Below are positions 1 through 64,000 of a stretch of DNA of 64,000 nucleotides, piece after piece (position 1 is the stretch's first letter; every line of letters starts with the position of its first letter). The position numbers and the translations under genes were made by a program. The DNA lies in assembly GCA_942159475.1 (NCBI GenBank), contig OW804095.1, forward strand, positions 149,658,808 to 149,722,807, written 5' to 3'. Source of the DNA: Sthenelais limicola (taxonomy: Eukaryota; Annelida; Polychaeta; Phyllodocida; Sigalionidae). Under the pieces are notes generated by a model. The model saw only the letters and a list, made by a program, of their open reading frames with translations. It had not been told where the DNA came from and made no database searches.

Positions 1-1438
1 AGCCTCTTCGATGTTGGGTTTGCAAGCCAAGTGTAGTCTAAGTTGTTCTTCTTGCAATAGGGTCCTGGGTGAACTGCTATAGATTCATCCATAACAACAG
101 GCACACCTCTACGCTGTACAAATCAAGGCTGTGTTCTATAAAAAACAAAATAAAGAAAAACATCATTAATCAGCAAGAAGAGAAACAACTAAAATATTCA
201 TAATAGAGTGGATGAATGGATTAATAAATTAGATGTTGATAAAATAAGCAGATACAGAATAGCTGCAAAATGTTATGTAAACATGGACTGATATAAATAA
301 AAAACGATTGCAGGATTTAATTTGAATTTTGCACACAAGTAATAATATATATGTAAATAATTAGGTCCAAATTCATAAATAATAAGGTACAAAAGTTATA
401 AATAGGTCTCAACATATGTAACAGTACTGAACTCTGAATCATAAATACACTGCTTTTAATAGGACATGACATGTCATGAGGCTGTATGAATTAGATAAAA
501 AAACTCAGGCACAACCCATCTCCCTCAACCAGGAGGAGGTATTTGTATCATTGTTTAAAAATTAAGTTGATTCATACTATTGGCAGGCTATTAATCGTCA
601 AGGTATTAGAGGTAGAAAATGAATTCAAGAAGTTTTAACTTAAACTTAATCGGTCCGAGTGCCGACCGGCCGAAAAATGTATGATTAGAGTATCAAACCT
701 ACATAAATCTTTAATTCTGATAGCAGAAATGAAATCTACGTGCAATTTTCTCCCTGGTTACGAAATTATAGGACAATCCCTCAAGAACTTATTGTGATAC
801 TAGGTTAAAATGCACTGGGTATATTTTTGCAGTGAGTAACCAGTGGGCGACGCCCACCTCGCATGGCCACTTCCCAGCTTGCAAAATGTTTTGACAAGCG
901 GGAGCAAAGTTGCGTTATTAGAATCACTTTTCGCGGGTCAAAGCCTCATCATAACATAACATATTGGCTATCATTTGAAGCAGAAAACCCTCCTTAATAT
1001 GAATCTGTACTTACCCAATTGAACATAATCTTTTCCGTCAGGGTAAAGTTGACTTGAAAAATGAAAAACGTCCGTTCGACCATTTAAATATGGAATATCG
1101 CGTACAAACTGGTACCGCATGAAAGAGGAGAAAGTCTTCTTATTGGCCTGAAAATATTAGGATGCTCCGACCATATTTATTGCCGTGCAAACGTGGATAA
1201 AGTAAACATCCTTTTCTAACAAAGAGCGCGAAATGTCGCGCAAAGCTTATGGGCGCCCGCTCCCTCACTCAGGGGTCAGCTTTCCCCACGCCTGCGGTAA
1301 TGCTAATGCAACTCGGCCTAGGGGCAGGGTAACTAAATAATTACAGCGATATAAAAGAGCCTAAAATCACATTGAATTTCTGGGTCATAGCAATGGGGTT
1401 TTTTTTCATGGATTCTCAAGTAGGCGGTAGGCTGTAAC
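1..1438. other. Non-coding flank, no gene recognised
   Basis: AT-rich DNA with stop codons in all frames and no open frame of useful length. I see no recognisable coding motif, RNA gene or terminal repeat here. It ends where the inverted-repeat element at 1439 begins. Confidence 0.5.
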
Positions 1439-1454
1439 ATCCCTACGGACACTG

Positions 1455-1830
1455 CAACGCTTCCTAAACGCTTATTAAGCACTGCAGCCAGTGCTTAATA
1501 AGCGTTTTTTGACTATCGAAAATGATACAGTTATTAAGGGCTGCATTTGCAACGCTTATTAAGCACTGCATTTGCAACGCTTATTAGGCACTGATTATGC
1601 AACGCTTATTAAGCACTGCATTGGAAACGTTTATTAAGCACTGCATTGGAAACGTTTATTAAGCACTGCATTGGAAACGTTTATTAAGCACTGCATTGGC
1701 AACATTTATTAGGCCCTGCACTGGCAACGTTTATTAAGGACTGCATTGGCAACGTTTATTAAGCACTGCATTGGAAACGTTATTTAAATGCTGCAACAGC
1801 AACGTTTTTAAATCACTGCATATGCTTTAT
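1455..1830. repeat. Tandem array of about 25-bp units in element end
   Basis: About a dozen imperfect copies of AACGCTTATTAAGCACTGCA plus a short linker run head to tail. Copies drift toward AACGTTTATTAAGCACTGCA in the right half. The array is the left subterminal region of the 1439-4054 element. Confidence 0.75.
1466..1507. repeat. Perfect 19-bp hairpin inside the subterminal array
   Basis: AAACGCTTATTAAGCACTG at 1466-1484 is followed by a 4-base loop and then its exact complement at 1489-1507. It shows that two array units lie head to head at the outer edge. Confidence 0.8.
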
Positions 1831-2563
1831 TTGGCATCGTTTGTAATAGGGGCTGCTTTTGTAGACAGAAAATGGCTTTATTTTATTCAATCATCATTTT
1901 CATGGTAGTTCCTCAAGGGTATGCAAAGAGTGTCACTGCCCAACACAGGCGCCAGTCATTTAAAAGCATCTGAAAAGAAATCATAAAACATGTCCATGAA
2001 TAATGACTCAATGGCAAATGGATTATACCTTTACTGCTTAAACAATTAAAGAAATATATGTCAATTAATACTTACTCATGTTTAAAGAGGGCCAGGAGCT
2101 TTCTATCAATGCAATAGTATCCAACGAAATTCTGAAACAGGAAAACAATGAAACAGACATAACACAATGTATACAAATACCTTTCATATACCTTCCTGCC
2201 TATTAATTAGACCTTTACAAATGAATCGAAATTGTTAAAATGTAGGCCTAACAATGTCTATAGACAGTAATTTAGTATGCATCAGTACTAGTACTATCCC
2301 TGCACATGTGCTCAGTTCAGTGCTATATAGGAGGCATAAGAGGTGGGTGCAGGACACAGGAAAATGCGAGGTGCACTCAGTCAGACGTGCATGGAGAGAG
2401 TGACTGAGTGAGTGTCCAAGTGTCTCGAGGCTGCCCCTGCTATATGTAAATGAGTTGACCTAGGTCACTCATTGGCTGGGCCCTATGTACACCCAGTTAT
2501 GTCTGGCCTGGCTCACAGTCACAGACAAGTGTCCTCAGTGTATGTCTATCAGTAGTCGTAGGA

Positions 2564-2594
2564 TACAACCCTATACCTTCGGTATAGGGTTGTA
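2564..2594. repeat. Perfect 14-bp stem with TTC loop
   Basis: TACAACCCTATACC (2564-2577), loop TTC, GGTATAGGGTTGTA (2581-2594). It lies within the 1439-4054 element. Function unknown. Confidence 0.75.
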
Positions 2595-4054
2595 CGTCAT
2601 TCTATATAACGCTCCCATAGACGCTGCTTGACAGTCCCATAACTTCACATAAACATACAAACTACTTCCCGAATGTATCTCCTACAGAATGTAAACCTTT
2701 TCTCAATGATGAAACTTACTTTATTGCCATCGTACGTTGCTCATTATCCAATAGTAAATACACTAGGGATTAAAATGTTAGTGAAGCGATCGGATCGCCG
2801 CCATGTATCATATGCAGGGATGAATAGTTGGGGTATTCAAAATTGACGGAAAAGTTTCTGAGATAAAAATATGCTTTACAAAGTGCTTACAGCTGAAAGG
2901 ATTATGCATATAATATATTTGAAATGAATGTTAGCTTAATAACTTAATAGGGCTAGCTAGACAAGTTGATAGGCAGGCACTGAGCAGCTGCTGCCACTCA
3001 CAGACTCACTACCGTCTGCCGGGGCCGTCTGCCCCTGCACCCGGTAGTGGTGTATGGTGAGTGCCCTCTGCTAAAAGGAATTTCGCCGCCCCTGGTACAT
3101 AGCTCTCCCGTATATTCCAATGCAAGGTTTGGGTCTACTTTGGGGTAGATGGACATGCTATTCAGTCAGTCCATTAACGATCAACCTTTTTAAAGGTTTT
3201 TATAGGTAATTTGAGAGACAAATGGGAAATTAATATACAGATTTTGGTAATGAGGAGATTGAAGGAAATCCGTCAACTAAAGGGCAACTTGCATCCCTGC
3301 ATATGCACTGAGTCAATGGGTGCATTCATACATGTGCACATCAATCGTAGAATTTATAAAGTTACAAGTGGTTCTTCCCGGTTTCTTTAGTCAGAAAGTA
3401 GTTTAGATGTGGAACTCATTCATTATATAGTTGATAGAACATAGCCCTATGGTGGAATTTAAGGGAAACATTAGGCCTAGCCTATACGATTTTAAAAGAA
3501 AATGACAGGTTTAACACAGGCTAAAAAGCAGTACGTCCCTATATATGCATCTACATTAGGGTGACTTGAAGCATTTTAAGTTATACTTACATTGTTGCTC
3601 ACTAGCTGTCCACATTTGAATGATGGCTGACCAAATAGTGTACTTGCATCCAAATAGAAAGTGTAGATATACCATATTGAATTGATGTAGGCTCCAAAAC
3701 TGTAGGCCTATCTGCCAAAAACGTCTGTGAGTTTTAAGTTTTGAGGGACAAAGCTAAAGAAACAATTCCCCATATTGTTTACAAGCTACTACAATCGAAA
3801 TATGAACTTACATTAACAATATAGTGTCTCATTAATGAATATAAGTCTATATGACTACCCAACTGAGTGTTAGGTGAACGCTGCATCAAGCAGTGGTGAG
3901 CAACGCTTCAAAAGTGGATAATTTACGCTGCAAAACGAGCGCTTCAGTGCGGTGGTCACCAGCGCTTATTGAGTAACTTTTGAGCGTCGGCAGCGCTGGC
4001 AGGGGTAATTAAGCATTCAGCAGCGCTTATTAGGCGCTGTGTGTCCGTAGGGAT

Positions 4055-4440
4055 TTGCGGAATTTTAATTAAAACAAAAAAGTTACAAAAATACCCCCCC
4101 CCAAAAAAAAAATATATATATATATATATTAGGCCTATATATATAAATATATTTCCTACATCTAGAATTAAGTGACTGATATCAATCGATATTTTTTTAT
4201 TATTATTATTTGGGTTAATTAATTAAGGCCAATCCATAATTATATGAAATAATGTGTCATAAAATTGCTTTTATATTTGACCTGATAATGAGTGATGAGA
4301 AAATGAGTGCTGGACCATAATGTTTGAAATTATCGGAAGAAAAAAAAATAATGTGTCCAATATAAAGAACTTTAAAAATGTCTTAAGTAAAACTAGATTG
4401 GTTTACTCCAAATCCTAAAGGAAAGGAAAAGTAGAGAAAG
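4055..4440. repeat. AT-rich spacer with simple repeats
   Basis: Contains a C/A homopolymer run followed by alternating TA around 4095-4150 and a TTATTATT run near 4195-4215. No coding signal seen. Confidence 0.5.
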
Positions 4441-6110
4441 GCCAAGGGCCTTAGATTCCAGAAAGCGAACAAAACAGGCTTGGTTAGCTTTGGTTGAGGA
4501 CTGTAATGCAGCAAAAATTGTCAGGAACAGGATAAATTAAATTGAAGAAAATGAAAAACGATTATCTAAGAGAACAAATAAAAGGGGCCCTATGGGACAT
4601 TATTTAACCCCTCTTAGCATCAGAGAAACTAAACAACAGAAATATTATTGGAACAAAATTATTACAAGGACACTATAGTTGAAGATGAAACTGTTTCAGA
4701 GGTGTTCAATGACTTTTTTGCTGATATAGGCACCACCCTCTCCAAATCTATACCCCCCCCCCCCCAGACCTGGTCCTGGGTAAGACCATAAAGTGCCTTT
4801 CTGTCTCTTTTGCTCTGTCTCTCTCCCTTCTTCTCTATCTCTATTTCCTGGGTCAAAAACTGCCTCACTCTCAGCTCTCCCGCCCTTGATATAACCTTCA
4901 ATGTGTTGATAAGCAACCAATCTCACTCACTCACTTCCCTCCCCCCCCCCCCACCCACCCACCCACCCTGCTAGACAGCAGGAAGGAGACTTAACTGAAA
5001 AATCTATGCCAGTAGAAACAGTTACAGATGTGGTGGAGGTTCCCAGGGGGAGGTAGTTAAACAAAATTTAATACAAAAATCAGGTACGGGCAAGTCCTCA
5101 GGCATGCCATATCTACCAACACAAATTTTAAAATCATGCTCTCTCACCCACTTCACTCACCTCTGTAATGTTTCTATGAATTCAGGAAAATTCCCTCAAC
5201 CGTTACAAAGCTAGAATAACACCACTCCATAAAGGAGGTTCAAAATTACAAACTACAAACAGACCAATCAGTGCAATCAAATTCACAGCAAAAAACCTGG
5301 AAAGAGTAGTGCAAAAACAGGTCTCAGACTATTTGGAAAAAGAAAATCTACTCTATAAAAATCAATTTGGTTTTAGGCCCAACAAATCAATTTCAGACGC
5401 CTATAATCTGCTAATGAGTGATATCTACAATAAATTAAACCAGAAGGAAATCCCACATCTGGCATATTTGGACTTCAAAAAAGTTTTTCATACATAAACC
5501 ATGAGATTTATTACAAAAAATGACCACATTCGGCGATAAAAATAAAGCACTAGAATGGTTTGGAGATTGTCTAAAAAACAGGTAAACAGAGGGTGGTGGC
5601 AAATGGATATGTGTCGGGGGAGAGAAGGATTACTTGTGGGGTGCCGCAGTGGACTACTTTGGGACCACTGTTGTTTATAATGTACATCAATGATATCCAC
5701 AAGGTTGTTAAAAACTGAAATTCAGCATTTTGTTGATGATATTGTTATATATACATCAGACAGAGACAGGCTTGAAAAATTGCAAAAAGACCGAGCCAGT
5801 ATAGATTTATGGTGCAAGCAAAATAAAATTTCTTTGAATGTTCCCAAAAATTAAAACTATGACAATGACAACATCAAGAACCAAAAACAAGAAAGGAGAG
5901 AAAAAAATACTTATTGGGGCTAATGAGATTGAACAAACCAGTAATTACACATATCTAGGTATGAATATTGACCAAGGGCTAACATTCAGGGAACGCAGAA
6001 AAAAATATAACAAAAGCAAGAAACAAAATTTACTATCTGTCAAAATTGAGAAGAATAGCTTCACCAAACACATAAAGTCACAATAAGCCCCATACTAGAA
6101 TTCGGGGACA
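4440..6110 (+). mobile_element. Decayed non-LTR retrotransposon (LINE), reverse transcriptase region
   Basis: Broken frames on the plus strand spell LINE reverse-transcriptase segments in the expected order: a pre-RT stretch near 4690 (VFNDFFADIGTTLSKSI), an open stretch 5309-5497 with the RT landmarks NQFGFRPNKS and LAYLDFKKVF, and a C-terminal piece at 5838-6086 with NYTYLGMNIDQGLTF. Stops, frameshifts and a poly-C run (about 4750) interrupt it, so it is a dead copy. The segment around 4895-4935 (AAGCAACCAATCTCACTCAC) is a foreign short repeat also seen at 36757-36790. Clade (CR1/Jockey-like) is a guess. Confidence 0.75.
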
Positions 6111-6139
6111 CACTGTATAATGCTGCCCCAAAGAAAATC

Positions 6140-7204
6140 AGGTGAGTGAACGTTGCAGTTAGCGAGGTTGTTATGCGCAGTAGGTCACAGGAGAGATCCC
6201 TCCAGTCAGGGCTGAGCTGACCCAGTTTGGCCAGGGTGGACACAAACAGGCAGGGTTTTGTAATTCGTTGTTTAACGTTTGGATTAAAGGCCAAATAATA
6301 AATTTAATATGATACTGAATCTGTAATAAATAAAGTAACAACTGTAACAAATGATAAATTTAATATGAAACTGAATCTGTAGGCGAGAGAGTGAAGTTAG
6401 AACAAAAAAATAGGTATGACACTAGCCATATTGCGATTTGAGATCAGTTGACAGTTCTCCTCAACCTATAATAATTACCATATTGTGATTCAAACGCCAT
6501 AGAGGGCTGAAGTGGTGAGGCAACAGTTAACAAATAATAAGGATTGTATTTTCCAAGTAAATGGGAAAGCTAAAAGTAAAATAAGATCATTATGAGACTA
6601 AGAAGGTTTGTTTTAGTTGTTGGGGGCCTTTTCAAGGTGATTCTTGATCACTCCCAAGCTTGTCCTATTAACCATCTTAAGCTATCTTAGCCACATGAAG
6701 TCTGAATGGACAGAACATTGATCAGAGAAAAATTACACTTAGAAGCCTAGATTGGGGGAAATCCTTATTAGTACCGAACCCGAAAGCTGAGAAGATAAAA
6801 TCCCTCATATTTGGAACAGCATCCCAAACCAAGCAAAAATGTATAATTTGAAAGAATTTAGTACTTTCAGAAGGATTATGTATTGAAGGGTCAGTTGTGA
6901 AAGATTGTAAGAATAGAGCCATGCTACCGGTTCCATAGGCTTTGCACTATCAGAATCACTAGCCACTTTCTCAAAATTGTATGGAGAACTTTTGGGATAT
7001 TATATTAACTCAAACATGGGTGCCCTCCATCGGGGCTGGGCAGCTTATAAATTCATGTCTGATGTAATCTGTCCTTGATACATGGAAAAACATCCCTCTG
7101 ACGTTTTAGTTCAGGACATGGTTGGACGTTTCTGTCACTTGGACCCATCTCTCTGATGGTGTTTTTTCTATGAGAACTAATGAATTTATTTTGTTTGGTT
7201 GCAG
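6140..7204. other. Intergenic or intronic DNA with a possible LINE 3' remnant
   Basis: Around 6720-6900 the plus strand reads as a broken IWNSIPNQAKMYNLKEF-type peptide typical of a LINE C-terminus. Nothing else is recognised. The end of the stretch (7185-7204) is a pyrimidine-rich tract ending in GGTTGCAG, a good splice acceptor for the next exon. The unseen upstream exon of the chimeric gene could lie here or before the window. Confidence 0.4.
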
Positions 7205-7843
7205 ACCCTCTCTGTGAGCGAGTCAAGCAATGTCTTCCATGCACAAATCACCTTCCCCAGCACATGTCACCATCTTGTGGGACCCCACCTTTAGCTAGCC
7301 ATGGGGAGGAAAACCTATCTGACTTTATGGATCACTCCTTGCCTTCATCTTCTTCATCTTCATCTTCAGGAGAGTCTTCCCGCCATAGATCAAGGGGGGA
7401 AAAAACACTGCCCACAGATGTTTCAGGACTTATCAGAAAACAGCTATCTGATGTTAGGTGCATTCTGTTTTGTAATAGCTCCCTGCCTCCATCTCCTTCA
7501 TCTTCATCTTCACACAAGTCTTGCTGCCATAGACACAAGAATTCACCACCTCATGGGACCACATCTGTAGCTAGGCAACACAGAGATGGGGAGGAAAACC
7601 GACCAAGGGGGAAAAATCCAGTGGCAACAGATGTTTCAGGGTGTCGACACAAGAACATGCAGAAATGGAGGCGTAATTCTTCTCACTCCTGTAGGAGGCA
7701 TCACAAAAAGTCAAGAACGACTGAGTACATTGAAACCAACCAGAACCCAGGAAAAGGTGGAAAACACTCTTCTAGTGTAAACCTATATGATGTAAGCCTG
7801 AGATCCATGGATGGAGAAAATTTCGTTGGAACCAAGTTGGAAG
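7205..7843 (+). CDS. Probable exon: Ser/His/Arg-rich segment of the chimeric gene
   Basis: An open frame runs from an ATG at 7180 to 7851, but a strong acceptor (TTTATTTTGTTTGGTTGCAG) ends at 7204 and a strong donor (GAAG|GTAAGT) starts at 7844, so an internal exon of phase 1-1 is likely. The exit phase matches the next exon at 13077. The peptide has two serine runs (SSSSSSSS and PSPSSSSS), several CHRH/RHRS basic clusters, and a duplicated module (GEEN...TDVSG twice), so the exon grew by internal duplication. No known domain. If the ATG at 7180 is used instead, this is the first coding exon. Confidence 0.55.
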
Positions 7844-10800
7844 GTAAGTGAATTTTTCCATTTACTAAAGACTAGTGCTAGAAGATTTTCTATACCTTGA
7901 GCTATGCTAAATTGTTTTAGAAAAGAGTATACTGTAGTGGCCCTGTTTATAAGCCGGGACCTGTTTAAAAGCCTATCTCAAATACAAACCGGATATAGTA
8001 ATTGGGGGTCATGAAAACAAAAGCGTCTCTCAAATATACGCTGGGGGTCTCAAATATTAGCCGGGCTCATCTATGTCTATGTCTAATGAAAAATAAAGTC
8101 AACTAGCCTAAGTCAATTTCCCTTGTAAATATTCATTTAATGTATGATTTCTTCTTAGTTTTCATTGAGTCATGTATATAGTTTTATTGTCAAGCACCCT
8201 TGAAACTGAAAATGCATGCACCACAAAAATAATAAAAGCCTATCTCGAATAGAAGCCTATCTCAATTACAAGCCGGGGCAAAAGGGACCTTCAAAGAATT
8301 AAAAGTCTGGGCCATTGCAGTAAATAAGGATATAATTTCATACAGTTCATATGGTTCATATAAGTAACGGTTGGGGTTGATATGGGAGGGTGAGGGATGA
8401 GGTGTCCATTGGGTTTTATTGGTCTTTTTGTCTAGATGGGTTAGAATTGTGTTGTAATTTCTTGATATGTGTGCACGCATCTGTAGGTGCAAGTCAGCAA
8501 GACGTTTCTGTCTGGCGTATCTTTTATCTTTGTGTCTCTTGTGGTTTGGGTCATTTTTGAACTGCTCAAATTTTGGGATGGCTTTTTAATAGGGGGTGAA
8601 TTGTTCCTGTTTTTTGTTTCTAGGTTGCATGGGGCTTTCTTTAGTGTTCCTGTTTTTGGTAGGGGGAGTAGAAGGTTGTATGTATATGTTGTAATTGTGT
8701 GACTGTTGTGTGTTTTAGGATGTTTTGGCTGTGCCCTTGACCTTTTGCACATGAGGCACAGTAGGAGCCTCTCTCTTCTATCTTTGAGCGTTTCTAGTCC
8801 TAGTATTGCTAGTTTGTCTGAGGTTGATTAGTGTTTTTTGGTGCTGGTAATAATCCTGATTGCTCTTGATTAGATGTGTTCCAGTTTGTTTATGTTGTTT
8901 TGTATACCAAAGTCGTAGATTGGGGAGTTGTAAAACGCCCATGTCTTCCGGCTGTTACCGTGATGAAAGATTTAAAATTAACTAAACAGGAACTACACAA
9001 GGGTTATACATTATGACATTAAGTATACAAGGTTCAATATTTAAGTTTAAATTTTTAGATTCCACCCTCTATATTAGCCCTCTCACCCTCTCATTGATTG
9101 AATGGTAACATCAACCTGTTTCTGTGCATTTAACTTTTGATCCAGCTAAGTATAGCGAACAAGTTCTTTCCTTTGCTTTCTTATTGATGTGAGTAGTAGT
9201 ACCATAATCCAACCTTGCCCACCTCCACAGAGACTGCCCTGCGATCGCTGTGTGTTCCATCATTCACGCAGGGCTGAACTGAGTTAGAAGTCATAATGTA
9301 CTATAATAGGGGTATATTCATTAGCTTCTATCTTTTTTCTAGTGGGGGTAGAGATACAGTGAGTACTTTCTGAGATAACTGGATTGAGTCGGTAATCATT
9401 ATATATGCATTCCCCCAACCAAGAGACCAAATGCACCGCCTGTAGTCTTTAAGTATTCTGTGCAGAATTTCATTCCACTTGGATGCTAATCATCTTGTGT
9501 GGTGCCTAGGTATTTGAAACTTTCTACTAAATCAAGTTCTGTTTTATGCAGTTGTAGGTCAGAGGAGGTTGCAGCTACTGTTTTTTTTATTTTGTGAATG
9601 ATAGGACTTTTGTTTTGGATGTGCTGATTGTTAGTTTATTTGTGGCACACCATTCTTCCTGTGTTTTTTTTTTTTTTTTTTGAAACATGGTTTATTCAGT
9701 CTGTCAACAAAACTTCTCCTTCGCCTAGAGCTTTTACATTAAATATTACATAGCTCTTTCCTGCTTGATAAAATAAAAATAAAGGGAAAAATGACCCAGG
9801 TCTTTTGGGTGAATTATACATTGTCATCATGCGACTCTTAATATTATCAATTGTTATAAACGATTAAAGGTGTTAAAAGAAGAACATTTTCATTTTTGTA
9901 TTATTAAAAGATTCATACATCAATTTTAATTTAGATCCTCACAGGTGGACATCAGATCCGCGTTTAACTTTAGCCATATTTCTTTGGTTTCATTATTTAC
10001 ATTTTGGGTGCTGTTCTGGTACATTATAATTTTACTCTTAATTGCTAACTCCGATATAATCATTTTAAAGGTTAACATACCTTCATGGAATAGTTTTTGC
10101 CTCTGTATAATGGCTTTCATTTGTAATATAATCCAACCTATAACTCTGGCATTAATATTATCTGTTCTTATTCCAAGAATAACATCGCTTGCATTTATAT
10201 CCATTTTACTTCCATTTTTTTTAAGAATCATTTTGTCTCCATTAGTTCTATTCAGGTAACCTGTTGATTCAATAAAAAGGAATACTTCTTGCCACATTGC
10301 TTTTGTTTTCTTACATTCGACAAAGAAATGTATTATGTCATCGTCATAACTACAGAACGAACATTTTTTCTTCTCTATTATTCCCATATTTTTTAGTTTG
10401 ACATTGCAAGTGATAGTTCTGTGTAAAACACGGTATTGTAATGCATGGATTCTTGATTCTTTGGTAACAGCATATGGGTTATAGAAAACTTTTTTCCAGT
10501 CAATTGCATTAAACTCTTCATCATCCAGATTTAGAATTTTTTGCCATTCATATATCTTTTCCCATTTGGGTTTTCTCTTAGCAACCAGGGCATTATATAA
10601 CATTTTTGAACTCGCGTTTTTTACATCAATCTTTACATTTTTAATTTCTATTTCTATTACATCCTTAACAGGGTTTTGGATGTTATTACGAAGCTTATTC
10701 CACCACTCTATAGGCACAGCTTTTTTTATGATATTTCTTGGCAAGTCTATATTGGTGCTATATTCAGTTCACCTCTGTCATTTAATATATCTCCAATTAC

Positions 10801-13800
10801 TTTAATTCCAAGATTTTCGCCTCTTTCCCATCCTATGGGGATTTTTTTAACAGCAATTAATTTGTTTCTCCATAGCCTTTCTTTTCTGATTTGATCCACA
10901 CTAGTTGGTTTTTGTGAGAAATAATATTTGTTCCAAATATCAAAGACTTCCTCATAAAATTTGTTCAAAGCATGACTGGGTTTATTTCTAATTAAGAAAA
11001 TATCTTCAATTGATTTTCCCTGGTCATGTTCAAGAATTTTAAACCATGATGAATTACTGTTTTCTAGCATCCTTTGAACCCACTTTAATCTGTTTGTCTC
11101 AATTATTTCTTTTATGCATCTCAGATTTAGGCCACCATTCTGACAGTTCTGCGCTAAGAAGTCAGTACTTATTTTATTAGATCCTCCTTTCCATATGAAG
11201 GTGGTGATAATAGTTTCTATCTCTTTTTGTTTTTTTGGATCTATATAAACGCACGATAACGTATGTTGGACCAATGGTAATACAAAAACATTCGAGACTA
11301 ATATTCGACCTTTGATCGTCAATGATCTGTACCTCCATGCATTTATTACATTTTTGATTTTTTGCACAAGATCAACTGTATTTGTTAAAGATAGTTCTTT
11401 TTCGCTTCTTGGCGACATAAGGGTGACCCCTAGAATTTTTATTTCTTTCTCCCAGTTTAGTTCTAACACCTTTCTATTAGATAGAACAAAGTTTCCAATT
11501 CTGAAACCTTTTGATTTTTTGGCATTAAGTTTTAGACCAGTCACTAAATAGAAGTCATCTATTTTTCTAAGTCATTTTACTAGGGATATTTCATTCTTTA
11601 CCATGAGGGTGCTGTCGTCTGCGAACTGTATTATTTTATTCTCATATCCTCCTATATTTATTCCTTCTATCTCGTTATCATTTCTTAGGCTTTCTGCTAG
11701 CTTCTCTACTATCATTGTGAACAGATAAGATGAGACTGGGTCTCCCTGTTTAACTCCCCTTCTTATGTCAAACCAATTGGATATATGACCATTGTTCGAA
11801 AAGGCAGCTTTAGAGTTTTCTAGTAAACATTTTATCCACGATCTGAAAGTGTCGCATATATTATGAGAGATTAAGACTTTTTCTAAGAAGGTCCAACTGA
11901 CTGAATCGTACGCTTTGGAGAAGTCCAAAGCTACTATTAGTCCCTCCTGTCGATTTTTTTCCAAGTAAGAAATAGTGTCATCAATCTTTCTGACTGCTGT
12001 GCCTATATATCTTCCATGGATAAAGCCAAATTGATCTTCTTTTATCATATCTGTAATATGCATTTTTAGTCTTGATGTGATAGTTTTAGATATAATCTTA
12101 TAATCAACGTTGAGTAACGTTATTGGTCTCCAATTTCCCAGGTCTTCTAAATTTTTATCTTTTTTGGGTATGACACTTATTATTCCTCTTGACTGACTTT
12201 CAGATATTTTTCCCTGAGCTAGATTGAATGCGCTTCTTCCTGTGTTGGTAGTGCTGACTGAAGTGGCGGGATGGTGTGTTTATGTCTTTTGTTAGAGATG
12301 TAGATGTGATGTGATGTGTTTGGATCATAGACATTAGGTGGGATATAGGTCAGTGTAGTTTAAGAGGGAGTGAAATGTGTCAGGGTCATGTTGTTTCGAT
12401 ATGACCTGCCCATTTTGGGGATCTCTTTGATTTTAGGCTTGCCGTCTGTTTTACTAGGAATATTGGGGTAGTGGTCACTGATATTGAGATGGAATGTGCC
12501 TGACTCATATATGTGCAAAATGTTTTTGTATGTGATGGATTAGTAACAAAGTGTTCTTAGTTGTTTGGGTAGGTGTTGGATGATTTGCTTTAGGGAGTGT
12601 GACTTAGCTCAGTTATCTTGTTCTGATTTGGCTGGGTTTATCTTGGCTATAGGTAATTGCACTAGATAAGGCCCATATGGCATGGAAACTTTTAAAAATA
12701 CAAAAAATCTTTAATCGCGATTTTGTAACCTATATTTAGTATACTTACAATTGTAGACCCTAACCTGAGATTTAATTCATTTTTCAAATTGAAATTACTG
12801 ATATAACCATGGCAACCAACTACATACCTATGCTCAATTGTAATGTCATCAGTCTGTCCATATTTTGGGCTGTATTTGCCATTCCACTAGAATTCCAATT
12901 CAGTTGACATTGGTGTAATTTGCTTTCGTTGCTTTGCTTCCTTGAGCGCGATATTTGAGAACTTAACATTTACAATACATCATGTCATCAATGGAATGTG
13001 GATATCAAACTTAACTTTTCAGCAATGGAGATTACTTGATAAGTGCTATGAGCATTCTTTTATTTCAATTATATAGTCCCCCCAATACAGAAGAGGACGA
13101 AGAGAAGTCATTGGTCTACTGATGTATCAGCGAAAACTACTCTTCCACCAGACATGTCTACTACTCCACCAGACATGTCTACCCTTCCCCGAGTCATGTC
13201 TACCCTTCCCCCAGTCATGTCTACTCTTCCCCCAGACATGTCTACCCTTCCCCCAGTCATGTCTACTCTTCCCCCAGACATGTCTACCCTTCCCCCAGAC
13301 ATGTCTACCCTTCCCCCAGTCATGTCTACTCTTCCCCCAGTCTTGTCTCTACCAGACACATCTACAACTCCACCAGACATGTCCACTCTTCCCCCAGTCA
13401 TATCTACTCTTCCCCCAGTCATGTCTACTCTTCCCCCAGTCATGTCTCTACCAGACACATCTACAACTCCACCAGTCATGACTACTCTTCCCCCAGACAT
13501 GTCTCCACCATCTCCACCAGGCATGTCTCCCCCAGACATGTCTACTCTTCCCCCAATCATGTCTCCACCATCTCCACCAGGCATGTCTCCCCCAGACATA
13601 TATCCACCAGACATGTCTACTCTTCCTGTGATCCCTTATAATAAGGAAATAAAAGAGTTATATTCCAAACTACGAGAGCAATGTTCCCAGGGTGAGTATT
13701 TTGGCATGCAATCAAGGATACATTCTATATATCTATCCATCTATAGGATCTATGTTGAGGCAACGGCAGGGTAAGTCTGATTTTAGAAGTGGAATAAAGA

Positions 13801-16800
13801 TCATAGCCTTTAAGGGAGCTTGGAGAGGATAACATTATACTTTTTTTTTTTTTTTTTTTTGGAATACTTTTTTTTTCTTTTTTTACTTTTTTTTTTTTTT
13901 AAAGAGTTTTATTTTCATATTAGACAGAAAATTTGCAGACAAACTTGTGCAGGCTTGAAAAAATCCTGCGTCTGGGCTGTCCGCAACACCTATGGCAGTG
14001 AGGCAGACAACCAAAAATGAATATATGGGCTTCCTCTGGACAACCAGCTTTTACTTATCTTTGGTGGGAGTGGACAACCACATATTCTGTGAGATATAGA
14101 TAAAACCTAAAGAGAATGTGGTACAAGAGATACTATTGCACTGTCCAAGATCTTTGGTTTATCGGGCTACGAAAAAACCCCCAAGCATTGAGGAAAGTGC
14201 AATATTGTCCCGAGTACCACATTCGAATTTAGGTTCTATATTTACTCCCACGTTGCTATGTATAACTATAAAGCTGTGTACTGGGGGGAGGAAGAGGGAA
14301 TGGCAATGTCATACCACATGTGTTGAACTGGTGCAAATTACCACGCTACTCCTGTCCATACAAATAGCATGTGGTACATACACCAACGTGGAGTAAATAT
14401 GTCAGACAACCATATTTTGAAAAGTGCACATTTTGAAGTGATTTTTTCAGCCCTGTTGTGTAATAGTAATAAAGCTAATAGATACCTGGACGTAGATGAT
14501 CTTTCTTGACTATATATACTTCAAACTTCACTTGTCAGTAATAAATAGAAAAAACATCAATGAATTTTTTGTAATTCCCATACCTATCACCCGGTCATGC
14601 TTCGTCTATATCTTCTCTTTTTGTTCCACTGCTCTAAGAGGGTGTACCAAGAAAGAATATTGGATTAAATGTGTCTTTGTTTCATAGTTTAATCCATTTA
14701 CTTCCAGTGCAACTGGAGATAAAAAAAATCATGTCTACTGCTCCACCAGACATGTCTCTGCCAGACATGTATTCACCAGGCATGTATTTACCAGGCATGT
14801 ATTCACCAGGTATGTATTCACCAGACATGTCTCTGCCAGACATCTATTCACCAGGCATGTATTCACCAGGTATGTATTTACCAGACATATCTCCACAATA
14901 CATGTCTCTGCCAGACATGTATTCACCAGGCATGTATTTACCAGATTCACCAGACATGCCTACTGCCACTCCAGACATGCCTACTGCTCATCCAGACATG
15001 TATTCACCAGACATGTCTTCACCAGACACGCCTCCACCAGGCAATTCTCCACCAGGCATGTATTCACCAGACATGTCTTCACCAGACACGCCTCCACCAG
15101 GCAATTCTCCACCAGGCATGTATTCACCAGACATGTCTTCACCAGACATGTCTTCACCAGACATGTCTACTGCTCTGCCAGATTTCTCCCCAACAGACAT
15201 GTATTCACCAGATTCACCAGACTTTTCTCCACCAGACATGTATTCACCAGATTCACCAGACTTTTCTCCACCAAACATGTATTCACCAGATTCACCAGAC
15301 TTTTCTTCACCAGACATGTATTCACCAGATTCACCAGACTTTTCTCCACCAAACATGTATTTACCAGATTCACCAGACTTTTCTCCACCAGACATGTATT
15401 CACCAGATTCACCAGACTTGTCTCCACCAGACATGTATTTACCAGATTCACCAGACTTTTCTCTACCAGACATGTATCCACCAGATTCACCAGACTTTTC
15501 TCCACCAGACATGTATTTACCAGATTCACCAGACTTTTCTCCACCAGACATGTATTCACCAGATTCACCAGACTTGTCTCCACCAGACATGTATTTACCA
15601 GATTCACCAGACTTTTCTCTACCAGACATGTATCCACCAGATTCACCAGACTTTTCTCCACCAGGCATGTATTTACCAGATTCACCAGACTTTTCTTCAC
15701 CAGACATGTATTTACCAGATTCACCAGACTTTTCTCCACCAGACATGTATTTACCAGATTCACCAGACTTTTCTCCACCAGACATGCATACTGCTCCTTC
15801 AGACAGTTCTCCACCAGACATGTATTCTGCTCTGACACCAGACATGTATTCACCAGGCATGTATTTACCACACAGGCCTACTACTCCTTCAGACCGTTCT
15901 CCACAAGACTTGTCTCCACTGTCTCCTCCAGACATGTCTCTAACAGACATATCTACTGCTCCACCAGACATATCTCCACCAGACGTGTCTACTGTTCCTG
16001 TGATCCCTTGTAATAAGGAAATAAAAGAGTTAAATTCCAAACTACAAGAGCAATGTTCCCAGGGTGAGTATTTTGGCATGCAATCAAGGATACATCTATC
16101 TATCTATCCATCTATAGGACCTATGTTGAAGCAAAGGCAGGGTTTAGTCTGATTTTAGAAGTGGAATTCATCCCCCAAAGATTATAACATTTAAGGGAGC
16201 TTGGAGAGGACCACCTTTTAATTGAGCAGGGTTAAAAAAGTCCTGTGTCCGGGCTGTCCACAACACCTACATCAGCCCGGCAGACAAACAAATATGAATA
16301 TATGGGCGTCCTCTGTACAACCGGCTTTTACCTATCGTTGGTGTGTGGGGACAAGCCTATTTTCTGAGATATATATCCTTAGGACAACCACTTTTTGAAG
16401 CAATTTTTTCAACCGGTGCAACACCAACAAACTTACAATTAACACAAAAAACAAAAGTCATAACTTTTACCCTGAAACGAACAACCCCACCCACTGCATC
16501 CAACCTGACTCTACACAACACTGAGCTAGACCTTGTTGATCACTGTAACTACCTTGGCACTACACATGACGACAAAGTCAATGCACAGAAATAAATAAAT
16601 GAAATAACACACACCACAAACTCTGCCTGTTAGCACGCATCAGACACATGCTCACAAAACAAACAACACTGAAAATCTACAAAGCTATGTTACTACCCCT
16701 ACTTGACAACTATAATTCAGCAATATATGACTTTGGCAACGCAGGCCAACACAAACAAACTGAAACCTATCCAAACACAAGCAGTCAGAATCATTACACT

Positions 16801-19800
16801 GACTAGAAAACATAAATCAGTTGCAGACATACTACCATCTCTAGGTCTCCAACCACTGGATTTAAGAAGGGAAAAACACCTACTGTGTCTCATGTAAAGA
16901 TGATCCCAAGATGCACCCACAAATGCACACACACACACAAAAAAACCTGCTCACAACATAAATATAACCTACCTCTCTCTGCCCATGCCAAAAAAATGAA
17001 TCCCTCAGAATTGCCCCTGCTACAAGGGTGCCAAAGTATGGAACGCCCTCACTTTGACAGAAAAAAGCTCTCCCTCATACAAAGAGTTCAAGAAACTCCA
17101 CTTGTCAACAATAAATAGCAGAAACAACATCAATGAATTCTTTGTAATTCTCATACCTATCACCTGGTCAAGCTACCTCCATAACTTCTCTTCTTGATCC
17201 ATTGCCCTAAGATGGTGTACCAAGAGTGAATATTGGATTAAGTGTGTGTGTCTTTGTTTCATAGTTTAATCCATTGACTTCCAGTGCAACTGCAGATAAA
17301 GAATATCAGTCTAACTAGCCCCAGAGACAGGTTTGGTTCAATAGCGTCTTCTGGATTTCTTTATTGTAATGCTTACACAGTTTAAGAGTTGAAATTCATG
17401 TTCGCTCCCTGTGAGCTACTTATTGTTTCTTAAAACCCCTGCTTGTTGCAGTTATGATAAAGTTTAATAGCTTTTTCCTTTCCTTCTCAACTGAGTTGAA
17501 TTTTAGAAAACTAATTTTAGGAACTAATTCAAAATGTTAAGCTAATCTTGTTTTTTATTTGAAATGCTATAACCATAATAATGACATTTTCAGGATCATG
17601 CCAGTAATGAAACTTTCCATGTCAATTCATGATTTTACCATTAAAACCAATCTAACCATTTTATTCTTCATGTAGATTAGACGTGGGGGTTAGGGTTCAG
17701 AAAGCATGCAGAGCTTGACAGTCCTGCATGGGCATACTATAGAAATAGATTGGAGATGCAAGATATACTTTTATCATTAATTTGAATCATCTCATCGTGC
17801 ATCTGACGAGGGTGGCAAGTATACCTTGTGTTGTACCAGTGTGTTAGCTGTGTTATGTACTGAATGCGCACTTGACAGATTGGGAGATGGAGTGCACTGT
17901 CTTGAGGGATACATTCACACTTAAGGGGAGGAAGAGAGAGGGAGTGGGTGGGTGAGGGGGGGTGGGGTGCGGGGAGACAGAGAGCAAGGGAGAGACAGCC
18001 AGACAGAGAGACCCAAGATGATTTAAAGTGAGAACTTTCCTTTTTTTAGTGGTAGGTATTTGTGTGCAAATCTCTGGGGAAAATCTACCCGTCATTGTTT
18101 CCTTTACATTTTACTGAGTCATTGTCATTTACACAGTCATTGTTTCAACGATTAACTTGAAAAACAGGTGTGTAAAATGTAGCTGATTTTTGTTCTTAAA
18201 AAATTGGGAAAATGGAAATAGAGATGGGAGGAGTAGCTGTTGAAATCAATAGATGCTTGCTTTGTTTCCATGACAGGCTAACCCCAAACAGTGATATTAT
18301 CTTTCCATGCCTTTCATGCCAACATCCTGCACATTGATACTATCATTTGGAGTGTATTTGATTCATAATACTAAATCATAAATGTTACGCTCACACTAAA
18401 CCTAAATGATATGATAGATTTGCAAAAGGAGTGGTATGAACGCGTTTTCCTCATTGGTGAAAAAAATCTGCCTCTGACACACAAGCAATAGTGAGTTTGG
18501 GGAGGCAAGATTTTTCTCGCATTTTAGAGTCAATGGAATCTGCTAAACAGGTCGGAGAAGCTGGAAGAAGAGCGTAATATCCTCACCATGAAGACTTTAA
18601 TGCACAATGCTGAGGACAAAGGGTCTGCAAATTACCAGTAAGTTTAGCAGTAATTTACCTTTATTTTAAGCAAAGATTTCACCAAAGTTCTGATTCATTG
18701 TCAATTTCTGAACCATTTTATAATTATTATGAATTTAAATTAATAAAAAATGCATAAGGTAAGTTGTTGCTGTCATAAAAGTTTTTTAACTAGCTTTAAA
18801 GCTATCGATGAACTGGTTAATATTAGAAGTAATGAGAAACAGGCTGAGTACTGTTTCTGAATTAGTATAATGGTCAAGAACCAAAGTCCAAGTGTCTGGT
18901 CAGGTCTGCTGCTATTTATACAAAAAAGGCATCCACCATGTTATATTATACATTTGCTAGATAGGCATAACTCTTATTATTATTAGGATGCGCCCAATAT
19001 TGGTAGGACAGTTTTATAATCAATCATGTAAAGGATTAGTAGTTTGAATCGATTTAGAATTTGACCCAAAACAGCCCTTGTGTATGCCTACCAATTTCGC
19101 GAGGATCAACCATATATATTCACTAATTTTTACTCTGAGGCTGTAGCTTGAAATAAAAGGTGCAAGAAAATCTGCCTCTGACACACAAACAATAGTGTGT
19201 AGTGTGTGTGTTGAGGCAAAAATTGTTTCTCTAGCTATGAGATAATGGAATCTGCTAAACAGGTTGGAGCAGCAGGAAGCAGAGAATCACATCCTCACCA
19301 TGGAGAATCGCATGCTCATCATAGCACAAAATGCTGAGTAAGTGCAATAATTATTTACCTTTATTTCAAGCAAGGATATCTTAAAGAGATAAACCACTGT
19401 TCAACAGGAAAAAAACCCAGAAAATAACATTTTCTTTAAACTTTGCCTCGTGAAAGAACATGGTTAAGTGAATCCAAAAAGCCAATAAAAATATCATGTC
19501 ACCAGGTTAGTTTTCATTTCAGGGAGCCCTGAAATTTATACCTGTTTACTATAGAAGTCTATGGGAAAAGGAAAATTTTTCCTGTTTTTTCAGTATAAAA
19601 GAAAATGGAAAATACCTTTTTCCTAAAAATCTCTATATTCATAGCTAACATATTGCTTTACCCTTACATACAATGACAGTCACCAGCTTTTGAAAAAAGT
19701 TATTCAACTGAATTTGCATCCCGATGAGTAAAAAACAGGAATATTGAAGATTATCTTAAGTCATATCTTTAAGAAAAATGCTGATACCCTGTTCTTTCAT

Positions 19801-22800
19801 GCATGAGGGCAAACCTGAATAATAGCTATGTTTAGAAGAATTTTGAACAAAAATTTTCCCCACAGACTTCAATACTAAACTTTGGTGGTCCCTAAAATGA
19901 AAAAAGAAATATGGTGAGATCCATTTCTTTTTGCTTTTTGTTATCAACCATGTTCTTTCTCAAGACAATGTTTGGAAAAAATATTGTGACTCCTTATTTT
20001 TCATGCATTAGTTACTTAAACTCCTGCCTGCAGCAGTGCATATGACAGTGGTTTATCTCTTTCGGCTGCATGATGGATACATAACTAAGTGTAAACTTGA
20101 GCCATTGAATCACACTTGTAGTTCTAACCTCTCGTTCAGTTCTATCTAATTATCAATTTCTGAATTTATTGTCTTCTTTATATGCTTACAGTAAGCTGAA
20201 GCAGTTACAGCAGACACAGAGTACTGAGACTGACACCATTAGATGTTATAAGTGTGGTGCTATGGATCACACAGTACAGAACTATAACACCATAAAACAG
20301 TTACAGCAGCTACAGAGTACTGAGACTGACACCATTAGTATGAACTGTAACACCATAAAACAGTTACAGCAGCTACAGAGTACTGAGACTGACACCATTA
20401 GATGTTATCAGTGTGGTGCTATGGATCACACAGTACAGAACTGTAACACCATAAAACAGTTACAGCAGCTACAGAGTACTGAGACTGACACCATTAGATG
20501 TTATCAGTGTGGTGCTATGGATCACACAGCACAGAACTGTAACACCATAAAACCGTTACAGCAGCTACAGAGTACGAAGACTGACACCATTAGATGTTAT
20601 CAGTGTGGTGCTATGGGTCACACAGCACAGAACTGTAACACCATTAGCTGTTATCAGTGTGGTGCTATGGATCACACAATGCAGAACTGTAACACCAGGA
20701 TGCAGTTAGAGCAGACACAGAGTACTGAGACTGACACCATTAGATGTTATCAGTGTGGTGCTATGGATCACACAGTACAGAACTGTAACACCATAAAACA
20801 GTTACAGCAGCTACAGAGTACTGAGACTGACACCATTAGATGTTATCAGTGTGGTGCTATGGATCACACAGTACAGAACTGTAACACCATAAAACAGTTA
20901 CAGCAGCTACAGAGTACTGAGACTGACACCATTAGATGTTATCAGTGTGGTGCTATGGATCACACAGAGCAGGACTGTATCACCATTAGATGTTATCAGT
21001 GCAGTGCTATGGGTCACACAGTGCAGGACTGCAACCCCATTACATGTTATCAGTGTGGTGCTATAAATCACATTGTACAGGACTGTAACACCATTACATG
21101 TTATGAGTGTGGTGCTATGGATCACACAGCGCAGGACTGTAACACCATTAGCTGTTATCAGTGTGGTGCTATGGATCACACAGAGCAGGACTGCAACACC
21201 AGGATGCAGTTACAGCAGCCACAGAGTACTGAGACTGACACCATTAGATGTTATCAATGTGGTGCTATGGATCACACAGAACAGAACTGTAACACCATTA
21301 GTTGTTATCAGTGTGGTGCTATGGATCACACAGTACAGAACTGTAACACCATAAAACAGTTACAGCAGCTACAGAGTACTGAGACTAACACCATTAGATG
21401 TTATCAGTGTGGTGCTATGGATCACACAGAGCAGGACTGTATCACCATTAGATGTTATGAGTGTGGTGTTGTGGGTCACGCAGCATGGGACTGTAACACC
21501 ATTAGCTGTTATCAGTGTGGTGCTATGGGTCACACAGCACAGAACTGCAACACCATTAGATGTTATCAGTGTGGTGCTACGGATCACACAGCACAGGACT
21601 GTAACACCATAAAACAGTTAGAGCAGACACAGAGTACTGAGACTGACACCATTAGATGTTATCAGCGTGGTGATATGGGTCACACAGCACAGAACTGTAA
21701 CACCATTAGATGTTATCGGTGTGGTGGTACGGGTCACACAGTGAAGGACTGTATCACCATTAGATGTTATCGGTGTGGTGCTATGGATCACACAGCATGG
21801 GACTGTAACATAAAACAGTTTCAGCTGCTACAGAGTACTGAGACTAACACCATTAGATGTTATCAGTGTGGTGCTATGGATCACACAGCGCGGAACTGTA
21901 ACACTAGGATGCAGTTACAGCAGCTACAGAGTACTGAGACTAACACCATTAGATGTTTACAGTGTGGTGCTATGGATCACACAATGCAGGACTGTGACAC
22001 TAGATGTTATCAGTGTGGTGTTGTGGGTCACACAGCACAGGACTGTGACATCAATATCTGCTATCCATGTGGTGCTATGGGTAACACAGCACAGGACTGT
22101 AACACCATGAAGCAACAGACACAGAGTATTGAGAGTAACACCAGTAGCTGTTTACAGTGTGGTGCTATGGATCACACAGCACAGGACTGTAACACCATGA
22201 AGCAGCAGACACAGAGTATTGAGAGTGAGACCAGTAGCTGCTTACAGTGTGGTGCTATGGATCACACAGCACAGAACTGTAAGCAGAGTTATCCTGATAA
22301 CACTGACAGAGCTGCCATACAGCAATGTTCAGGTGTGGACAAGGCTAAGATGGATAGCGAGGTAGGCACTATTATGTATTACTGTTTTTATTTCGGGTTG
22401 ATATGCTAAACTATTCTTAATAGAATAGGGACAGAAGTTTATCACACAAAAAAATCAAAAAAATTATTAACAGTTAAACAAATCAAACTGATAAAAGGGT
22501 TGTCCAACCCTTGCACTTCAACCCTTAAATTTTTACTTTGCATTTCCCCCTCCATCAGACTGAAATATATTATATTTTTATGTGTTTTTATTCAGGCTGG
22601 ACAACCAGATGAGCTGAGTGAAGGGAAGGAGGCAATGTATGTGGAGGAAAAGAAGGCTAAGAATGAAGTACTCAATAACATGAGGAACCTGTTAGAGGAC
22701 GAGCTCAGCTGCTCTATCTGTTCTGAACTGCTCATTCATGCAACCTCACTTGAATGCAGTCACTCTTTCTGCAAATATTGCATCACACAATGGATGCAGA

Positions 22801-23057
22801 AGAAGAATGAATGCCCCACCTGTCGCAAGCCCATAACTTCTCATGTGCAGTCCATAGTGTTGGATAACTACATTGAGAAAGTTGTCAGTGCCATATCTCC
22901 TAAACTTCAAAAAGACAGAAAGGACACTATTGAAAAAAGGCAAGCTGAGGCAGAGGCCATGGCAGCTGAATCTGCACCAGTGGCTGGCACTCTGCTAGAC
23001 CAACTCCACCGTGACGGACAGAAGATCCATCCAGAGCCACAAGAACAGCAGTGCTAG
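7205..23057 (+). CDS. Chimeric SF1 paralogue: CTD-like repeats, CCHC zinc-knuckle array and RNF8-like RING (spliced gene span)
   Basis: Predicted exons: 7205-7843, 13077-13691, 14708-16063, 17285-17330, 18551-18637, 19263-19337, 20192-22361, 22596-23057. Phases match throughout (1-1, 1-1, 1-1, 1-2, 2-2, 2-2, 2-0, 0-stop), giving about 1,816 residues without the unseen start. Order: Ser/basic N-terminus; SF1 exon-2 motif KRTKRSHW; two Pro/Asp/Met arrays; fragments of the SF1 helix-hairpin (VQLQI, KLEEERNIL); 27 zinc knuckles; RING. SF1's KH and QUA2 exons are absent. Homology to the SF1 gene 4 kb downstream covers exons, splice phases and intron sequence. Known: SF1 recognises branch points and binds U2AF2; C3HC4 RING proteins are ubiquitin ligases. 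Inferred: an RNA-associated E3 ligase. The link of exon 7205-7843 to the rest rests on phase alone; a transcribed pseudogene is the main alternative. Confidence 0.72.
7844..8290. repeat. Possible short inverted-end repeat in intron
   Basis: The words TTTATAAGCCGGGAC (about 7946) and its approximate complement ACAAGCCGGGGCAAA, together with several copies of AAGCCTATCTC, flank an AT-rich core. This looks like a small non-autonomous element but the ends are imperfect. Confidence 0.35.
9653..9665. repeat. Target-site duplication, left copy
   Basis: TTCTTCCTGTGTT at 9653-9665 is repeated exactly at 12234-12246, flanking the younger LINE. It lies next to the poly-T run that represents the LINE poly(A) tail. 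Confidence 0.88.
9666..12233 (-). mobile_element. 5'-truncated L1-type LINE with 13-bp target duplication
   Basis: Minus strand. The poly-T at 9666-9681 is the poly(A) tail and 13-bp duplications lie on both sides. Coding runs from about 12230 to 9926: RT with GNWRPITLLNVDYK, DQFGFIHGR, ALDFSKAYDSVSW, GVKQGDPVSSYLF and the catalytic FADDST, then the thumb region, then a CCHC-type zinc motif near the C-terminus (CSFCSYDDDIIHFFVEC). One in-frame stop lies between 11572 and 11546 and one frameshift near 10745, so this copy is inactive, but the damage is slight and the insertion is fairly young. The endonuclease part is missing, as expected for 5' truncation. The RT and terminal zinc motif suit the L1/Tx1 group. 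Confidence 0.88.
9926..12228 (-). pseudogene. LINE ORF2 reverse transcriptase, broken
   Basis: Three open pieces, 12063-11572 (extending upstream to about 12228 without a start), 11544-10747 and 10744-9926, are one reverse-transcriptase ORF interrupted by a single stop (first two pieces share a frame) and a frameshift before the third. The RT palm carries ALDFSKAYDS and FADD; the C-terminus ends in CEDLN just before the poly(A) end. It would have supported target-primed reverse transcription of its own RNA. Confidence 0.85.
12234..12246. repeat. Target-site duplication, right copy
   Basis: TTCTTCCTGTGTT, identical to 9653-9665. It marks the 5' end of the LINE insertion. Confidence 0.88.
12641..13076. 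other. Intron sequence, nothing recognised
   Basis: AT-rich intron ending in TTTTATTTCAATTATATAG, an acceptor that aligns with the acceptor of SF1 exon 2 (TTTTTAATTTCAATTGTAAAG at 30481-30501). Confidence 0.5.
13077..13691 (+). CDS. Chimera exon homologous to SF1 exon 2, with first Pro/Met repeat array
   Basis: Phase 1 in, phase 1 out. The first 13 residues align without gaps to SF1 exon 2: VPPIQKRTKRSHW against ESLLRRKKKRSRW, keeping the basic run and the tryptophan that in SF1 forms the U2AF2-binding ULM. Next come about a dozen and a half 7-residue units of the type MSTLPPD/MSTLPPV (21 bp each), then MSPPSPPG units. The exon closes with VIPYNKEIKELYSKLREQCSQ-type sequence, the counterpart of SF1 VVPTGLSKEQEEQYL. 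The donor G|GTGAGT is at the same codon position as in SF1. Confidence 0.8.
13692..14707. other. Intron duplicated downstream
   Basis: Shares long similarity with 16064-17284: the GTGAGTATTTTGGCATGCAA start, TTTAAGGGAGCTTGGAGAGG (13810 and 16191), the CAACACCTA...GCAGACAA stretch, and the pre-acceptor region from GTGTACCAAGA to ACTTCCAG. A poly-T stretch at about 13843-13900 is unique to this copy. Exon plus intron were therefore duplicated in tandem. Confidence 0.75.
14708..16063 (+). CDS. Chimera exon with CTD-like 13-residue repeat array
   Basis: The acceptor and first codons (G|TG CAA CTG GAG ATA) copy SF1 exon 3, but the reading then enters a long Pro/Asp/Ser/Met/Tyr array and ends like the previous exon (VIPCNKEIKELNSKLQEQCS). 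So this exon is a fusion of an exon-3 start with an exon-2-type end. Positions 15196-15780 hold fifteen 39-bp units, consensus DMYSPDSPDFSPP; upstream are looser SPGMY/SPDMS units and two near-identical 60-bp blocks (15001-15120). Phase 1-1. The antisense frame is also open because the repeat lacks stops; that is not a gene. Confidence 0.78.
15196..15780 (+). repeat. 39-bp coding minisatellite, fifteen units
   Basis: Unit consensus translates as DMYSPDSPDFSPP. Variation is mostly at the residue after Tyr (S, L or P) and at Phe/Leu. All fifteen units keep frame, with no indels, which argues for selection on the protein or for very recent spread. Confidence 0.88.
16064..17284. other. Intron with LINE 3' fragment
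   Basis: Begins as a copy of the 13692-14707 intron. From about 16432 to 17115 it carries a plus-strand LINE tail (HNTELDLVDHCNYLGTTHDD, later IQTQAVRIITLTRKHKSVAD), related to the old LINE at 8262-9652. The last 70 bases repeat the SF1 intron 2 end (GAATATTGGATTAA...ACTTCCAG). Confidence 0.7.
17285..17330 (+). CDS. Chimera exon homologous to SF1 exon 3 (shortened)
   Basis: Reads G|TGCAACTGCAGATAAAG... to GAGACAG, phase 1 to 2, giving VQLQIKNISLTSPRDR. SF1 exon 3 gives VQLQIEEISRRLRTGDLGIP then PNPEDR, so ten residues are lost without breaking frame. Even the unusual donor and following intron bases (CAG|GTTTGGTTCAAT) match SF1 at 32838. Confidence 0.72.
17331..18550. other. Intron similar to SF1 intron 3
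   Basis: Blocks at 17566-17700 and 18225-18300 match 34138-34270 and 34411-34480 in SF1 intron 3, for example TTTACC(A/G)TTAAAACCAATC and TAGATTAGACGTGGGGGTTA. Non-coding similarity of this degree means a fairly recent local duplication. Confidence 0.75.
18551..18637 (+). CDS. Chimera exon homologous to SF1 exon 4, first copy
   Basis: Phase 2-2. Peptide RSEKLEEERNILTMKTLMHN then AEDKGSANYQ aligns with SF1 TRKKLEEERHILIVKASALN then TEYKPPADYK. This is the last part of the SF1 helix-hairpin domain. The N-terminal half of SF1 exon 4, including the SPSP phosphosite, is missing. Donor CA|GTAAGT. Confidence 0.72.
18638..19262. other. Intron, tandem-duplicated unit
   Basis: The last part (about 19160-19262, AAAATCTGCCTCTGACACAC to GGAATCTGCTAAACAG) repeats 18465-18550, showing that the exon-4-like unit was duplicated with its flanking intron, about 710 bp apart. 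Confidence 0.65.
19263..19337 (+). CDS. Chimera exon homologous to SF1 exon 4, second copy
   Basis: Phase 2-2. Peptide QLEQQEAENHILTMENRMLI then IAQNA and a split codon. It is a diverged repeat of exon 18551-18637 with the shared ILTM core. Donor GA|GTAAGT; with the next exon the split codon reads GAT (Asp). Confidence 0.65.
   Translation, partial: VGAAGSRESHPHHGESHAHHSTKC
19383..20062. mobile_element. MITE-like element with perfect 17-bp inverted ends
   Basis: AAAGAGATAAACCACTG at 19383-19399 is matched by its exact complement at 20046-20062. The 680-bp interior has no ORF of note and resembles in part the repeat at about 26437-26875 (shared words around CCAACCATGTTCTNTCTNAA and GGTCCCTRAAAT). 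It fills most of the intron where, by comparison with SF1, the KH exons should be. Confidence 0.7.
20192..22361 (+). CDS. Chimera exon: CCHC zinc-knuckle array from SF1 exon 7
   Basis: Phase 2-0, 2,170 bp against 175 bp for the SF1 counterpart. It starts KLKQLQQTQSTETDTIRCY (SF1: KLKQLQQAQSIVTNTIICT) and ends RAAIQQ, then VDKAKMDSE, exactly as SF1. Between them lie 27 knuckle units of the form CYQCGAMDHTVQNC (CX2CX4HX4C) plus one truncated remnant. Twenty-four units keep all four zinc ligands; unit 1 has the last Cys changed to Tyr, one has the second Cys changed to Arg (about 21665) and one has His changed to Asn (about 22084). Units come as long (32 residues, with the Gln-rich linker) and short (18 residues) forms. 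CCHC knuckles bind single-stranded RNA or DNA; SF1's single knuckle supports branch-point RNA binding. Confidence 0.88.
22362..22595. other. Short intron before RING exon
   Basis: Starts GTAGGC after the conserved VDKAKMDSE codons and ends with a T-rich tract and TTTTTATTCAG. SF1 exon 8 would be expected here; instead the RING exon follows. Confidence 0.7.
22596..23057 (+). CDS. Chimera last exon: RNF8-like C3HC4 RING finger
   Basis: Phase 0 entry, 153 residues to TAG at 23055. An acidic/charged lead with a short helical stretch (EVLNNMRNLLEDELSC) precedes a full RING: CSIC, LEC, SHSFC, KYC, NEC, PTC supply all eight zinc ligands, and the sequence ITQWMQKKNECPTCRKPI closely fits RNF8, followed by a VLDNYIEK stretch also typical of RNF8. 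After the RING is a charged helix, then a Gln-rich end. RNF8 is an E3 ligase of the DNA damage response, normally with an N-terminal FHA domain; no FHA is seen here. The frame stays open for 52 more codons after the TAG. Confidence 0.85.
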   Translation, partial: AGQPDELSEGKEAMYVEEKKAKNEVLNNMRNLLEDELSCSICSELLIHATSLECSHSFCKYCITQWMQKKNECPTCRKPITSHVQSIVLDNYIEKVVSAISPKLQKDRKDTIEKRQAEAEAMAAESAPVAGTLLDQLHRDGQKIHPEPQEQQC

Positions 23058-23213
23058 CAAAGGCCACAGCAACAAAATCAGCAACACAAACAGAGACAAC
23101 CTTATCAACAGCTAAATGCAAATGTTGTTCATAGGCATATGCAAGCTGTTGTCCCACCAGCCCTACCGGTTTTAAACCAACCTGAGGTATTCATAGACTT
23201 GGCAGACCCTGAA
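23058..23213 (+). other. Open Gln-rich extension behind the TAG stop
   Basis: In the same frame after TAG (23055-23057) there are 52 sense codons, beginning QRPQQQNQQHKQRQPYQQ and ending FIDLADPE before TGA at 23214. Composition continues the EPQEQQ of the preceding peptide. Either the TAG is a recent nonsense change, a sequence error, or it is read through in part. ATTAAA at 23218-23223 is a possible poly(A) signal. Confidence 0.55.
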
Positions 23214-23216
23214 TGA

Positions 23217-25240
23217 TATTAAAGTTGGGATTCCACTTATCTATACAACTTGATCTGTGACATTAAACAGATGTGCATTGCGTAAATAATTTGCTTCATA
23301 AGAGAAGACCATCTAGCATTTTGATAAAATATGGCAATGGGATTATTGATATGTGAGTTTTGACAGTAAAAAGTTCCCTCATGGCCTAAAGTATCATTTC
23401 ATGGTAATCAAATTTCCAGGCTTATTACTCCAGGAATACAATATCAGAATATCTTCATGTGATTTGGTAAATTCCATGAATTATGTATATTTCCAATGGA
23501 AAAGAGCAAAATGTGCAATCAGGCATCAGAATTTGACTGGTCATTACTCCTACATTTATTTAAGTTTTAGAGTATGTTTCTTCCTGATCTTTGTTTGTTT
23601 TGGTGTTATTGAACATGCATAACATCTGTCTGCATATACTTTTCAATGAGTAGACAGCTTTTGTCTAAGGTTACACAAACTTGAAATTTGTTTGATCAGT
23701 ATTGGTCATTATTGTTATAAAATCTTTACCACAGTATGTTAGTCACATAAAAAGCCTGGATAATGAGCTTGTCTAGAGAAGGCTGGTGATGTCTTAGCTA
23801 TGTGAACAGTTTCAACTTTTCATTTTAAGCCTTTGCCAGGCATGAAACATACATATGCATATTGGTTATTTAGGTATTGATTGGGGCAGGTCTTGGTTAC
23901 AGCAGGGAGATCCATATATCATTAGTGTACCTTTCATTTCACATCAAAAATTCATCCTCCCAGCGGGAAGTGTGAGAACTTCATATTTATTTCAACTTTA
24001 TTTCCCATACTGAACTCCATAGGCATCAGTACAATTGAGGTCACATTTCATGTAACCAGATCATCATCCCACACTTACACTTTAGCCATTAAGACACTTT
24101 TTTGTTTATAATAATTGAGTTAGTTTTATACCGTTTTATTGCAAGTCTACGCATCAGTTGCAGGATGGCTTGGTTCACAGGTGTTCTGTGGGTAATACAG
24201 GCTTGGAGCTAAAGTGCACAGGTACAACTACTATGCAGGAACAGAAGTGCAGTTTCTCGTTGATTGCTTACCTGATAATCTATTCTGATAAATTCTTAGG
24301 AAATATTTTTGAAAATACCGATTATATATATACACACTTAAGAATTACCATATATTTTCTAAGGCTGAACTATTATATAAATAACAAATAAAATTTTGGT
24401 CAAAATCATCACTACATTCCCATATATTCAATATGTAAAATCATTTTAGTTTTCATTAGGAGTTGGCAAACTCAATATTTCTTTGATCGAGTTTATAGTA
24501 GTTAAGCAGCCTCTGATTTAAGCATCAGAGCCCTGGCAAGCTAGTTGGATTGGTGTTAAAAGGAAAAGGAGCCCTAGCTATGCCTTGTTTGTTCTAACAT
24601 GGGTATTTAACCAGGATGCAATATGCAACCCCACTCCTTTGTGTTCAAATACTCCCAGACCCTCTCCATGTTAACCAACCCTGGCTTGGGGTGGCGGGAC
24701 TCTGGTTTCACCATGGCACATAATGCTTCGTCATTTTGGATTAAACTTGTTTTACCTGACTTACTTCTTGCTTTATGAGTTGCTTATTTCTAGCTTACTG
24801 TATATCTTAAATACTCACCACCTTTACAATGGCGATCACGATGAGACATCTTAAATCTGCAAGGATTTCAGAAAAGAGAAGCCTTCAGGAAAACGTGGTT
24901 GAGTAGGTGCTTGCTTAATGATGCCAGGTCTGCTGTGTTATTGACAAATGTATCAGGTAGTTTCAACACTGACATGCTAAAACCATACATACATCTGATA
25001 AAAGAAATACCAGGTCTTCCTGTATGTTCCTAACCTACGAAGAAAAGAAAAAAGTAAAAAGACCAAATCATCTAGATTTGATAAGCATCTACCTATAAAA
25101 TAAAGTGAATTATTAAGAACATTCTGTTCTCATCTATCTCTAATAAGGCAATATAAGGGCATGTTTATGCAGTATTTGTTTACCTGTTTAGATTAAACAA
25201 GAGTTAGAATAGCAGGTATTGATATTGCTGGCAGATAGCC
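23217..25240. other. 3' flank and intergenic DNA
   Basis: No coding region is recognised. The DNA is AT-rich with short open stretches that have no codon or motif signal. Confidence 0.5.
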
Positions 25241-25245
25241 TATTC

Positions 25246-25963
25246 GCCCTCCAGAGGTTACAGATCCCGCACAATCTCGCAAAATCCTGTGCAGGTTCCG
25301 GTCATTGAATTACCATTGACTTGTACTGGAAACTCTACAAATCATCCTTTCTAAGTGCTATGTTGTATTGAATGTTGGTAATTACTTAAGTATATCATAA
25401 TTTAAGGGAGATACTTTCTAGAAATAACAAGAAAATTGCTGGTTTTCATATGTACCCATCCAAAAACATCACTTGTCAAACTGAAGGGAGGTGTTCAGAG
25501 CCCTTCTCTCTTGACTTGCAAGTTTTGGGTCCTGTTACGAGTAACGTAAAACAATTACCAACACTCGGCAACAGGAAAATAAAACAAATTCTAATCCATT
25601 CAACCTTAGAAATGCTTTTTTATAACTTCTAAACATCAATATCCTAATAGATGTGAAAATATAATAAGATTATGAACATGGCCAATGACGTAAAATCCAG
25701 ATTGGTTGTTGACAAAAACAAAGTTTTGACGTCGGCCGTTCAGTTCAGTCAATGATCATGATATAAATATAAGTTTAACAAGTCATATAATACATAACAA
25801 GTGTCCAGAGAAAGATATAAAGGTATTGTTTAGATTAAATACGTTTATTTATGTTTATCAAGTTTTAATTATGTGTTGAGCCACAAAATAGATTGGTCCC
25901 AATGCTTTAGGCCTTGCGTCTGCCTGCACGCACGCAAGGCATTATGGGAAACCTCTGGAGGGC
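25246..25963. mobile_element. MITE-like element with 14-bp inverted ends
   Basis: GCCCTCCAGAGGTT at 25246-25259 and its exact complement AACCTCTGGAGGGC at 25950-25963. No transposase. Flanking bases are A/T rich (TATT on the left, AAATAA on the right), so a target duplication cannot be defined. Confidence 0.6.
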
Positions 25964-27240
25964 AAATAATGTTGATTAGAGGCATATTAATTGAAATTAG
26001 TTATTCACAGAGTTAATTGTTCAGCATAATTTCATTTACAATAATACATAATTAAAGCTTGTCAAGTGAGAACTCAATTTGTAGACTAATATATGTATCA
26101 ACATACCGGTACAGCAGAAATTGAGGAGTCATCAGTGAACTGAAAAATCTACAAGGTTTTGAAAATCCTAGTATGACCTATAGATAGATCCAATGCTAAT
26201 TTTGAAACCCAGAGTATGGGTTTGTTCTTTACAATTTCACAAATCCTACCAACTTCAGATGGATACTGGTAGCCTATGTTCACTTGCCAACATTCCATTT
26301 AAATTGAATAATAAAGACTTTACAATCACTGCAACGTAAACAATTAGGCCTAGTGAATTAAATATTTTTAATTTTGCAACAAATTCTTTATAAATTGTGT
26401 GTATATATAATTGTATATAAACACCCTCGGAGGTAAGGTAAATGTAAAGGTAAATGGTAAATGCCAGCGTTGTCAGCACTTCTGCAGGTGTGTTCAAGAA
26501 AATAAAGCATGAAGAGGGGTAAAAAAAATAAATTTCAAACTTCGTCTTGAGAAAGGACACAGGTGTAGGCCTATATAAAAAGCAAAAAAAAACGGATCAT
26601 AATTTAATTTTATTAATTTAAATTTTAGGGATGATAGAGATTACTACCATTCTATTACTACTAGAGATTACTACCATGGCTATGTTTCTCATTGACTCCT
26701 ATAGTATAGTGAATGGTAGTCGGTGGTAGTAATTTCAATGGTCCCTGAAATAAAAAGTAATTCTATGACAAATAGTTTTTATTGGCTTTTTGGGTTCCCC
26801 CAACCATGTTCTCTCTAAATCCAAAGTCTAAAAAACTGTTTTTTGATTGAACGCTGGCCTTTACCTTTAAGAGACCGTTCATTCTTGGTTCATCTTGTGT
26901 CGTCTGCTCCATCAGTGCGTTCGGTGCGTTCCCAGCGCATCGGGCATTGCCTCGTTTACAAATGCAAGTCGAAATAATACAAATACAGAAATTGAATTAA
27001 AAGTGATTTTTAATTTATAAACGAAAAATTTATGATGATTTCTTATCGAAGACATTACAATTTTCAGCAAAACATAGTACTTGCATCTGTTCTTGTAGGC
27101 AATATTTTGAAACGAGGTCACTGCGTCGACGCCATTTCTCTTTTTCACACGTTCCCCAACGTCAACGTACAAACTCTATAATATCATCATTTTCAAGACG
27201 ACGTTTGGGTTGGAATACCAATTATCCAATAGAATACAAG
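25964..27240. other. Intergenic DNA and probable SF1 promoter region
   Basis: About 26437-26875 is another dispersed repeat with imperfect inverted ends (TAAAGGTAAA...GCCAGCGTT) related in part to 19383-20062. From about 26880 to 27240 the sequence is richer in CpG and leads into the SF1 start codon; no TATA box at a convincing distance was found. Confidence 0.45.
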
Positions 27241-27268
27241 ATGAATAAACGCGAAGCTGAAATGCAAG
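27241..27268 (+). CDS. SF1: SF1 exon 1 (start)
   Basis: MNKREAEMQ plus one base, donor CAAG|GTAAGG, phase 1. Assignment is by phase and position only, because the N-terminal tip of SF1 is poorly conserved. No copy of this exon was found upstream for the chimera. Confidence 0.6.
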
Positions 27269-30200
27269 GTAAGGAAACGTTATTCTATGAAATATTTCGA
27301 AAATTATTCAATCATGTTGGCGTCTCGTCGCGCCGGTCTGGCCTCTGGGTCTCTGGTTTGGGTGTGTGTTGTGATATGTCCGCTCATGTTCATGAAAGGC
27401 GAACCCTGGACGGCAGCAGGGCCAAATGATTAATATTTCGTCCGTATCTGACCATGTTTTGAACAAATTGACACGTGACATGCATTTATTAGCTATGGGC
27501 CATGTGTAGATATATCAAAACAGAGTTACGAAAGAAACGCAGAAAAATATTTAAAAAAAATGATAAGTTAAAAATGGTTACTGACCTTATGAAGTCAGAC
27601 GGTCACTTGAGATGAGGCTATGCGAGGGAGGTGTGCCCGTGGCCTGATTTACATTAGTGGTGGTGGTATCGATGGCATCTGGGGTTTTAAAAAGTAGAAA
27701 AGAATGTAGTAATACTTTTTCCACAGTTTTCTGGTGAATACACAAATGGGGCTCCGTTTGTTTTACGAGAGCCTAGGCTAGTCCTAGTCCTAGAGGCGAG
27801 GGTGTGTATTCGCACCCCACCGCTGTTACGTCACCTGGACCAAAATGAATGTAAATGTACATTCTGTAAACATTTTTGTTTCAAACGAGAGAAATGTGCC
27901 TTTAAATGGTTTACTTCTTTGAATTGTAGTTGGGGTCCGTCTTTTTCTAGGTTGGGGAGTGGGGGCGTAAATCGAAAACACGTTATTCGTCCTACTGCCG
28001 ATAATACCAGGGTTATTAATAATAACCCTTAATTTAGTAATCATTGTGTCCAGGGAGATCCATTATATATGGATCTCCCTGGACACAATGATTACTAAAG
28101 CTGTTCCCTTCCATACAGTGTTATAACTGTCAGGGTAACTTAACCCTTTCCGCAATATATGCAAATCAAAACCTGCTGCGTTTAGCTTATTGATTGGCCC
28201 TGAGTGTAGCACTTGTTAATATGACCGTTAGGATAAGCATCATTGTTAGGATAAGCATCGTAGGTCCATTATTAAGGACAAGGCTAATCCTACTTAAACA
28301 AGTCAGGTGTACTCCCGTCCTGGGTTGACCATCTGGACATGGTTTACCAAATTATTGCAGTCGCTCGAGTAAGGTAGAATCTATTCTGTTTGTTTCATTC
28401 AAATTGCCACCACTATTATAGGCACTAAGTTCTTAATTCAAATCTTTGGAAACAACAAAAATCAAAATTCATAAAATAAAATACTTCCCTAAAATATTAC
28501 CGCCTGAGCCATGAACAAAGAGTAAACCATCCAAATACCAGTCAATGAACGAAATTACTATTTCAGATCTTTATAAAGTAAAACCTAGACGAGAAGTCGC
28601 CAAGTGGCCATGCCATGCATAAAACACCTCAGCTCGGCAATTCGACCCAAGCTCATTGGCCCAACACTATTGGGGAAATCTGCAAATAATTTCCAAAAAT
28701 CCCTACGTTCCCATATGTACACACACTTCAAACCTGTCCCAGTCTCAAGCTTATTGAATATAAGAGACATTTCACCGAAGATTTTAAGCTCTTACTCGTA
28801 TAATTACGCAGTTCCAGCATTACATGCTTACGCCTATGTATCTCTGTTTCTCCTCGTTGGCGACATTACTCGGCTCACTATCACACGCTCGGCCACACTC
28901 GGTGAGCTTCGTGTAATGACGTCATAGTAACGCGCTCGTATAGCAGCGGGGCACAGCCACCATATGATGTGCAAAACATCGCCCGTCATCGGCGATCGTT
29001 TTGCATGTTTAATAGCACAAAAACGAAACGATTTTAATGCGATTGGCCACGGGAGGAGGGAGGGACAGCTTTGAGAATAGTGGGCGGGATGGTGGGGCTA
29101 CAAAAACACTCCATTCCATGTTTAGTAAAGCAAATAACCCAAGACTTCTCCTGTTGTGACGATATCCTGGTGCCACATACCATCTAGACAAAGTATTGCC
29201 CTGTTTTAGGACATCAAGGCCAGCTAATCAGGCTATTAGTGAGGTCCTACCTTATGGTTATGCTATACGTAAACGTATCCGTATCTCTGATATATCAACA
29301 TACATGAGAAGAAAGAAAGGTTCAGCAAAACATGTTGGGAAAAACGTAACAGATCATATCTTAGAGTAATATCTGAGATCATATCAAGCAAAATGTTTCA
29401 TCTCACTATGTATTTTTGATACATAGAAATACGCCTTAAGGTGACTCAGTAGTGATTTTGATTATTGATGAATTTTTCTAAAATTTTTACCAATGATAGT
29501 TGACATGAAATAATCATTATCGAGTGAAAAAAAACCATAGGTCACCAGGCTAGTTTTCATGCTATGGCAGTATGGAGATAGAAATAATGAATCATATTTG
29601 AGTAATTTTACTACATTTGAGTGATTTATTAACATAATTCGTTTAAAATGGTTCTCACATGAATTCAGACATCAAATTTCACCCAGACATTCAACATATA
29701 TATACTTATCATCAGATAATGTTTTTTTCCTCAGATCCTGAGTTAGCCCCCTGGAAGCCCCCTAGTGGCAGTACGGGGCACTAGCAAAATTGACTTTGTT
29801 TAAAAAAACTGTTTGATGAATATTTTTTAAATTTAATATGAATGTAGATACCGTATTTATCAACTCATACACAAAAAATCAGGATGGCTTTCCAGGCTAA
29901 ATTTTTCTATATTACGACTTATTTATGAGAAAAATTGGGAAAAAAATTAAATTCCTGATTAATATTTGATTTGAACAAAAATGGCTTCATAAATCTTGAT
30001 GAAATTCTATATGGATACAGCTATCATAGTTACTAACTCGCACACCAAAAATCAGCATGAATTTCCAGGCCTTTTTTTTTGTGTTACAACTTAATTATGA
30101 GAAAATTGGCTAAAAATGAGAAAATTCTTAATAATTATTTGATTTATACACATATGGCTCCATAAATTTTAATGAAATTTAATATGGATGTATAGGGATC

Positions 30201-33200
30201 GTAGATACTAACTCCCACACCAAAAATCAGCATAAATTTTCTATGTTTATATCAAGACTTAACATACATACTTCGTCTGCATAATGCTGATATTCCCTGC
30301 TATATGTATTGAATACACATATATCAGTACTGAGCTATATGTGTTGAATACACAAGATCAGTACTGAGTCACCTTAAGTCACAAAAGATATGGTTACGTA
30401 ATTGAGATAGGTTTGAACCTCCATATTATAAACCCAGTGTTAAAAGTCATGTCGATAATTTCTCATCAATATGTGCTTATTTTTTAATTTCAATTGTAAA
30501 GAATCCCTGCTGCGGAGGAAGAAGAAGAGAAGTCGTTGGACGGCAGACGAGTCTGAGAAAGCATTTATACCAGGCATGCCTACTGTTGTTCCCACGGGCC
30601 TCTCCAAGGAACAAGAAGAGCAATACTTGGGTGAGTACTTACACACACACGCACACACATACACTGACACCCACCCACGGCGGGCCTCTCTAATCTGATC
30701 TATTCCTTACAAAGAAGATGACGATTTTCTGACCAAGAGTCACTAGCCAAGGAACCTTGTATTAGCCCGATAATAACTGGATCACATTCATCTTTTTTTC
30801 TATTTTTTAAAGTCCCAGTCTTGCAAAGGCGACTGGGGGCTTCCAGATAATAATCAATGCACAGACATTTTCTTCTCGTATTTTACAGTAGTGCATAGAC
30901 TTAGGTCGAGAAAGCAGCATTCTAGGGAGCTTCATTCATAATTATTCACACTCACAGCACTTTTTTCTTTATTATTGGCATTCTTTCCCTTCATGATATT
31001 GAATTCATGTTTCAAAAGTATCTATATCATATGTTATTCCGCTTGTAATAATCCTATTTATTGGTATGTATGGACTTAAGTGTGACCGTGTTTCAGATTC
31101 TTTTAGCTTATACATACAGCATAGACAGTGACTTGTTGTTAGTCCGTTACTAAGGAAATGCATCTCATGATTATTTATTAAAAATTACGGCTGTTAAATC
31201 CTTAGCCAGATAGGAATGGTTTCCCAGTTGTTCTTAAAAAAAATAATGTGGATTTGAGTTAACTCTTATTTCCTTCCTTAATACACACATTTATAATTAC
31301 ATATGATGACATACACAGGTTCTCATATTTTTTATAATTGGACTTTATTCCCATAAGCTTTGTTTGAACAAAGTTCCCCAGTGGTCTTTGTATTTGCATA
31401 TATATTCATATAGAGCTTGTATACATGGAAATAATGCGTACGATTGTTTACAGTGGCAAATAACAATACAAATCATAATTAAACTTCCTTCCCATATAAT
31501 GAAATATCAGCTTTCAGCAAGGTGGAAGAAATAATGTTGTATCTTTGTGTCTTGCTAGAAATATTCCCTTAACTTTACTCTTTACAGTTGTTTTACTTCC
31601 ACTACAATTATTATGTACATGATAATAGTATTTTCCTTTCAAATTGATAACATTGAGAGTTTCAGCCGATATCGATATATGTTGTTCATGGTTCTCAGCA
31701 AAGTTAACAGTATGTATCGTATATATCTGTGTACACCTGTGGGACTCTGTCTGGACTCAGGTTTTTTTTTGTTTTTTTACTATATCGTTCCCTTATCAGA
31801 TCTAATGAAGGATAACGATGATAATTTTGACTGAGTGTTCATTTGACTCACTCTTTTTGAAAAAAAAAAGTAAAACACAAAGGGGTCTTCTGACAAAATA
31901 AATTCAAGATATCTTAAATTGTTTCGCTTATGTTTTTGTGGAAATTTTCTTCTATAAAAAAACAATCATTTGGTAGGCTTATATATGTCTTGGCCAATAT
32001 AATTTTGATTCAAAACTGCTATGTGATTTTTTTAAATCCTTTATTTTAAACAAAATCATGATCCCCAGACCTCATTTGGTAACAGTTCCGACCAGTTTCA
32101 ACATTTAAAAACATAATATTAGGGTCGCCTGTAATTTAGTATTCTCAATCTCCAACTATATGCAAGTTGCGTCGCGTGTAAGGTTTCCTTAGCCGTCCAG
32201 TCCAAGCAGAGTCCCGGGGGGAGCCTGGTTCACCGGCACCATCACAAAATATTCGCGGCCAATATAGTCCAAATTTACCCAGAGAAATTAAAGTCTTAAT
32301 ACTTTCAAATCCAAATTTAACGTTCCTTTCCGATTCGATCCAGATATTATCTTTGATCTGTTTTTCTTGATTTTGAAATTTGCGACTACTTTTAGAATAA
32401 ATTTGGTCTTAGATACACACACCATCATTCATTTTTGTGAGAACAGCATTATTATTTTTTTTAATAAATAACGAATATATCACCTAATTTAATGAACAAA
32501 AATCCAAATAAAATTCAACTCATCCTTTTTTTCGTTTTCCCATTTTGTCTTTCTTTTTAAAACTATTAAATTATTCCCAAATATTTTCGGCTTGGTAGAT
32601 GAGAAAAAAATAGAATTTTGCTACACCAGGGGGGTTGGGGGGGGGGGGGAGAAATCGGGTGCCGGTATGTAGAGCCTCCTGTCCCTTCTTGCCTGCTGTA
32701 CCGAGAGTGAATATTGGATTAACCGTGTCTTTGTTTCCTATTTTAATCCATTGACTTCCAGTGCAACTGCAGATAGAGGAGATCAGTCGTAGACTGAGAA
32801 CGGGCGACCTCGGGATCCCGCCTAACCCCGAAGACAGGTTTGGTTCAATGGCGACAAGCCAGAGCTTCATAATTATAATGCTCCTCATCCTCATCCATCT
32901 CTATGGCAACCATTGCCATGGATACCAGGGTTACTACGTCACTCTTCACGCGGCAGCTAGACCCCCATGCAACATGGCCTATTAGTACTGTCTAACATGG
33001 AACACATATGCCATTGTTCATATTTACAATAATCATCTAGTACCATCAAAATTTGTATGCATACATCTAGAATTTCAAAAAAAATAAAAAAATTTAAACT
33101 AGTTTTGTGAATAAATGTTAATTGTACTTTTGAATAGTGAACAGATATTGGCTTAATCTTCCTAGTTTTGTTATTATGGATAAATCTCTCCCCATGTTTC

Positions 33201-36200
33201 TAAACTTTTAATCTTAACATTTGGTTTAAGGTACACCTGTTGCGAAGTTACAGTGTTTATACTAACAAAAAAAAACAGTTTCCAAAAATTTCATTACAGT
33301 TCGTGAAACAGGGTTTTCAAAAGCATCAATCCACCCACATTTCAAAATTTCCTAGATGATTTTCACTAAATTTTAGAAGAAGGAACATTTTAAACATCAG
33401 GAGTTCTTGACTTGTAACGTTTAAACAGCAATTTAAGCGTTGGAAGTTAATGTTGGCACCCTGTGGCCGTTGTTCCTTAAAGCCCTGCTTGTTGCATGGG
33501 GGTCCCCAGGTATGATATAGTTTAATAGTTTTTTTTCTTTCCTTCCATAATAATTTACTCATTTTAAAAGGGTAGGTGCTTCTTTGAGGTGTGTGACTTC
33601 TACTGTTTACTATATCAAGCATGGACAGTCACTTCAATAAGTCCAGGCATCAGTTTGACAAAATAGTTCGGAGGGCCACCACCCAGCCAGTGAATCATCT
33701 CAGCCAAAACACTTAATATATATTATATATATATTATATATATCTCATAAGGACATCACCAAGATCAAGTGATGCTTATGATATGTACAGATATATTTGA
33801 TTTGGTTTCTTTCAATAATAGTTTTTTATTCGAGTGGTAAGTCGTCTTCAGAGTGGTAGTTCTGTGAGACATTTTGATTGCCCGCAAATATAATAACGAT
33901 CCTTTTTCCAATTGCCACGGAAACCTGACATAATCATAACCTTCGTCACAAATGTAGAGACAGGACACTTGGGGATCTAATAATTACATTTAAGCATATT
34001 TTTCGTATTTCTCTTCCAATGGACTCGTGAACCCCATATATATATATACATACCTATCGATCTATACACAGAAGTTGATTTTTAGGAAATTTGACTCGGA
34101 ACTAATTGTTAAACTTCTCTTGTTTTCATTCGACGTGGTATAACCAAAATAATGATATTTTCAGGATCCTGCCAGTAATCAAACTTTTCAGGTCGATTTA
34201 TGATTTTACCGTTAAAACCAATCTAACCATTTTCTTCTTCGCGTAGATTAGACGTGGGGGTTAGGGTCTAGGGGGAGGGGGTAGGGGTATCAAGACCCCA
34301 GTTTTTTTTTCCGATTGGACTGCATTGATATTCTTTCTTAGAGAAATTGGGAGAGGGAAAACTAAATCACAAAGAAATGGTTATTTTTTAATGAAAGGAA
34401 ATAGAGACGGAAGGATTAGTTGTTGCGATCAATAGATGCTAGCTTTGTTTTCACAAGAATAACCCCAAACAGTGTGATATTATCTTTGCGTATCTCACAC
34501 CCGAACAGAGTATTGTCCGCTTCTAAGCATAGACTAAGTGATCGGCCTCATGTCCAAGGGTTTTAAGCCTTTAGTTTAATAGTCTTATCTTGCTTTTCCC
34601 TGGAAACAAATACGAAAAATGCATTGGCCCGGGAAGAAATTGTATAAATAATATAGTTGGGATAGACTTTAATTCATCGAACGCTAATTCATTGGTCTGC
34701 AACGTGTGGATATTGTTTCCTCGTAGACTGACCGAATCCTCATTCCTTCGCATTTTATCATTCATTATTCGCATGGCAAAAATACATTGACAATTGTGCA
34801 TTGTGGTTATGATAAAACCATGTTATGTGGTAGTGGGATAACAGTCTAAGTGGAAGAACTGATATGTTTAATTAAGGGGATTAACTCTTGAGTATCTTTA
34901 TAATAATAGAACAAACATTGGGCATGAGAGCTCTCGCTTACCACTGCTTTCTAGTCAGATATTGCTTGCTTCCCTCGCTCATTTTGTTTGAGCCAGATAT
35001 CTCTATTATATATTTACAATAATCTAGTTGTCATTGTCACAATGTCAACCGTTTTCTATGAGACGCTTCTCCGATTAAAGTTCACGACACAGAAGCATGT
35101 TCTAACCAGTCCCTTTTTACTGCACTTTACCCTCATTAGTGCCATCATTATATCTTTATAATTGATCCGTCAAAATGATCTCATGTCACCTGCAAACACT
35201 TCTATTTTTTAATCTAATTTTTCATCTTCAGAATTTAATTGTAGTCCCAAATTTTTAAGCACTTGCGAAATGTAGAAGTCAATAATAGCTACACCCACTA
35301 CTTATAATTACACAGAATTATTTTCAGCGGGTATCAAAAACAGTTCGCTCTCTTCTAGGTGCCCTAGAACCTTGGCGCTGAACAAATTTAATCTCTATTT
35401 TATATTCCCTCCACCACAGTTTTTATTTGCCGGAAATCATGTGGCTCAAAATTTAACCATTTTTTCCTTCCTTCACCTACCACGTTTTCCAGAAAATACA
35501 TTCATATTATATTATAAACCTTTTCCATCTGAACAATGGAGTCCCGAGTTAGGCTTATTATCCTAGAGTTGTAGTATACCCTGATGCACTTGACACCCCT
35601 TGTTCTCATTTTTTTTTCTGTTTTTGGATTATTTTCCTTACACCATTATGTCGATATTGTTGTTTGGGGCACTGGGTTGTTGACGAAGCTTGGTGCCCAC
35701 TGTTTACCTCTCAATCAATCAATCATAAAGTCATAGATCGCAGCCGTAGAATGATCGCCTTTTCGGCACAAGCAAACTCTTTTGTGCTCAGTTTAACCTT
35801 TCCATGTTCTTAATTTATGCCTATCAATCTGTTCACTGATAACGCGAGGATCGTTTCTTAACACATTAATTCATAATTCACCTTTTTTGAGATCAGGAAA
35901 ATAAGAATATTTACTTTTCAAAAAAGTTCTGTGTTACGTATTTCTGTCTGATTTTGTCTAGTATATAATAATCTCTTACCAGACCTCCGCGGTTCATTTA
36001 AGAAAAAGAAACGCTCTGAGGAGTTGAATTCCACCATTAGACTATTAATATAAATCCTGTTCCCAAATCCCTTGTAAATAACACCATCGTATGTATGTAA
36101 ATTATTACTAAATTCTTGCATGCAAATTAGAATAAATAGCACATGAAAGTACTTTCGCCGTCCATTATTTATGCATTTGCCAGATCCGTTTATTCCTTTT

Positions 36201-39200
36201 ATAATGCTTAAGTAACATCTGCTTAAAATTGCCCTATTTTTCTTCTTTTGTCTCACTTAAAACAAATCAAATTGCTCTCAAATACTTTGAAAAAGTCGGA
36301 ATCAATCCAGTATAAAATTACTCTTACTCATTTCTAGATACATTGTTTTTTTTAAAAAAAAAAGAACTTAAGAGTTCAATGTCACATATTGTGACTTGCA
36401 TCAGAGCATTATAAATAATGGAAGCGTAGAAAGTGCTTTAGTGTGACACATCCTCCCATCCTGGCCGCCCTGCTAGGTCAGGCTGAGTCTAGTTGTCCTA
36501 TATCTGACGCTTTCTCTGTTCAGATCTCCGTCACCAGAGCCTATCTATAACAGTGAAGGCAAAAGGCTGAACACCCGGGAGTACAGGACCCGCAAGAAGC
36601 TGGAGGAAGAGCGCCACATCCTCATAGTCAAGGCTTCCGCGCTTAATACTGAGTACAAACCACCCGCAGATTACAAGTAAGTACTTGTTTCTAGCAAGTG
36701 TATCTGATCACTATAATTCCTAATTCATAAACCATCTTAAATGTGTTGATAAGGGCGTAAAGCAACCAATCTCACTCACTCACTCACTCACTTATCGCTT
36801 AGATAAGTTCATACTGTGACACTGGCTGAAAGTCCTGCATAACATCAGTCCTATAAGTAAAAAATATCAGTAAATTTGGTAAGGATTTTTTAGTCGTAAT
36901 AACTGAGAATATTGCTTCAATGAATGAGGCAGGGATCTTGTTTTTTAACTTGGTATCAAGAGTTGCTCTATTACTGAGTCTTGGGTACGAACTCCTGGTA
37001 ATTAAACCTTTATTTCTTACATAGACCACCTGTGATACGTGTGAGCGACAAGGTGATGATCCCACAAGAGGAGCACCCCGATATTAACTTTGTCGGTCTC
37101 TTGATTGGGCCTAGAGGAAACACTTTAAAGAATCTGGAAAAAGAGGTAAGTTTAATGAAACTTGTATTAATTCAATTGTAAACCCTGAGAATTCATATCA
37201 GGAGCAAAATGACAAGGCCTGTCTTAGTCTAGCCATTTTAGGCTTCATGGGAATGTTGAAAGATTGTCCCATTATATTTTCAACGAAACCTTGGCTTAAT
37301 TTAATCTATAATTGTCCCATTTCATGCAGAGGCATGCCTATTGCTGGTTTCTATCCTGAACCTAGTGTGTACTTCTTCCCCTCCCTAGGCCCTAGGGGAA
37401 GACCAGCCTGGCTGGCTTAGTCCTGGTAAAACAATGTTAACAAATAATTCAATGTAAACCTATCTTTTCTTCAGACTGGTGCCAAGATCATTATTCGCGG
37501 CAAGGGGTCAGTGAAGGAAGGTAAGATAGGCAGGAAGGACGGGCAGCCACTGCCGGGCGAGGACGAGCCCCTGCATGCCTATGTGACCGCCAACAATCCA
37601 GAGAACGTCAAGCGAGCTGTGGAGAAGATCAAGGAGATAATCCGGCAGGGCATTGAAGTACCGGAGGGCCAGAATGACCTGCGCAGACAGCAGCTGCGGG
37701 AGCTGGCTCTACTTAATGGTACACTCCGAGAGAACGATGGACTCAGGTGGGTTGAGGGTCAGAGTAGTTTTACTGCTTGATTGAGTAATCAGTGGGGGAT
37801 GGATCGTAAGAATACCCAGGGAGGTATATGGACAAATTTATCTGTGTGTGGCAACCACGTCAATTCACATTAAATTTTGGGATGGTGGAGCAGTCCCAGT
37901 TGTTGGCTCCATACACAGAGCTCTTAGGGATTCCTGTGTTTGAATGCCTTAACCGACTAGCCACAGTATCATTTCACCATAATAATTAATAAGAATGCTT
38001 GAGTGTAGCACACATAAGCATGTTTTCTCTCACTCTTGATATGATCAAATATGTGTTATTTCTGTCTGTATTAATCATTCTGTGTTGTGCTTGCAGCAAG
38101 CTGAAGCAGTTACAGCAGGCGCAGAGTATCGTGACTAACACCATTATCTGTACACTGTGTGGTGGTACAGGCCACATAGCTCAGGATTGTAAGCAGAAGC
38201 GTCCCGGGGACACCATCAGAGCCGCCATACAGCAGCAGTCGGCTGTTGACAAGGCTAAGATGGACAGCGAGGTGAGCCCTAATATTCATTCCTAGTAATC
38301 AATTGTGACATACATCCTCACTCTTCAAACTCAAAAATAGAATATTCATTCACACTAATTTTAGATTCACACATTTTTTACTTGAAAATTATGTGAATGT
38401 GGTGAAAGACGAGACGAGGTGTGACCCCAACACTTGTACGACCGCCAAACTTCAAACTATGTGATTTGATTTATAAGTGAAATAAAATAACGATTAAATT
38501 CTGTAAAAGTGTGAATTTATGCCAGCTCCCACTTTTGATACATGCTTTAGGCACTGTTAGGAAAATTACACCAACAATGTTACTTTGATATCATTGGGAT
38601 GCAATGCCTTTATTTGACAGAGTTAATTCATACTAATTATACTAATATGAGAAGTTTATAATTTCTTACATGAATTTCTTGTCTTGTATTTCAGTACATG
38701 TCACTAATGGCAGAATTAGGCGAAGGCCCTCCGCCACCAAAGCAGCAGCAGGAGGCCCCGCGTCCCACCTACTCCAGCCCGCCGCCTCCTCAACCTATGG
38801 TCAGTCACCTTGCTCTACCTTCATGGTTACAGGGATGTCTTAGTATTTTTTTACTGACGTCAGTACTTTAAAAATGGTCAATTGTTAAATCTCCCCCAAA
38901 ATTTAATTCTCAAAATCGGCTTTTTTTGGTTCTCAAATTGTTTGTCTTTATATCAGGTTAAAATATTGTGTACTAGTACAGGCCTCAAATAATAAGGATA
39001 CTCTTCCCTACCTTTGGGTTCACAAATTCTGACTGACGCAGTGAGAGAAACCATCTTAATTTATGTATGAAAAGTTTTAAAAATCTTAATATTAATATTT
39101 TCCCTCTTTGTTTATAGCAAGCGATCGCAGCGCCCCCACCCTGGCAGCAAGGAGGAACTCCTCCTCATCAAGGTCATCAGGGTCACCAAAGTCACCAGCA

Positions 39201-41494
39201 TCAGGGTCATCAAGGTCACCATCATCAGGGTCATCAAGGTCACCACCATCAAGGTCACCAAGGTCATCAGCATCAAGGTCACCAGCATCAGGGCCACCAA
39301 GGTCATCAAGGCCCCCCAACCAATGGCAACAAGCCTCCCACACTAATGGGTCTCGGTCAGCCCCAGCGCCCGCCCAACATGTCGCAGCCTCCGCCCATGG
39401 TGGCCCCGCCCCCTCCCATGGTCTCCTCCGCCCCCGCCATGCCCCCTCCCCCCTGGCAACAAATGGCTTCCATGGCGCCCTCCATGCCCTCGGCGTCTGG
39501 GCCCTCAGTCACCTCCAGTAACAGCTATAACCAAGGTGAGCTCCTCCTGACTTCACATATATATAGGTTCAACTGTTTATTGCTGGTCGGGTATTTCTGT
39601 GTGTAAATATTGAGGTTAGGGTTCTATTTACGGTGGTGTTTTCGCAAAGATTGGTGGGAAAATGGTAATAAAGTTGCCTTGTTTTAACAGTTAAACAACA
39701 CGGACGATGTATAAAACAACTATTAGTTTTAGAAGCACTCAAGCTTGTAATTTGTACCTCCCGCTCAGGCAACCCAGAATATTGCTGCTGCAACTACCAT
39801 CTACCATATGAGGCTTGGGAAACAAGTCCTTGACAGCTTTTCCTTGTGAGCTTGTATTAGAATCGTGACCATGTTCTTAACTCATATTAATGTTCAACTG
39901 ACTGAAATTAAAATTGCGGTGATAAGTTTACTGATAACGTATTTAAGTTAACGTATGTGTTGGGCGCCTAGTATGCAGTAAGCGAACTAAGCAAGTGTAA
40001 CACATTGACCAGTAATGGTTATAACTATTCACTCAAATCAAGTACTAAAGTGTTGCTCGAATTAAAGCTGCAGTCTCAGCTAAAGTGGCCACAAATTTCT
40101 CTTCCAAATTTTTACATACGGCACATAACAAACATTGATACTATGACTGCTATATACAGTTAATGTATCCTGTTACTGTAGACTTCAAACAGAAGTCAAC
40201 AAGGGAAAAATAAATGAGAAGCAAATGATTGCGAGTGTGATTCTAGCATAGAAAAATACAGTTTGGAGTTCAGTCAGGCCATGCACTGTAAAGCGCAAAA
40301 TCGTCTTAGAGTAGGACAGAATGCAACAAAGAGTATCAGATTCTATTTTTAAATAAAAATTAGCTGAGTATGCAGCTTTAATGAGCGTCCAATTGAAACC
40401 ATCCTTACTCAAGTTAAGCCACCACTGCCCCGGCCGATTTGCCGTCGAGTGGAGCAGGCTGCCTGCCGATTCTAATTTTAGATCACAGTCAGCTCCTCGC
40501 CAGATTTACACCAAAAAACCTTTTCCTTCACATTCAGTAAAAGAATGTTTTTAAGGATTAATGATTATGGTGCAGTCAGCTGTAAATCGGCCGGCTCAAC
40601 GTGCAGTGTCACTGTATATGTGGGGGTTAAGAGTCTGAGCTGTCTGGGTATAGATTGGTGAAGCCAGCTTTGGCAAAATAGTTTTGTAATTTACGTTTTT
40701 GTCCGCCTAAAATACTGCGAATTATTTTATGAGTTTGTTTTACCTTTTGTGTCATATGGTTATTGTTTCGCTTTCTGATAAAAATATGTTGTGAATTTCA
40801 TGATGGCTTGAAAGATAAAGTAAAATTTATTTTGTGTTTGTTTCAGGGATGCCGCCCCCATTGATGCCACCGCCACCTCCTCCACCACCCACCACCTCCG
40901 CACCTAGTTACCCCTGGCAACAACAGCAACAACCAATGGGTAAGTCTCCTTGATGTCCATTAGGCTCCATGTGCTATAGACCCTTGAAATACATTATGAT
41001 TTACTATAATTACTTAGTAACTCTTAATACGGTACATTTTTAACAAATCGAAAAAGACAATATCAAGACTTTTGCCTTTCTACCCTTCCCCTTCCTTCTT
41101 CCAGTCTTTCTCAGAAGCGCGTTAATTGTTTTTCAAGTCTCCAATATAAATAAAGTATTGAGTAGGTGCAGCTTGTAACCCTGATTTCTCTCTTGCAGGA
41201 ATGCCACCTCCACCACCGCCATCACTGACGGGCTCCATGCCGCCCTGGCAGCAGCAGCCTCCCATCGCTCCAGTCCCGCCCCCGCCCCCTGGCAACATGA
41301 TGCCATGGCAACAGCAAGCCCCGCCCCCTCCCATGTCAGGGCCCAATGGAGCGCCGCCTCCGCCACCACCGCACCACAACTTCAACCCAATCGCACCACC
41401 GCCACCACCTCCCGGAGCCGACCACCAACAGATGGGCATGAGCATGCATGGGGGGATTCCCCTAGGGGTACCCCCACCCCCTCCTCCCCAGTAA
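27241..41494 (+). CDS. SF1: Splicing factor 1 / branch-point binding protein (spliced gene span)
   Basis: Eleven exons: 27241-27268, 30502-30630, 32762-32837, 36524-36676, 37025-37145, 37475-37746, 38097-38271, 38695-38799, 39118-39535, 40847-40939, 41199-41494. Predicted 621 aa, close to the vertebrate protein. SF1 binds the branch-point sequence in the nucleus during early spliceosome (complex E) assembly and pairs with U2AF2. Seen in order: ULM-type KKKRSRW, helix-hairpin with SPSP phosphosite, KH domain with the GPRG loop, QUA2 (QNDLRRQQLRELALLNGTLR), one zinc knuckle CTLCGGTGHIAQDC, then a Pro-rich tail with repeated PPWQQ motifs. All splice phases agree. The start ATG at 27241 has no upstream in-frame ATG before a stop in the same exon. 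Confidence 0.95.
28033..28099. repeat. Perfect 31-bp inverted repeat with 5-base spacer
   Basis: Left arm 28033-28063 starts TTTAGTAATCATTGTGTCC; the right arm 28069-28099 is its exact complement; spacer TATAT. A transcript would form a 31-bp stem. It may be a folded-back transposon remnant. Confidence 0.88.
29436..30377. mobile_element. TTAA-flanked non-autonomous element with internal tandem repeat
   Basis: TTAA GGTGACTCAGTA at 29436-29451 and TACTGAGTCACC TTAA at 30362-30377 form inverted ends bounded by TTAA, the target used by piggyBac and Kolobok transposons. The interior holds about three tandem copies of a roughly 170-bp unit (landmark ACCAAAAATCAGCATGAATT near 29878, 30050 and 30225). 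No ORF. Confidence 0.72.
30502..30630 (+). CDS. SF1: SF1 exon 2: ULM and start of helix-hairpin
   Basis: Phase 1-1. Carries RRKKKRSRWTADESEK, the U2AF2 ligand motif with its key Trp, and FIPGMPTVVPTGLSKEQEEQ, highly conserved in SF1. This is the source of both repeat arrays in the chimera. Donor TTGG|GTGAGT. Confidence 0.92.
30631..32761. other. SF1 intron 2
   Basis: Begins with an ACAC-rich stretch (30640-30670). No gene recognised. Its last 75 bases are copied before the chimera exons at 14708 and 17285. Confidence 0.6.
32762..32837 (+). CDS. SF1: SF1 exon 3: helix-hairpin
   Basis: Phase 1-2. VQLQIEEISRRLRTGDLGIP then PNPEDR, nearly identical to vertebrate SF1. Donor CAG|GTTTGG is weak but shared by the chimera copy. 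Reading on past the donor gives a hydrophobic tail of intronic origin, which I do not accept as coding. Confidence 0.9.
32838..36523. other. SF1 intron 3
   Basis: Blocks at 34138-34270 and 34411-34480 match the chimera intron 17331-18550. Contains a (TA)n-type run at about 33715-33745. No gene recognised. Confidence 0.65.
36524..36676 (+). CDS. SF1: SF1 exon 4: SPSP motif and end of helix-hairpin
   Basis: Phase 2-2. Begins RSPSPEPIYNSEGKRLNTRE, containing the tandem SPSP site that is phosphorylated in vertebrate SF1, then TRKKLEEERHILIVKASALN and the PPADYK lead into the KH domain. Donor AA|GTAAGT. Confidence 0.92.
36677..37024. other. SF1 intron 4 with short repeat tail
   Basis: Around 36757-36790 AAGCAACCAATCTCACTCAC continues as CTCAC repeats. 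The same word ends a repeat at 4905-4933. It looks like the 3' end of a short interspersed repeat. Confidence 0.55.
37025..37145 (+). CDS. SF1: SF1 exon 5: KH domain, first half
   Basis: Phase 2-0. KPPVIRVSDKVMIPQEEHPD then INFVGLLIGPRGNTLKNLEK. GPRG is the KH nucleic-acid-binding loop. No counterpart is seen in the chimera. Confidence 0.95.
37475..37746 (+). CDS. SF1: SF1 exon 6: KH second half and QUA2
   Basis: Phase 0-2. TGAKIIIRGKGSVKEGKIGR, DGQPLPGEDEPLHAYVTANN, and the QUA2 helix NDLRRQQLRELALLNGTLRE. KH-QUA2 together grip the branch-point RNA. Absent from the chimera; loss of exons 5 and 6 together is phase neutral (2 in, 2 out). Confidence 0.95.
37747..38096. other. SF1 intron 6
   Basis: Ordinary intron. 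Its end TATTAATCATTCTGTGTTGTGCTTGCAG has a good branch and pyrimidine tract. Nothing else seen. Confidence 0.6.
38097..38271 (+). CDS. SF1: SF1 exon 7: zinc knuckle
   Basis: Phase 2-0. SKLKQLQQAQSIVTNTI, CTLCGGTGHIAQDC, then RPGDTIRAAIQQQSAVDKAK. A single CX2CX4HX4C knuckle, the ancestor of the 27-unit array at 20192-22361. Confidence 0.95.
38272..38694. other. SF1 intron 7
   Basis: AT-rich intron, no feature recognised. Confidence 0.6.
38695..38799 (+). CDS. SF1: SF1 exon 8
   Basis: Phase 0-0. YMSLMAELGEGPPPPKQQQE, the conserved SLMAELGE box after the knuckle, then the beginning of the Pro-rich tail. Donor CCTATG|GTCAGT. Confidence 0.92.
38800..39117. other. SF1 intron 8
   Basis: No feature recognised apart from a T-rich acceptor tract ending TTTATAG. 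Confidence 0.6.
39118..39535 (+). CDS. SF1: SF1 exon 9: His/Gln/Gly repeat and Pro-rich segment
   Basis: Phase 0-1. After QAIAAPPPWQQGG comes a run of HQG and HHQG units (about 39166-39310) encoded by CATCAAGGTCAC-type 9-12-bp repeats, then PPTNGNKPPTLMGLG and a Pro/Met-rich stretch with PPPPWQQMASMA. Low-complexity tails are usual in SF1, but the His-Gly-Gln tract looks lineage specific. Confidence 0.88.
39536..40846. other. SF1 intron 9
   Basis: No gene or clear repeat recognised. Ends TTGTGTTTGTTTCAG. Confidence 0.6.
40847..40939 (+). CDS. SF1: SF1 exon 10
   Basis: Phase 1-1. GMPPPLMPPPPPPPPTTSAP then SYPWQQQQQPM. Polyproline plus the PWQQ motif typical of the SF1 tail. Confidence 0.88.
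41199..41494 (+). CDS. SF1: SF1 exon 11 (C-terminus)
   Basis: Phase 1 to stop TAA at 41492. Begins GMPPPPPPSLTGSMPPWQQQ and ends GIPLGVPPPPPPQ. Two more PWQQQ motifs. The antisense Gly-rich frames here are shadows of the proline codons. Confidence 0.9.
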
Positions 41495-43959
41495 TAACCA
41501 TGGTTATACCTACTGTAAAGTCTGTAACAGAAGCTGAGACTTCTTATTTATTTCCATTCGAGAGAGAAAAGTGACTTTATATGCTTAAGTCCCTCGCTGT
41601 TGGTAGTGTTATCTTCATAACTAAATTTGCTGTTTGAATGTTTCAACATTTTGCCATGAATGGATGAACGCGTGGTAGATCAGTAGCAAAAATCAGAATG
41701 AAATATCAATGTGTGAAAAAAGTCTTAATTGGCTTAAAATTCAGGGAATGTCCAGAGTGAATTGTTTGTCAATGACATGTCGTCACTTTAGGCGCAGCTT
41801 ACAGCTCCTATTACAGATTATATGGTGTTTACGTTTAAAGGCCAGAAAATATTATATATATATTGTACATTGAACATTTATCCCTTTCAAACCATTTTAT
41901 TACCATAAGAGTCCTAGGCAAAACGTACGCATAAGACGGGTTAAGATTCTGCCATGTTAGGTACTTGATGTAAAAGATAAGGGAGCATAACGGGGCATTC
42001 ACTACATCAGGTTAAGTCCACATTTGCACTGGCTTCAACCGTAGATAAGTAAAATACTTAGTCAATTTCAAATGAACAAGATTATGTAATAAAAGAAAGG
42101 ATGTATCCCAGTCATCACCGTACGTGTAGTGGACCTGGGAGTGACACATGGGCGGTGGTGCAGTAGATAACAGTGCAATGCGAAGGTCGTGGGTTCGATT
42201 CCTGACGAGGGAAGCCATGCTTTCTACCTCAATAACTGCATCACCCAACTTAGCGACGTCCCTCAGATATCCACTGGGAACAATACTAGGGATGAAGTCG
42301 TTATGTCAGTTTGTCAATTTTCCCAATGTAAACTGGTGTATATTAACTCGTACGCACATGTGTATCCACACTCTGATCTTAACCGTATCTAATGCGATTC
42401 TCGAGGCTACCATCAAACATTTCTGACTGGTAGTTGCGCTTGTAGAGTTAACCATGTCCATGTGGCAATATACATTGTTTGTCAATGCATTTATTTTTTA
42501 GGTAAGATTGGCACTAGGTGTACATATAATATCGATATATCACAGAGATAAAAGAGGATTATTTTTATGAAGAAAAAGAGTTGATTTTGAGAGGAGAATA
42601 TGGGCTGATTGTGTGGGCCCTTTTGTTGAGTGTATATATAGAGATGTTTCCTTTGTGGAATCCATGAAGAGTTGGCGCGTGTCGATTAAATTCCAGGGTA
42701 CGTTTCTATTCTAATGGGTTTAGAATCGGTATGAATTGTAACGGGGACTTGCATGAGCCTGAGGGCGGTATTCTAAATCAGGTGTTGTTGGATTCTACAT
42801 ACTCGGAGAAGTTCTTTGTTGTTGATTCTAATATATTTGAAAAATCGCAAGTCATGAAGTATTTAATTTAAATTCATTCATATGCGAATCAGTTATGTTG
42901 ACTTTTTAAAATTAAGGGACATTAATTGACTGGTGTTATTTATGTGGGGCAATTGATTTCATATCCTCGCTAAAAATGAAATATTTATGAATGAATTGTT
43001 CCATGGATTAACTGTAACCGTGGAATTATGACTACCGTATTCATCTGGACTTTGGGGACGCCTCTGAATTATTTGTGAAACTTCGCTAATGTCAGAAACC
43101 TTTTATACAAACCCTTTGATGTCATATCCCTCAAGGGTTCCTATGGCTATACGCATGTAAAAGAACCAGTGCTAATATTTGAAAAGAGCAGGGTATCGTT
43201 TCCTCTCTCGCCCTGACCAAATATATGAAAAGTATGGTGTCAAAACAGGGCATAAAGCAACTGATTCCGATTCGAAGTAACATCATCTTACCAATCTGGT
43301 TTGATTCAGAGTAATAAATTCCCATTAAATTGGAAATTCAAATGGTGTGTGAAGTAATGTTAATGTCATCCTTTAGAAGTACCCCAAGTCCTTCCATTTA
43401 ACTTCACTCTGGGTTGAGAGCAAGTCCCCCACTGAAGCTTAAGTAACCTGGGTGATTCCACGACTTGTGTGCTTGTGAACAGCAGGATTTTCCTGTAGCA
43501 TCTTTCCACTTGAAGTGTAGGTTTTTTCCTTGCAATTGTCACTGTTAAAATGCTAGAGAATTTCATATCATTTCCCGTTATCTAACGTGTCAAGATGATT
43601 TATACCCGGTATATTATTCCTTGCATTTCAGATCACTTGTAGAAAAATAAATTGTACAAAGTTAAAATTTCTCTTAAGTGATTTTTCAACTGGTTTCGTG
43701 TCTTTCCACGTTTTCTTTGGAGCATAAGCCCTTTTCACTATCGTATCGATTTATATCCTATCCGTATCTAGCTCTAGGCCGTATATTATATTATAAGCTA
43801 TTTTTTTTTTGGTTTTATTACGATGGTAAACAAAATTCACGACACTATCTATTCATTTTTTAATTTCCTTAATTGGATGTTTATTGAAAATAAGAGCAAG
43901 ACTAATACAGGACACAATATAATCACTGTCCTCCTGACAGTTACGGTATCTAAAATATG
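41495..43959. other. SF1 3' flank
   Basis: Presumed 3' UTR and intergenic DNA. It carries a tRNA-derived SINE head near 42148. No other gene recognised. Confidence 0.5.
42148..42440 (+). mobile_element. tRNA-derived SINE
   Basis: A box-like TGGTGCAGTAGA at 42157-42168 and perfect B box GGTTCGATTCC at 42192-42202, spaced as in a tRNA gene, but the sequence cannot be folded into a full cloverleaf with a closed acceptor stem. The 3' limit is a guess. Confidence 0.6.
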
Positions 43960-44055
43960 CAGGGTTTCCTCGGGGCCCGGAAAAGCATTGAATTTGGAAG
44001 AATGCAAAAATATGTAATAAGCCTGGAAAATGGGTGTTTTAGTCTAAGGGGCTGG
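43960..44055. mobile_element. Left part of a hAT-like repeat split by DIRS
   Basis: CAGGGTTTCCTCGGGGCCCGG and the following AAAAGCATTGAATTTGGAA match the intact repeat at 55624-56023. The remainder resumes at 49541, on the far side of the DIRS insertion. Confidence 0.75.
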
Positions 44056-44400
44056 ATAATTAGTAGAATCTACTAACCTTCACTATGTTCAGTGACGTAG
44101 ATTCGTGATTATTGGAGGAGACAGCCGCTGGTGGTAGTACATGTGAGATGCGGGACGCCATTTTGAATCAATCTTTTAACCGGGGAGCTAGCCAGCTAGG
44201 GAATTGCCAAAACTCTATCCATCGAAGCATGAAGTGGAGAGGTGTGACTTATTGGAACAACCGGAGACAGCCGCCTAAAACACCACTTAAACAAGGGCGG
44301 GCAGGGTGGGCACATGTACTACCACCAGCGGCTGTCTCCTCCAATAATCACGAATCTACGTCACTGAACATAGTGAAGGTTAGTAGATTCTACTAATTAT
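44056..44400. mobile_element. Short DIRS-related element with perfect 90-bp inverted repeats
   Basis: Arms 44056-44145 and 44311-44400 are exact reverse complements over 90 bp around a 165-bp core. The inner half of the left arm and the start of the core (GATTATTG, GCCGCTGGTGGTAGTACATG, then GAGATGCGGGACGCCATTTT) are homologous to the outer end of the neighbouring DIRS (49460-49543, reversed). It therefore looks like a non-autonomous DIRS derivative, abutting and sharing about 5 bases with the DIRS left end. Confidence 0.78.
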
Positions 44401-44707
44401 TGTGCGTCACCGCCGCTAGGCGGTAGCACAGGTGAGAGCTTTAACTAGGCAATTCCCCGCAATCCAGAACACATCTCTGGGTAACGGCTAACAGGCTCAC
44501 TTGAAGATAGGTGATCTTGGAGGGTAGAGGAGAAGTTGATCCGAGACACAGCTGGTGAGTTCTACTAACAGCTAAGATCTAGCTATATAAGATGATAGGT
44601 GCACAACTATGTCTATAGTGGGTAACCTACTGAACTGTCTGGGAAGTATCATAAAACACACACTAGATACTTCCAACATATATACACATGGATAAAGCAA
44701 GATCCGG

Positions 44708-45931
44708 TCATTTGGACTTGTTTTTCCGTTTTTTCTTCTCTCTGGCATGGGCAGAGAGAAGAGTAGCTGTAGTCGACGTGGTGACGTTGATGGGCTTCTG
44801 GTAGAAACGTCTGAAGGTGTTCTCGTCTCTCCAGACAGCCCTAGCCATAATCTGTTGGACAGCCACATTCTGGGCTGCCAACTTAGAAGCGGTGGCTGAC
44901 CTGACACTATGCGCTTTAAAGGTGTTGGTGTTCAAACCACTGGCTGCCATGGTACAGCGAATGTACTTGGCTATGGTAGCATTCCCCACAGGCTTGTGGG
45001 GGGCAGTATGACTGATGAATAAAGGGCCAAGAAGGTCGCCTGACGGATCCTTTGGTCTAAGATCCCGTGTACGATACAGATAGTGTCTTAAGGTAGTAAG
45101 AATGCAAACGGCCTGGTTGTCTGGAAAGGCTTCCAGGCTGATGGTGCCAAGGGCTCTGCCCACCGAGCTTGTCTTTATGACCTCTGATAGGAGGATGGTG
45201 GCTGTGTATTTGTCACTGAATACAATGTCCTCGCACTTGATGGTGCGTAAGGTTTGCACACGTTGGCTTGTGACTAACATCAGAAGAGTGGCCGTCTTCT
45301 GGGTAAGTTGGGGTAAGTTTATCTCGTGAAGAGGGAACATAGTTTTTACATAGTTGAGGACTATGTCCGGATCCCAAGTTTCTGAATAACGAGTTTTGGG
45401 AGGGCGAGACTTGAAGATGCCCCCAATGATACGACGAACGACTTCATGAGTACCAAAACTCTGTCTGTCGATAGGGCTCATCATATTAGATAGAGCTGAA
45501 CGCGCAGAACCGATGGCTGCAAAAGACAGACCATCTTCGTACAGATTGCAAATAAATTCAATGCCATGATGTAGGCTGGTGGTTAAATGAGGAATGTCAT
45601 TCTCATAGCAATACCGCTCCCATTTGCGGTAGACCACTTTGTACGACTTCTGGGTATTAAGAGACCAACCTTGCATGTAAAGGGCTTTTGCTCGTTTGGA
45701 AAGATTTAAGTCATCTGCTTTCTTATCTAAAAGAGAGCGCACAGTAGACTTGTCTTGGAGATCTTTGGATCCTGGTTTTTTCCTTTGTTTGGGAAGAGAT
45801 TTCCTGGTTTTTGAGGAATGATTATTGTTTGTCTGCTTGACTGAAGGAGTTGCGAGTACCAAGGTTGGCTGCTCCACCTGGGCGCAACCAATATTGCACG
45901 TGCCTGTTCCGACTGAATCTTTTGTAGGCAC
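44708..45931 (-). CDS. DIRS tyrosine recombinase
   Basis: 407 aa. The catalytic region shows the family signature: an early Arg in SQRVQTLRTIKCEDI, then HSVRSATASKLAAQN (H-x-x-R), a later Trp in RAVWRDENTFRRFY, and the nucleophile Tyr in RRFYQKP. An N-terminal basic, Lys-rich lead and an SAM-like core-binding region (LYMQGWSLNTQKSYKVVYRK) precede it. It would join the circular cDNA to the genome. It ends in a Lys-rich tail (KKKRKNKSK). Its start overlaps the RT ORF end, so translation from the same RNA needs a frame change or internal initiation. Confidence 0.92.
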   Translation of the reverse strand: MPTKDSVGTGTCNIGCAQVEQPTLVLATPSVKQTNNNHSSKTRKSLPKQRKKPGSKDLQDKSTVRSLLDKKADDLNLSKRAKALYMQGWSLNTQKSYKVVYRKWERYCYENDIPHLTTSLHHGIEFICNLYEDGLSFAAIGSARSALSNMMSPIDRQSFGTHEVVRRIIGGIFKSRPPKTRYSETWDPDIVLNYVKTMFPLHEINLPQLTQKTATLLMLVTSQRVQTLRTIKCEDIVFSDKYTATILLSEVIKTSSVGRALGTISLEAFPDNQAVCILTTLRHYLYRTRDLRPKDPSGDLLGPLFISHTAPHKPVGNATIAKYIRCTMAASGLNTNTFKAHSVRSATASKLAAQNVAVQQIMARAVWRDENTFRRFYQKPINVTTSTTATLLSAHAREKKKRKNKSK

Positions 45932-47652
45932 CTTCCTACAAGCCTGAAAGGAGGGAAAACGTAAGGTCGTGAGAAATCATTCCAAGATAATGTGAAAGCA
46001 TCAACATAAGTGGAGAGAGGGTCAGGGAACCAACTTGCATAGCAATCCACCTGGTAATTATACCTTGAAGCGAAGAGGTCAATGTCGGGTGTACCAAACT
46101 CAGAAATGATGTGCCTGAATATTTCAGGTTCTAGCTGCCATTCTGTGTCTTCAGACAGATGGCGACTTGCTAGATCTGCTTCCTCATTGTCCACACCTGC
46201 AATGTGCGATGCAGATAGCCAATTATCACGAAGTTCTGCCCAAGACCAGATGTCTCTGGCAATGGCATCACAGTTGTTGGACTTGGTGCCCCCAAACTTG
46301 TTGATGTAGGCAACTGTTGTGGTGTTATCACTGCGGACTAAGATGTGTGTACCTTCCACATCTCTGAGGAGTGAGAGGATACCATATCTAACTGCTAGTA
46401 TTTCTTTAGCATTGATATGGTAACCCTCCTCGTAGTCATCCCACTCACCGTTGGCGGTGTTGTCTCCAAGGACAGCACCCCAACCTCGGTCACAGGCGTC
46501 CGTGAAGAGAGTGATGGTGGGTGCGAAGGTTCTTATTTTCTTGACCCTCCATGGTAGGTTATCTTTCCACCATTGTAGGTCTAGACACGCTGAAGATGAC
46601 AAGGTCATATTTCCGTCAAGGTCGCCGCAATTGAACCTGGTGGCCATGATCTTGTCTTTCTCAATGTGCTTGTAGTGGGCTAGGCCATAGTCAATGCCCC
46701 TACATAGATCCACCATCGTCCCCACGATGGAGGCAATGAAGCGGATTGTGAAAGTGCTGTATCTGCGGTTGAGGAGATCATTAATGCGACTTAAGGCTGA
46801 TTGTCTCTTTTCCTGAGTTGGGTACACCTGCATTGTCCTCGAATCCAGGATAAAACCCAAGAACTTCATGGTTTTTGAAGGCACTAGTGAAGATTTTTCT
46901 GGGTGAACATAGAATCCCAGGTCTGTTAAGACTTGTAGGGCAGTCAGGACCGAAGAAGCACAAGATTCTTTGGTCTGACCCCACAAAAAAGAATCATCTA
47001 TGTAGCAGAAACCATGACCCCCTCTCTCACGTATTTTTGAAAAAACAGGTTTCATAATACGGGTGAAAATAAAGGGAGCTGTAGTTAGGCCGAATGGAAC
47101 ACAGTTGAACTGATAATGGGTGCCTTCCCAAGGGAAGGTGATGTAAGACCTGTAATCCTCATGCAGGGATAAGGAGAAATAAGCCTCCTGTAGGTCTAAA
47201 GAACACATATATGAATCAGGGCGTAACATTTCCATTGCAGTCTGCAGACTGTCCATCTTGAAGTGTACCTTTTGCATATAGGTATTTAGGATGGTGAGAT
47301 CGATGATGAGACGCCATCTATCATTTGGCTTTGGCACAACGAACACATTTGATAAGAAAGAGATATCTGACCAAGCTATAGTAGACACAATGCCCTTGGT
47401 GATAAGCTTGTTGACTTCACTGTCAACTGCAGCTTTGCGCTTAGGGCCAAACACATATTGATGTGGTCTAAAACTTTGTTGAGGGGTTTCAATGAACTCC
47501 AAGGTGACACCCTCTACACAAGACAGAATGAAAGGATCACAGGTTATTCTGTCCCACTGTGGGTAATGATTTGATAAATTTCCTGGCAAGAAACACATAG
47601 GAATGGGTCCAGAGGGGGTTAACGTGAAGGGATTCGGCTTGGGTAAAGTCAT
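45727..47652 (-). CDS. DIRS reverse transcriptase / RNase H (with C-terminal Dam-like region)
   Basis: 641 aa. RT landmarks in order: KGIVSTIAWSDISFLSNVFV, MCSLDLQEAYFSLSLHEDY, VPFGLTTAPFIFTRIM, and the catalytic YIDDSFLWG. RNase H follows with FTDACDRGWGAVLGDN, INAKEILAVRYGI, RSDNTTTVAYINK and VDNEEADLASR, giving the Asp/Glu/Asp/Asp set. The last about 140 residues (TPDIDLFASRYNYQ, YVFPPFRLVGRCLQKI, LVAPRWSSQPWY) are the region found after RNase H in DIRS elements, which has been related to Dam-type methyltransferases in some copies; I see no clear DPPY motif, so activity is doubtful. Confidence 0.93.
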   Translation of the reverse strand: MTLPKPNPFTLTPSGPIPMCFLPGNLSNHYPQWDRITCDPFILSCVEGVTLEFIETPQQSFRPHQYVFGPKRKAAVDSEVNKLITKGIVSTIAWSDISFLSNVFVVPKPNDRWRLIIDLTILNTYMQKVHFKMDSLQTAMEMLRPDSYMCSLDLQEAYFSLSLHEDYRSYITFPWEGTHYQFNCVPFGLTTAPFIFTRIMKPVFSKIRERGGHGFCYIDDSFLWGQTKESCASSVLTALQVLTDLGFYVHPEKSSLVPSKTMKFLGFILDSRTMQVYPTQEKRQSALSRINDLLNRRYSTFTIRFIASIVGTMVDLCRGIDYGLAHYKHIEKDKIMATRFNCGDLDGNMTLSSSACLDLQWWKDNLPWRVKKIRTFAPTITLFTDACDRGWGAVLGDNTANGEWDDYEEGYHINAKEILAVRYGILSLLRDVEGTHILVRSDNTTTVAYINKFGGTKSNNCDAIARDIWSWAELRDNWLSASHIAGVDNEEADLASRHLSEDTEWQLEPEIFRHIISEFGTPDIDLFASRYNYQVDCYASWFPDPLSTYVDAFTLSWNDFSRPYVFPPFRLVGRCLQKIQSEQARAILVAPRWSSQPWYSQLLQSSRQTIIIPQKPGNLFPNKGKNQDPKISKTSLLCALF

Positions 47653-47744
47653 ATCAATGATATGTTTTACCTCTAGTAACGCCGGGAGTGACTTCTGTCG
47701 TCGCGTGAATCCCTCCGATCGTAGTCGTTGTACCGATCTTTCTT

Positions 47745-49262
47745 CTAGTTGTTTTGGTAGTGGGACCCCTGTTTTTGTTGATTGCCCCCCTTCTTCTGAG
47801 GGGCTGAGTAGTTTTTTGAACCCTTGTAGGTTCCACCTTTCTTTTGTCCTTGGTTGGATTTGTTGTTGTTGTTGTTGTTGTTGTTATTTCCGCCGTTCTT
47901 GTTGTTGTTGTTATTGTTGTTAGATGTCTTGGAGGTAGACGGTTGGTCCACTATAACTGAGAGCTTACTTGCATCAAGAGCTTTGATACTGTCTTCCAGA
48001 TTATCGCCCAGTAGATGACGGGCTGTAGTAGGGAACCGTTTCTGATTGAAGGCCATCTCTCTGTACTGCACCTTGAGATTTGGAGCGATCAATTCACGTC
48101 TAGGTTTGTTGCAACACTGTTGGTTGTAGAAGGCCTGCAAGGCTAGAGAATCTCTAATGTCTCTAAGACCTGTGTCAATCAATTCAATGATATCCGGCAT
48201 GGTTGTACGTGTACGTAATTCCAGTAAGGAGTCAGCAGCCTTTGTAGTGGCCGAAGATGCCATGAGAAGAATTTTCTGGAAACGTTGAATATTTCCATCT
48301 TTAATCTTGTTTCCATTGTCCATAGCGCCCCAGATAGTTTCTGGGATGAACGGGATTTCAAGCTCGTCGATGTTGCTCGGACGTTTCTGACGTTCCTTTA
48401 TTTCATCTAGAGCTTTCCCTTTGGGTGGGGCATTGAAGATAAACGTGATGTAATCCTTCAATTCCTTGTGTTTCACTTCATTGCCAACCTTTGTGTTGGC
48501 GGTTAAAGTATCCACAAGAGAGGAAAAGATGTTAGTTGACTTAACTTCCTCTTTATCGCCCTCCTCGCCTGCCTTGTTGTTGTCCTTATCATCATTTCCG
48601 GTCATGCCGGAAGGAGAATCCTCATCTGGGGAATCCCTCGAGGGGGAGTCCCCGGGGTTTCCCATGGAAGAGCCCGGGCTGATGGGATGGACAGGAGGCT
48701 GAGGTGGCGCCAGGGAGAAGAAAGCTTGACCCGAGGGGGTCGAAGCTTGGCTGGAGTAAGTTCCAAAGGCCTGGCTGGAAGAAGCTTCAGGGTAATGGCG
48801 ACTGTTCTTACCCCGAGCTTGGTAATTAGTCGGTGGTCTCCGCAATGGGGACCTTGACCGTGAGCGATTATCCGATTTTGACGTCGAGGGTCTCGAAAAA
48901 TCGCTACTTGCACCAGGATGATGATAATGATGCTGGTAATTCCAATAATCCCGATCTTTATAGCGATCTTGGTAATCCCAGTATTGGCGGGAGTCCCATG
49001 ATGTCGGACCCCGACTGTTGGAGTCTGACTGGGAGCCATGGTGGTTGGAATTTTCCATCTCCGACATTCGATCGGACATGGCTTTCATTCCAGTAGTGAC
49101 TTTGTCCTGAAAACCCTGCATTGATTGCCAAATCAAGTCTAGGGTAGGAACTGTAGGAATCGGAGGTTCCTGTGGGAGCGGTGGTGGAGGACCAGGTGGA
49201 AGCGGAGGGAGATGGACACCGCCATTCCCAGCTTGACCCGCTCCGGCCATTGCTCCGTTCAT
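47745..49262 (-). CDS. DIRS gag-like protein
   Basis: 505 aa, starting MNGAMAGAGQAGNGGVHLPP. Pro-rich N-terminus, a short helical stretch (FQDKVTTGMKAMSDRMSEME), a Ser/Arg/Tyr-rich part, a mainly helical core, and an Asn/Gly/Lys-rich C-terminus with long Asn runs and no CCHC knuckle. Position and composition fit the poorly conserved gag-like ORF1 of DIRS elements. The Asn run is encoded by (GTT)n on the plus strand at 47860-47920. Confidence 0.82.
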   Translation of the reverse strand: MNGAMAGAGQAGNGGVHLPPLPPGPPPPLPQEPPIPTVPTLDLIWQSMQGFQDKVTTGMKAMSDRMSEMENSNHHGSQSDSNSRGPTSWDSRQYWDYQDRYKDRDYWNYQHHYHHPGASSDFSRPSTSKSDNRSRSRSPLRRPPTNYQARGKNSRHYPEASSSQAFGTYSSQASTPSGQAFFSLAPPQPPVHPISPGSSMGNPGDSPSRDSPDEDSPSGMTGNDDKDNNKAGEEGDKEEVKSTNIFSSLVDTLTANTKVGNEVKHKELKDYITFIFNAPPKGKALDEIKERQKRPSNIDELEIPFIPETIWGAMDNGNKIKDGNIQRFQKILLMASSATTKAADSLLELRTRTTMPDIIELIDTGLRDIRDSLALQAFYNQQCCNKPRRELIAPNLKVQYREMAFNQKRFPTTARHLLGDNLEDSIKALDASKLSVIVDQPSTSKTSNNNNNNNKNGGNNNNNNNNNKSNQGQKKGGTYKGSKNYSAPQKKGGNQQKQGSHYQNN

Positions 49263-49498
49263 CTCGACACTCTAGTTTTTCGGTGCTTCGCCCGCTAAAA
49301 ACTAACCCAAAATCACTCTTCGAGCCTTAAAAGGTAAGAAAGTGGGTTGAGTGGCACTACACGAGACCAGTGAAGAAATTTCAGACGAAATAGATGAGGC
49401 GAAGCGGAGATTCTGGAAGAAATTCGTAAGCCTTCCCCGGTATGCGACTTGCTCTGCTAGGCGTAATCCGGAAAAGTGATTCAAAATGGCGTCCCGCA

Positions 49499-49540
49499 TC
49501 TCACCTGTGCTACCGCCTAGCGGCGGTGACGCACAATAAT
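49499..49540. repeat. DIRS right inverted terminal repeat
   Basis: Exact complement of 44396-44437. Contains the hairpin-prone core CCGCCTAGCGGCGG. Confidence 0.9.
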
Positions 49541-49680
49541 CATATGGGCCTTGAATCCTGTTGGAATTTATTAAATGGCCTTGAAATTTTCGAAGATTCT
49601 CAGTTTCTCGCACCATTGACATACATTGACTGACTCGCGAAGTAATTGTTAAAGAAACATTTGATCTAAAAGTTATATCT
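49541..49680. mobile_element. Right part of the hAT-like repeat split by DIRS
   Basis: TTAAATGGCCTTGAAATTTTCGAAGATTCT... continues the repeat begun at 43960; the intact copy at 55624-56023 has the two parts joined at about 55725-55745. Confidence 0.75.
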
Positions 49681-50530
49681 GTTATGCACAAGTGTAGAAT
49701 TATTCATCTATGTATTAAAAATATTCAACGTTATGCATACATGCATGTACGCAGTAATTGCCATTGTCTCTTCACTGATAAGAATGTGTAAGTCCGGCTT
49801 GGAGACTGTCCTTATCTTTCAACTATAATATAGTTAACAAATGATTGAGTAGGAATCAAATGTCTGCAAATAAACCTCATACAAAAGCATTAATGACCAG
49901 CCTTTGTAATTGTTGTCGGTTGTGGAAACGACCGACTTGGGCTTCTCTGATCTTGGCCCCGTCAGTCCACCTCTGCACTCCGCGCCAGGGATTGATTGGG
50001 ATTTATTATATCGATATGGGTGTACAATTGGCCTTCACTAATCTTCACAAATAACCACAATGAGCTTCAAAATACAGTATAACATAACCGAAGAAATTCC
50101 ATTAATTGATGCAATTCCAAATATACCCAGATGTTCAGTATTTATTAAGTTGTAGCCTTATTCACTCTGAACTGAAATATTCAACGTGTCATTATTTAAA
50201 AAATGGAAATTTAATTAGATCAATTGTAAGCGGGCCTCTTATATTAATATCAATTTAAAATCAAAACATAATGTAACCATTAGTAAAGTTAGAGCTATAT
50301 ATATATATATATCTATACATAACTCTAATCAAATTAATATGAAATAAACGATGCATCGGTAATGTTACATCATTTTATACAATACGTACATGTATTATTT
50401 AAAGTTTTGAAAGGCAGTCTGGAACAATGATGTTCCATTTCATGTATATTTTGACGGAAATAAAAAATACAACATATATAGAGTAGGCCAATAATCTGGG
50501 ACACTTCCACTATTCCGGCCCCCTTCTCTC
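49681..50530. other. Intergenic DNA, nothing recognised
   Basis: AT-rich with a short TA run near 50295. No coding signal. Confidence 0.5.
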
Positions 50531-50549
50531 CCTGGCTTTTGCTTCCCAG

Positions 50550-50665
50550 CCTGGGAGTCGAACCCATGAGTTCCTTGGAAGCTGTGCCTATGACTCAGTT
50601 GGTAGAGTAGTAACTATAGAGCCGACGCTCTACCAACTGAGCCACAGACCCAGCTCTTCCTTGAC
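50550..50665 (-). mobile_element. tRNA-derived sequence with duplicated, inverted A box
   Basis: Minus strand: A box within TGGCTCAGTTGGTAGAGCG (50626-50644) and B box GGTTCGACTCC (50554-50564). A second A-box copy on the plus strand (CTCAGTTGGTAGAG, 50594-50607) makes a perfect 14-bp hairpin with the first (50628-50641). The A-to-B spacing is too long for a working tRNA, so this is a SINE head or rearranged tRNA relic. Confidence 0.6.
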
Positions 50666-50894
50666 TGTACTTTTATGACCACTAGATGTGTGAGTTAATA
50701 GGACTGGTTTGGAGGTGGGAAAATATAGGGGAGATCTGATGATGGGGAATCCCCTCAACTGAAGGAATCTTGACTGGATGGGGTGGTAGGGTCATAAAAG
50801 TAACAATTTGGAGGGAGTTTTCCATGAGATGGCTAAGATGAAAGAGAGTAAGCCTTGGATACCCATACTGTCTCCTCTTATTTGTTTCCCACCT

Positions 50895-51450
50895 CTTGTC
50901 ATAGGTGGAGGGTAAACTCCCACACCCCCCTTTTTCCCTCTAATTGTTTCATGTGGGGGGACACCCCCCACACCCCCCTTTTTCCCTCTTATTGTTTCAT
51001 GTGGGGGGACACCCCCCACACCCCCCTTTTTCCCTCTAATTGTTTCATGTGGGGGGACACCCCCCACACCCCCTTTTTCCCTCTAATTGTTTCATGTGGG
51101 GGGACACCCCCCACACCCCCCTTTTTCCCTCTTATTGTTTCATGTGGGGGGACACCCCCCACACCCCCCTTTTTCCCTCTAATTGTTTCATGTGGGGGGA
51201 CACCCCCACACACCCCTTTTTCCCTCTAATTGTTTCATGTGGGGGGACACCCCCCACACCCCCCTTTTTCCCTCTCATTGTTTCATGTGGGGGGACACCC
51301 CCCACACCCCCCTTTTTCCCTCTTATTGTTTCATGTGGGGGAACCCCCCACACCCCCCTTTTTTCCCTCTAATCGTTTCATGTGGGGGGAAACCCCCCAC
51401 ACCCCCCTTTTTTCCCTCTTATTGTTTCATGTGGGGGGAAACCCCCAGTA
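50895..51450. repeat. 48-bp minisatellite with a hairpin in each unit
   Basis: About eleven units of 48 bp, each with ATTGTTTCATGTGGGGGGAC and a C-rich half ending TTTTTCCCTCT. GTGGGGGGACACCCCCCAC within each unit is an 8-bp stem with a 3-base loop. Because 48 is a multiple of three, several frames on both strands stay open; I do not regard them as genes. Confidence 0.92.
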
Positions 51451-52727
51451 AGTGTATATAGGAAGTGTATATATATATATAACACTTTTATTCCGTAATA
51501 ATATATAACACTTTTATTCCGTAATAATAAGGATTCAGAAATGGACAGTGTCTTCTACGAATATTCTTAATTATTATACTCCAATTAATGAAATATCAAG
51601 TATTAAGCTACAATCATAGTCATCTCTCTAAGATTAACCCTATTAATAACACCAGAATGAAGCTACCTTTTGTCTTTGCACTAACCCTAGTACAATCCCA
51701 TAAAGCTAGGTTCAGGGAGGGTCAAATGTGGTCATGTGACAAGGTCATACTGACCTAAGTGGTATTTAGGTCATAGAGTGGTATCTAGGACATAGAGTGG
51801 CAGAGCATAACTTAAGCTAAGTCGGCGGATATGTGGATAGGAGAGCTTTTTAAAATCTCAATTATAAGAGCCTTTTCAGAAGTCCAAAAATTCCTAAATT
51901 CAAGTCACTGATAGATTAGAGTTTCCTTCATAGCCCTGCGGGGCTAGAATGACCAGGGAATAGGTGAAAGTAGCCCTGCGGGGCTAGAATCAGAGGGGGC
52001 CGGAAAGGTGGAAACTACCCCAATAATCTATATTATATACGACTTTGATGCTAGTCTAATTCATTACGTAACCATTTTCGCATTACGTTAATATTTCATA
52101 ACGATCGAACCCGGATCAAACGGCCCGGGTTCAGTGGTTCAGCATCGCCCACATTGACTGTGTGTTGTGATTGTCCAACCGTATCAACTATCATCATCAT
52201 AGCTCATCATCGACATCTTCAATTGAACAATTCCCTTTGAATTCTAGCTTAATATGGCGTGACATGCATGAAATAGAATGTTAGTCGACGAAGAATAACC
52301 TTAGCATTTCAGAGACAGAATATGGTAACTATTAGTTAAAGATAAAAGAGGAAATATCGATAATTTCAACGTTCCAACTTCAACTATGCGATATTGTGGA
52401 GGCGGCCATGTTGACTCAGTGTTGATGTTTGTAACATCTTATCTCATTGGTCGAGAGGGAGTGCCACTGTTTGCACCTGCGCATTACGTGACTTCCGTGC
52501 GATAGATCCTCTGTGATGATCCAAACCCTGTGCCAACTTCTATAGGAGCAGGAACTTCTGAGATATCAAAACACCAATTCACCTTTGAGGACTTACATCT
52601 AAGATTTTGTAGGAATAGTAATACTTTCTATGGCAGAATCTTGGATCCTTTGGTGACTTTCGCAGCTAGAATGCCTTTGAGATATTTCACATTCCAAGGA
52701 TGCCTCCAGTAGGGTAGATTCGGGGAG
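51451..52727. other. Intergenic DNA and possible promoter of the PH gene
   Basis: TAGCCCTGCGGGGCTAGAAT occurs twice (about 51931 and 51972), each able to form a 6-bp stem. Around 52390-52510 the DNA is CpG-richer (GTGGAGGCGGCCATGTTG), a possible promoter. No TATA box assigned. Confidence 0.4.
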
Positions 52728-52829
52728 TTGGTCGTTTCTCCGGTTTACGACTTTTGTTGCTACTATCTGCCCAAACAAAATTATGTTCAACAATTTTCGG
52801 GAAATAATTATTGCGTCAAAGGCTTCCAG

Positions 52830-52973
52830 ATGCTGCTAGCAAATGTACTTGAGATAGAATCGGTGAATTTTAAAGGATATCTTGATAAACAAGCCCGGGT
52901 TAAGACTTGGACTTGGAAGAAGTATTGGTTTGTCCTCGAAGATGGCCAACTGGCCTACTTCCAAGATGAAACG
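52830..52973 (+). CDS. PH gene exon 1 (start uncertain)
   Basis: MLLANVLEIESVNFKGYLDK then PH strands 1-3. The frame is open back to 52728, where another start could be used. TTCCAG just before 52830 and AGATAG at about 52857 could be splice acceptors instead, so the true 5' end may be elsewhere. Donor ACG|GTGAGT. Confidence 0.65.
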
Positions 52974-55900
52974 GTGAGTTTTATCATTCTGATGCTCTTA
53001 ATCTTAGACGTGTTCTCACGATTTAGCTTTTGAATTCTTTAGATATGAGTGTTTAAAACGTGTTAATGAAATAATGTATTTCATACTTTAATAATATTAT
53101 GCTAAGTTAGAGGGTCATTATATGATCCACCCTTTGTTTAGCTCGGTTGAAGGATGTGTATTGATTTTCTAGTTGTCATAATAAAGTCACATTTTTGCCA
53201 AGTTATTACATTTATGGAGAAAGATTGACAAATGGGTCGATATTAATATATCATAATTATAGTAGTGTCTTTCAACTTTGTATTTTTGCCAGATGTAGTT
53301 TTGGTTTAGTCTTAGTCTAATAGAGGTACCATGATCTAAAAATAAAGTGTATACTGTACATGGCAGTAGTACATATTAATATAGACACATGTTTCTGTCT
53401 AAGATTAAGACTTAGAGAACGAAAAATATTTATTTTTCTCTGCTTACCAATTTTCACCCCGGCCTGATAAAGTTTACCATCAAATATTTAACTCCATACC
53501 CTACTGGGCTAACTGCATGACTAATACAGAGTAAATTGATTTGAGTACCGTAATGCAAAATATTAAATAGCTAGCTGTCCATTCTTCAAAATATTACTTT
53601 CCTTTCACGCCCACATATCTATGTTATTTGATTTTGTTATCAGGTTTAGGACGAAGTGCTGAGAACTATGTACCGTACTTGTACTGATATGGCATTCCAC
53701 CAGTTAATCGAAAATTATGCTCGAGATAAGATAAGGGAATTATCATTAAGGGAACAGGTATCCTCCTCCCATGTAATCAGAACTCAAACCATGTCAATGA
53801 GTTAGATTAAAAGTAATTATGTGAATCCACATACCCGTAACCGTAATTTGGGTATGATGTAAGTACACGACTTCGGGCCAAAGGCATCACAAAACAGGTC
53901 ATGTGAGTAGTCACAAAAAGTTAATTGGAGACAACTTTACTTTTTGCGAAAGAGAGAAGCCACTGTTCTGGACATGTTCTATTTTCTTATGGTATAATAA
54001 TCCGTTTCTGATTCATTATCACAGTCCAGAAGTGTACCTGGTAAAGATGAATAATTGTATAAGTGTTATACCGGGTCACATTTTGTATCCTGTTTTGATT
54101 ATAACAAAACTATTTCTTATAGTTCTTTGATTATAATTTGAGTTTTTTTTCTTTTTCAAATTAATGACATAAATATTTGTTATCACGAGCAGGTAATATT
54201 AATATATTAATATAGGTCTCTGGAAATATGAGCAGCAGTAACAAAGTTATGGCCCCACTCATTCAGAATAGGAAATGGAAGCGTCCTGACTTCTTTGTAA
54301 CTTATCTCTGCATGGGGTAAATGTTCGTGTCGCGCCATTTATCCTTGAAACTCTTTCCTTCATTCTAGAGCCCAATAAGCGTACAGTAGTACCTGACAAA
54401 ATATTAAGCCAATAAATGTTTATTTATGCTAGATTTATCCATATATCCCATGTGATGGTGTAAAAATATATTATATAAATCTATGCACTATTCCAGAGAG
54501 TTAGATATAATAGATAGTTTAGTATTTGATTATTTTACTCGTATATACCTGCCTGAGTATGCTAAGTATCGCCACACTCCAAAGGTAAACACAATGAGCA
54601 AATAAGGGAAGAAAGACCTTCTCTACCCTCGCTAGATGAAGAGAGGAAATAACCGGGTTAGTATAATGTTGTCACATGTTTTACTATCATGTTAACCTGT
54701 TTTCGTTCTTTATGCATTTTACAGAAAAAGTGCAAAATTACGTGTAAAATTGCAATTTTCTAGACGTCCTGATGTTGCTTGGACAGATGATTTGATTATT
54801 AATGGCATATTCTTATTACAAATTTACAACCGAACTGTCAGTACATTGTAGTACTTTCTCGTATAAGTTATCCAATACCACACAAATCACGAGTTATATA
54901 ATTCAGGATTTCACGATAACTCACGATCTGAAAGGGGTTCTAAATCAGGATCTGATAAGTCATAAGTTTGTGTTTTAAATTTAACCAAGAATCCGGGAGA
55001 GGTTGGCCGCAACCTTGTCCACAAAGTCACGGAGTGTTTTGTTATCTTTGAGAGCCCTTATCTGAGTGACTTGTTGAGGTTTATATCCTCTCAGTGGCCA
55101 TTGGTGCTCCTGTGGGTCTATACAGTGACCATTAATGCTAAGAACTCACCATTTTGTCACTTAATGGACACTTTCGCATTAATGGGCATTTACTTCTCAT
55201 ATTTACCTACATCTTAATGAAAACAAATGTTTAACCTGACTAAGGGCAATGTGGGTGAAAAATCTAGTTTAAAAACCAACACCAAAATCAATGGCAATCC
55301 TTAAAAGTCAGGTCGGGATTTCTTCCGTTCTTCCCCTACTGGGTATTTCATCCCACCAAAATTGTATGTATGTATAATGTTGATTTCCAGAATCCATACA
55401 TATAAACAATATTAATAGTATTAAATACAGTAATTTTACACCGGAAAAGGCTGCCTCTCTTCTATGAAACCATAGCTCTTCCAGAGGGTCCCTAACAAAA
55501 TGTAAAAATAAAGAGTATAGTCAAGTAAACTAATAAAATGGGATGAGCTGGTTACAAGTCGACAGGCTGAAGCTAGATACGGACTGTGCACTAAGAAGAA
55601 TAAGCCAACATCATTGGTTATTACAGGGTCTCCGCGAGGCCTGGAAAAGCCTTGAATTTGGAAAAATGAATTTAAGGCCTGTAAAATGGGCATTTTGGTC
55701 GAAGATCCTGGAAAATCATTATATTATAAATCCCCTTAAAATCTATTAAATGGCCTTGAAATTTTCGAAGATTCTGTCTAACTGTACACTTTCCCCTGAT
55801 TCGCCCCTCTCACACCTTCCACACTGACTCACAGAGTAAATGTTGAAAAAAATGATTGATATTGAATATGAATATGGTTGATTACATCATTGGCATATAT

Positions 55901-58900
55901 AACAAATAACTACAACCCACAGATCACATCATTAAGTTTCTCAGAAATCATTGATATCGGCATTGAACATTACTAAAATGGCCTTGAATTTCTTCTGTCC
56001 AAAAGCGCGGAGAGCAGACCCTGTTATTCTATCTTGGTGACTTCCGGATGGGTTGGTGATGGATAGACCACAACATAGAAATGAAGCTTTACAATGTATA
56101 GCGTTGGTGTGAAGTCAAACGGATACACGAATATACAATTTCACGATAGATCATATTCCTTACATTTATCTCTGTAACCCTGAATGTAGTGACATTTATC
56201 TCAGCTTAATCTAATCCAACAGCTGGGAAACGTCTCCTTGGGTTGTGAATCGGGCACATGGTGTGCTATATTTAGATTATTTATTTGCCAATACTAGAAG
56301 TCAGTCCCCCGAAAGGTGGCTATTTTATTTGACAGTTAATTTTGGTCAAAGTTCCATTAAAAATAATAGATTCTAGACGAAATTAAGGAAATTGGAATAC
56401 AGATTAAGCACATCTATTAAATGAAGGAATACACACCGGTATATTTCTATTTGTGCCAAACAATCTGTCGAATATAGAGATGATAATAATCACGAGAACA
56501 CTAAAAGAATAGCAATAATTAAGGATGGGAAACTTGGGTGGTGGTGGAAGGGGGGGGGGGGACGGCGATTGAGGCACAGATATAGATATGTGGTAGTTGT
56601 TAGGACAATATAAGAAGAGAAGGAAGCTGAGAAAGTGTCAACCTCTCCGTCAAGACAGTCAGTCCAATTGTAATTAGTTTATGAGAAGGCAAAATACAAA
56701 AAATATTTTTTTCAGTAAAGTGTGGATCGACGTTTTATAATTTAAACCTGGTTTTAATCGGTAATAAGTATTGATGTACATGTATATTGAACTGAAGCTT
56801 TTCTGACTGGTATCCTATGAAAATATCGATATATATCGACATTGAGTGCAAATAAAATTTATTTTAAAAAAAGATTTAACAGTTAATACTTGGCACTTTC
56901 ATCTGATACGAGGGCTTCTGTGCGCTTTACACCACTTGACCACTGTGTGGATGACATGTCACTGGTCCTCGTGTTCCTCCGCTCCTGAAGGGACCTGGTA
57001 GTAGGCCTAACAAATATATCTTTGTTTCCTGTTTTCCGACCGACCCTAAACAGATTGGCGCCGACACAAGTCTTTTTAATGGGGTTTTGAAAAAAAAATA
57101 ATCCTACCGATCTAAAATAAAGTATTATAAGAAAATAAATATTTTGGGTCCAATGTTTCAGCATTGACGATCATGACGTTTTCTTGCTACATATGACATC
57201 TAGTTTTCATATATCCTAATAGGGGAGTTGCATAGCCGCCATTTTGAATCTTGATTCGCATGTAATTATGGGATTAATGGTACAGTCTAAAATCTATAGA
57301 AAACATGTCATCTTCAGCATTGACTATATATCAATGGCTAATGTCAATATCCATGTATCAAACATGTTTCTATGACACAAGGCTCCATCTTTCCCGTGAT
57401 GCATTTGGTTTTCATGAATCATTTATACACGCTGTGATATTGGTGAAAACATCCTTACAATTTTCGATAAAGTGTTGCCAAATATTTGTATGTCAGATTT
57501 CAACAGAATCCATCCCAGCATGCACTGTAACAGACATGCGCAGTGGCACATGCAAATCCCCTATTGATTTCACATCACTGCTTAAAACAAATTAAAAAAT
57601 TCCCCTACATACCGACCCAATTTTTTGCCATGACATAATCGGAAACAAGAATATTTATGGTGTAAGCCTTCGCTCCCTGCATATATATACCCGCTCTTGG
57701 ACGCATGCCAGACTTCCTAGTCCTACAGATAAAACTTCCCCCATGTCCCAAACCATTACAGCAGAACTAGACATCAACTTGTACGTATAGCTCTGGTTAT
57801 AACGAATGGTAAATATTAATTACATAATAGAGATTTAATTATGATTAATTGCTTTTGATCCATATACCTCTTCACTCAAGACATACTTGAGTCAAGTCCT
57901 TTATGATAAGAGTGATTATGTTTGAACATGCTATATTCAGAGATATGAGGCTAACATACAGGCGGACACAACCACTAAATATTTTCCCTGTTAGAATTAA
58001 ACTTCAGGGACACCCTGCATAAGTTCCTCTCTATGAAAATAGCATTTCAGGGCTAACCTCAAACTTTTATCCCGCGATAGTTTTATCTAGGGTAATGCTA
58101 TTAGACAAAAGTACTTATTGATCAGCTTCCGTGAAAAGGAAATGTTATCAAACCATATGCATGATGTTAGCAGCAATATCAACATTTTCCCGAAAATTCC
58201 TTAAAACTAGTAAAACTTCGTTATTTGTAGCCAGGTAGCATAAGTATTTTAGTATACAATAGCAGATTTATATTGGACTTAACCTATCATTTCTCCTCTA
58301 TATGAGCATATATATACGGCATACACTGGCCTGTGTGAGCATATATGTGAAGTGTCACTGGAAATGAGTCACAAAATGGATTTTGAGATATCATCATATT
58401 TGAAATGATGGGATCAAGCCGATTCCAATGATAGTAAATATTGAGACATCTATTTCTATAGCTTAAGTTTGATATTTTTATCTTTGAAAAAAAGTTTGCT
58501 AAATCTGGATGTTCAATTACCAGTAAAGTAGCTAAATATACTCCATAGGATGACCTTAGAAATGCATGTATATATATATTTAACAAATTGTCTTGAATTT
58601 TGGTACATGTATTCATATTGGTAGATACCCCAAATAGGTATACCCAAAAATGAGATTATTCCTACAAAGACATCGTGTGTATAAAACACTTTGAAAAATA
58701 TAAATTTTGCGACTTGTGACTCATTTTCCTATAACACATCACATATACGGTATGCACTGGTCTATGTGAACATATACGGTATGCACTGGTCTGACTATTG
58801 CTTAATTGAGCGCAAGAAATGTGGTCTTCCCCCAACCAATAAATGTGCCTAAAACTCCAGCCTATAACAGGTCAGGCATTAGTAGTGCTCTAGTTGGTAT

Positions 58901-61900
58901 AATGATGGTTCACACTGCCATTTACACACATATTGTGTACTAATGTTGGTTCTTATGAGAAGGATCACGATTCAGTCTACCTTATGGTAAAGGACGTGCT
59001 TCCATAGTGGCTCCAGGAGCTGTCAATACTTGCAGGGATTCCTCACTGGGAGGGATAATGAACCCGTGGGATATGTTAATGGGGAATGTTATCCCAGGGT
59101 AAGTTGAAGGGGATATATTGAAACTTGATTTGCCATTTTTTTAATACATGTATGGTGTACATGGAGAAAGGATCTCATGTCTCTGTCGGGGACACTTCTT
59201 GAGACAGGACCCTCTACTTAACAATAATAATAGTATCAATGTTTGGCCTTTAACCGACACAAATATAAATAAAATAAAGCATACACATGGATATAGGCAG
59301 TCCGATATTATTGCTGCTTTATGTCTCTGTGACCATGTGTTATTTCCATTGTAAGAGTTGAGACAAAACTGTTCATTGAAATACATTTTTTCTCATTTTC
59401 ACGTTTTCCCTTTCCTTTGCAGCTCGTTGATGGACGGGGACTAATAGATCTTGGCCAAGCCCTCAGTATCAAACCTGCTCCTACGGCACCACGGGACTAC
59501 AGTTTCGAAATCGCCACCAAAAACAGGAACCATGTCCTTGTGAGTTAGGCTACTACAGGCCTTTCTGGTCATTATTACTTGTGTTGACAATGAAGGGGAC
59601 GGAAAAGCTAATACATGGTATCACCACAAAGTCAGCAGTTTGTTTGTTTGCCCAAGAAACCTATCAGGGGGCTACCCGGGGTCTACCTCTCAATCCCACC
59701 CATCATAACCTGGGTCAGATTTTCAGAAAATATACAATTCAACTTCGCCAATCTTCTCAAATAACCCAAATTTCAGACGAAAATAAAGTTCAAAATACAG
59801 TTCAGCCTAACCAAACAGATTGCTAGAATCGATGCAATGTTGAATATACTCGAATTTACCTAGGGATTGACCAAATTGCAGCCTAATTTAGCAGAATGTA
59901 CTTAATGTGTACAGCTGCCAATTGTACATTTTCTGAAAATCTGACTCATATATATACAGTACCGTAAAATCTCTATTGGTAGCGAAACTTCTGTGTTTGT
60001 TTGAATACTTCATTTTTTCTATAAATGTTCAAAAAATGAGCGTGAATAATGAGCGAAAAATATTTAACAAGCTTTCTGTGCTGTACGAAACTAAATACTG
60101 AAAATAACAATGGATCTCCCAGATCTCCCAGAATTATTTCCCATAATGCATTGCAAATTCTCTGTATATAAAAGCTCATCACCCCCCTGTGTACTTGTTC
60201 CCCTGAAGAAGGGGGCTGGGGAAATTGTATAAAACCATGAACTGAAGTCTTCTTCGCTGATATTCACCAATTAAAACCCTAGATTAGTCAGTCAGTAGTG
60301 ATTCCCACAGCCCATTAATTTGACTGAGTGAGTAAGTAAATAACAAATATAATATATATCTGAATACAAGTTCTGTTATTCCTATATATGTAATATGTGT
60401 GTGTGTGTGAATTATCACAAGGGTAAAATGACATTCCCACATCTCCTAAATCTGGTAAGAGTTTGTATTTGCTGTGACTGCTACATGCTATTATTACAAC
60501 TATGTTTTAAAGCTGTGTCTTCCAGTTCCTAGCTAAAGTCAACAATGATTTCTTCCTTATTTTCATTAGCCTATACATCAATAAAATCTATGTCAATGAA
60601 ATAGGCGTCACAATATGTAGAATTTCATTTGTTAAACCCCAGATATCAGCCATAATTATGAAATTAATTGAGGTTTTAAAGTCATTTGCAAATATTCCAT
60701 CCAAAAAGAATGTGTCAGATTGATGACAAATTATAGAATTTAGAATATTTGGGTGTCTTGACCTCATAGAAATTCAAATATACACCTGCCAAGGCCAATA
60801 CCAGGAACTGTTAATTATCTTTCCATCTCTCTTTTCTCCCATCAATTTCAAAGTTACCCTTCTGTAACCATCTCCCATCCCCCACTCCTCCACCCTCCAC
60901 ACCCCCCACCCCTATTTCTACCCACCCTCCACAACCCCCACTTCTATATCTACCCCCGCTCCCACAACCTCCACCCTCCCACCCCTCAACAACCCTCCAC
61001 CCTCCACAAGCCCTCCACCCTACCCTCCACAAGGCCCGCCCCTATCTGTAACCCCCACCTTCACAACCCCCACCCTCCCACCCCTCCACAAGCCCCTCAC
61101 CCTATCTCCAACCCTATCTCTACCCCCACCCTATTTCTACCCCACCCCCCTCAACCCCCACCCCTCCACAAGCCCCCACCCTATTTCTACTCCCACCCTC
61201 CACAACCCCCACCCTCCCACCCCTGTACAAGGCCCCACCCCTCCACAAGCCCCCACCCTATCTCTACCCCACCTTCCACAACCCCACCCCAACTCTCCAC
61301 CCCTATCTCTACCCCACACTGCCCACCTGTGCTTGTGTTGCTTATATTAACGGAAGGATTGATTTACTTGTGTCCAGTGTGCTGAGACAGAACAGGTGCG
61401 TGACCAATGGATCCGACTGCTACAGCAAGGTAAACTATTGCGGCCCCGGAGAACGCCCTCCATGAACATAGCCAGATGGTACGTACAACTGCACACTTAT
61501 ATTAGCTTTCCATTACCGATAGTCTACTCATATGTATCCAACTCAGGAAAACCCGACACCCTCTCACATCCCTCTGATTTGTAATACTTTGTGAATAATT
61601 TAATAGGCTGGATTGATTTCATCTCATCTCATCATTCTCATTCATTGTCAAATTGATTGCTTGTAAGTTGTAATAATATGTTTAATTGTAGTACAGTAGT
61701 CTGATGATTAACTTTCCTCACTCCACACACCTCTATGTATTTTCTAAACACGTCCATATTTCCAGGGCACAACGAAAATCATCTAAGGATGAGATTGCTG
61801 TAATTTTGTTAACTTCCTGAATAAAAAAAATTGTCCCCCCAAAAAAATTTTATATTAAAATTTGTCTCTGTAACTAGATGGTGATCTCAGCCTGTCTTAC

Positions 61901-63581
61901 CCTTTTCCCTCCCTCAAATCATACATTGTTATCTCCTCATCTTCGTTTAACTGTGGTATATTACAATGTTATATGTATGTACAATGTTTTTGTTTAAATA
62001 AAAGCTTTACAATGTTGAGGTGGTAATGAAGATGATATAGATTCATGATATTAATGATTAAGACACCATTAATAATGATGAATTAATTCATGTTTGGTAA
62101 CAGAAATACTCATTGTTTGATGTGTAATTGTTCTATGTAATTGTTCTTGTTTATTCCTCTAATCATAAAATGTAAATCACAGTTAATCATCAGCAACTCC
62201 CTGCTAGGGGTAGTCATACAGATACACACCAGGTGGCGTGGTAATGATATTGATACAGTTTCTACATATTATTTCATTTGGCTTATGTATCAAATTATAC
62301 TAATTATGTAAGATTACAAAACAAATGTATATCAGATTTTCGATGATCTCTCTTTCTCATTTCAGTAACTCCATCAGTAGTGACGAGGAAGGCTTGAGTC
62401 ACAGTTCCCTGGACTCCCTGGCCACACCACCTCTCACACCTAAAAGTCCCCACGCTCCTAACTCGCCCAAACCACCTTCCCCCGCCGGCCAGTTCTTCAG
62501 TCCCACCAAACAAGCCAAAAACAAGACAGCAACAAACTCACCAAAGCTAACCAAGAACAATGCCAAAAGCTCCCCTGGCCCTGGTCCCAAATTTGGTTTC
62601 AGTAGTAGTCCTGCTACCAAATCCTCAGAATCAGTCATGCTAACTGGAATAAAGGTCCTCAATAATGATCTTCCTGTGGAACCGACATTACCATCTGACT
62701 CTAACAAACATTTCCAACAGAACAAAGTGGAGACTCCTCCCAAGAGGAGAATTGCTCACACAAAGACTCAGCTGGGGGCTATGCAGAGCAACAAGATCCC
62801 TGTGAGTCGGGTAGTGACATGCCCGCCCCAGGACCACAACCACAACCATCAAAATGGCGCCTACAGAAAACCAAGCTCAGAGTCGTCTGTTGCCAGTAGT
62901 TATGAGCAGAAGAAATCTCCACCTGAACAAATCCGACCCGTGTCAAGTCCAGGGCAATTGACTCGCGGGAAACCTGTAAGTAAAGATCTGAAGCCACAAG
63001 TGAACAAGCGACCGACAGGCTTCCGCCAGCCTTCGTCCACCAGCTCCGACGAGTCTGACAACGCGAGCAGCATCTCGAGCAGTTCTGACCTCGCCAAACC
63101 CAAGCTGGAACGCAGGCGCAGTGGCAACAACAACCAGAGGAAACTTCCGGCTAAAGATTCGGCCTCCAGTGCAGGAGAGGTTGTACTGCGAAGGGCAGTG
63201 GGGAGACCGACCAAATCTCTCCCTTATCAGTTTAGCCAATTCAGTGACAGCGACTCAGAAACCAGTGACAATGTATTCAGCCCTCAAGGCATCCACCAAA
63301 AAACCCGCTCGTCTGTTGCTGAAACAGATGGAGCAGTGACACAAAAAAGCCATGATGATTGTGGTGAAAGATTGTCCAAGTCTCTCAGTATAAAAAGGCC
63401 TGCAGTGCCTAACCTCCCTTACCCGAGGTTAGAGCTAACTTTCAGGTCGGCGTTTGATGACGTCAGACTCTTCCTGGCTAATAATAGATCTGACGATGAG
63501 ATTTTCCCTGTCCCCAGGCACAGTGAAAGAGGAGGGAAAGCTATTCATAAACTTCAAAAGTTTATTTCTAGTTTGCCCTGA
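52830..63581 (+). CDS. PH-domain protein with Ser/Pro-rich tail (spliced gene span)
   Basis: Exons 52830(or 52728)-52973, 59423-59539, 61378-61478, 62366-63581, phases 0, 0, 2, stop; about 527 residues from the ATG at 52830. The first three exons form one pleckstrin-homology domain: FKGYLDKQARVKTWTWKKYW, FVLEDGQLAYFQDE, the middle strands GLIDLGQALSIKPAP and YSFEIATKNRNHVL, and the C-terminal helix QVRDQWIRLLQQG with the invariant Trp. PH domains usually bind phosphoinositides or proteins at membranes. The last exon is a 405-residue Ser/Pro/Lys-rich, probably disordered tail with many SP and SSDE-type sites. I do not recognise the family member. Confidence 0.82.
52974..59422. other. PH gene intron 1
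   Basis: Long AT-rich intron. It contains the intact hAT-like repeat (55624-56023) and related short direct repeats around 58310-58360 and 58745-58795 (CATATACGGTATGCACTGG). No other gene recognised. Confidence 0.6.
55624..56023. mobile_element. hAT-like non-autonomous element, intact copy
   Basis: Starts CAGGGTCTCCGCG and ends CGCGGAGAGCAGACCCTG, imperfect inverted ends of the CAGGG type used by hAT elements. Internal CCTGGAAAAGCCTTGAATTT and GGCCTTGAAATTTTCGAAGA are shared with the split copy at 43960 and 49541. Target duplication not clear. Confidence 0.68.
59423..59539 (+). CDS. PH gene exon 2
   Basis: Phase 0-0, 39 codons, LVDGRGLIDLGQALSIKPAP to NRNHVL. Core strands of the PH domain. 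Acceptor TTTCCTTTGCAG, donor CTT|GTGAGT. Confidence 0.85.
59540..61377. other. PH gene intron 2 with C-rich minisatellite
   Basis: No gene. A (TG) run lies at about 60398-60410 and a long C-rich tract at about 60870-61320. Confidence 0.65.
60870..61320. repeat. C-rich imperfect minisatellite
   Basis: Irregular copies of CCCACCCTCCACAACCCCCA and CCCTATCTCTACCCC, almost free of G on the plus strand. It ends about 55 bases before the exon at 61378. Gly/Trp-rich antisense frames across it are not genes. Confidence 0.88.
61378..61478 (+). CDS. PH gene exon 3
   Basis: Phase 0-2. CAETEQVRDQWIRLLQQGKL closes the PH domain (C-terminal helix with Trp), then RPRRTPSMNIAR. Donor AGATG|GTACGT. Confidence 0.82.
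61479..62365. other. PH gene intron 3
   Basis: AT-rich; nothing recognised. Confidence 0.6.
62366..63581 (+). CDS. PH gene exon 4: Ser/Pro-rich tail
   Basis: Phase 2 to TGA at 63579. Begins CNSISSDEEGLSHSSLDSLA and TPPLTPKSPHAPNSPKPPSP; middle has TSSDESDNASSISSSSD and LERRRSGNNNQRK; ends LQKFISSLP. Many proline-directed and acidic-directed phosphorylation sites. No folded domain recognised. A pyrimidine-rich TTTTCCCTGTCCCCAG at about 63501-63517 inside the exon looks like an acceptor, so alternative splicing near the C-terminus is possible. Confidence 0.82.
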
Positions 63582-64000
63582 GAAGAGCTTTCCTCCAATA
63601 CTCGATCTTTCATTTCGGATTAAAATCAAAATAGTATTTTTATGTTTCATGAAGAATGGATGAATAATATGGTTCAGATGGTGGTCAAGGAATACATACC
63701 ACATCAGCTTATCTAAGGTTGTTCTTAAAAGGAGTGGTGTCAAGCCATTCTATCTATGGTTTAAGGTTTGACTCGCTACATTAATTGGAAATCTTGACTC
63801 CTATGCATTGGCTGGCCATTGTAAGCATATTACATATGTAGATTATTTTTCTTGAATTTAGTGTCTTTTTAAAAAGAAAATGTCGCTCCTTGGGTGTTTA
63901 CAAATCGTCTCAAAGTATTGTCTCCCAGATTTAAATATCTCGGTTTTTATGAATAGTTATGCTACTGAAGAAAGTCCTTAAGTTGGCAAACCATACCTTG
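63582..64000. other. PH gene 3' flank
   Basis: Presumed 3' UTR; no further coding region seen before the window ends. Confidence 0.5.

Follow-up and report, generated by a model that had tools for sequence, protein, structure and literature searches.

Tandem CCHC zinc knuckles of the CYxCG type make up the CNBP-type multi-knuckle proteins, and this form of the unit is common to retroviral nucleocapsid and CNBP knuckles. A zinc knuckle and a RING are combined in one protein in RBBP6/Mpe1, and RNF8 is an E3 ligase that joins a RING to an FHA domain. A literature search at the level of abstracts found no description of an SF1-RNF8 gene or of a gene joining a knuckle array to a RING. Within a 64,000-nucleotide stretch of the Sthenelais limicola genome (the window), we analyzed a candidate chimera of this kind, which lies in eight exons at 7205-23057 on the + strand. 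Read from its sequence, it is best interpreted as a putative lineage-restricted, multivalent zinc-knuckle RING ligase.

An earlier note on this DNA had proposed eight exons with compatible splice phases, and this model held: all seven introns are GT-AG, every phase is compatible, and the spliced frame runs through 1815 codons without an internal stop, compared with 42 and 128 stops in the other two frames. The exon anatomy of this apparent second gene beside SF1 is real. E1 (7205-7843, + strand, as are all exons below) is rich in Ser, Arg, and His, has 212 complete codons with two in-frame internal repeats, and gave no Pfam match. Under a simple base-composition model, the chance expectation is 0.003 per window for its stop-to-stop frame of 225 codons and 0.007 for the 215-codon frame of the last exon, E8. 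An in-frame stop is found at 7171, an ATG at 7180, just 5' of the proposed acceptor, and further ATGs inside the exon at 7264 and 7327; since no start is assured, E1 may be the first exon of the chimera, with coding possibly beginning at 7180 or 7264. E2 (13077-13691) starts like SF1 exon 2 with the ULM-like KRTKRSHW and continues in PPDMSTL repeats of about 21 bp; two candidate acceptors place its start at 13077 or 13091, and the former was chosen because it keeps the frame with E1. E3 (14708-16063) starts like SF1 exon 3 (VQLEIKKI), continues in Pro/Ser/Asp repeats with 39-bp units (YxPDSPDFSPPDM), and carries at its 3' end a copy of the 3' end of E2. Sixteen heptads of the chimera fit YxPDSPD, six of which read YSPDSPD. 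E4 (17285-17330) is a shortened SF1 exon 3 (VQLQIKNISLTSPRDR), E5 (18551-18637) is the 3' part of SF1 exon 4 with its KLEEER helix, and E6 (19263-19337) is a diverged second copy of E5. E7 (20192-22361) is an expanded SF1 exon 7 with 27 CCHC units, and E8 (22596-23057) is a coiled-coil/RING exon of RNF8 type with a TAG stop at 23055-23057. Together, these exons probably constitute one spliced gene, about as modeled.

The intact gene for SF1 (splicing factor 1, or branch-point binding protein; 27241-41494, + strand), from which the duplication came, has 11 exons, of which S2-S4 encode the HH domain, S5-S6 the KH domain, S7 a single knuckle, and S8-S11 a proline-rich region; its frame has no internal stops when exon 9 starts at 39118. 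Copies of SF1 exons 2, 3, 4, and 7 upstream of this gene on the same strand, as claimed previously, were recovered through both exon and intron matches. In DNA-level comparisons with SF1, E4 with its preceding intron matched at 3e-28, an intron-3 block at 4e-52, the end of E7 at 6e-24, and E5 at 1e-7, the weakest match being that of E2 (61 bp, 7e-4); stretches of SF1 introns 2 and 3 also recur in the chimera, with their order preserved. At the protein level (tblastn, 1-27200), S7 (1.5e-16) and S4 (2e-4) matched upstream, and S2 and S3 gave no significant match (best E 2.2 and 2.1). Judged by these matches, E2-E7 are derived from SF1 exons 2, 3, 4, and 7, the compared exon segments differing from SF1 by 11-30%. 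The proposed loss of the branch-point reader was also upheld, as the KH exons S5 and S6 have no significant tblastn counterpart in 1-27200 (best E 1.6 and 0.36) and no KH domain is among the Pfam matches of E1, E2, E3 (from 14731), E5, E7, and E8. For exon S8, too, tblastn found nothing significant in 1-27200 (best E 1.8), and S8-S11 gave no blastn row upstream, all 27 array rows starting no later than 38300. Separately, a 49-bp match joins SF1 intron 4 (36736-36784) to 4896-4935.

The partner-binding parts of SF1, which the earlier note regarded as kept, survive only in part. The ULM core changes from KRSRW in SF1 to KRSHW in E2, with the tryptophan kept and the residue before it altered; KRSHW was the one match in a ULM motif scan of the chimera, and the 27-residue ULM piece had no match in the PDB. 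The exons that encode the helical hairpin are both shortened and duplicated, with long Pro/Ser/Asp repeats interspersed among them. In human SF1, SURP binding, located after the knuckle, needs residues 293-327 (PMC4666396). Of the SURP-binding stretch, E7 keeps ...DKAKMDSE, but the portion encoded by exon 8, YMSLMAELGE, has no copy upstream. Under our presumed mapping of these residues onto the SF1 of the window, the junction with the RING exon falls within the region, which is therefore left without its second half.

The count of 27 units in the array of E7 was upheld, all 27 having at least three of the four ligands; the strict CX2CX4HX4C pattern is present in 24 of 27, and a ligand is missing in three, which weakens the earlier interpretation. 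The knuckle sequence has moved from CTLCGG in SF1 towards CYxCG, and eight of eight array k-mers each occur in a single phase despite spacings of 17, 18, 30, 31, 32, and 53 codons. Pfam also reports MutS_I in E7 (29.9 bits, cut-off 20.6) with no single stretch passing, which we took for a repeat artefact. The array contains 45 K+R versus 73 D+E and has a pI of 5.27, compared with 8.99 for the SF1 knuckle exon; this acidity argues against simple RNA binding and weakens the former label "RNA-associated", and it appears doubtful that RNA is the main ligand.

The RNF8-type RING is complete, as had been claimed: E8 has all eight zinc ligands in order and with RING spacing, and its best solved match is RNF8 (4ayc, E 2.6e-27, residues 8-117), extending beyond the RING, followed among other molecules by a RING2-BMI1 fusion (5.5e-18, two stretches) and PCGF5 (1.7e-11). 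By this match, E8 is homologous to the coiled-coil/RING segment of RNF8. If translated, the chimera would probably be an active ubiquitin ligase. GC content by codon position in E8 (0.55/0.36/0.50) is like that of SF1 exons; its structure models are poor (pLDDT 54.6 for E8 alone, 50.0 for E8 with one relative). The FHA domain is absent from the Pfam matches of E1, E2, E3, E5, E7, and E8, and a rough FHA motif scan of 1-27000 gave four matches, two on the + strand within introns and two on the - strand, no model exon having one on its coding strand. Past the TAG, the frame stays open for 52 codons (23058-23216, + strand), ending in ...PEVFIDLADPE and a stop, with ATTAAA following at 23218; we take this ending to resemble a SUMO-interacting motif. 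Because the frame runs on in this way, the TAG may already have cut the RING exon short.

Searches of the protein database and of viral contigs found no fusion relatives and could not reliably show one. The spliced array and RING query (876 aa, region 640-876) had no match at E <= 0.001 among 967 candidates; with KH exon S6, 632 of 668 candidates in the protein database were significant. Among the best 120 of these 632, which were examined, five were 98-100% identical across the whole query and probably come from related species, since flanking residues, where present, differ from the window. The S6 matches indicate that the database carries animal DNA as single-exon frames, to which the spliced query is ill suited. 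E8 read through its TAG yielded one match among 65 candidates, an FHA-RING protein (44/103 identical), and since the search also failed to recover the E8 of the window itself, the lack of relatives proves little. Viral contigs had no match for E8 or for the E7 part 20991-21410, and Rfam at gathering score gave none.

Constraint on the chimera is, as we read the alignments, visible in the reading frame and the zinc ligands. Amino-acid changes affect 3 of 108 ligand codons versus 61 of 270 other knuckle codons (Fisher 3e-7, for units that are copies and not independent), and distinct variants number three in the four ligand columns versus 23 in the 10 others. Seven exon comparisons contain three gaps, all in E5/E6, with a total of 12 bases, two of them not multiples of three. 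The introns have 12 frame-shifting gaps per 134 substitutions; at that rate, about 10 frame-shifting exon gaps would be expected from the full number of exon substitutions (P(<=2) = 0.0025) and about five from half that number (P = 0.12), exon and intron segments both being taken from alignable BLAST blocks. Pairwise dN/dS between chimera and SF1 exons came to 0.36 and 0.39 for two segments and, for two shorter ones, to 0.87 and 1.03; such values could also arise if SF1 were constrained and the chimera almost free of constraint. Distinct single-base variants in the knuckles comprise 25 non-synonymous, 6 synonymous, and 2 stop-type changes against neutral means of 23.4, 7.9, and 1.7; non-synonymous and synonymous changes number 9 and 1 in the 39-bp units (neutral 7.1 and 2.7), 3 and 2 in the 21-bp units (3.7 and 1.3), and 18 and 3 in the duplicated exons. 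Apart from the ligands, the amino-acid differences between internal copies are thus about what neutrality would give. Positive selection on E2/E3 and E5/E6, where changes looked mostly non-synonymous by codon, was rejected after the counted test (P 0.15-0.32). Identity is 0.782 in exons versus 0.871 in introns, but since BLAST had selected the intron blocks on their similarity, we do not claim that exons evolve faster.

The neutral variation among internal copies would also suit a recently dying gene or transcribed pseudogene, which once made protein and whose open frame is a remnant of long coding repeats, as would the incomplete knuckles, the possible truncating TAG, and the shortened E4. 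Decay is harder to reconcile with an absence of stops over the whole spliced frame, with copied exons compared without a net frame shift, and with ligands intact throughout the RING and in most knuckles despite the exon divergence from SF1, and we consider it unlikely, if deserving of some weight. An improbable arrangement is that of two neighboring genes, one SF1-like with the array and the other, in E8, a small RING gene of its own, an RNF8 fragment or retrocopy. It would account for a single exon running from coiled coil to stop, in which translation from the first in-frame ATG (22635) would yield 140 residues; however, E7 needs a 3' partner, no copy of SF1 exon 8 was found upstream of 27200, and the acceptor of E8 is in matching phase. 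Phase also bears on the possibility that E1-E7 are alternative SF1 exons giving read-through isoforms with the knuckle array, the RING being a minor terminal exon: E7 ends in phase 0, in which SF1 exon 8 begins, E6 ends in phase 2, in which SF1 exons 5 and 7 begin, and 4.2 kb on the same strand separate 23057 from 27241. This possibility is highly improbable, as the RING exon ends in a stop of its own with ATTAAA close by, SF1 is equipped with a first coding exon at 27241, and 16 kb would have to be skipped in splicing E7 to SF1 exon 8.

As a whole explanation, we lean narrowly towards a partial duplication of SF1 with capture of an RNF8 RING, giving a separate gene for a multivalent scaffold ligase. 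SF1 exons 2-4 and 7, minus the KH exons, would have been partially duplicated in tandem, and the duplicated part would have gained a terminal RING exon derived from RNF8, forming a separate gene. Exons 2-4 would have been reduplicated inside it, coding minisatellites would have grown in E2 and E3 as Pro/Ser/Asp repeats, and the E7 array would have expanded out of a 96-bp unit in SF1 exon 7. The encoded protein would be a long, presumably largely disordered, multivalent scaffold, in which the N-terminal tryptophan motif and short helices could serve docking or self-association, the 24 intact knuckles would offer many weak sites for protein or nucleic acid, and the C-terminal RING would recruit a ubiquitin-charged E2 and modify what the array gathers. 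We infer one mRNA, disorder, ligase activity, and substrate gathering for the chimera. It is distinctly improbable that this ligase, born of a splicing factor, gathers RNA-protein particles or retroelement Gag on its array, imitates the Pol II tail with its heptads, and tags the cargo through its RING, having kept the docking tryptophan for U2AF-type proteins and lost the branch-point reader.

If expressed, the chimera would be a case of a core splicing gene giving rise to a ubiquitin ligase in one locus, after it was duplicated in part, lost its KH exons in the copy, captured a RING, and grew minisatellites, each step being datable in relatives because the parent SF1 still adjoins. With SF1 it shares exons 2, 3, 4, and 7 in the same phases, portions of introns 2 and 3, the ULM-like tryptophan, and the CCHC knuckle; in contrast to SF1, it is without KH/QUA2 and exon 8 onward, its SURP-binding stretch is cut, its helical-hairpin exons are shortened and duplicated, its knuckle units number 27 versus one, and a RING is added. 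It has the coiled-coil/RING segment and all zinc ligands in common with RNF8, but no FHA was found, and the RING segment is a single exon on an SF1-derived body. The likeness to RBBP6/Mpe1 is one of analogy only, the chimera having many knuckles and a RING of another type, and the DWNN ubiquitin-like domain of RBBP6 being absent from the Pfam matches of the exons scanned. Compared with CNBP-type proteins, it has the same type of unit in far greater number, is acidic, and has a RING attached, and this extreme knuckle number would, if the gene is expressed, test the value of multivalency to a RING ligase.

The window, animal DNA with a GC content of 0.39, carries an intact SF1 at 27241-41494 (+), whose 11 exons contain no internal stops. 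PDB chains of SF1 are matched by exon 2 (E 4e-10) and exon 4 (E 1e-22), and Pfam identifies KH in exon 6 and a zinc knuckle in exon 7; a 173-bp unit is tandemly repeated within intron 1 (29862-30239). Upstream on the same strand, the eight exons (E1 to E8) of the predicted chimeric gene at 7205-23057 splice into a frame of 1815 codons with no internal stops and with GT-AG at all seven introns. The earlier note was right about the coordinates, the number of exons and the SF1 exons from which they derive. Remains of a LINE-type retroelement lie in intron 1 of the chimera (9926-12279, -) as three adjoining frames, one with a reverse transcriptase, another with zf-RVT and the third without a match, and a piece of another reverse transcriptase is found at 5180-5497 (+). 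Downstream of SF1, a retroelement at 44708-49271 (-) combines a tyrosine recombinase (Pfam Phage_integrase), reverse transcriptase and RNase H with an upstream frame that has no Pfam match; judging by its parts, we take it to be DIRS-type. It is followed by 11 tandem copies of a 48-bp unit (50919-51446, 95% matches) and by open frames from one or more other genes (52713-53033 and 62304-63581, +), with a PH domain match and a long Ser/Pro-rich frame without a Pfam match.

The ancestry of the chimera was assessed by BLAST of 27000-44000 against 1-26999. The SF1-to-chimera blocks fall in one order: SF1 30479-30539 matches 13054-13114, followed by 32694-32788 (17213-17311), 34073-34267 (17494-17696), 34394-34487 (18211-18304), 36595-36682 (18556-18643), 38088-38167 (20183-20262) and 38113-38293 (22203-22383). 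Since the copied blocks contain intron sequence, the SF1 part of the chimera is a genomic duplication rather than an SF1 retrocopy. The weakest link is the exon-2-like E2 (61 bp, E 7e-4 in DNA), for which a protein-level comparison with SF1 gave no support. BLAST also found internal repeats, with 13587-13842 recurring at 15959-16223, 14523-14737 at 17093-17313 and 18456-18680 at 19159-19380. By sequence, E5 and E6, both from the 3' part of SF1 exon 4, are a further duplication inside the chimera, and E3 (14708-16063) appears to have arisen by recombination, its start coming from an exon 3 and its end from an exon 2. E3 contains 63 SP/TP sites and 16 YxPDSPD heptads (8 YLPDSPD, 6 YSPDSPD and 2 YPPDSPD), which in our view resemble the RNA polymerase II CTD heptad. 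A protein-level search found no significant upstream copy of the KH exons 5 and 6, nor of exon 8; no upstream DNA match begins beyond SF1 position 38300.

The zinc-knuckle (CCHC) exon E7 (20192-22361) holds 27 units; the four ligands are complete in 24 of them, and the other three have each lost one. Unit starts are mostly spaced by 32 or 18 codons; the 32-codon (96-bp) unit is equivalent to residues 1-32 of SF1 exon 7, and the 18-codon unit seems to be a version of it that lacks the spacer. All eight k-mers tested in the array hold to one phase each, and the chimera frame survives the changes in unit length. The residue preceding the histidine position is D in 18 units, G in 8 and N in 1 (27/27). 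Ligand codons are far less variable than other codons, whereas variants among knuckle units, 39-bp units, 21-bp units and duplicated exons are close to neutral proportions; dN/dS between chimera and SF1 was 0.36 (53 codons), 0.39 (27), 0.87 (23) and 1.03 (9). Gaps in the compared copied exons total 12 bases. Using alignable BLAST blocks for exon and intron alike, we observed two frame-shifting gaps, which jointly restore the frame, versus 5-10 expected from the intron rate (P 0.12 to 0.0025), a range set by the share of substitutions on the chimera side. Altogether, frame survival, gap balance and conserved ligands, set against near-neutral variants and the dN/dS values, support a predicted coding gene in which frame and metal ligands were kept and the remainder drifted.

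The RING exon E8 (22596-23057) retains all eight RING ligands. Its residues 8-117 match RNF8 (4ayc) with E 2.6e-27, the next other molecules being a RING2-BMI1 fusion (5.5e-18, two stretches) and then PCGF5 (1.7e-11); its sole protein-database match is an FHA-RING protein (identity 44/103 residues). Beyond the TAG at 23055-23057 another 52 codons can be read in frame, up to ...NQPEVFIDLADPE, a run with a chance of 0.034 under a base-composition model, and the TAG possibly truncates an older, longer end.

Zinc knuckles are also able to bind proteins. The E7 array is acidic (45 K+R versus 73 D+E, pI 5.27), whereas its SF1 source exon is basic (pI 8.99), which weakens the RNA association suggested in the earlier note. 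The suggestion that SF1's partner-binding parts were kept is weakened too. The ULM tryptophan is present, with the preceding residue changed from R to H. The E7/E8 junction precedes the exon-8 part of the SURP-binding region, presumably near human SF1 residue 312. According to PMC4666396, SURP binding by SF1 requires residues 293-327 and is barely detectable when SF1 is cut at 315; SURP binding has thus probably been lost in the chimera. Given the acidic array, the interrupted SURP stretch and the altered ULM, we favour a putative multivalent scaffold ligase over a U2-targeted, RNA-reading ligase.

Such an architecture was not found in print in a literature search with most subscription journals outside its reach. 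No KH, FHA or DWNN domain was found in the chimera, which sets it apart from SF1, RNF8 and RBBP6, respectively. If working, the predicted protein would act like RING ligases with repeat-based substrate binding.
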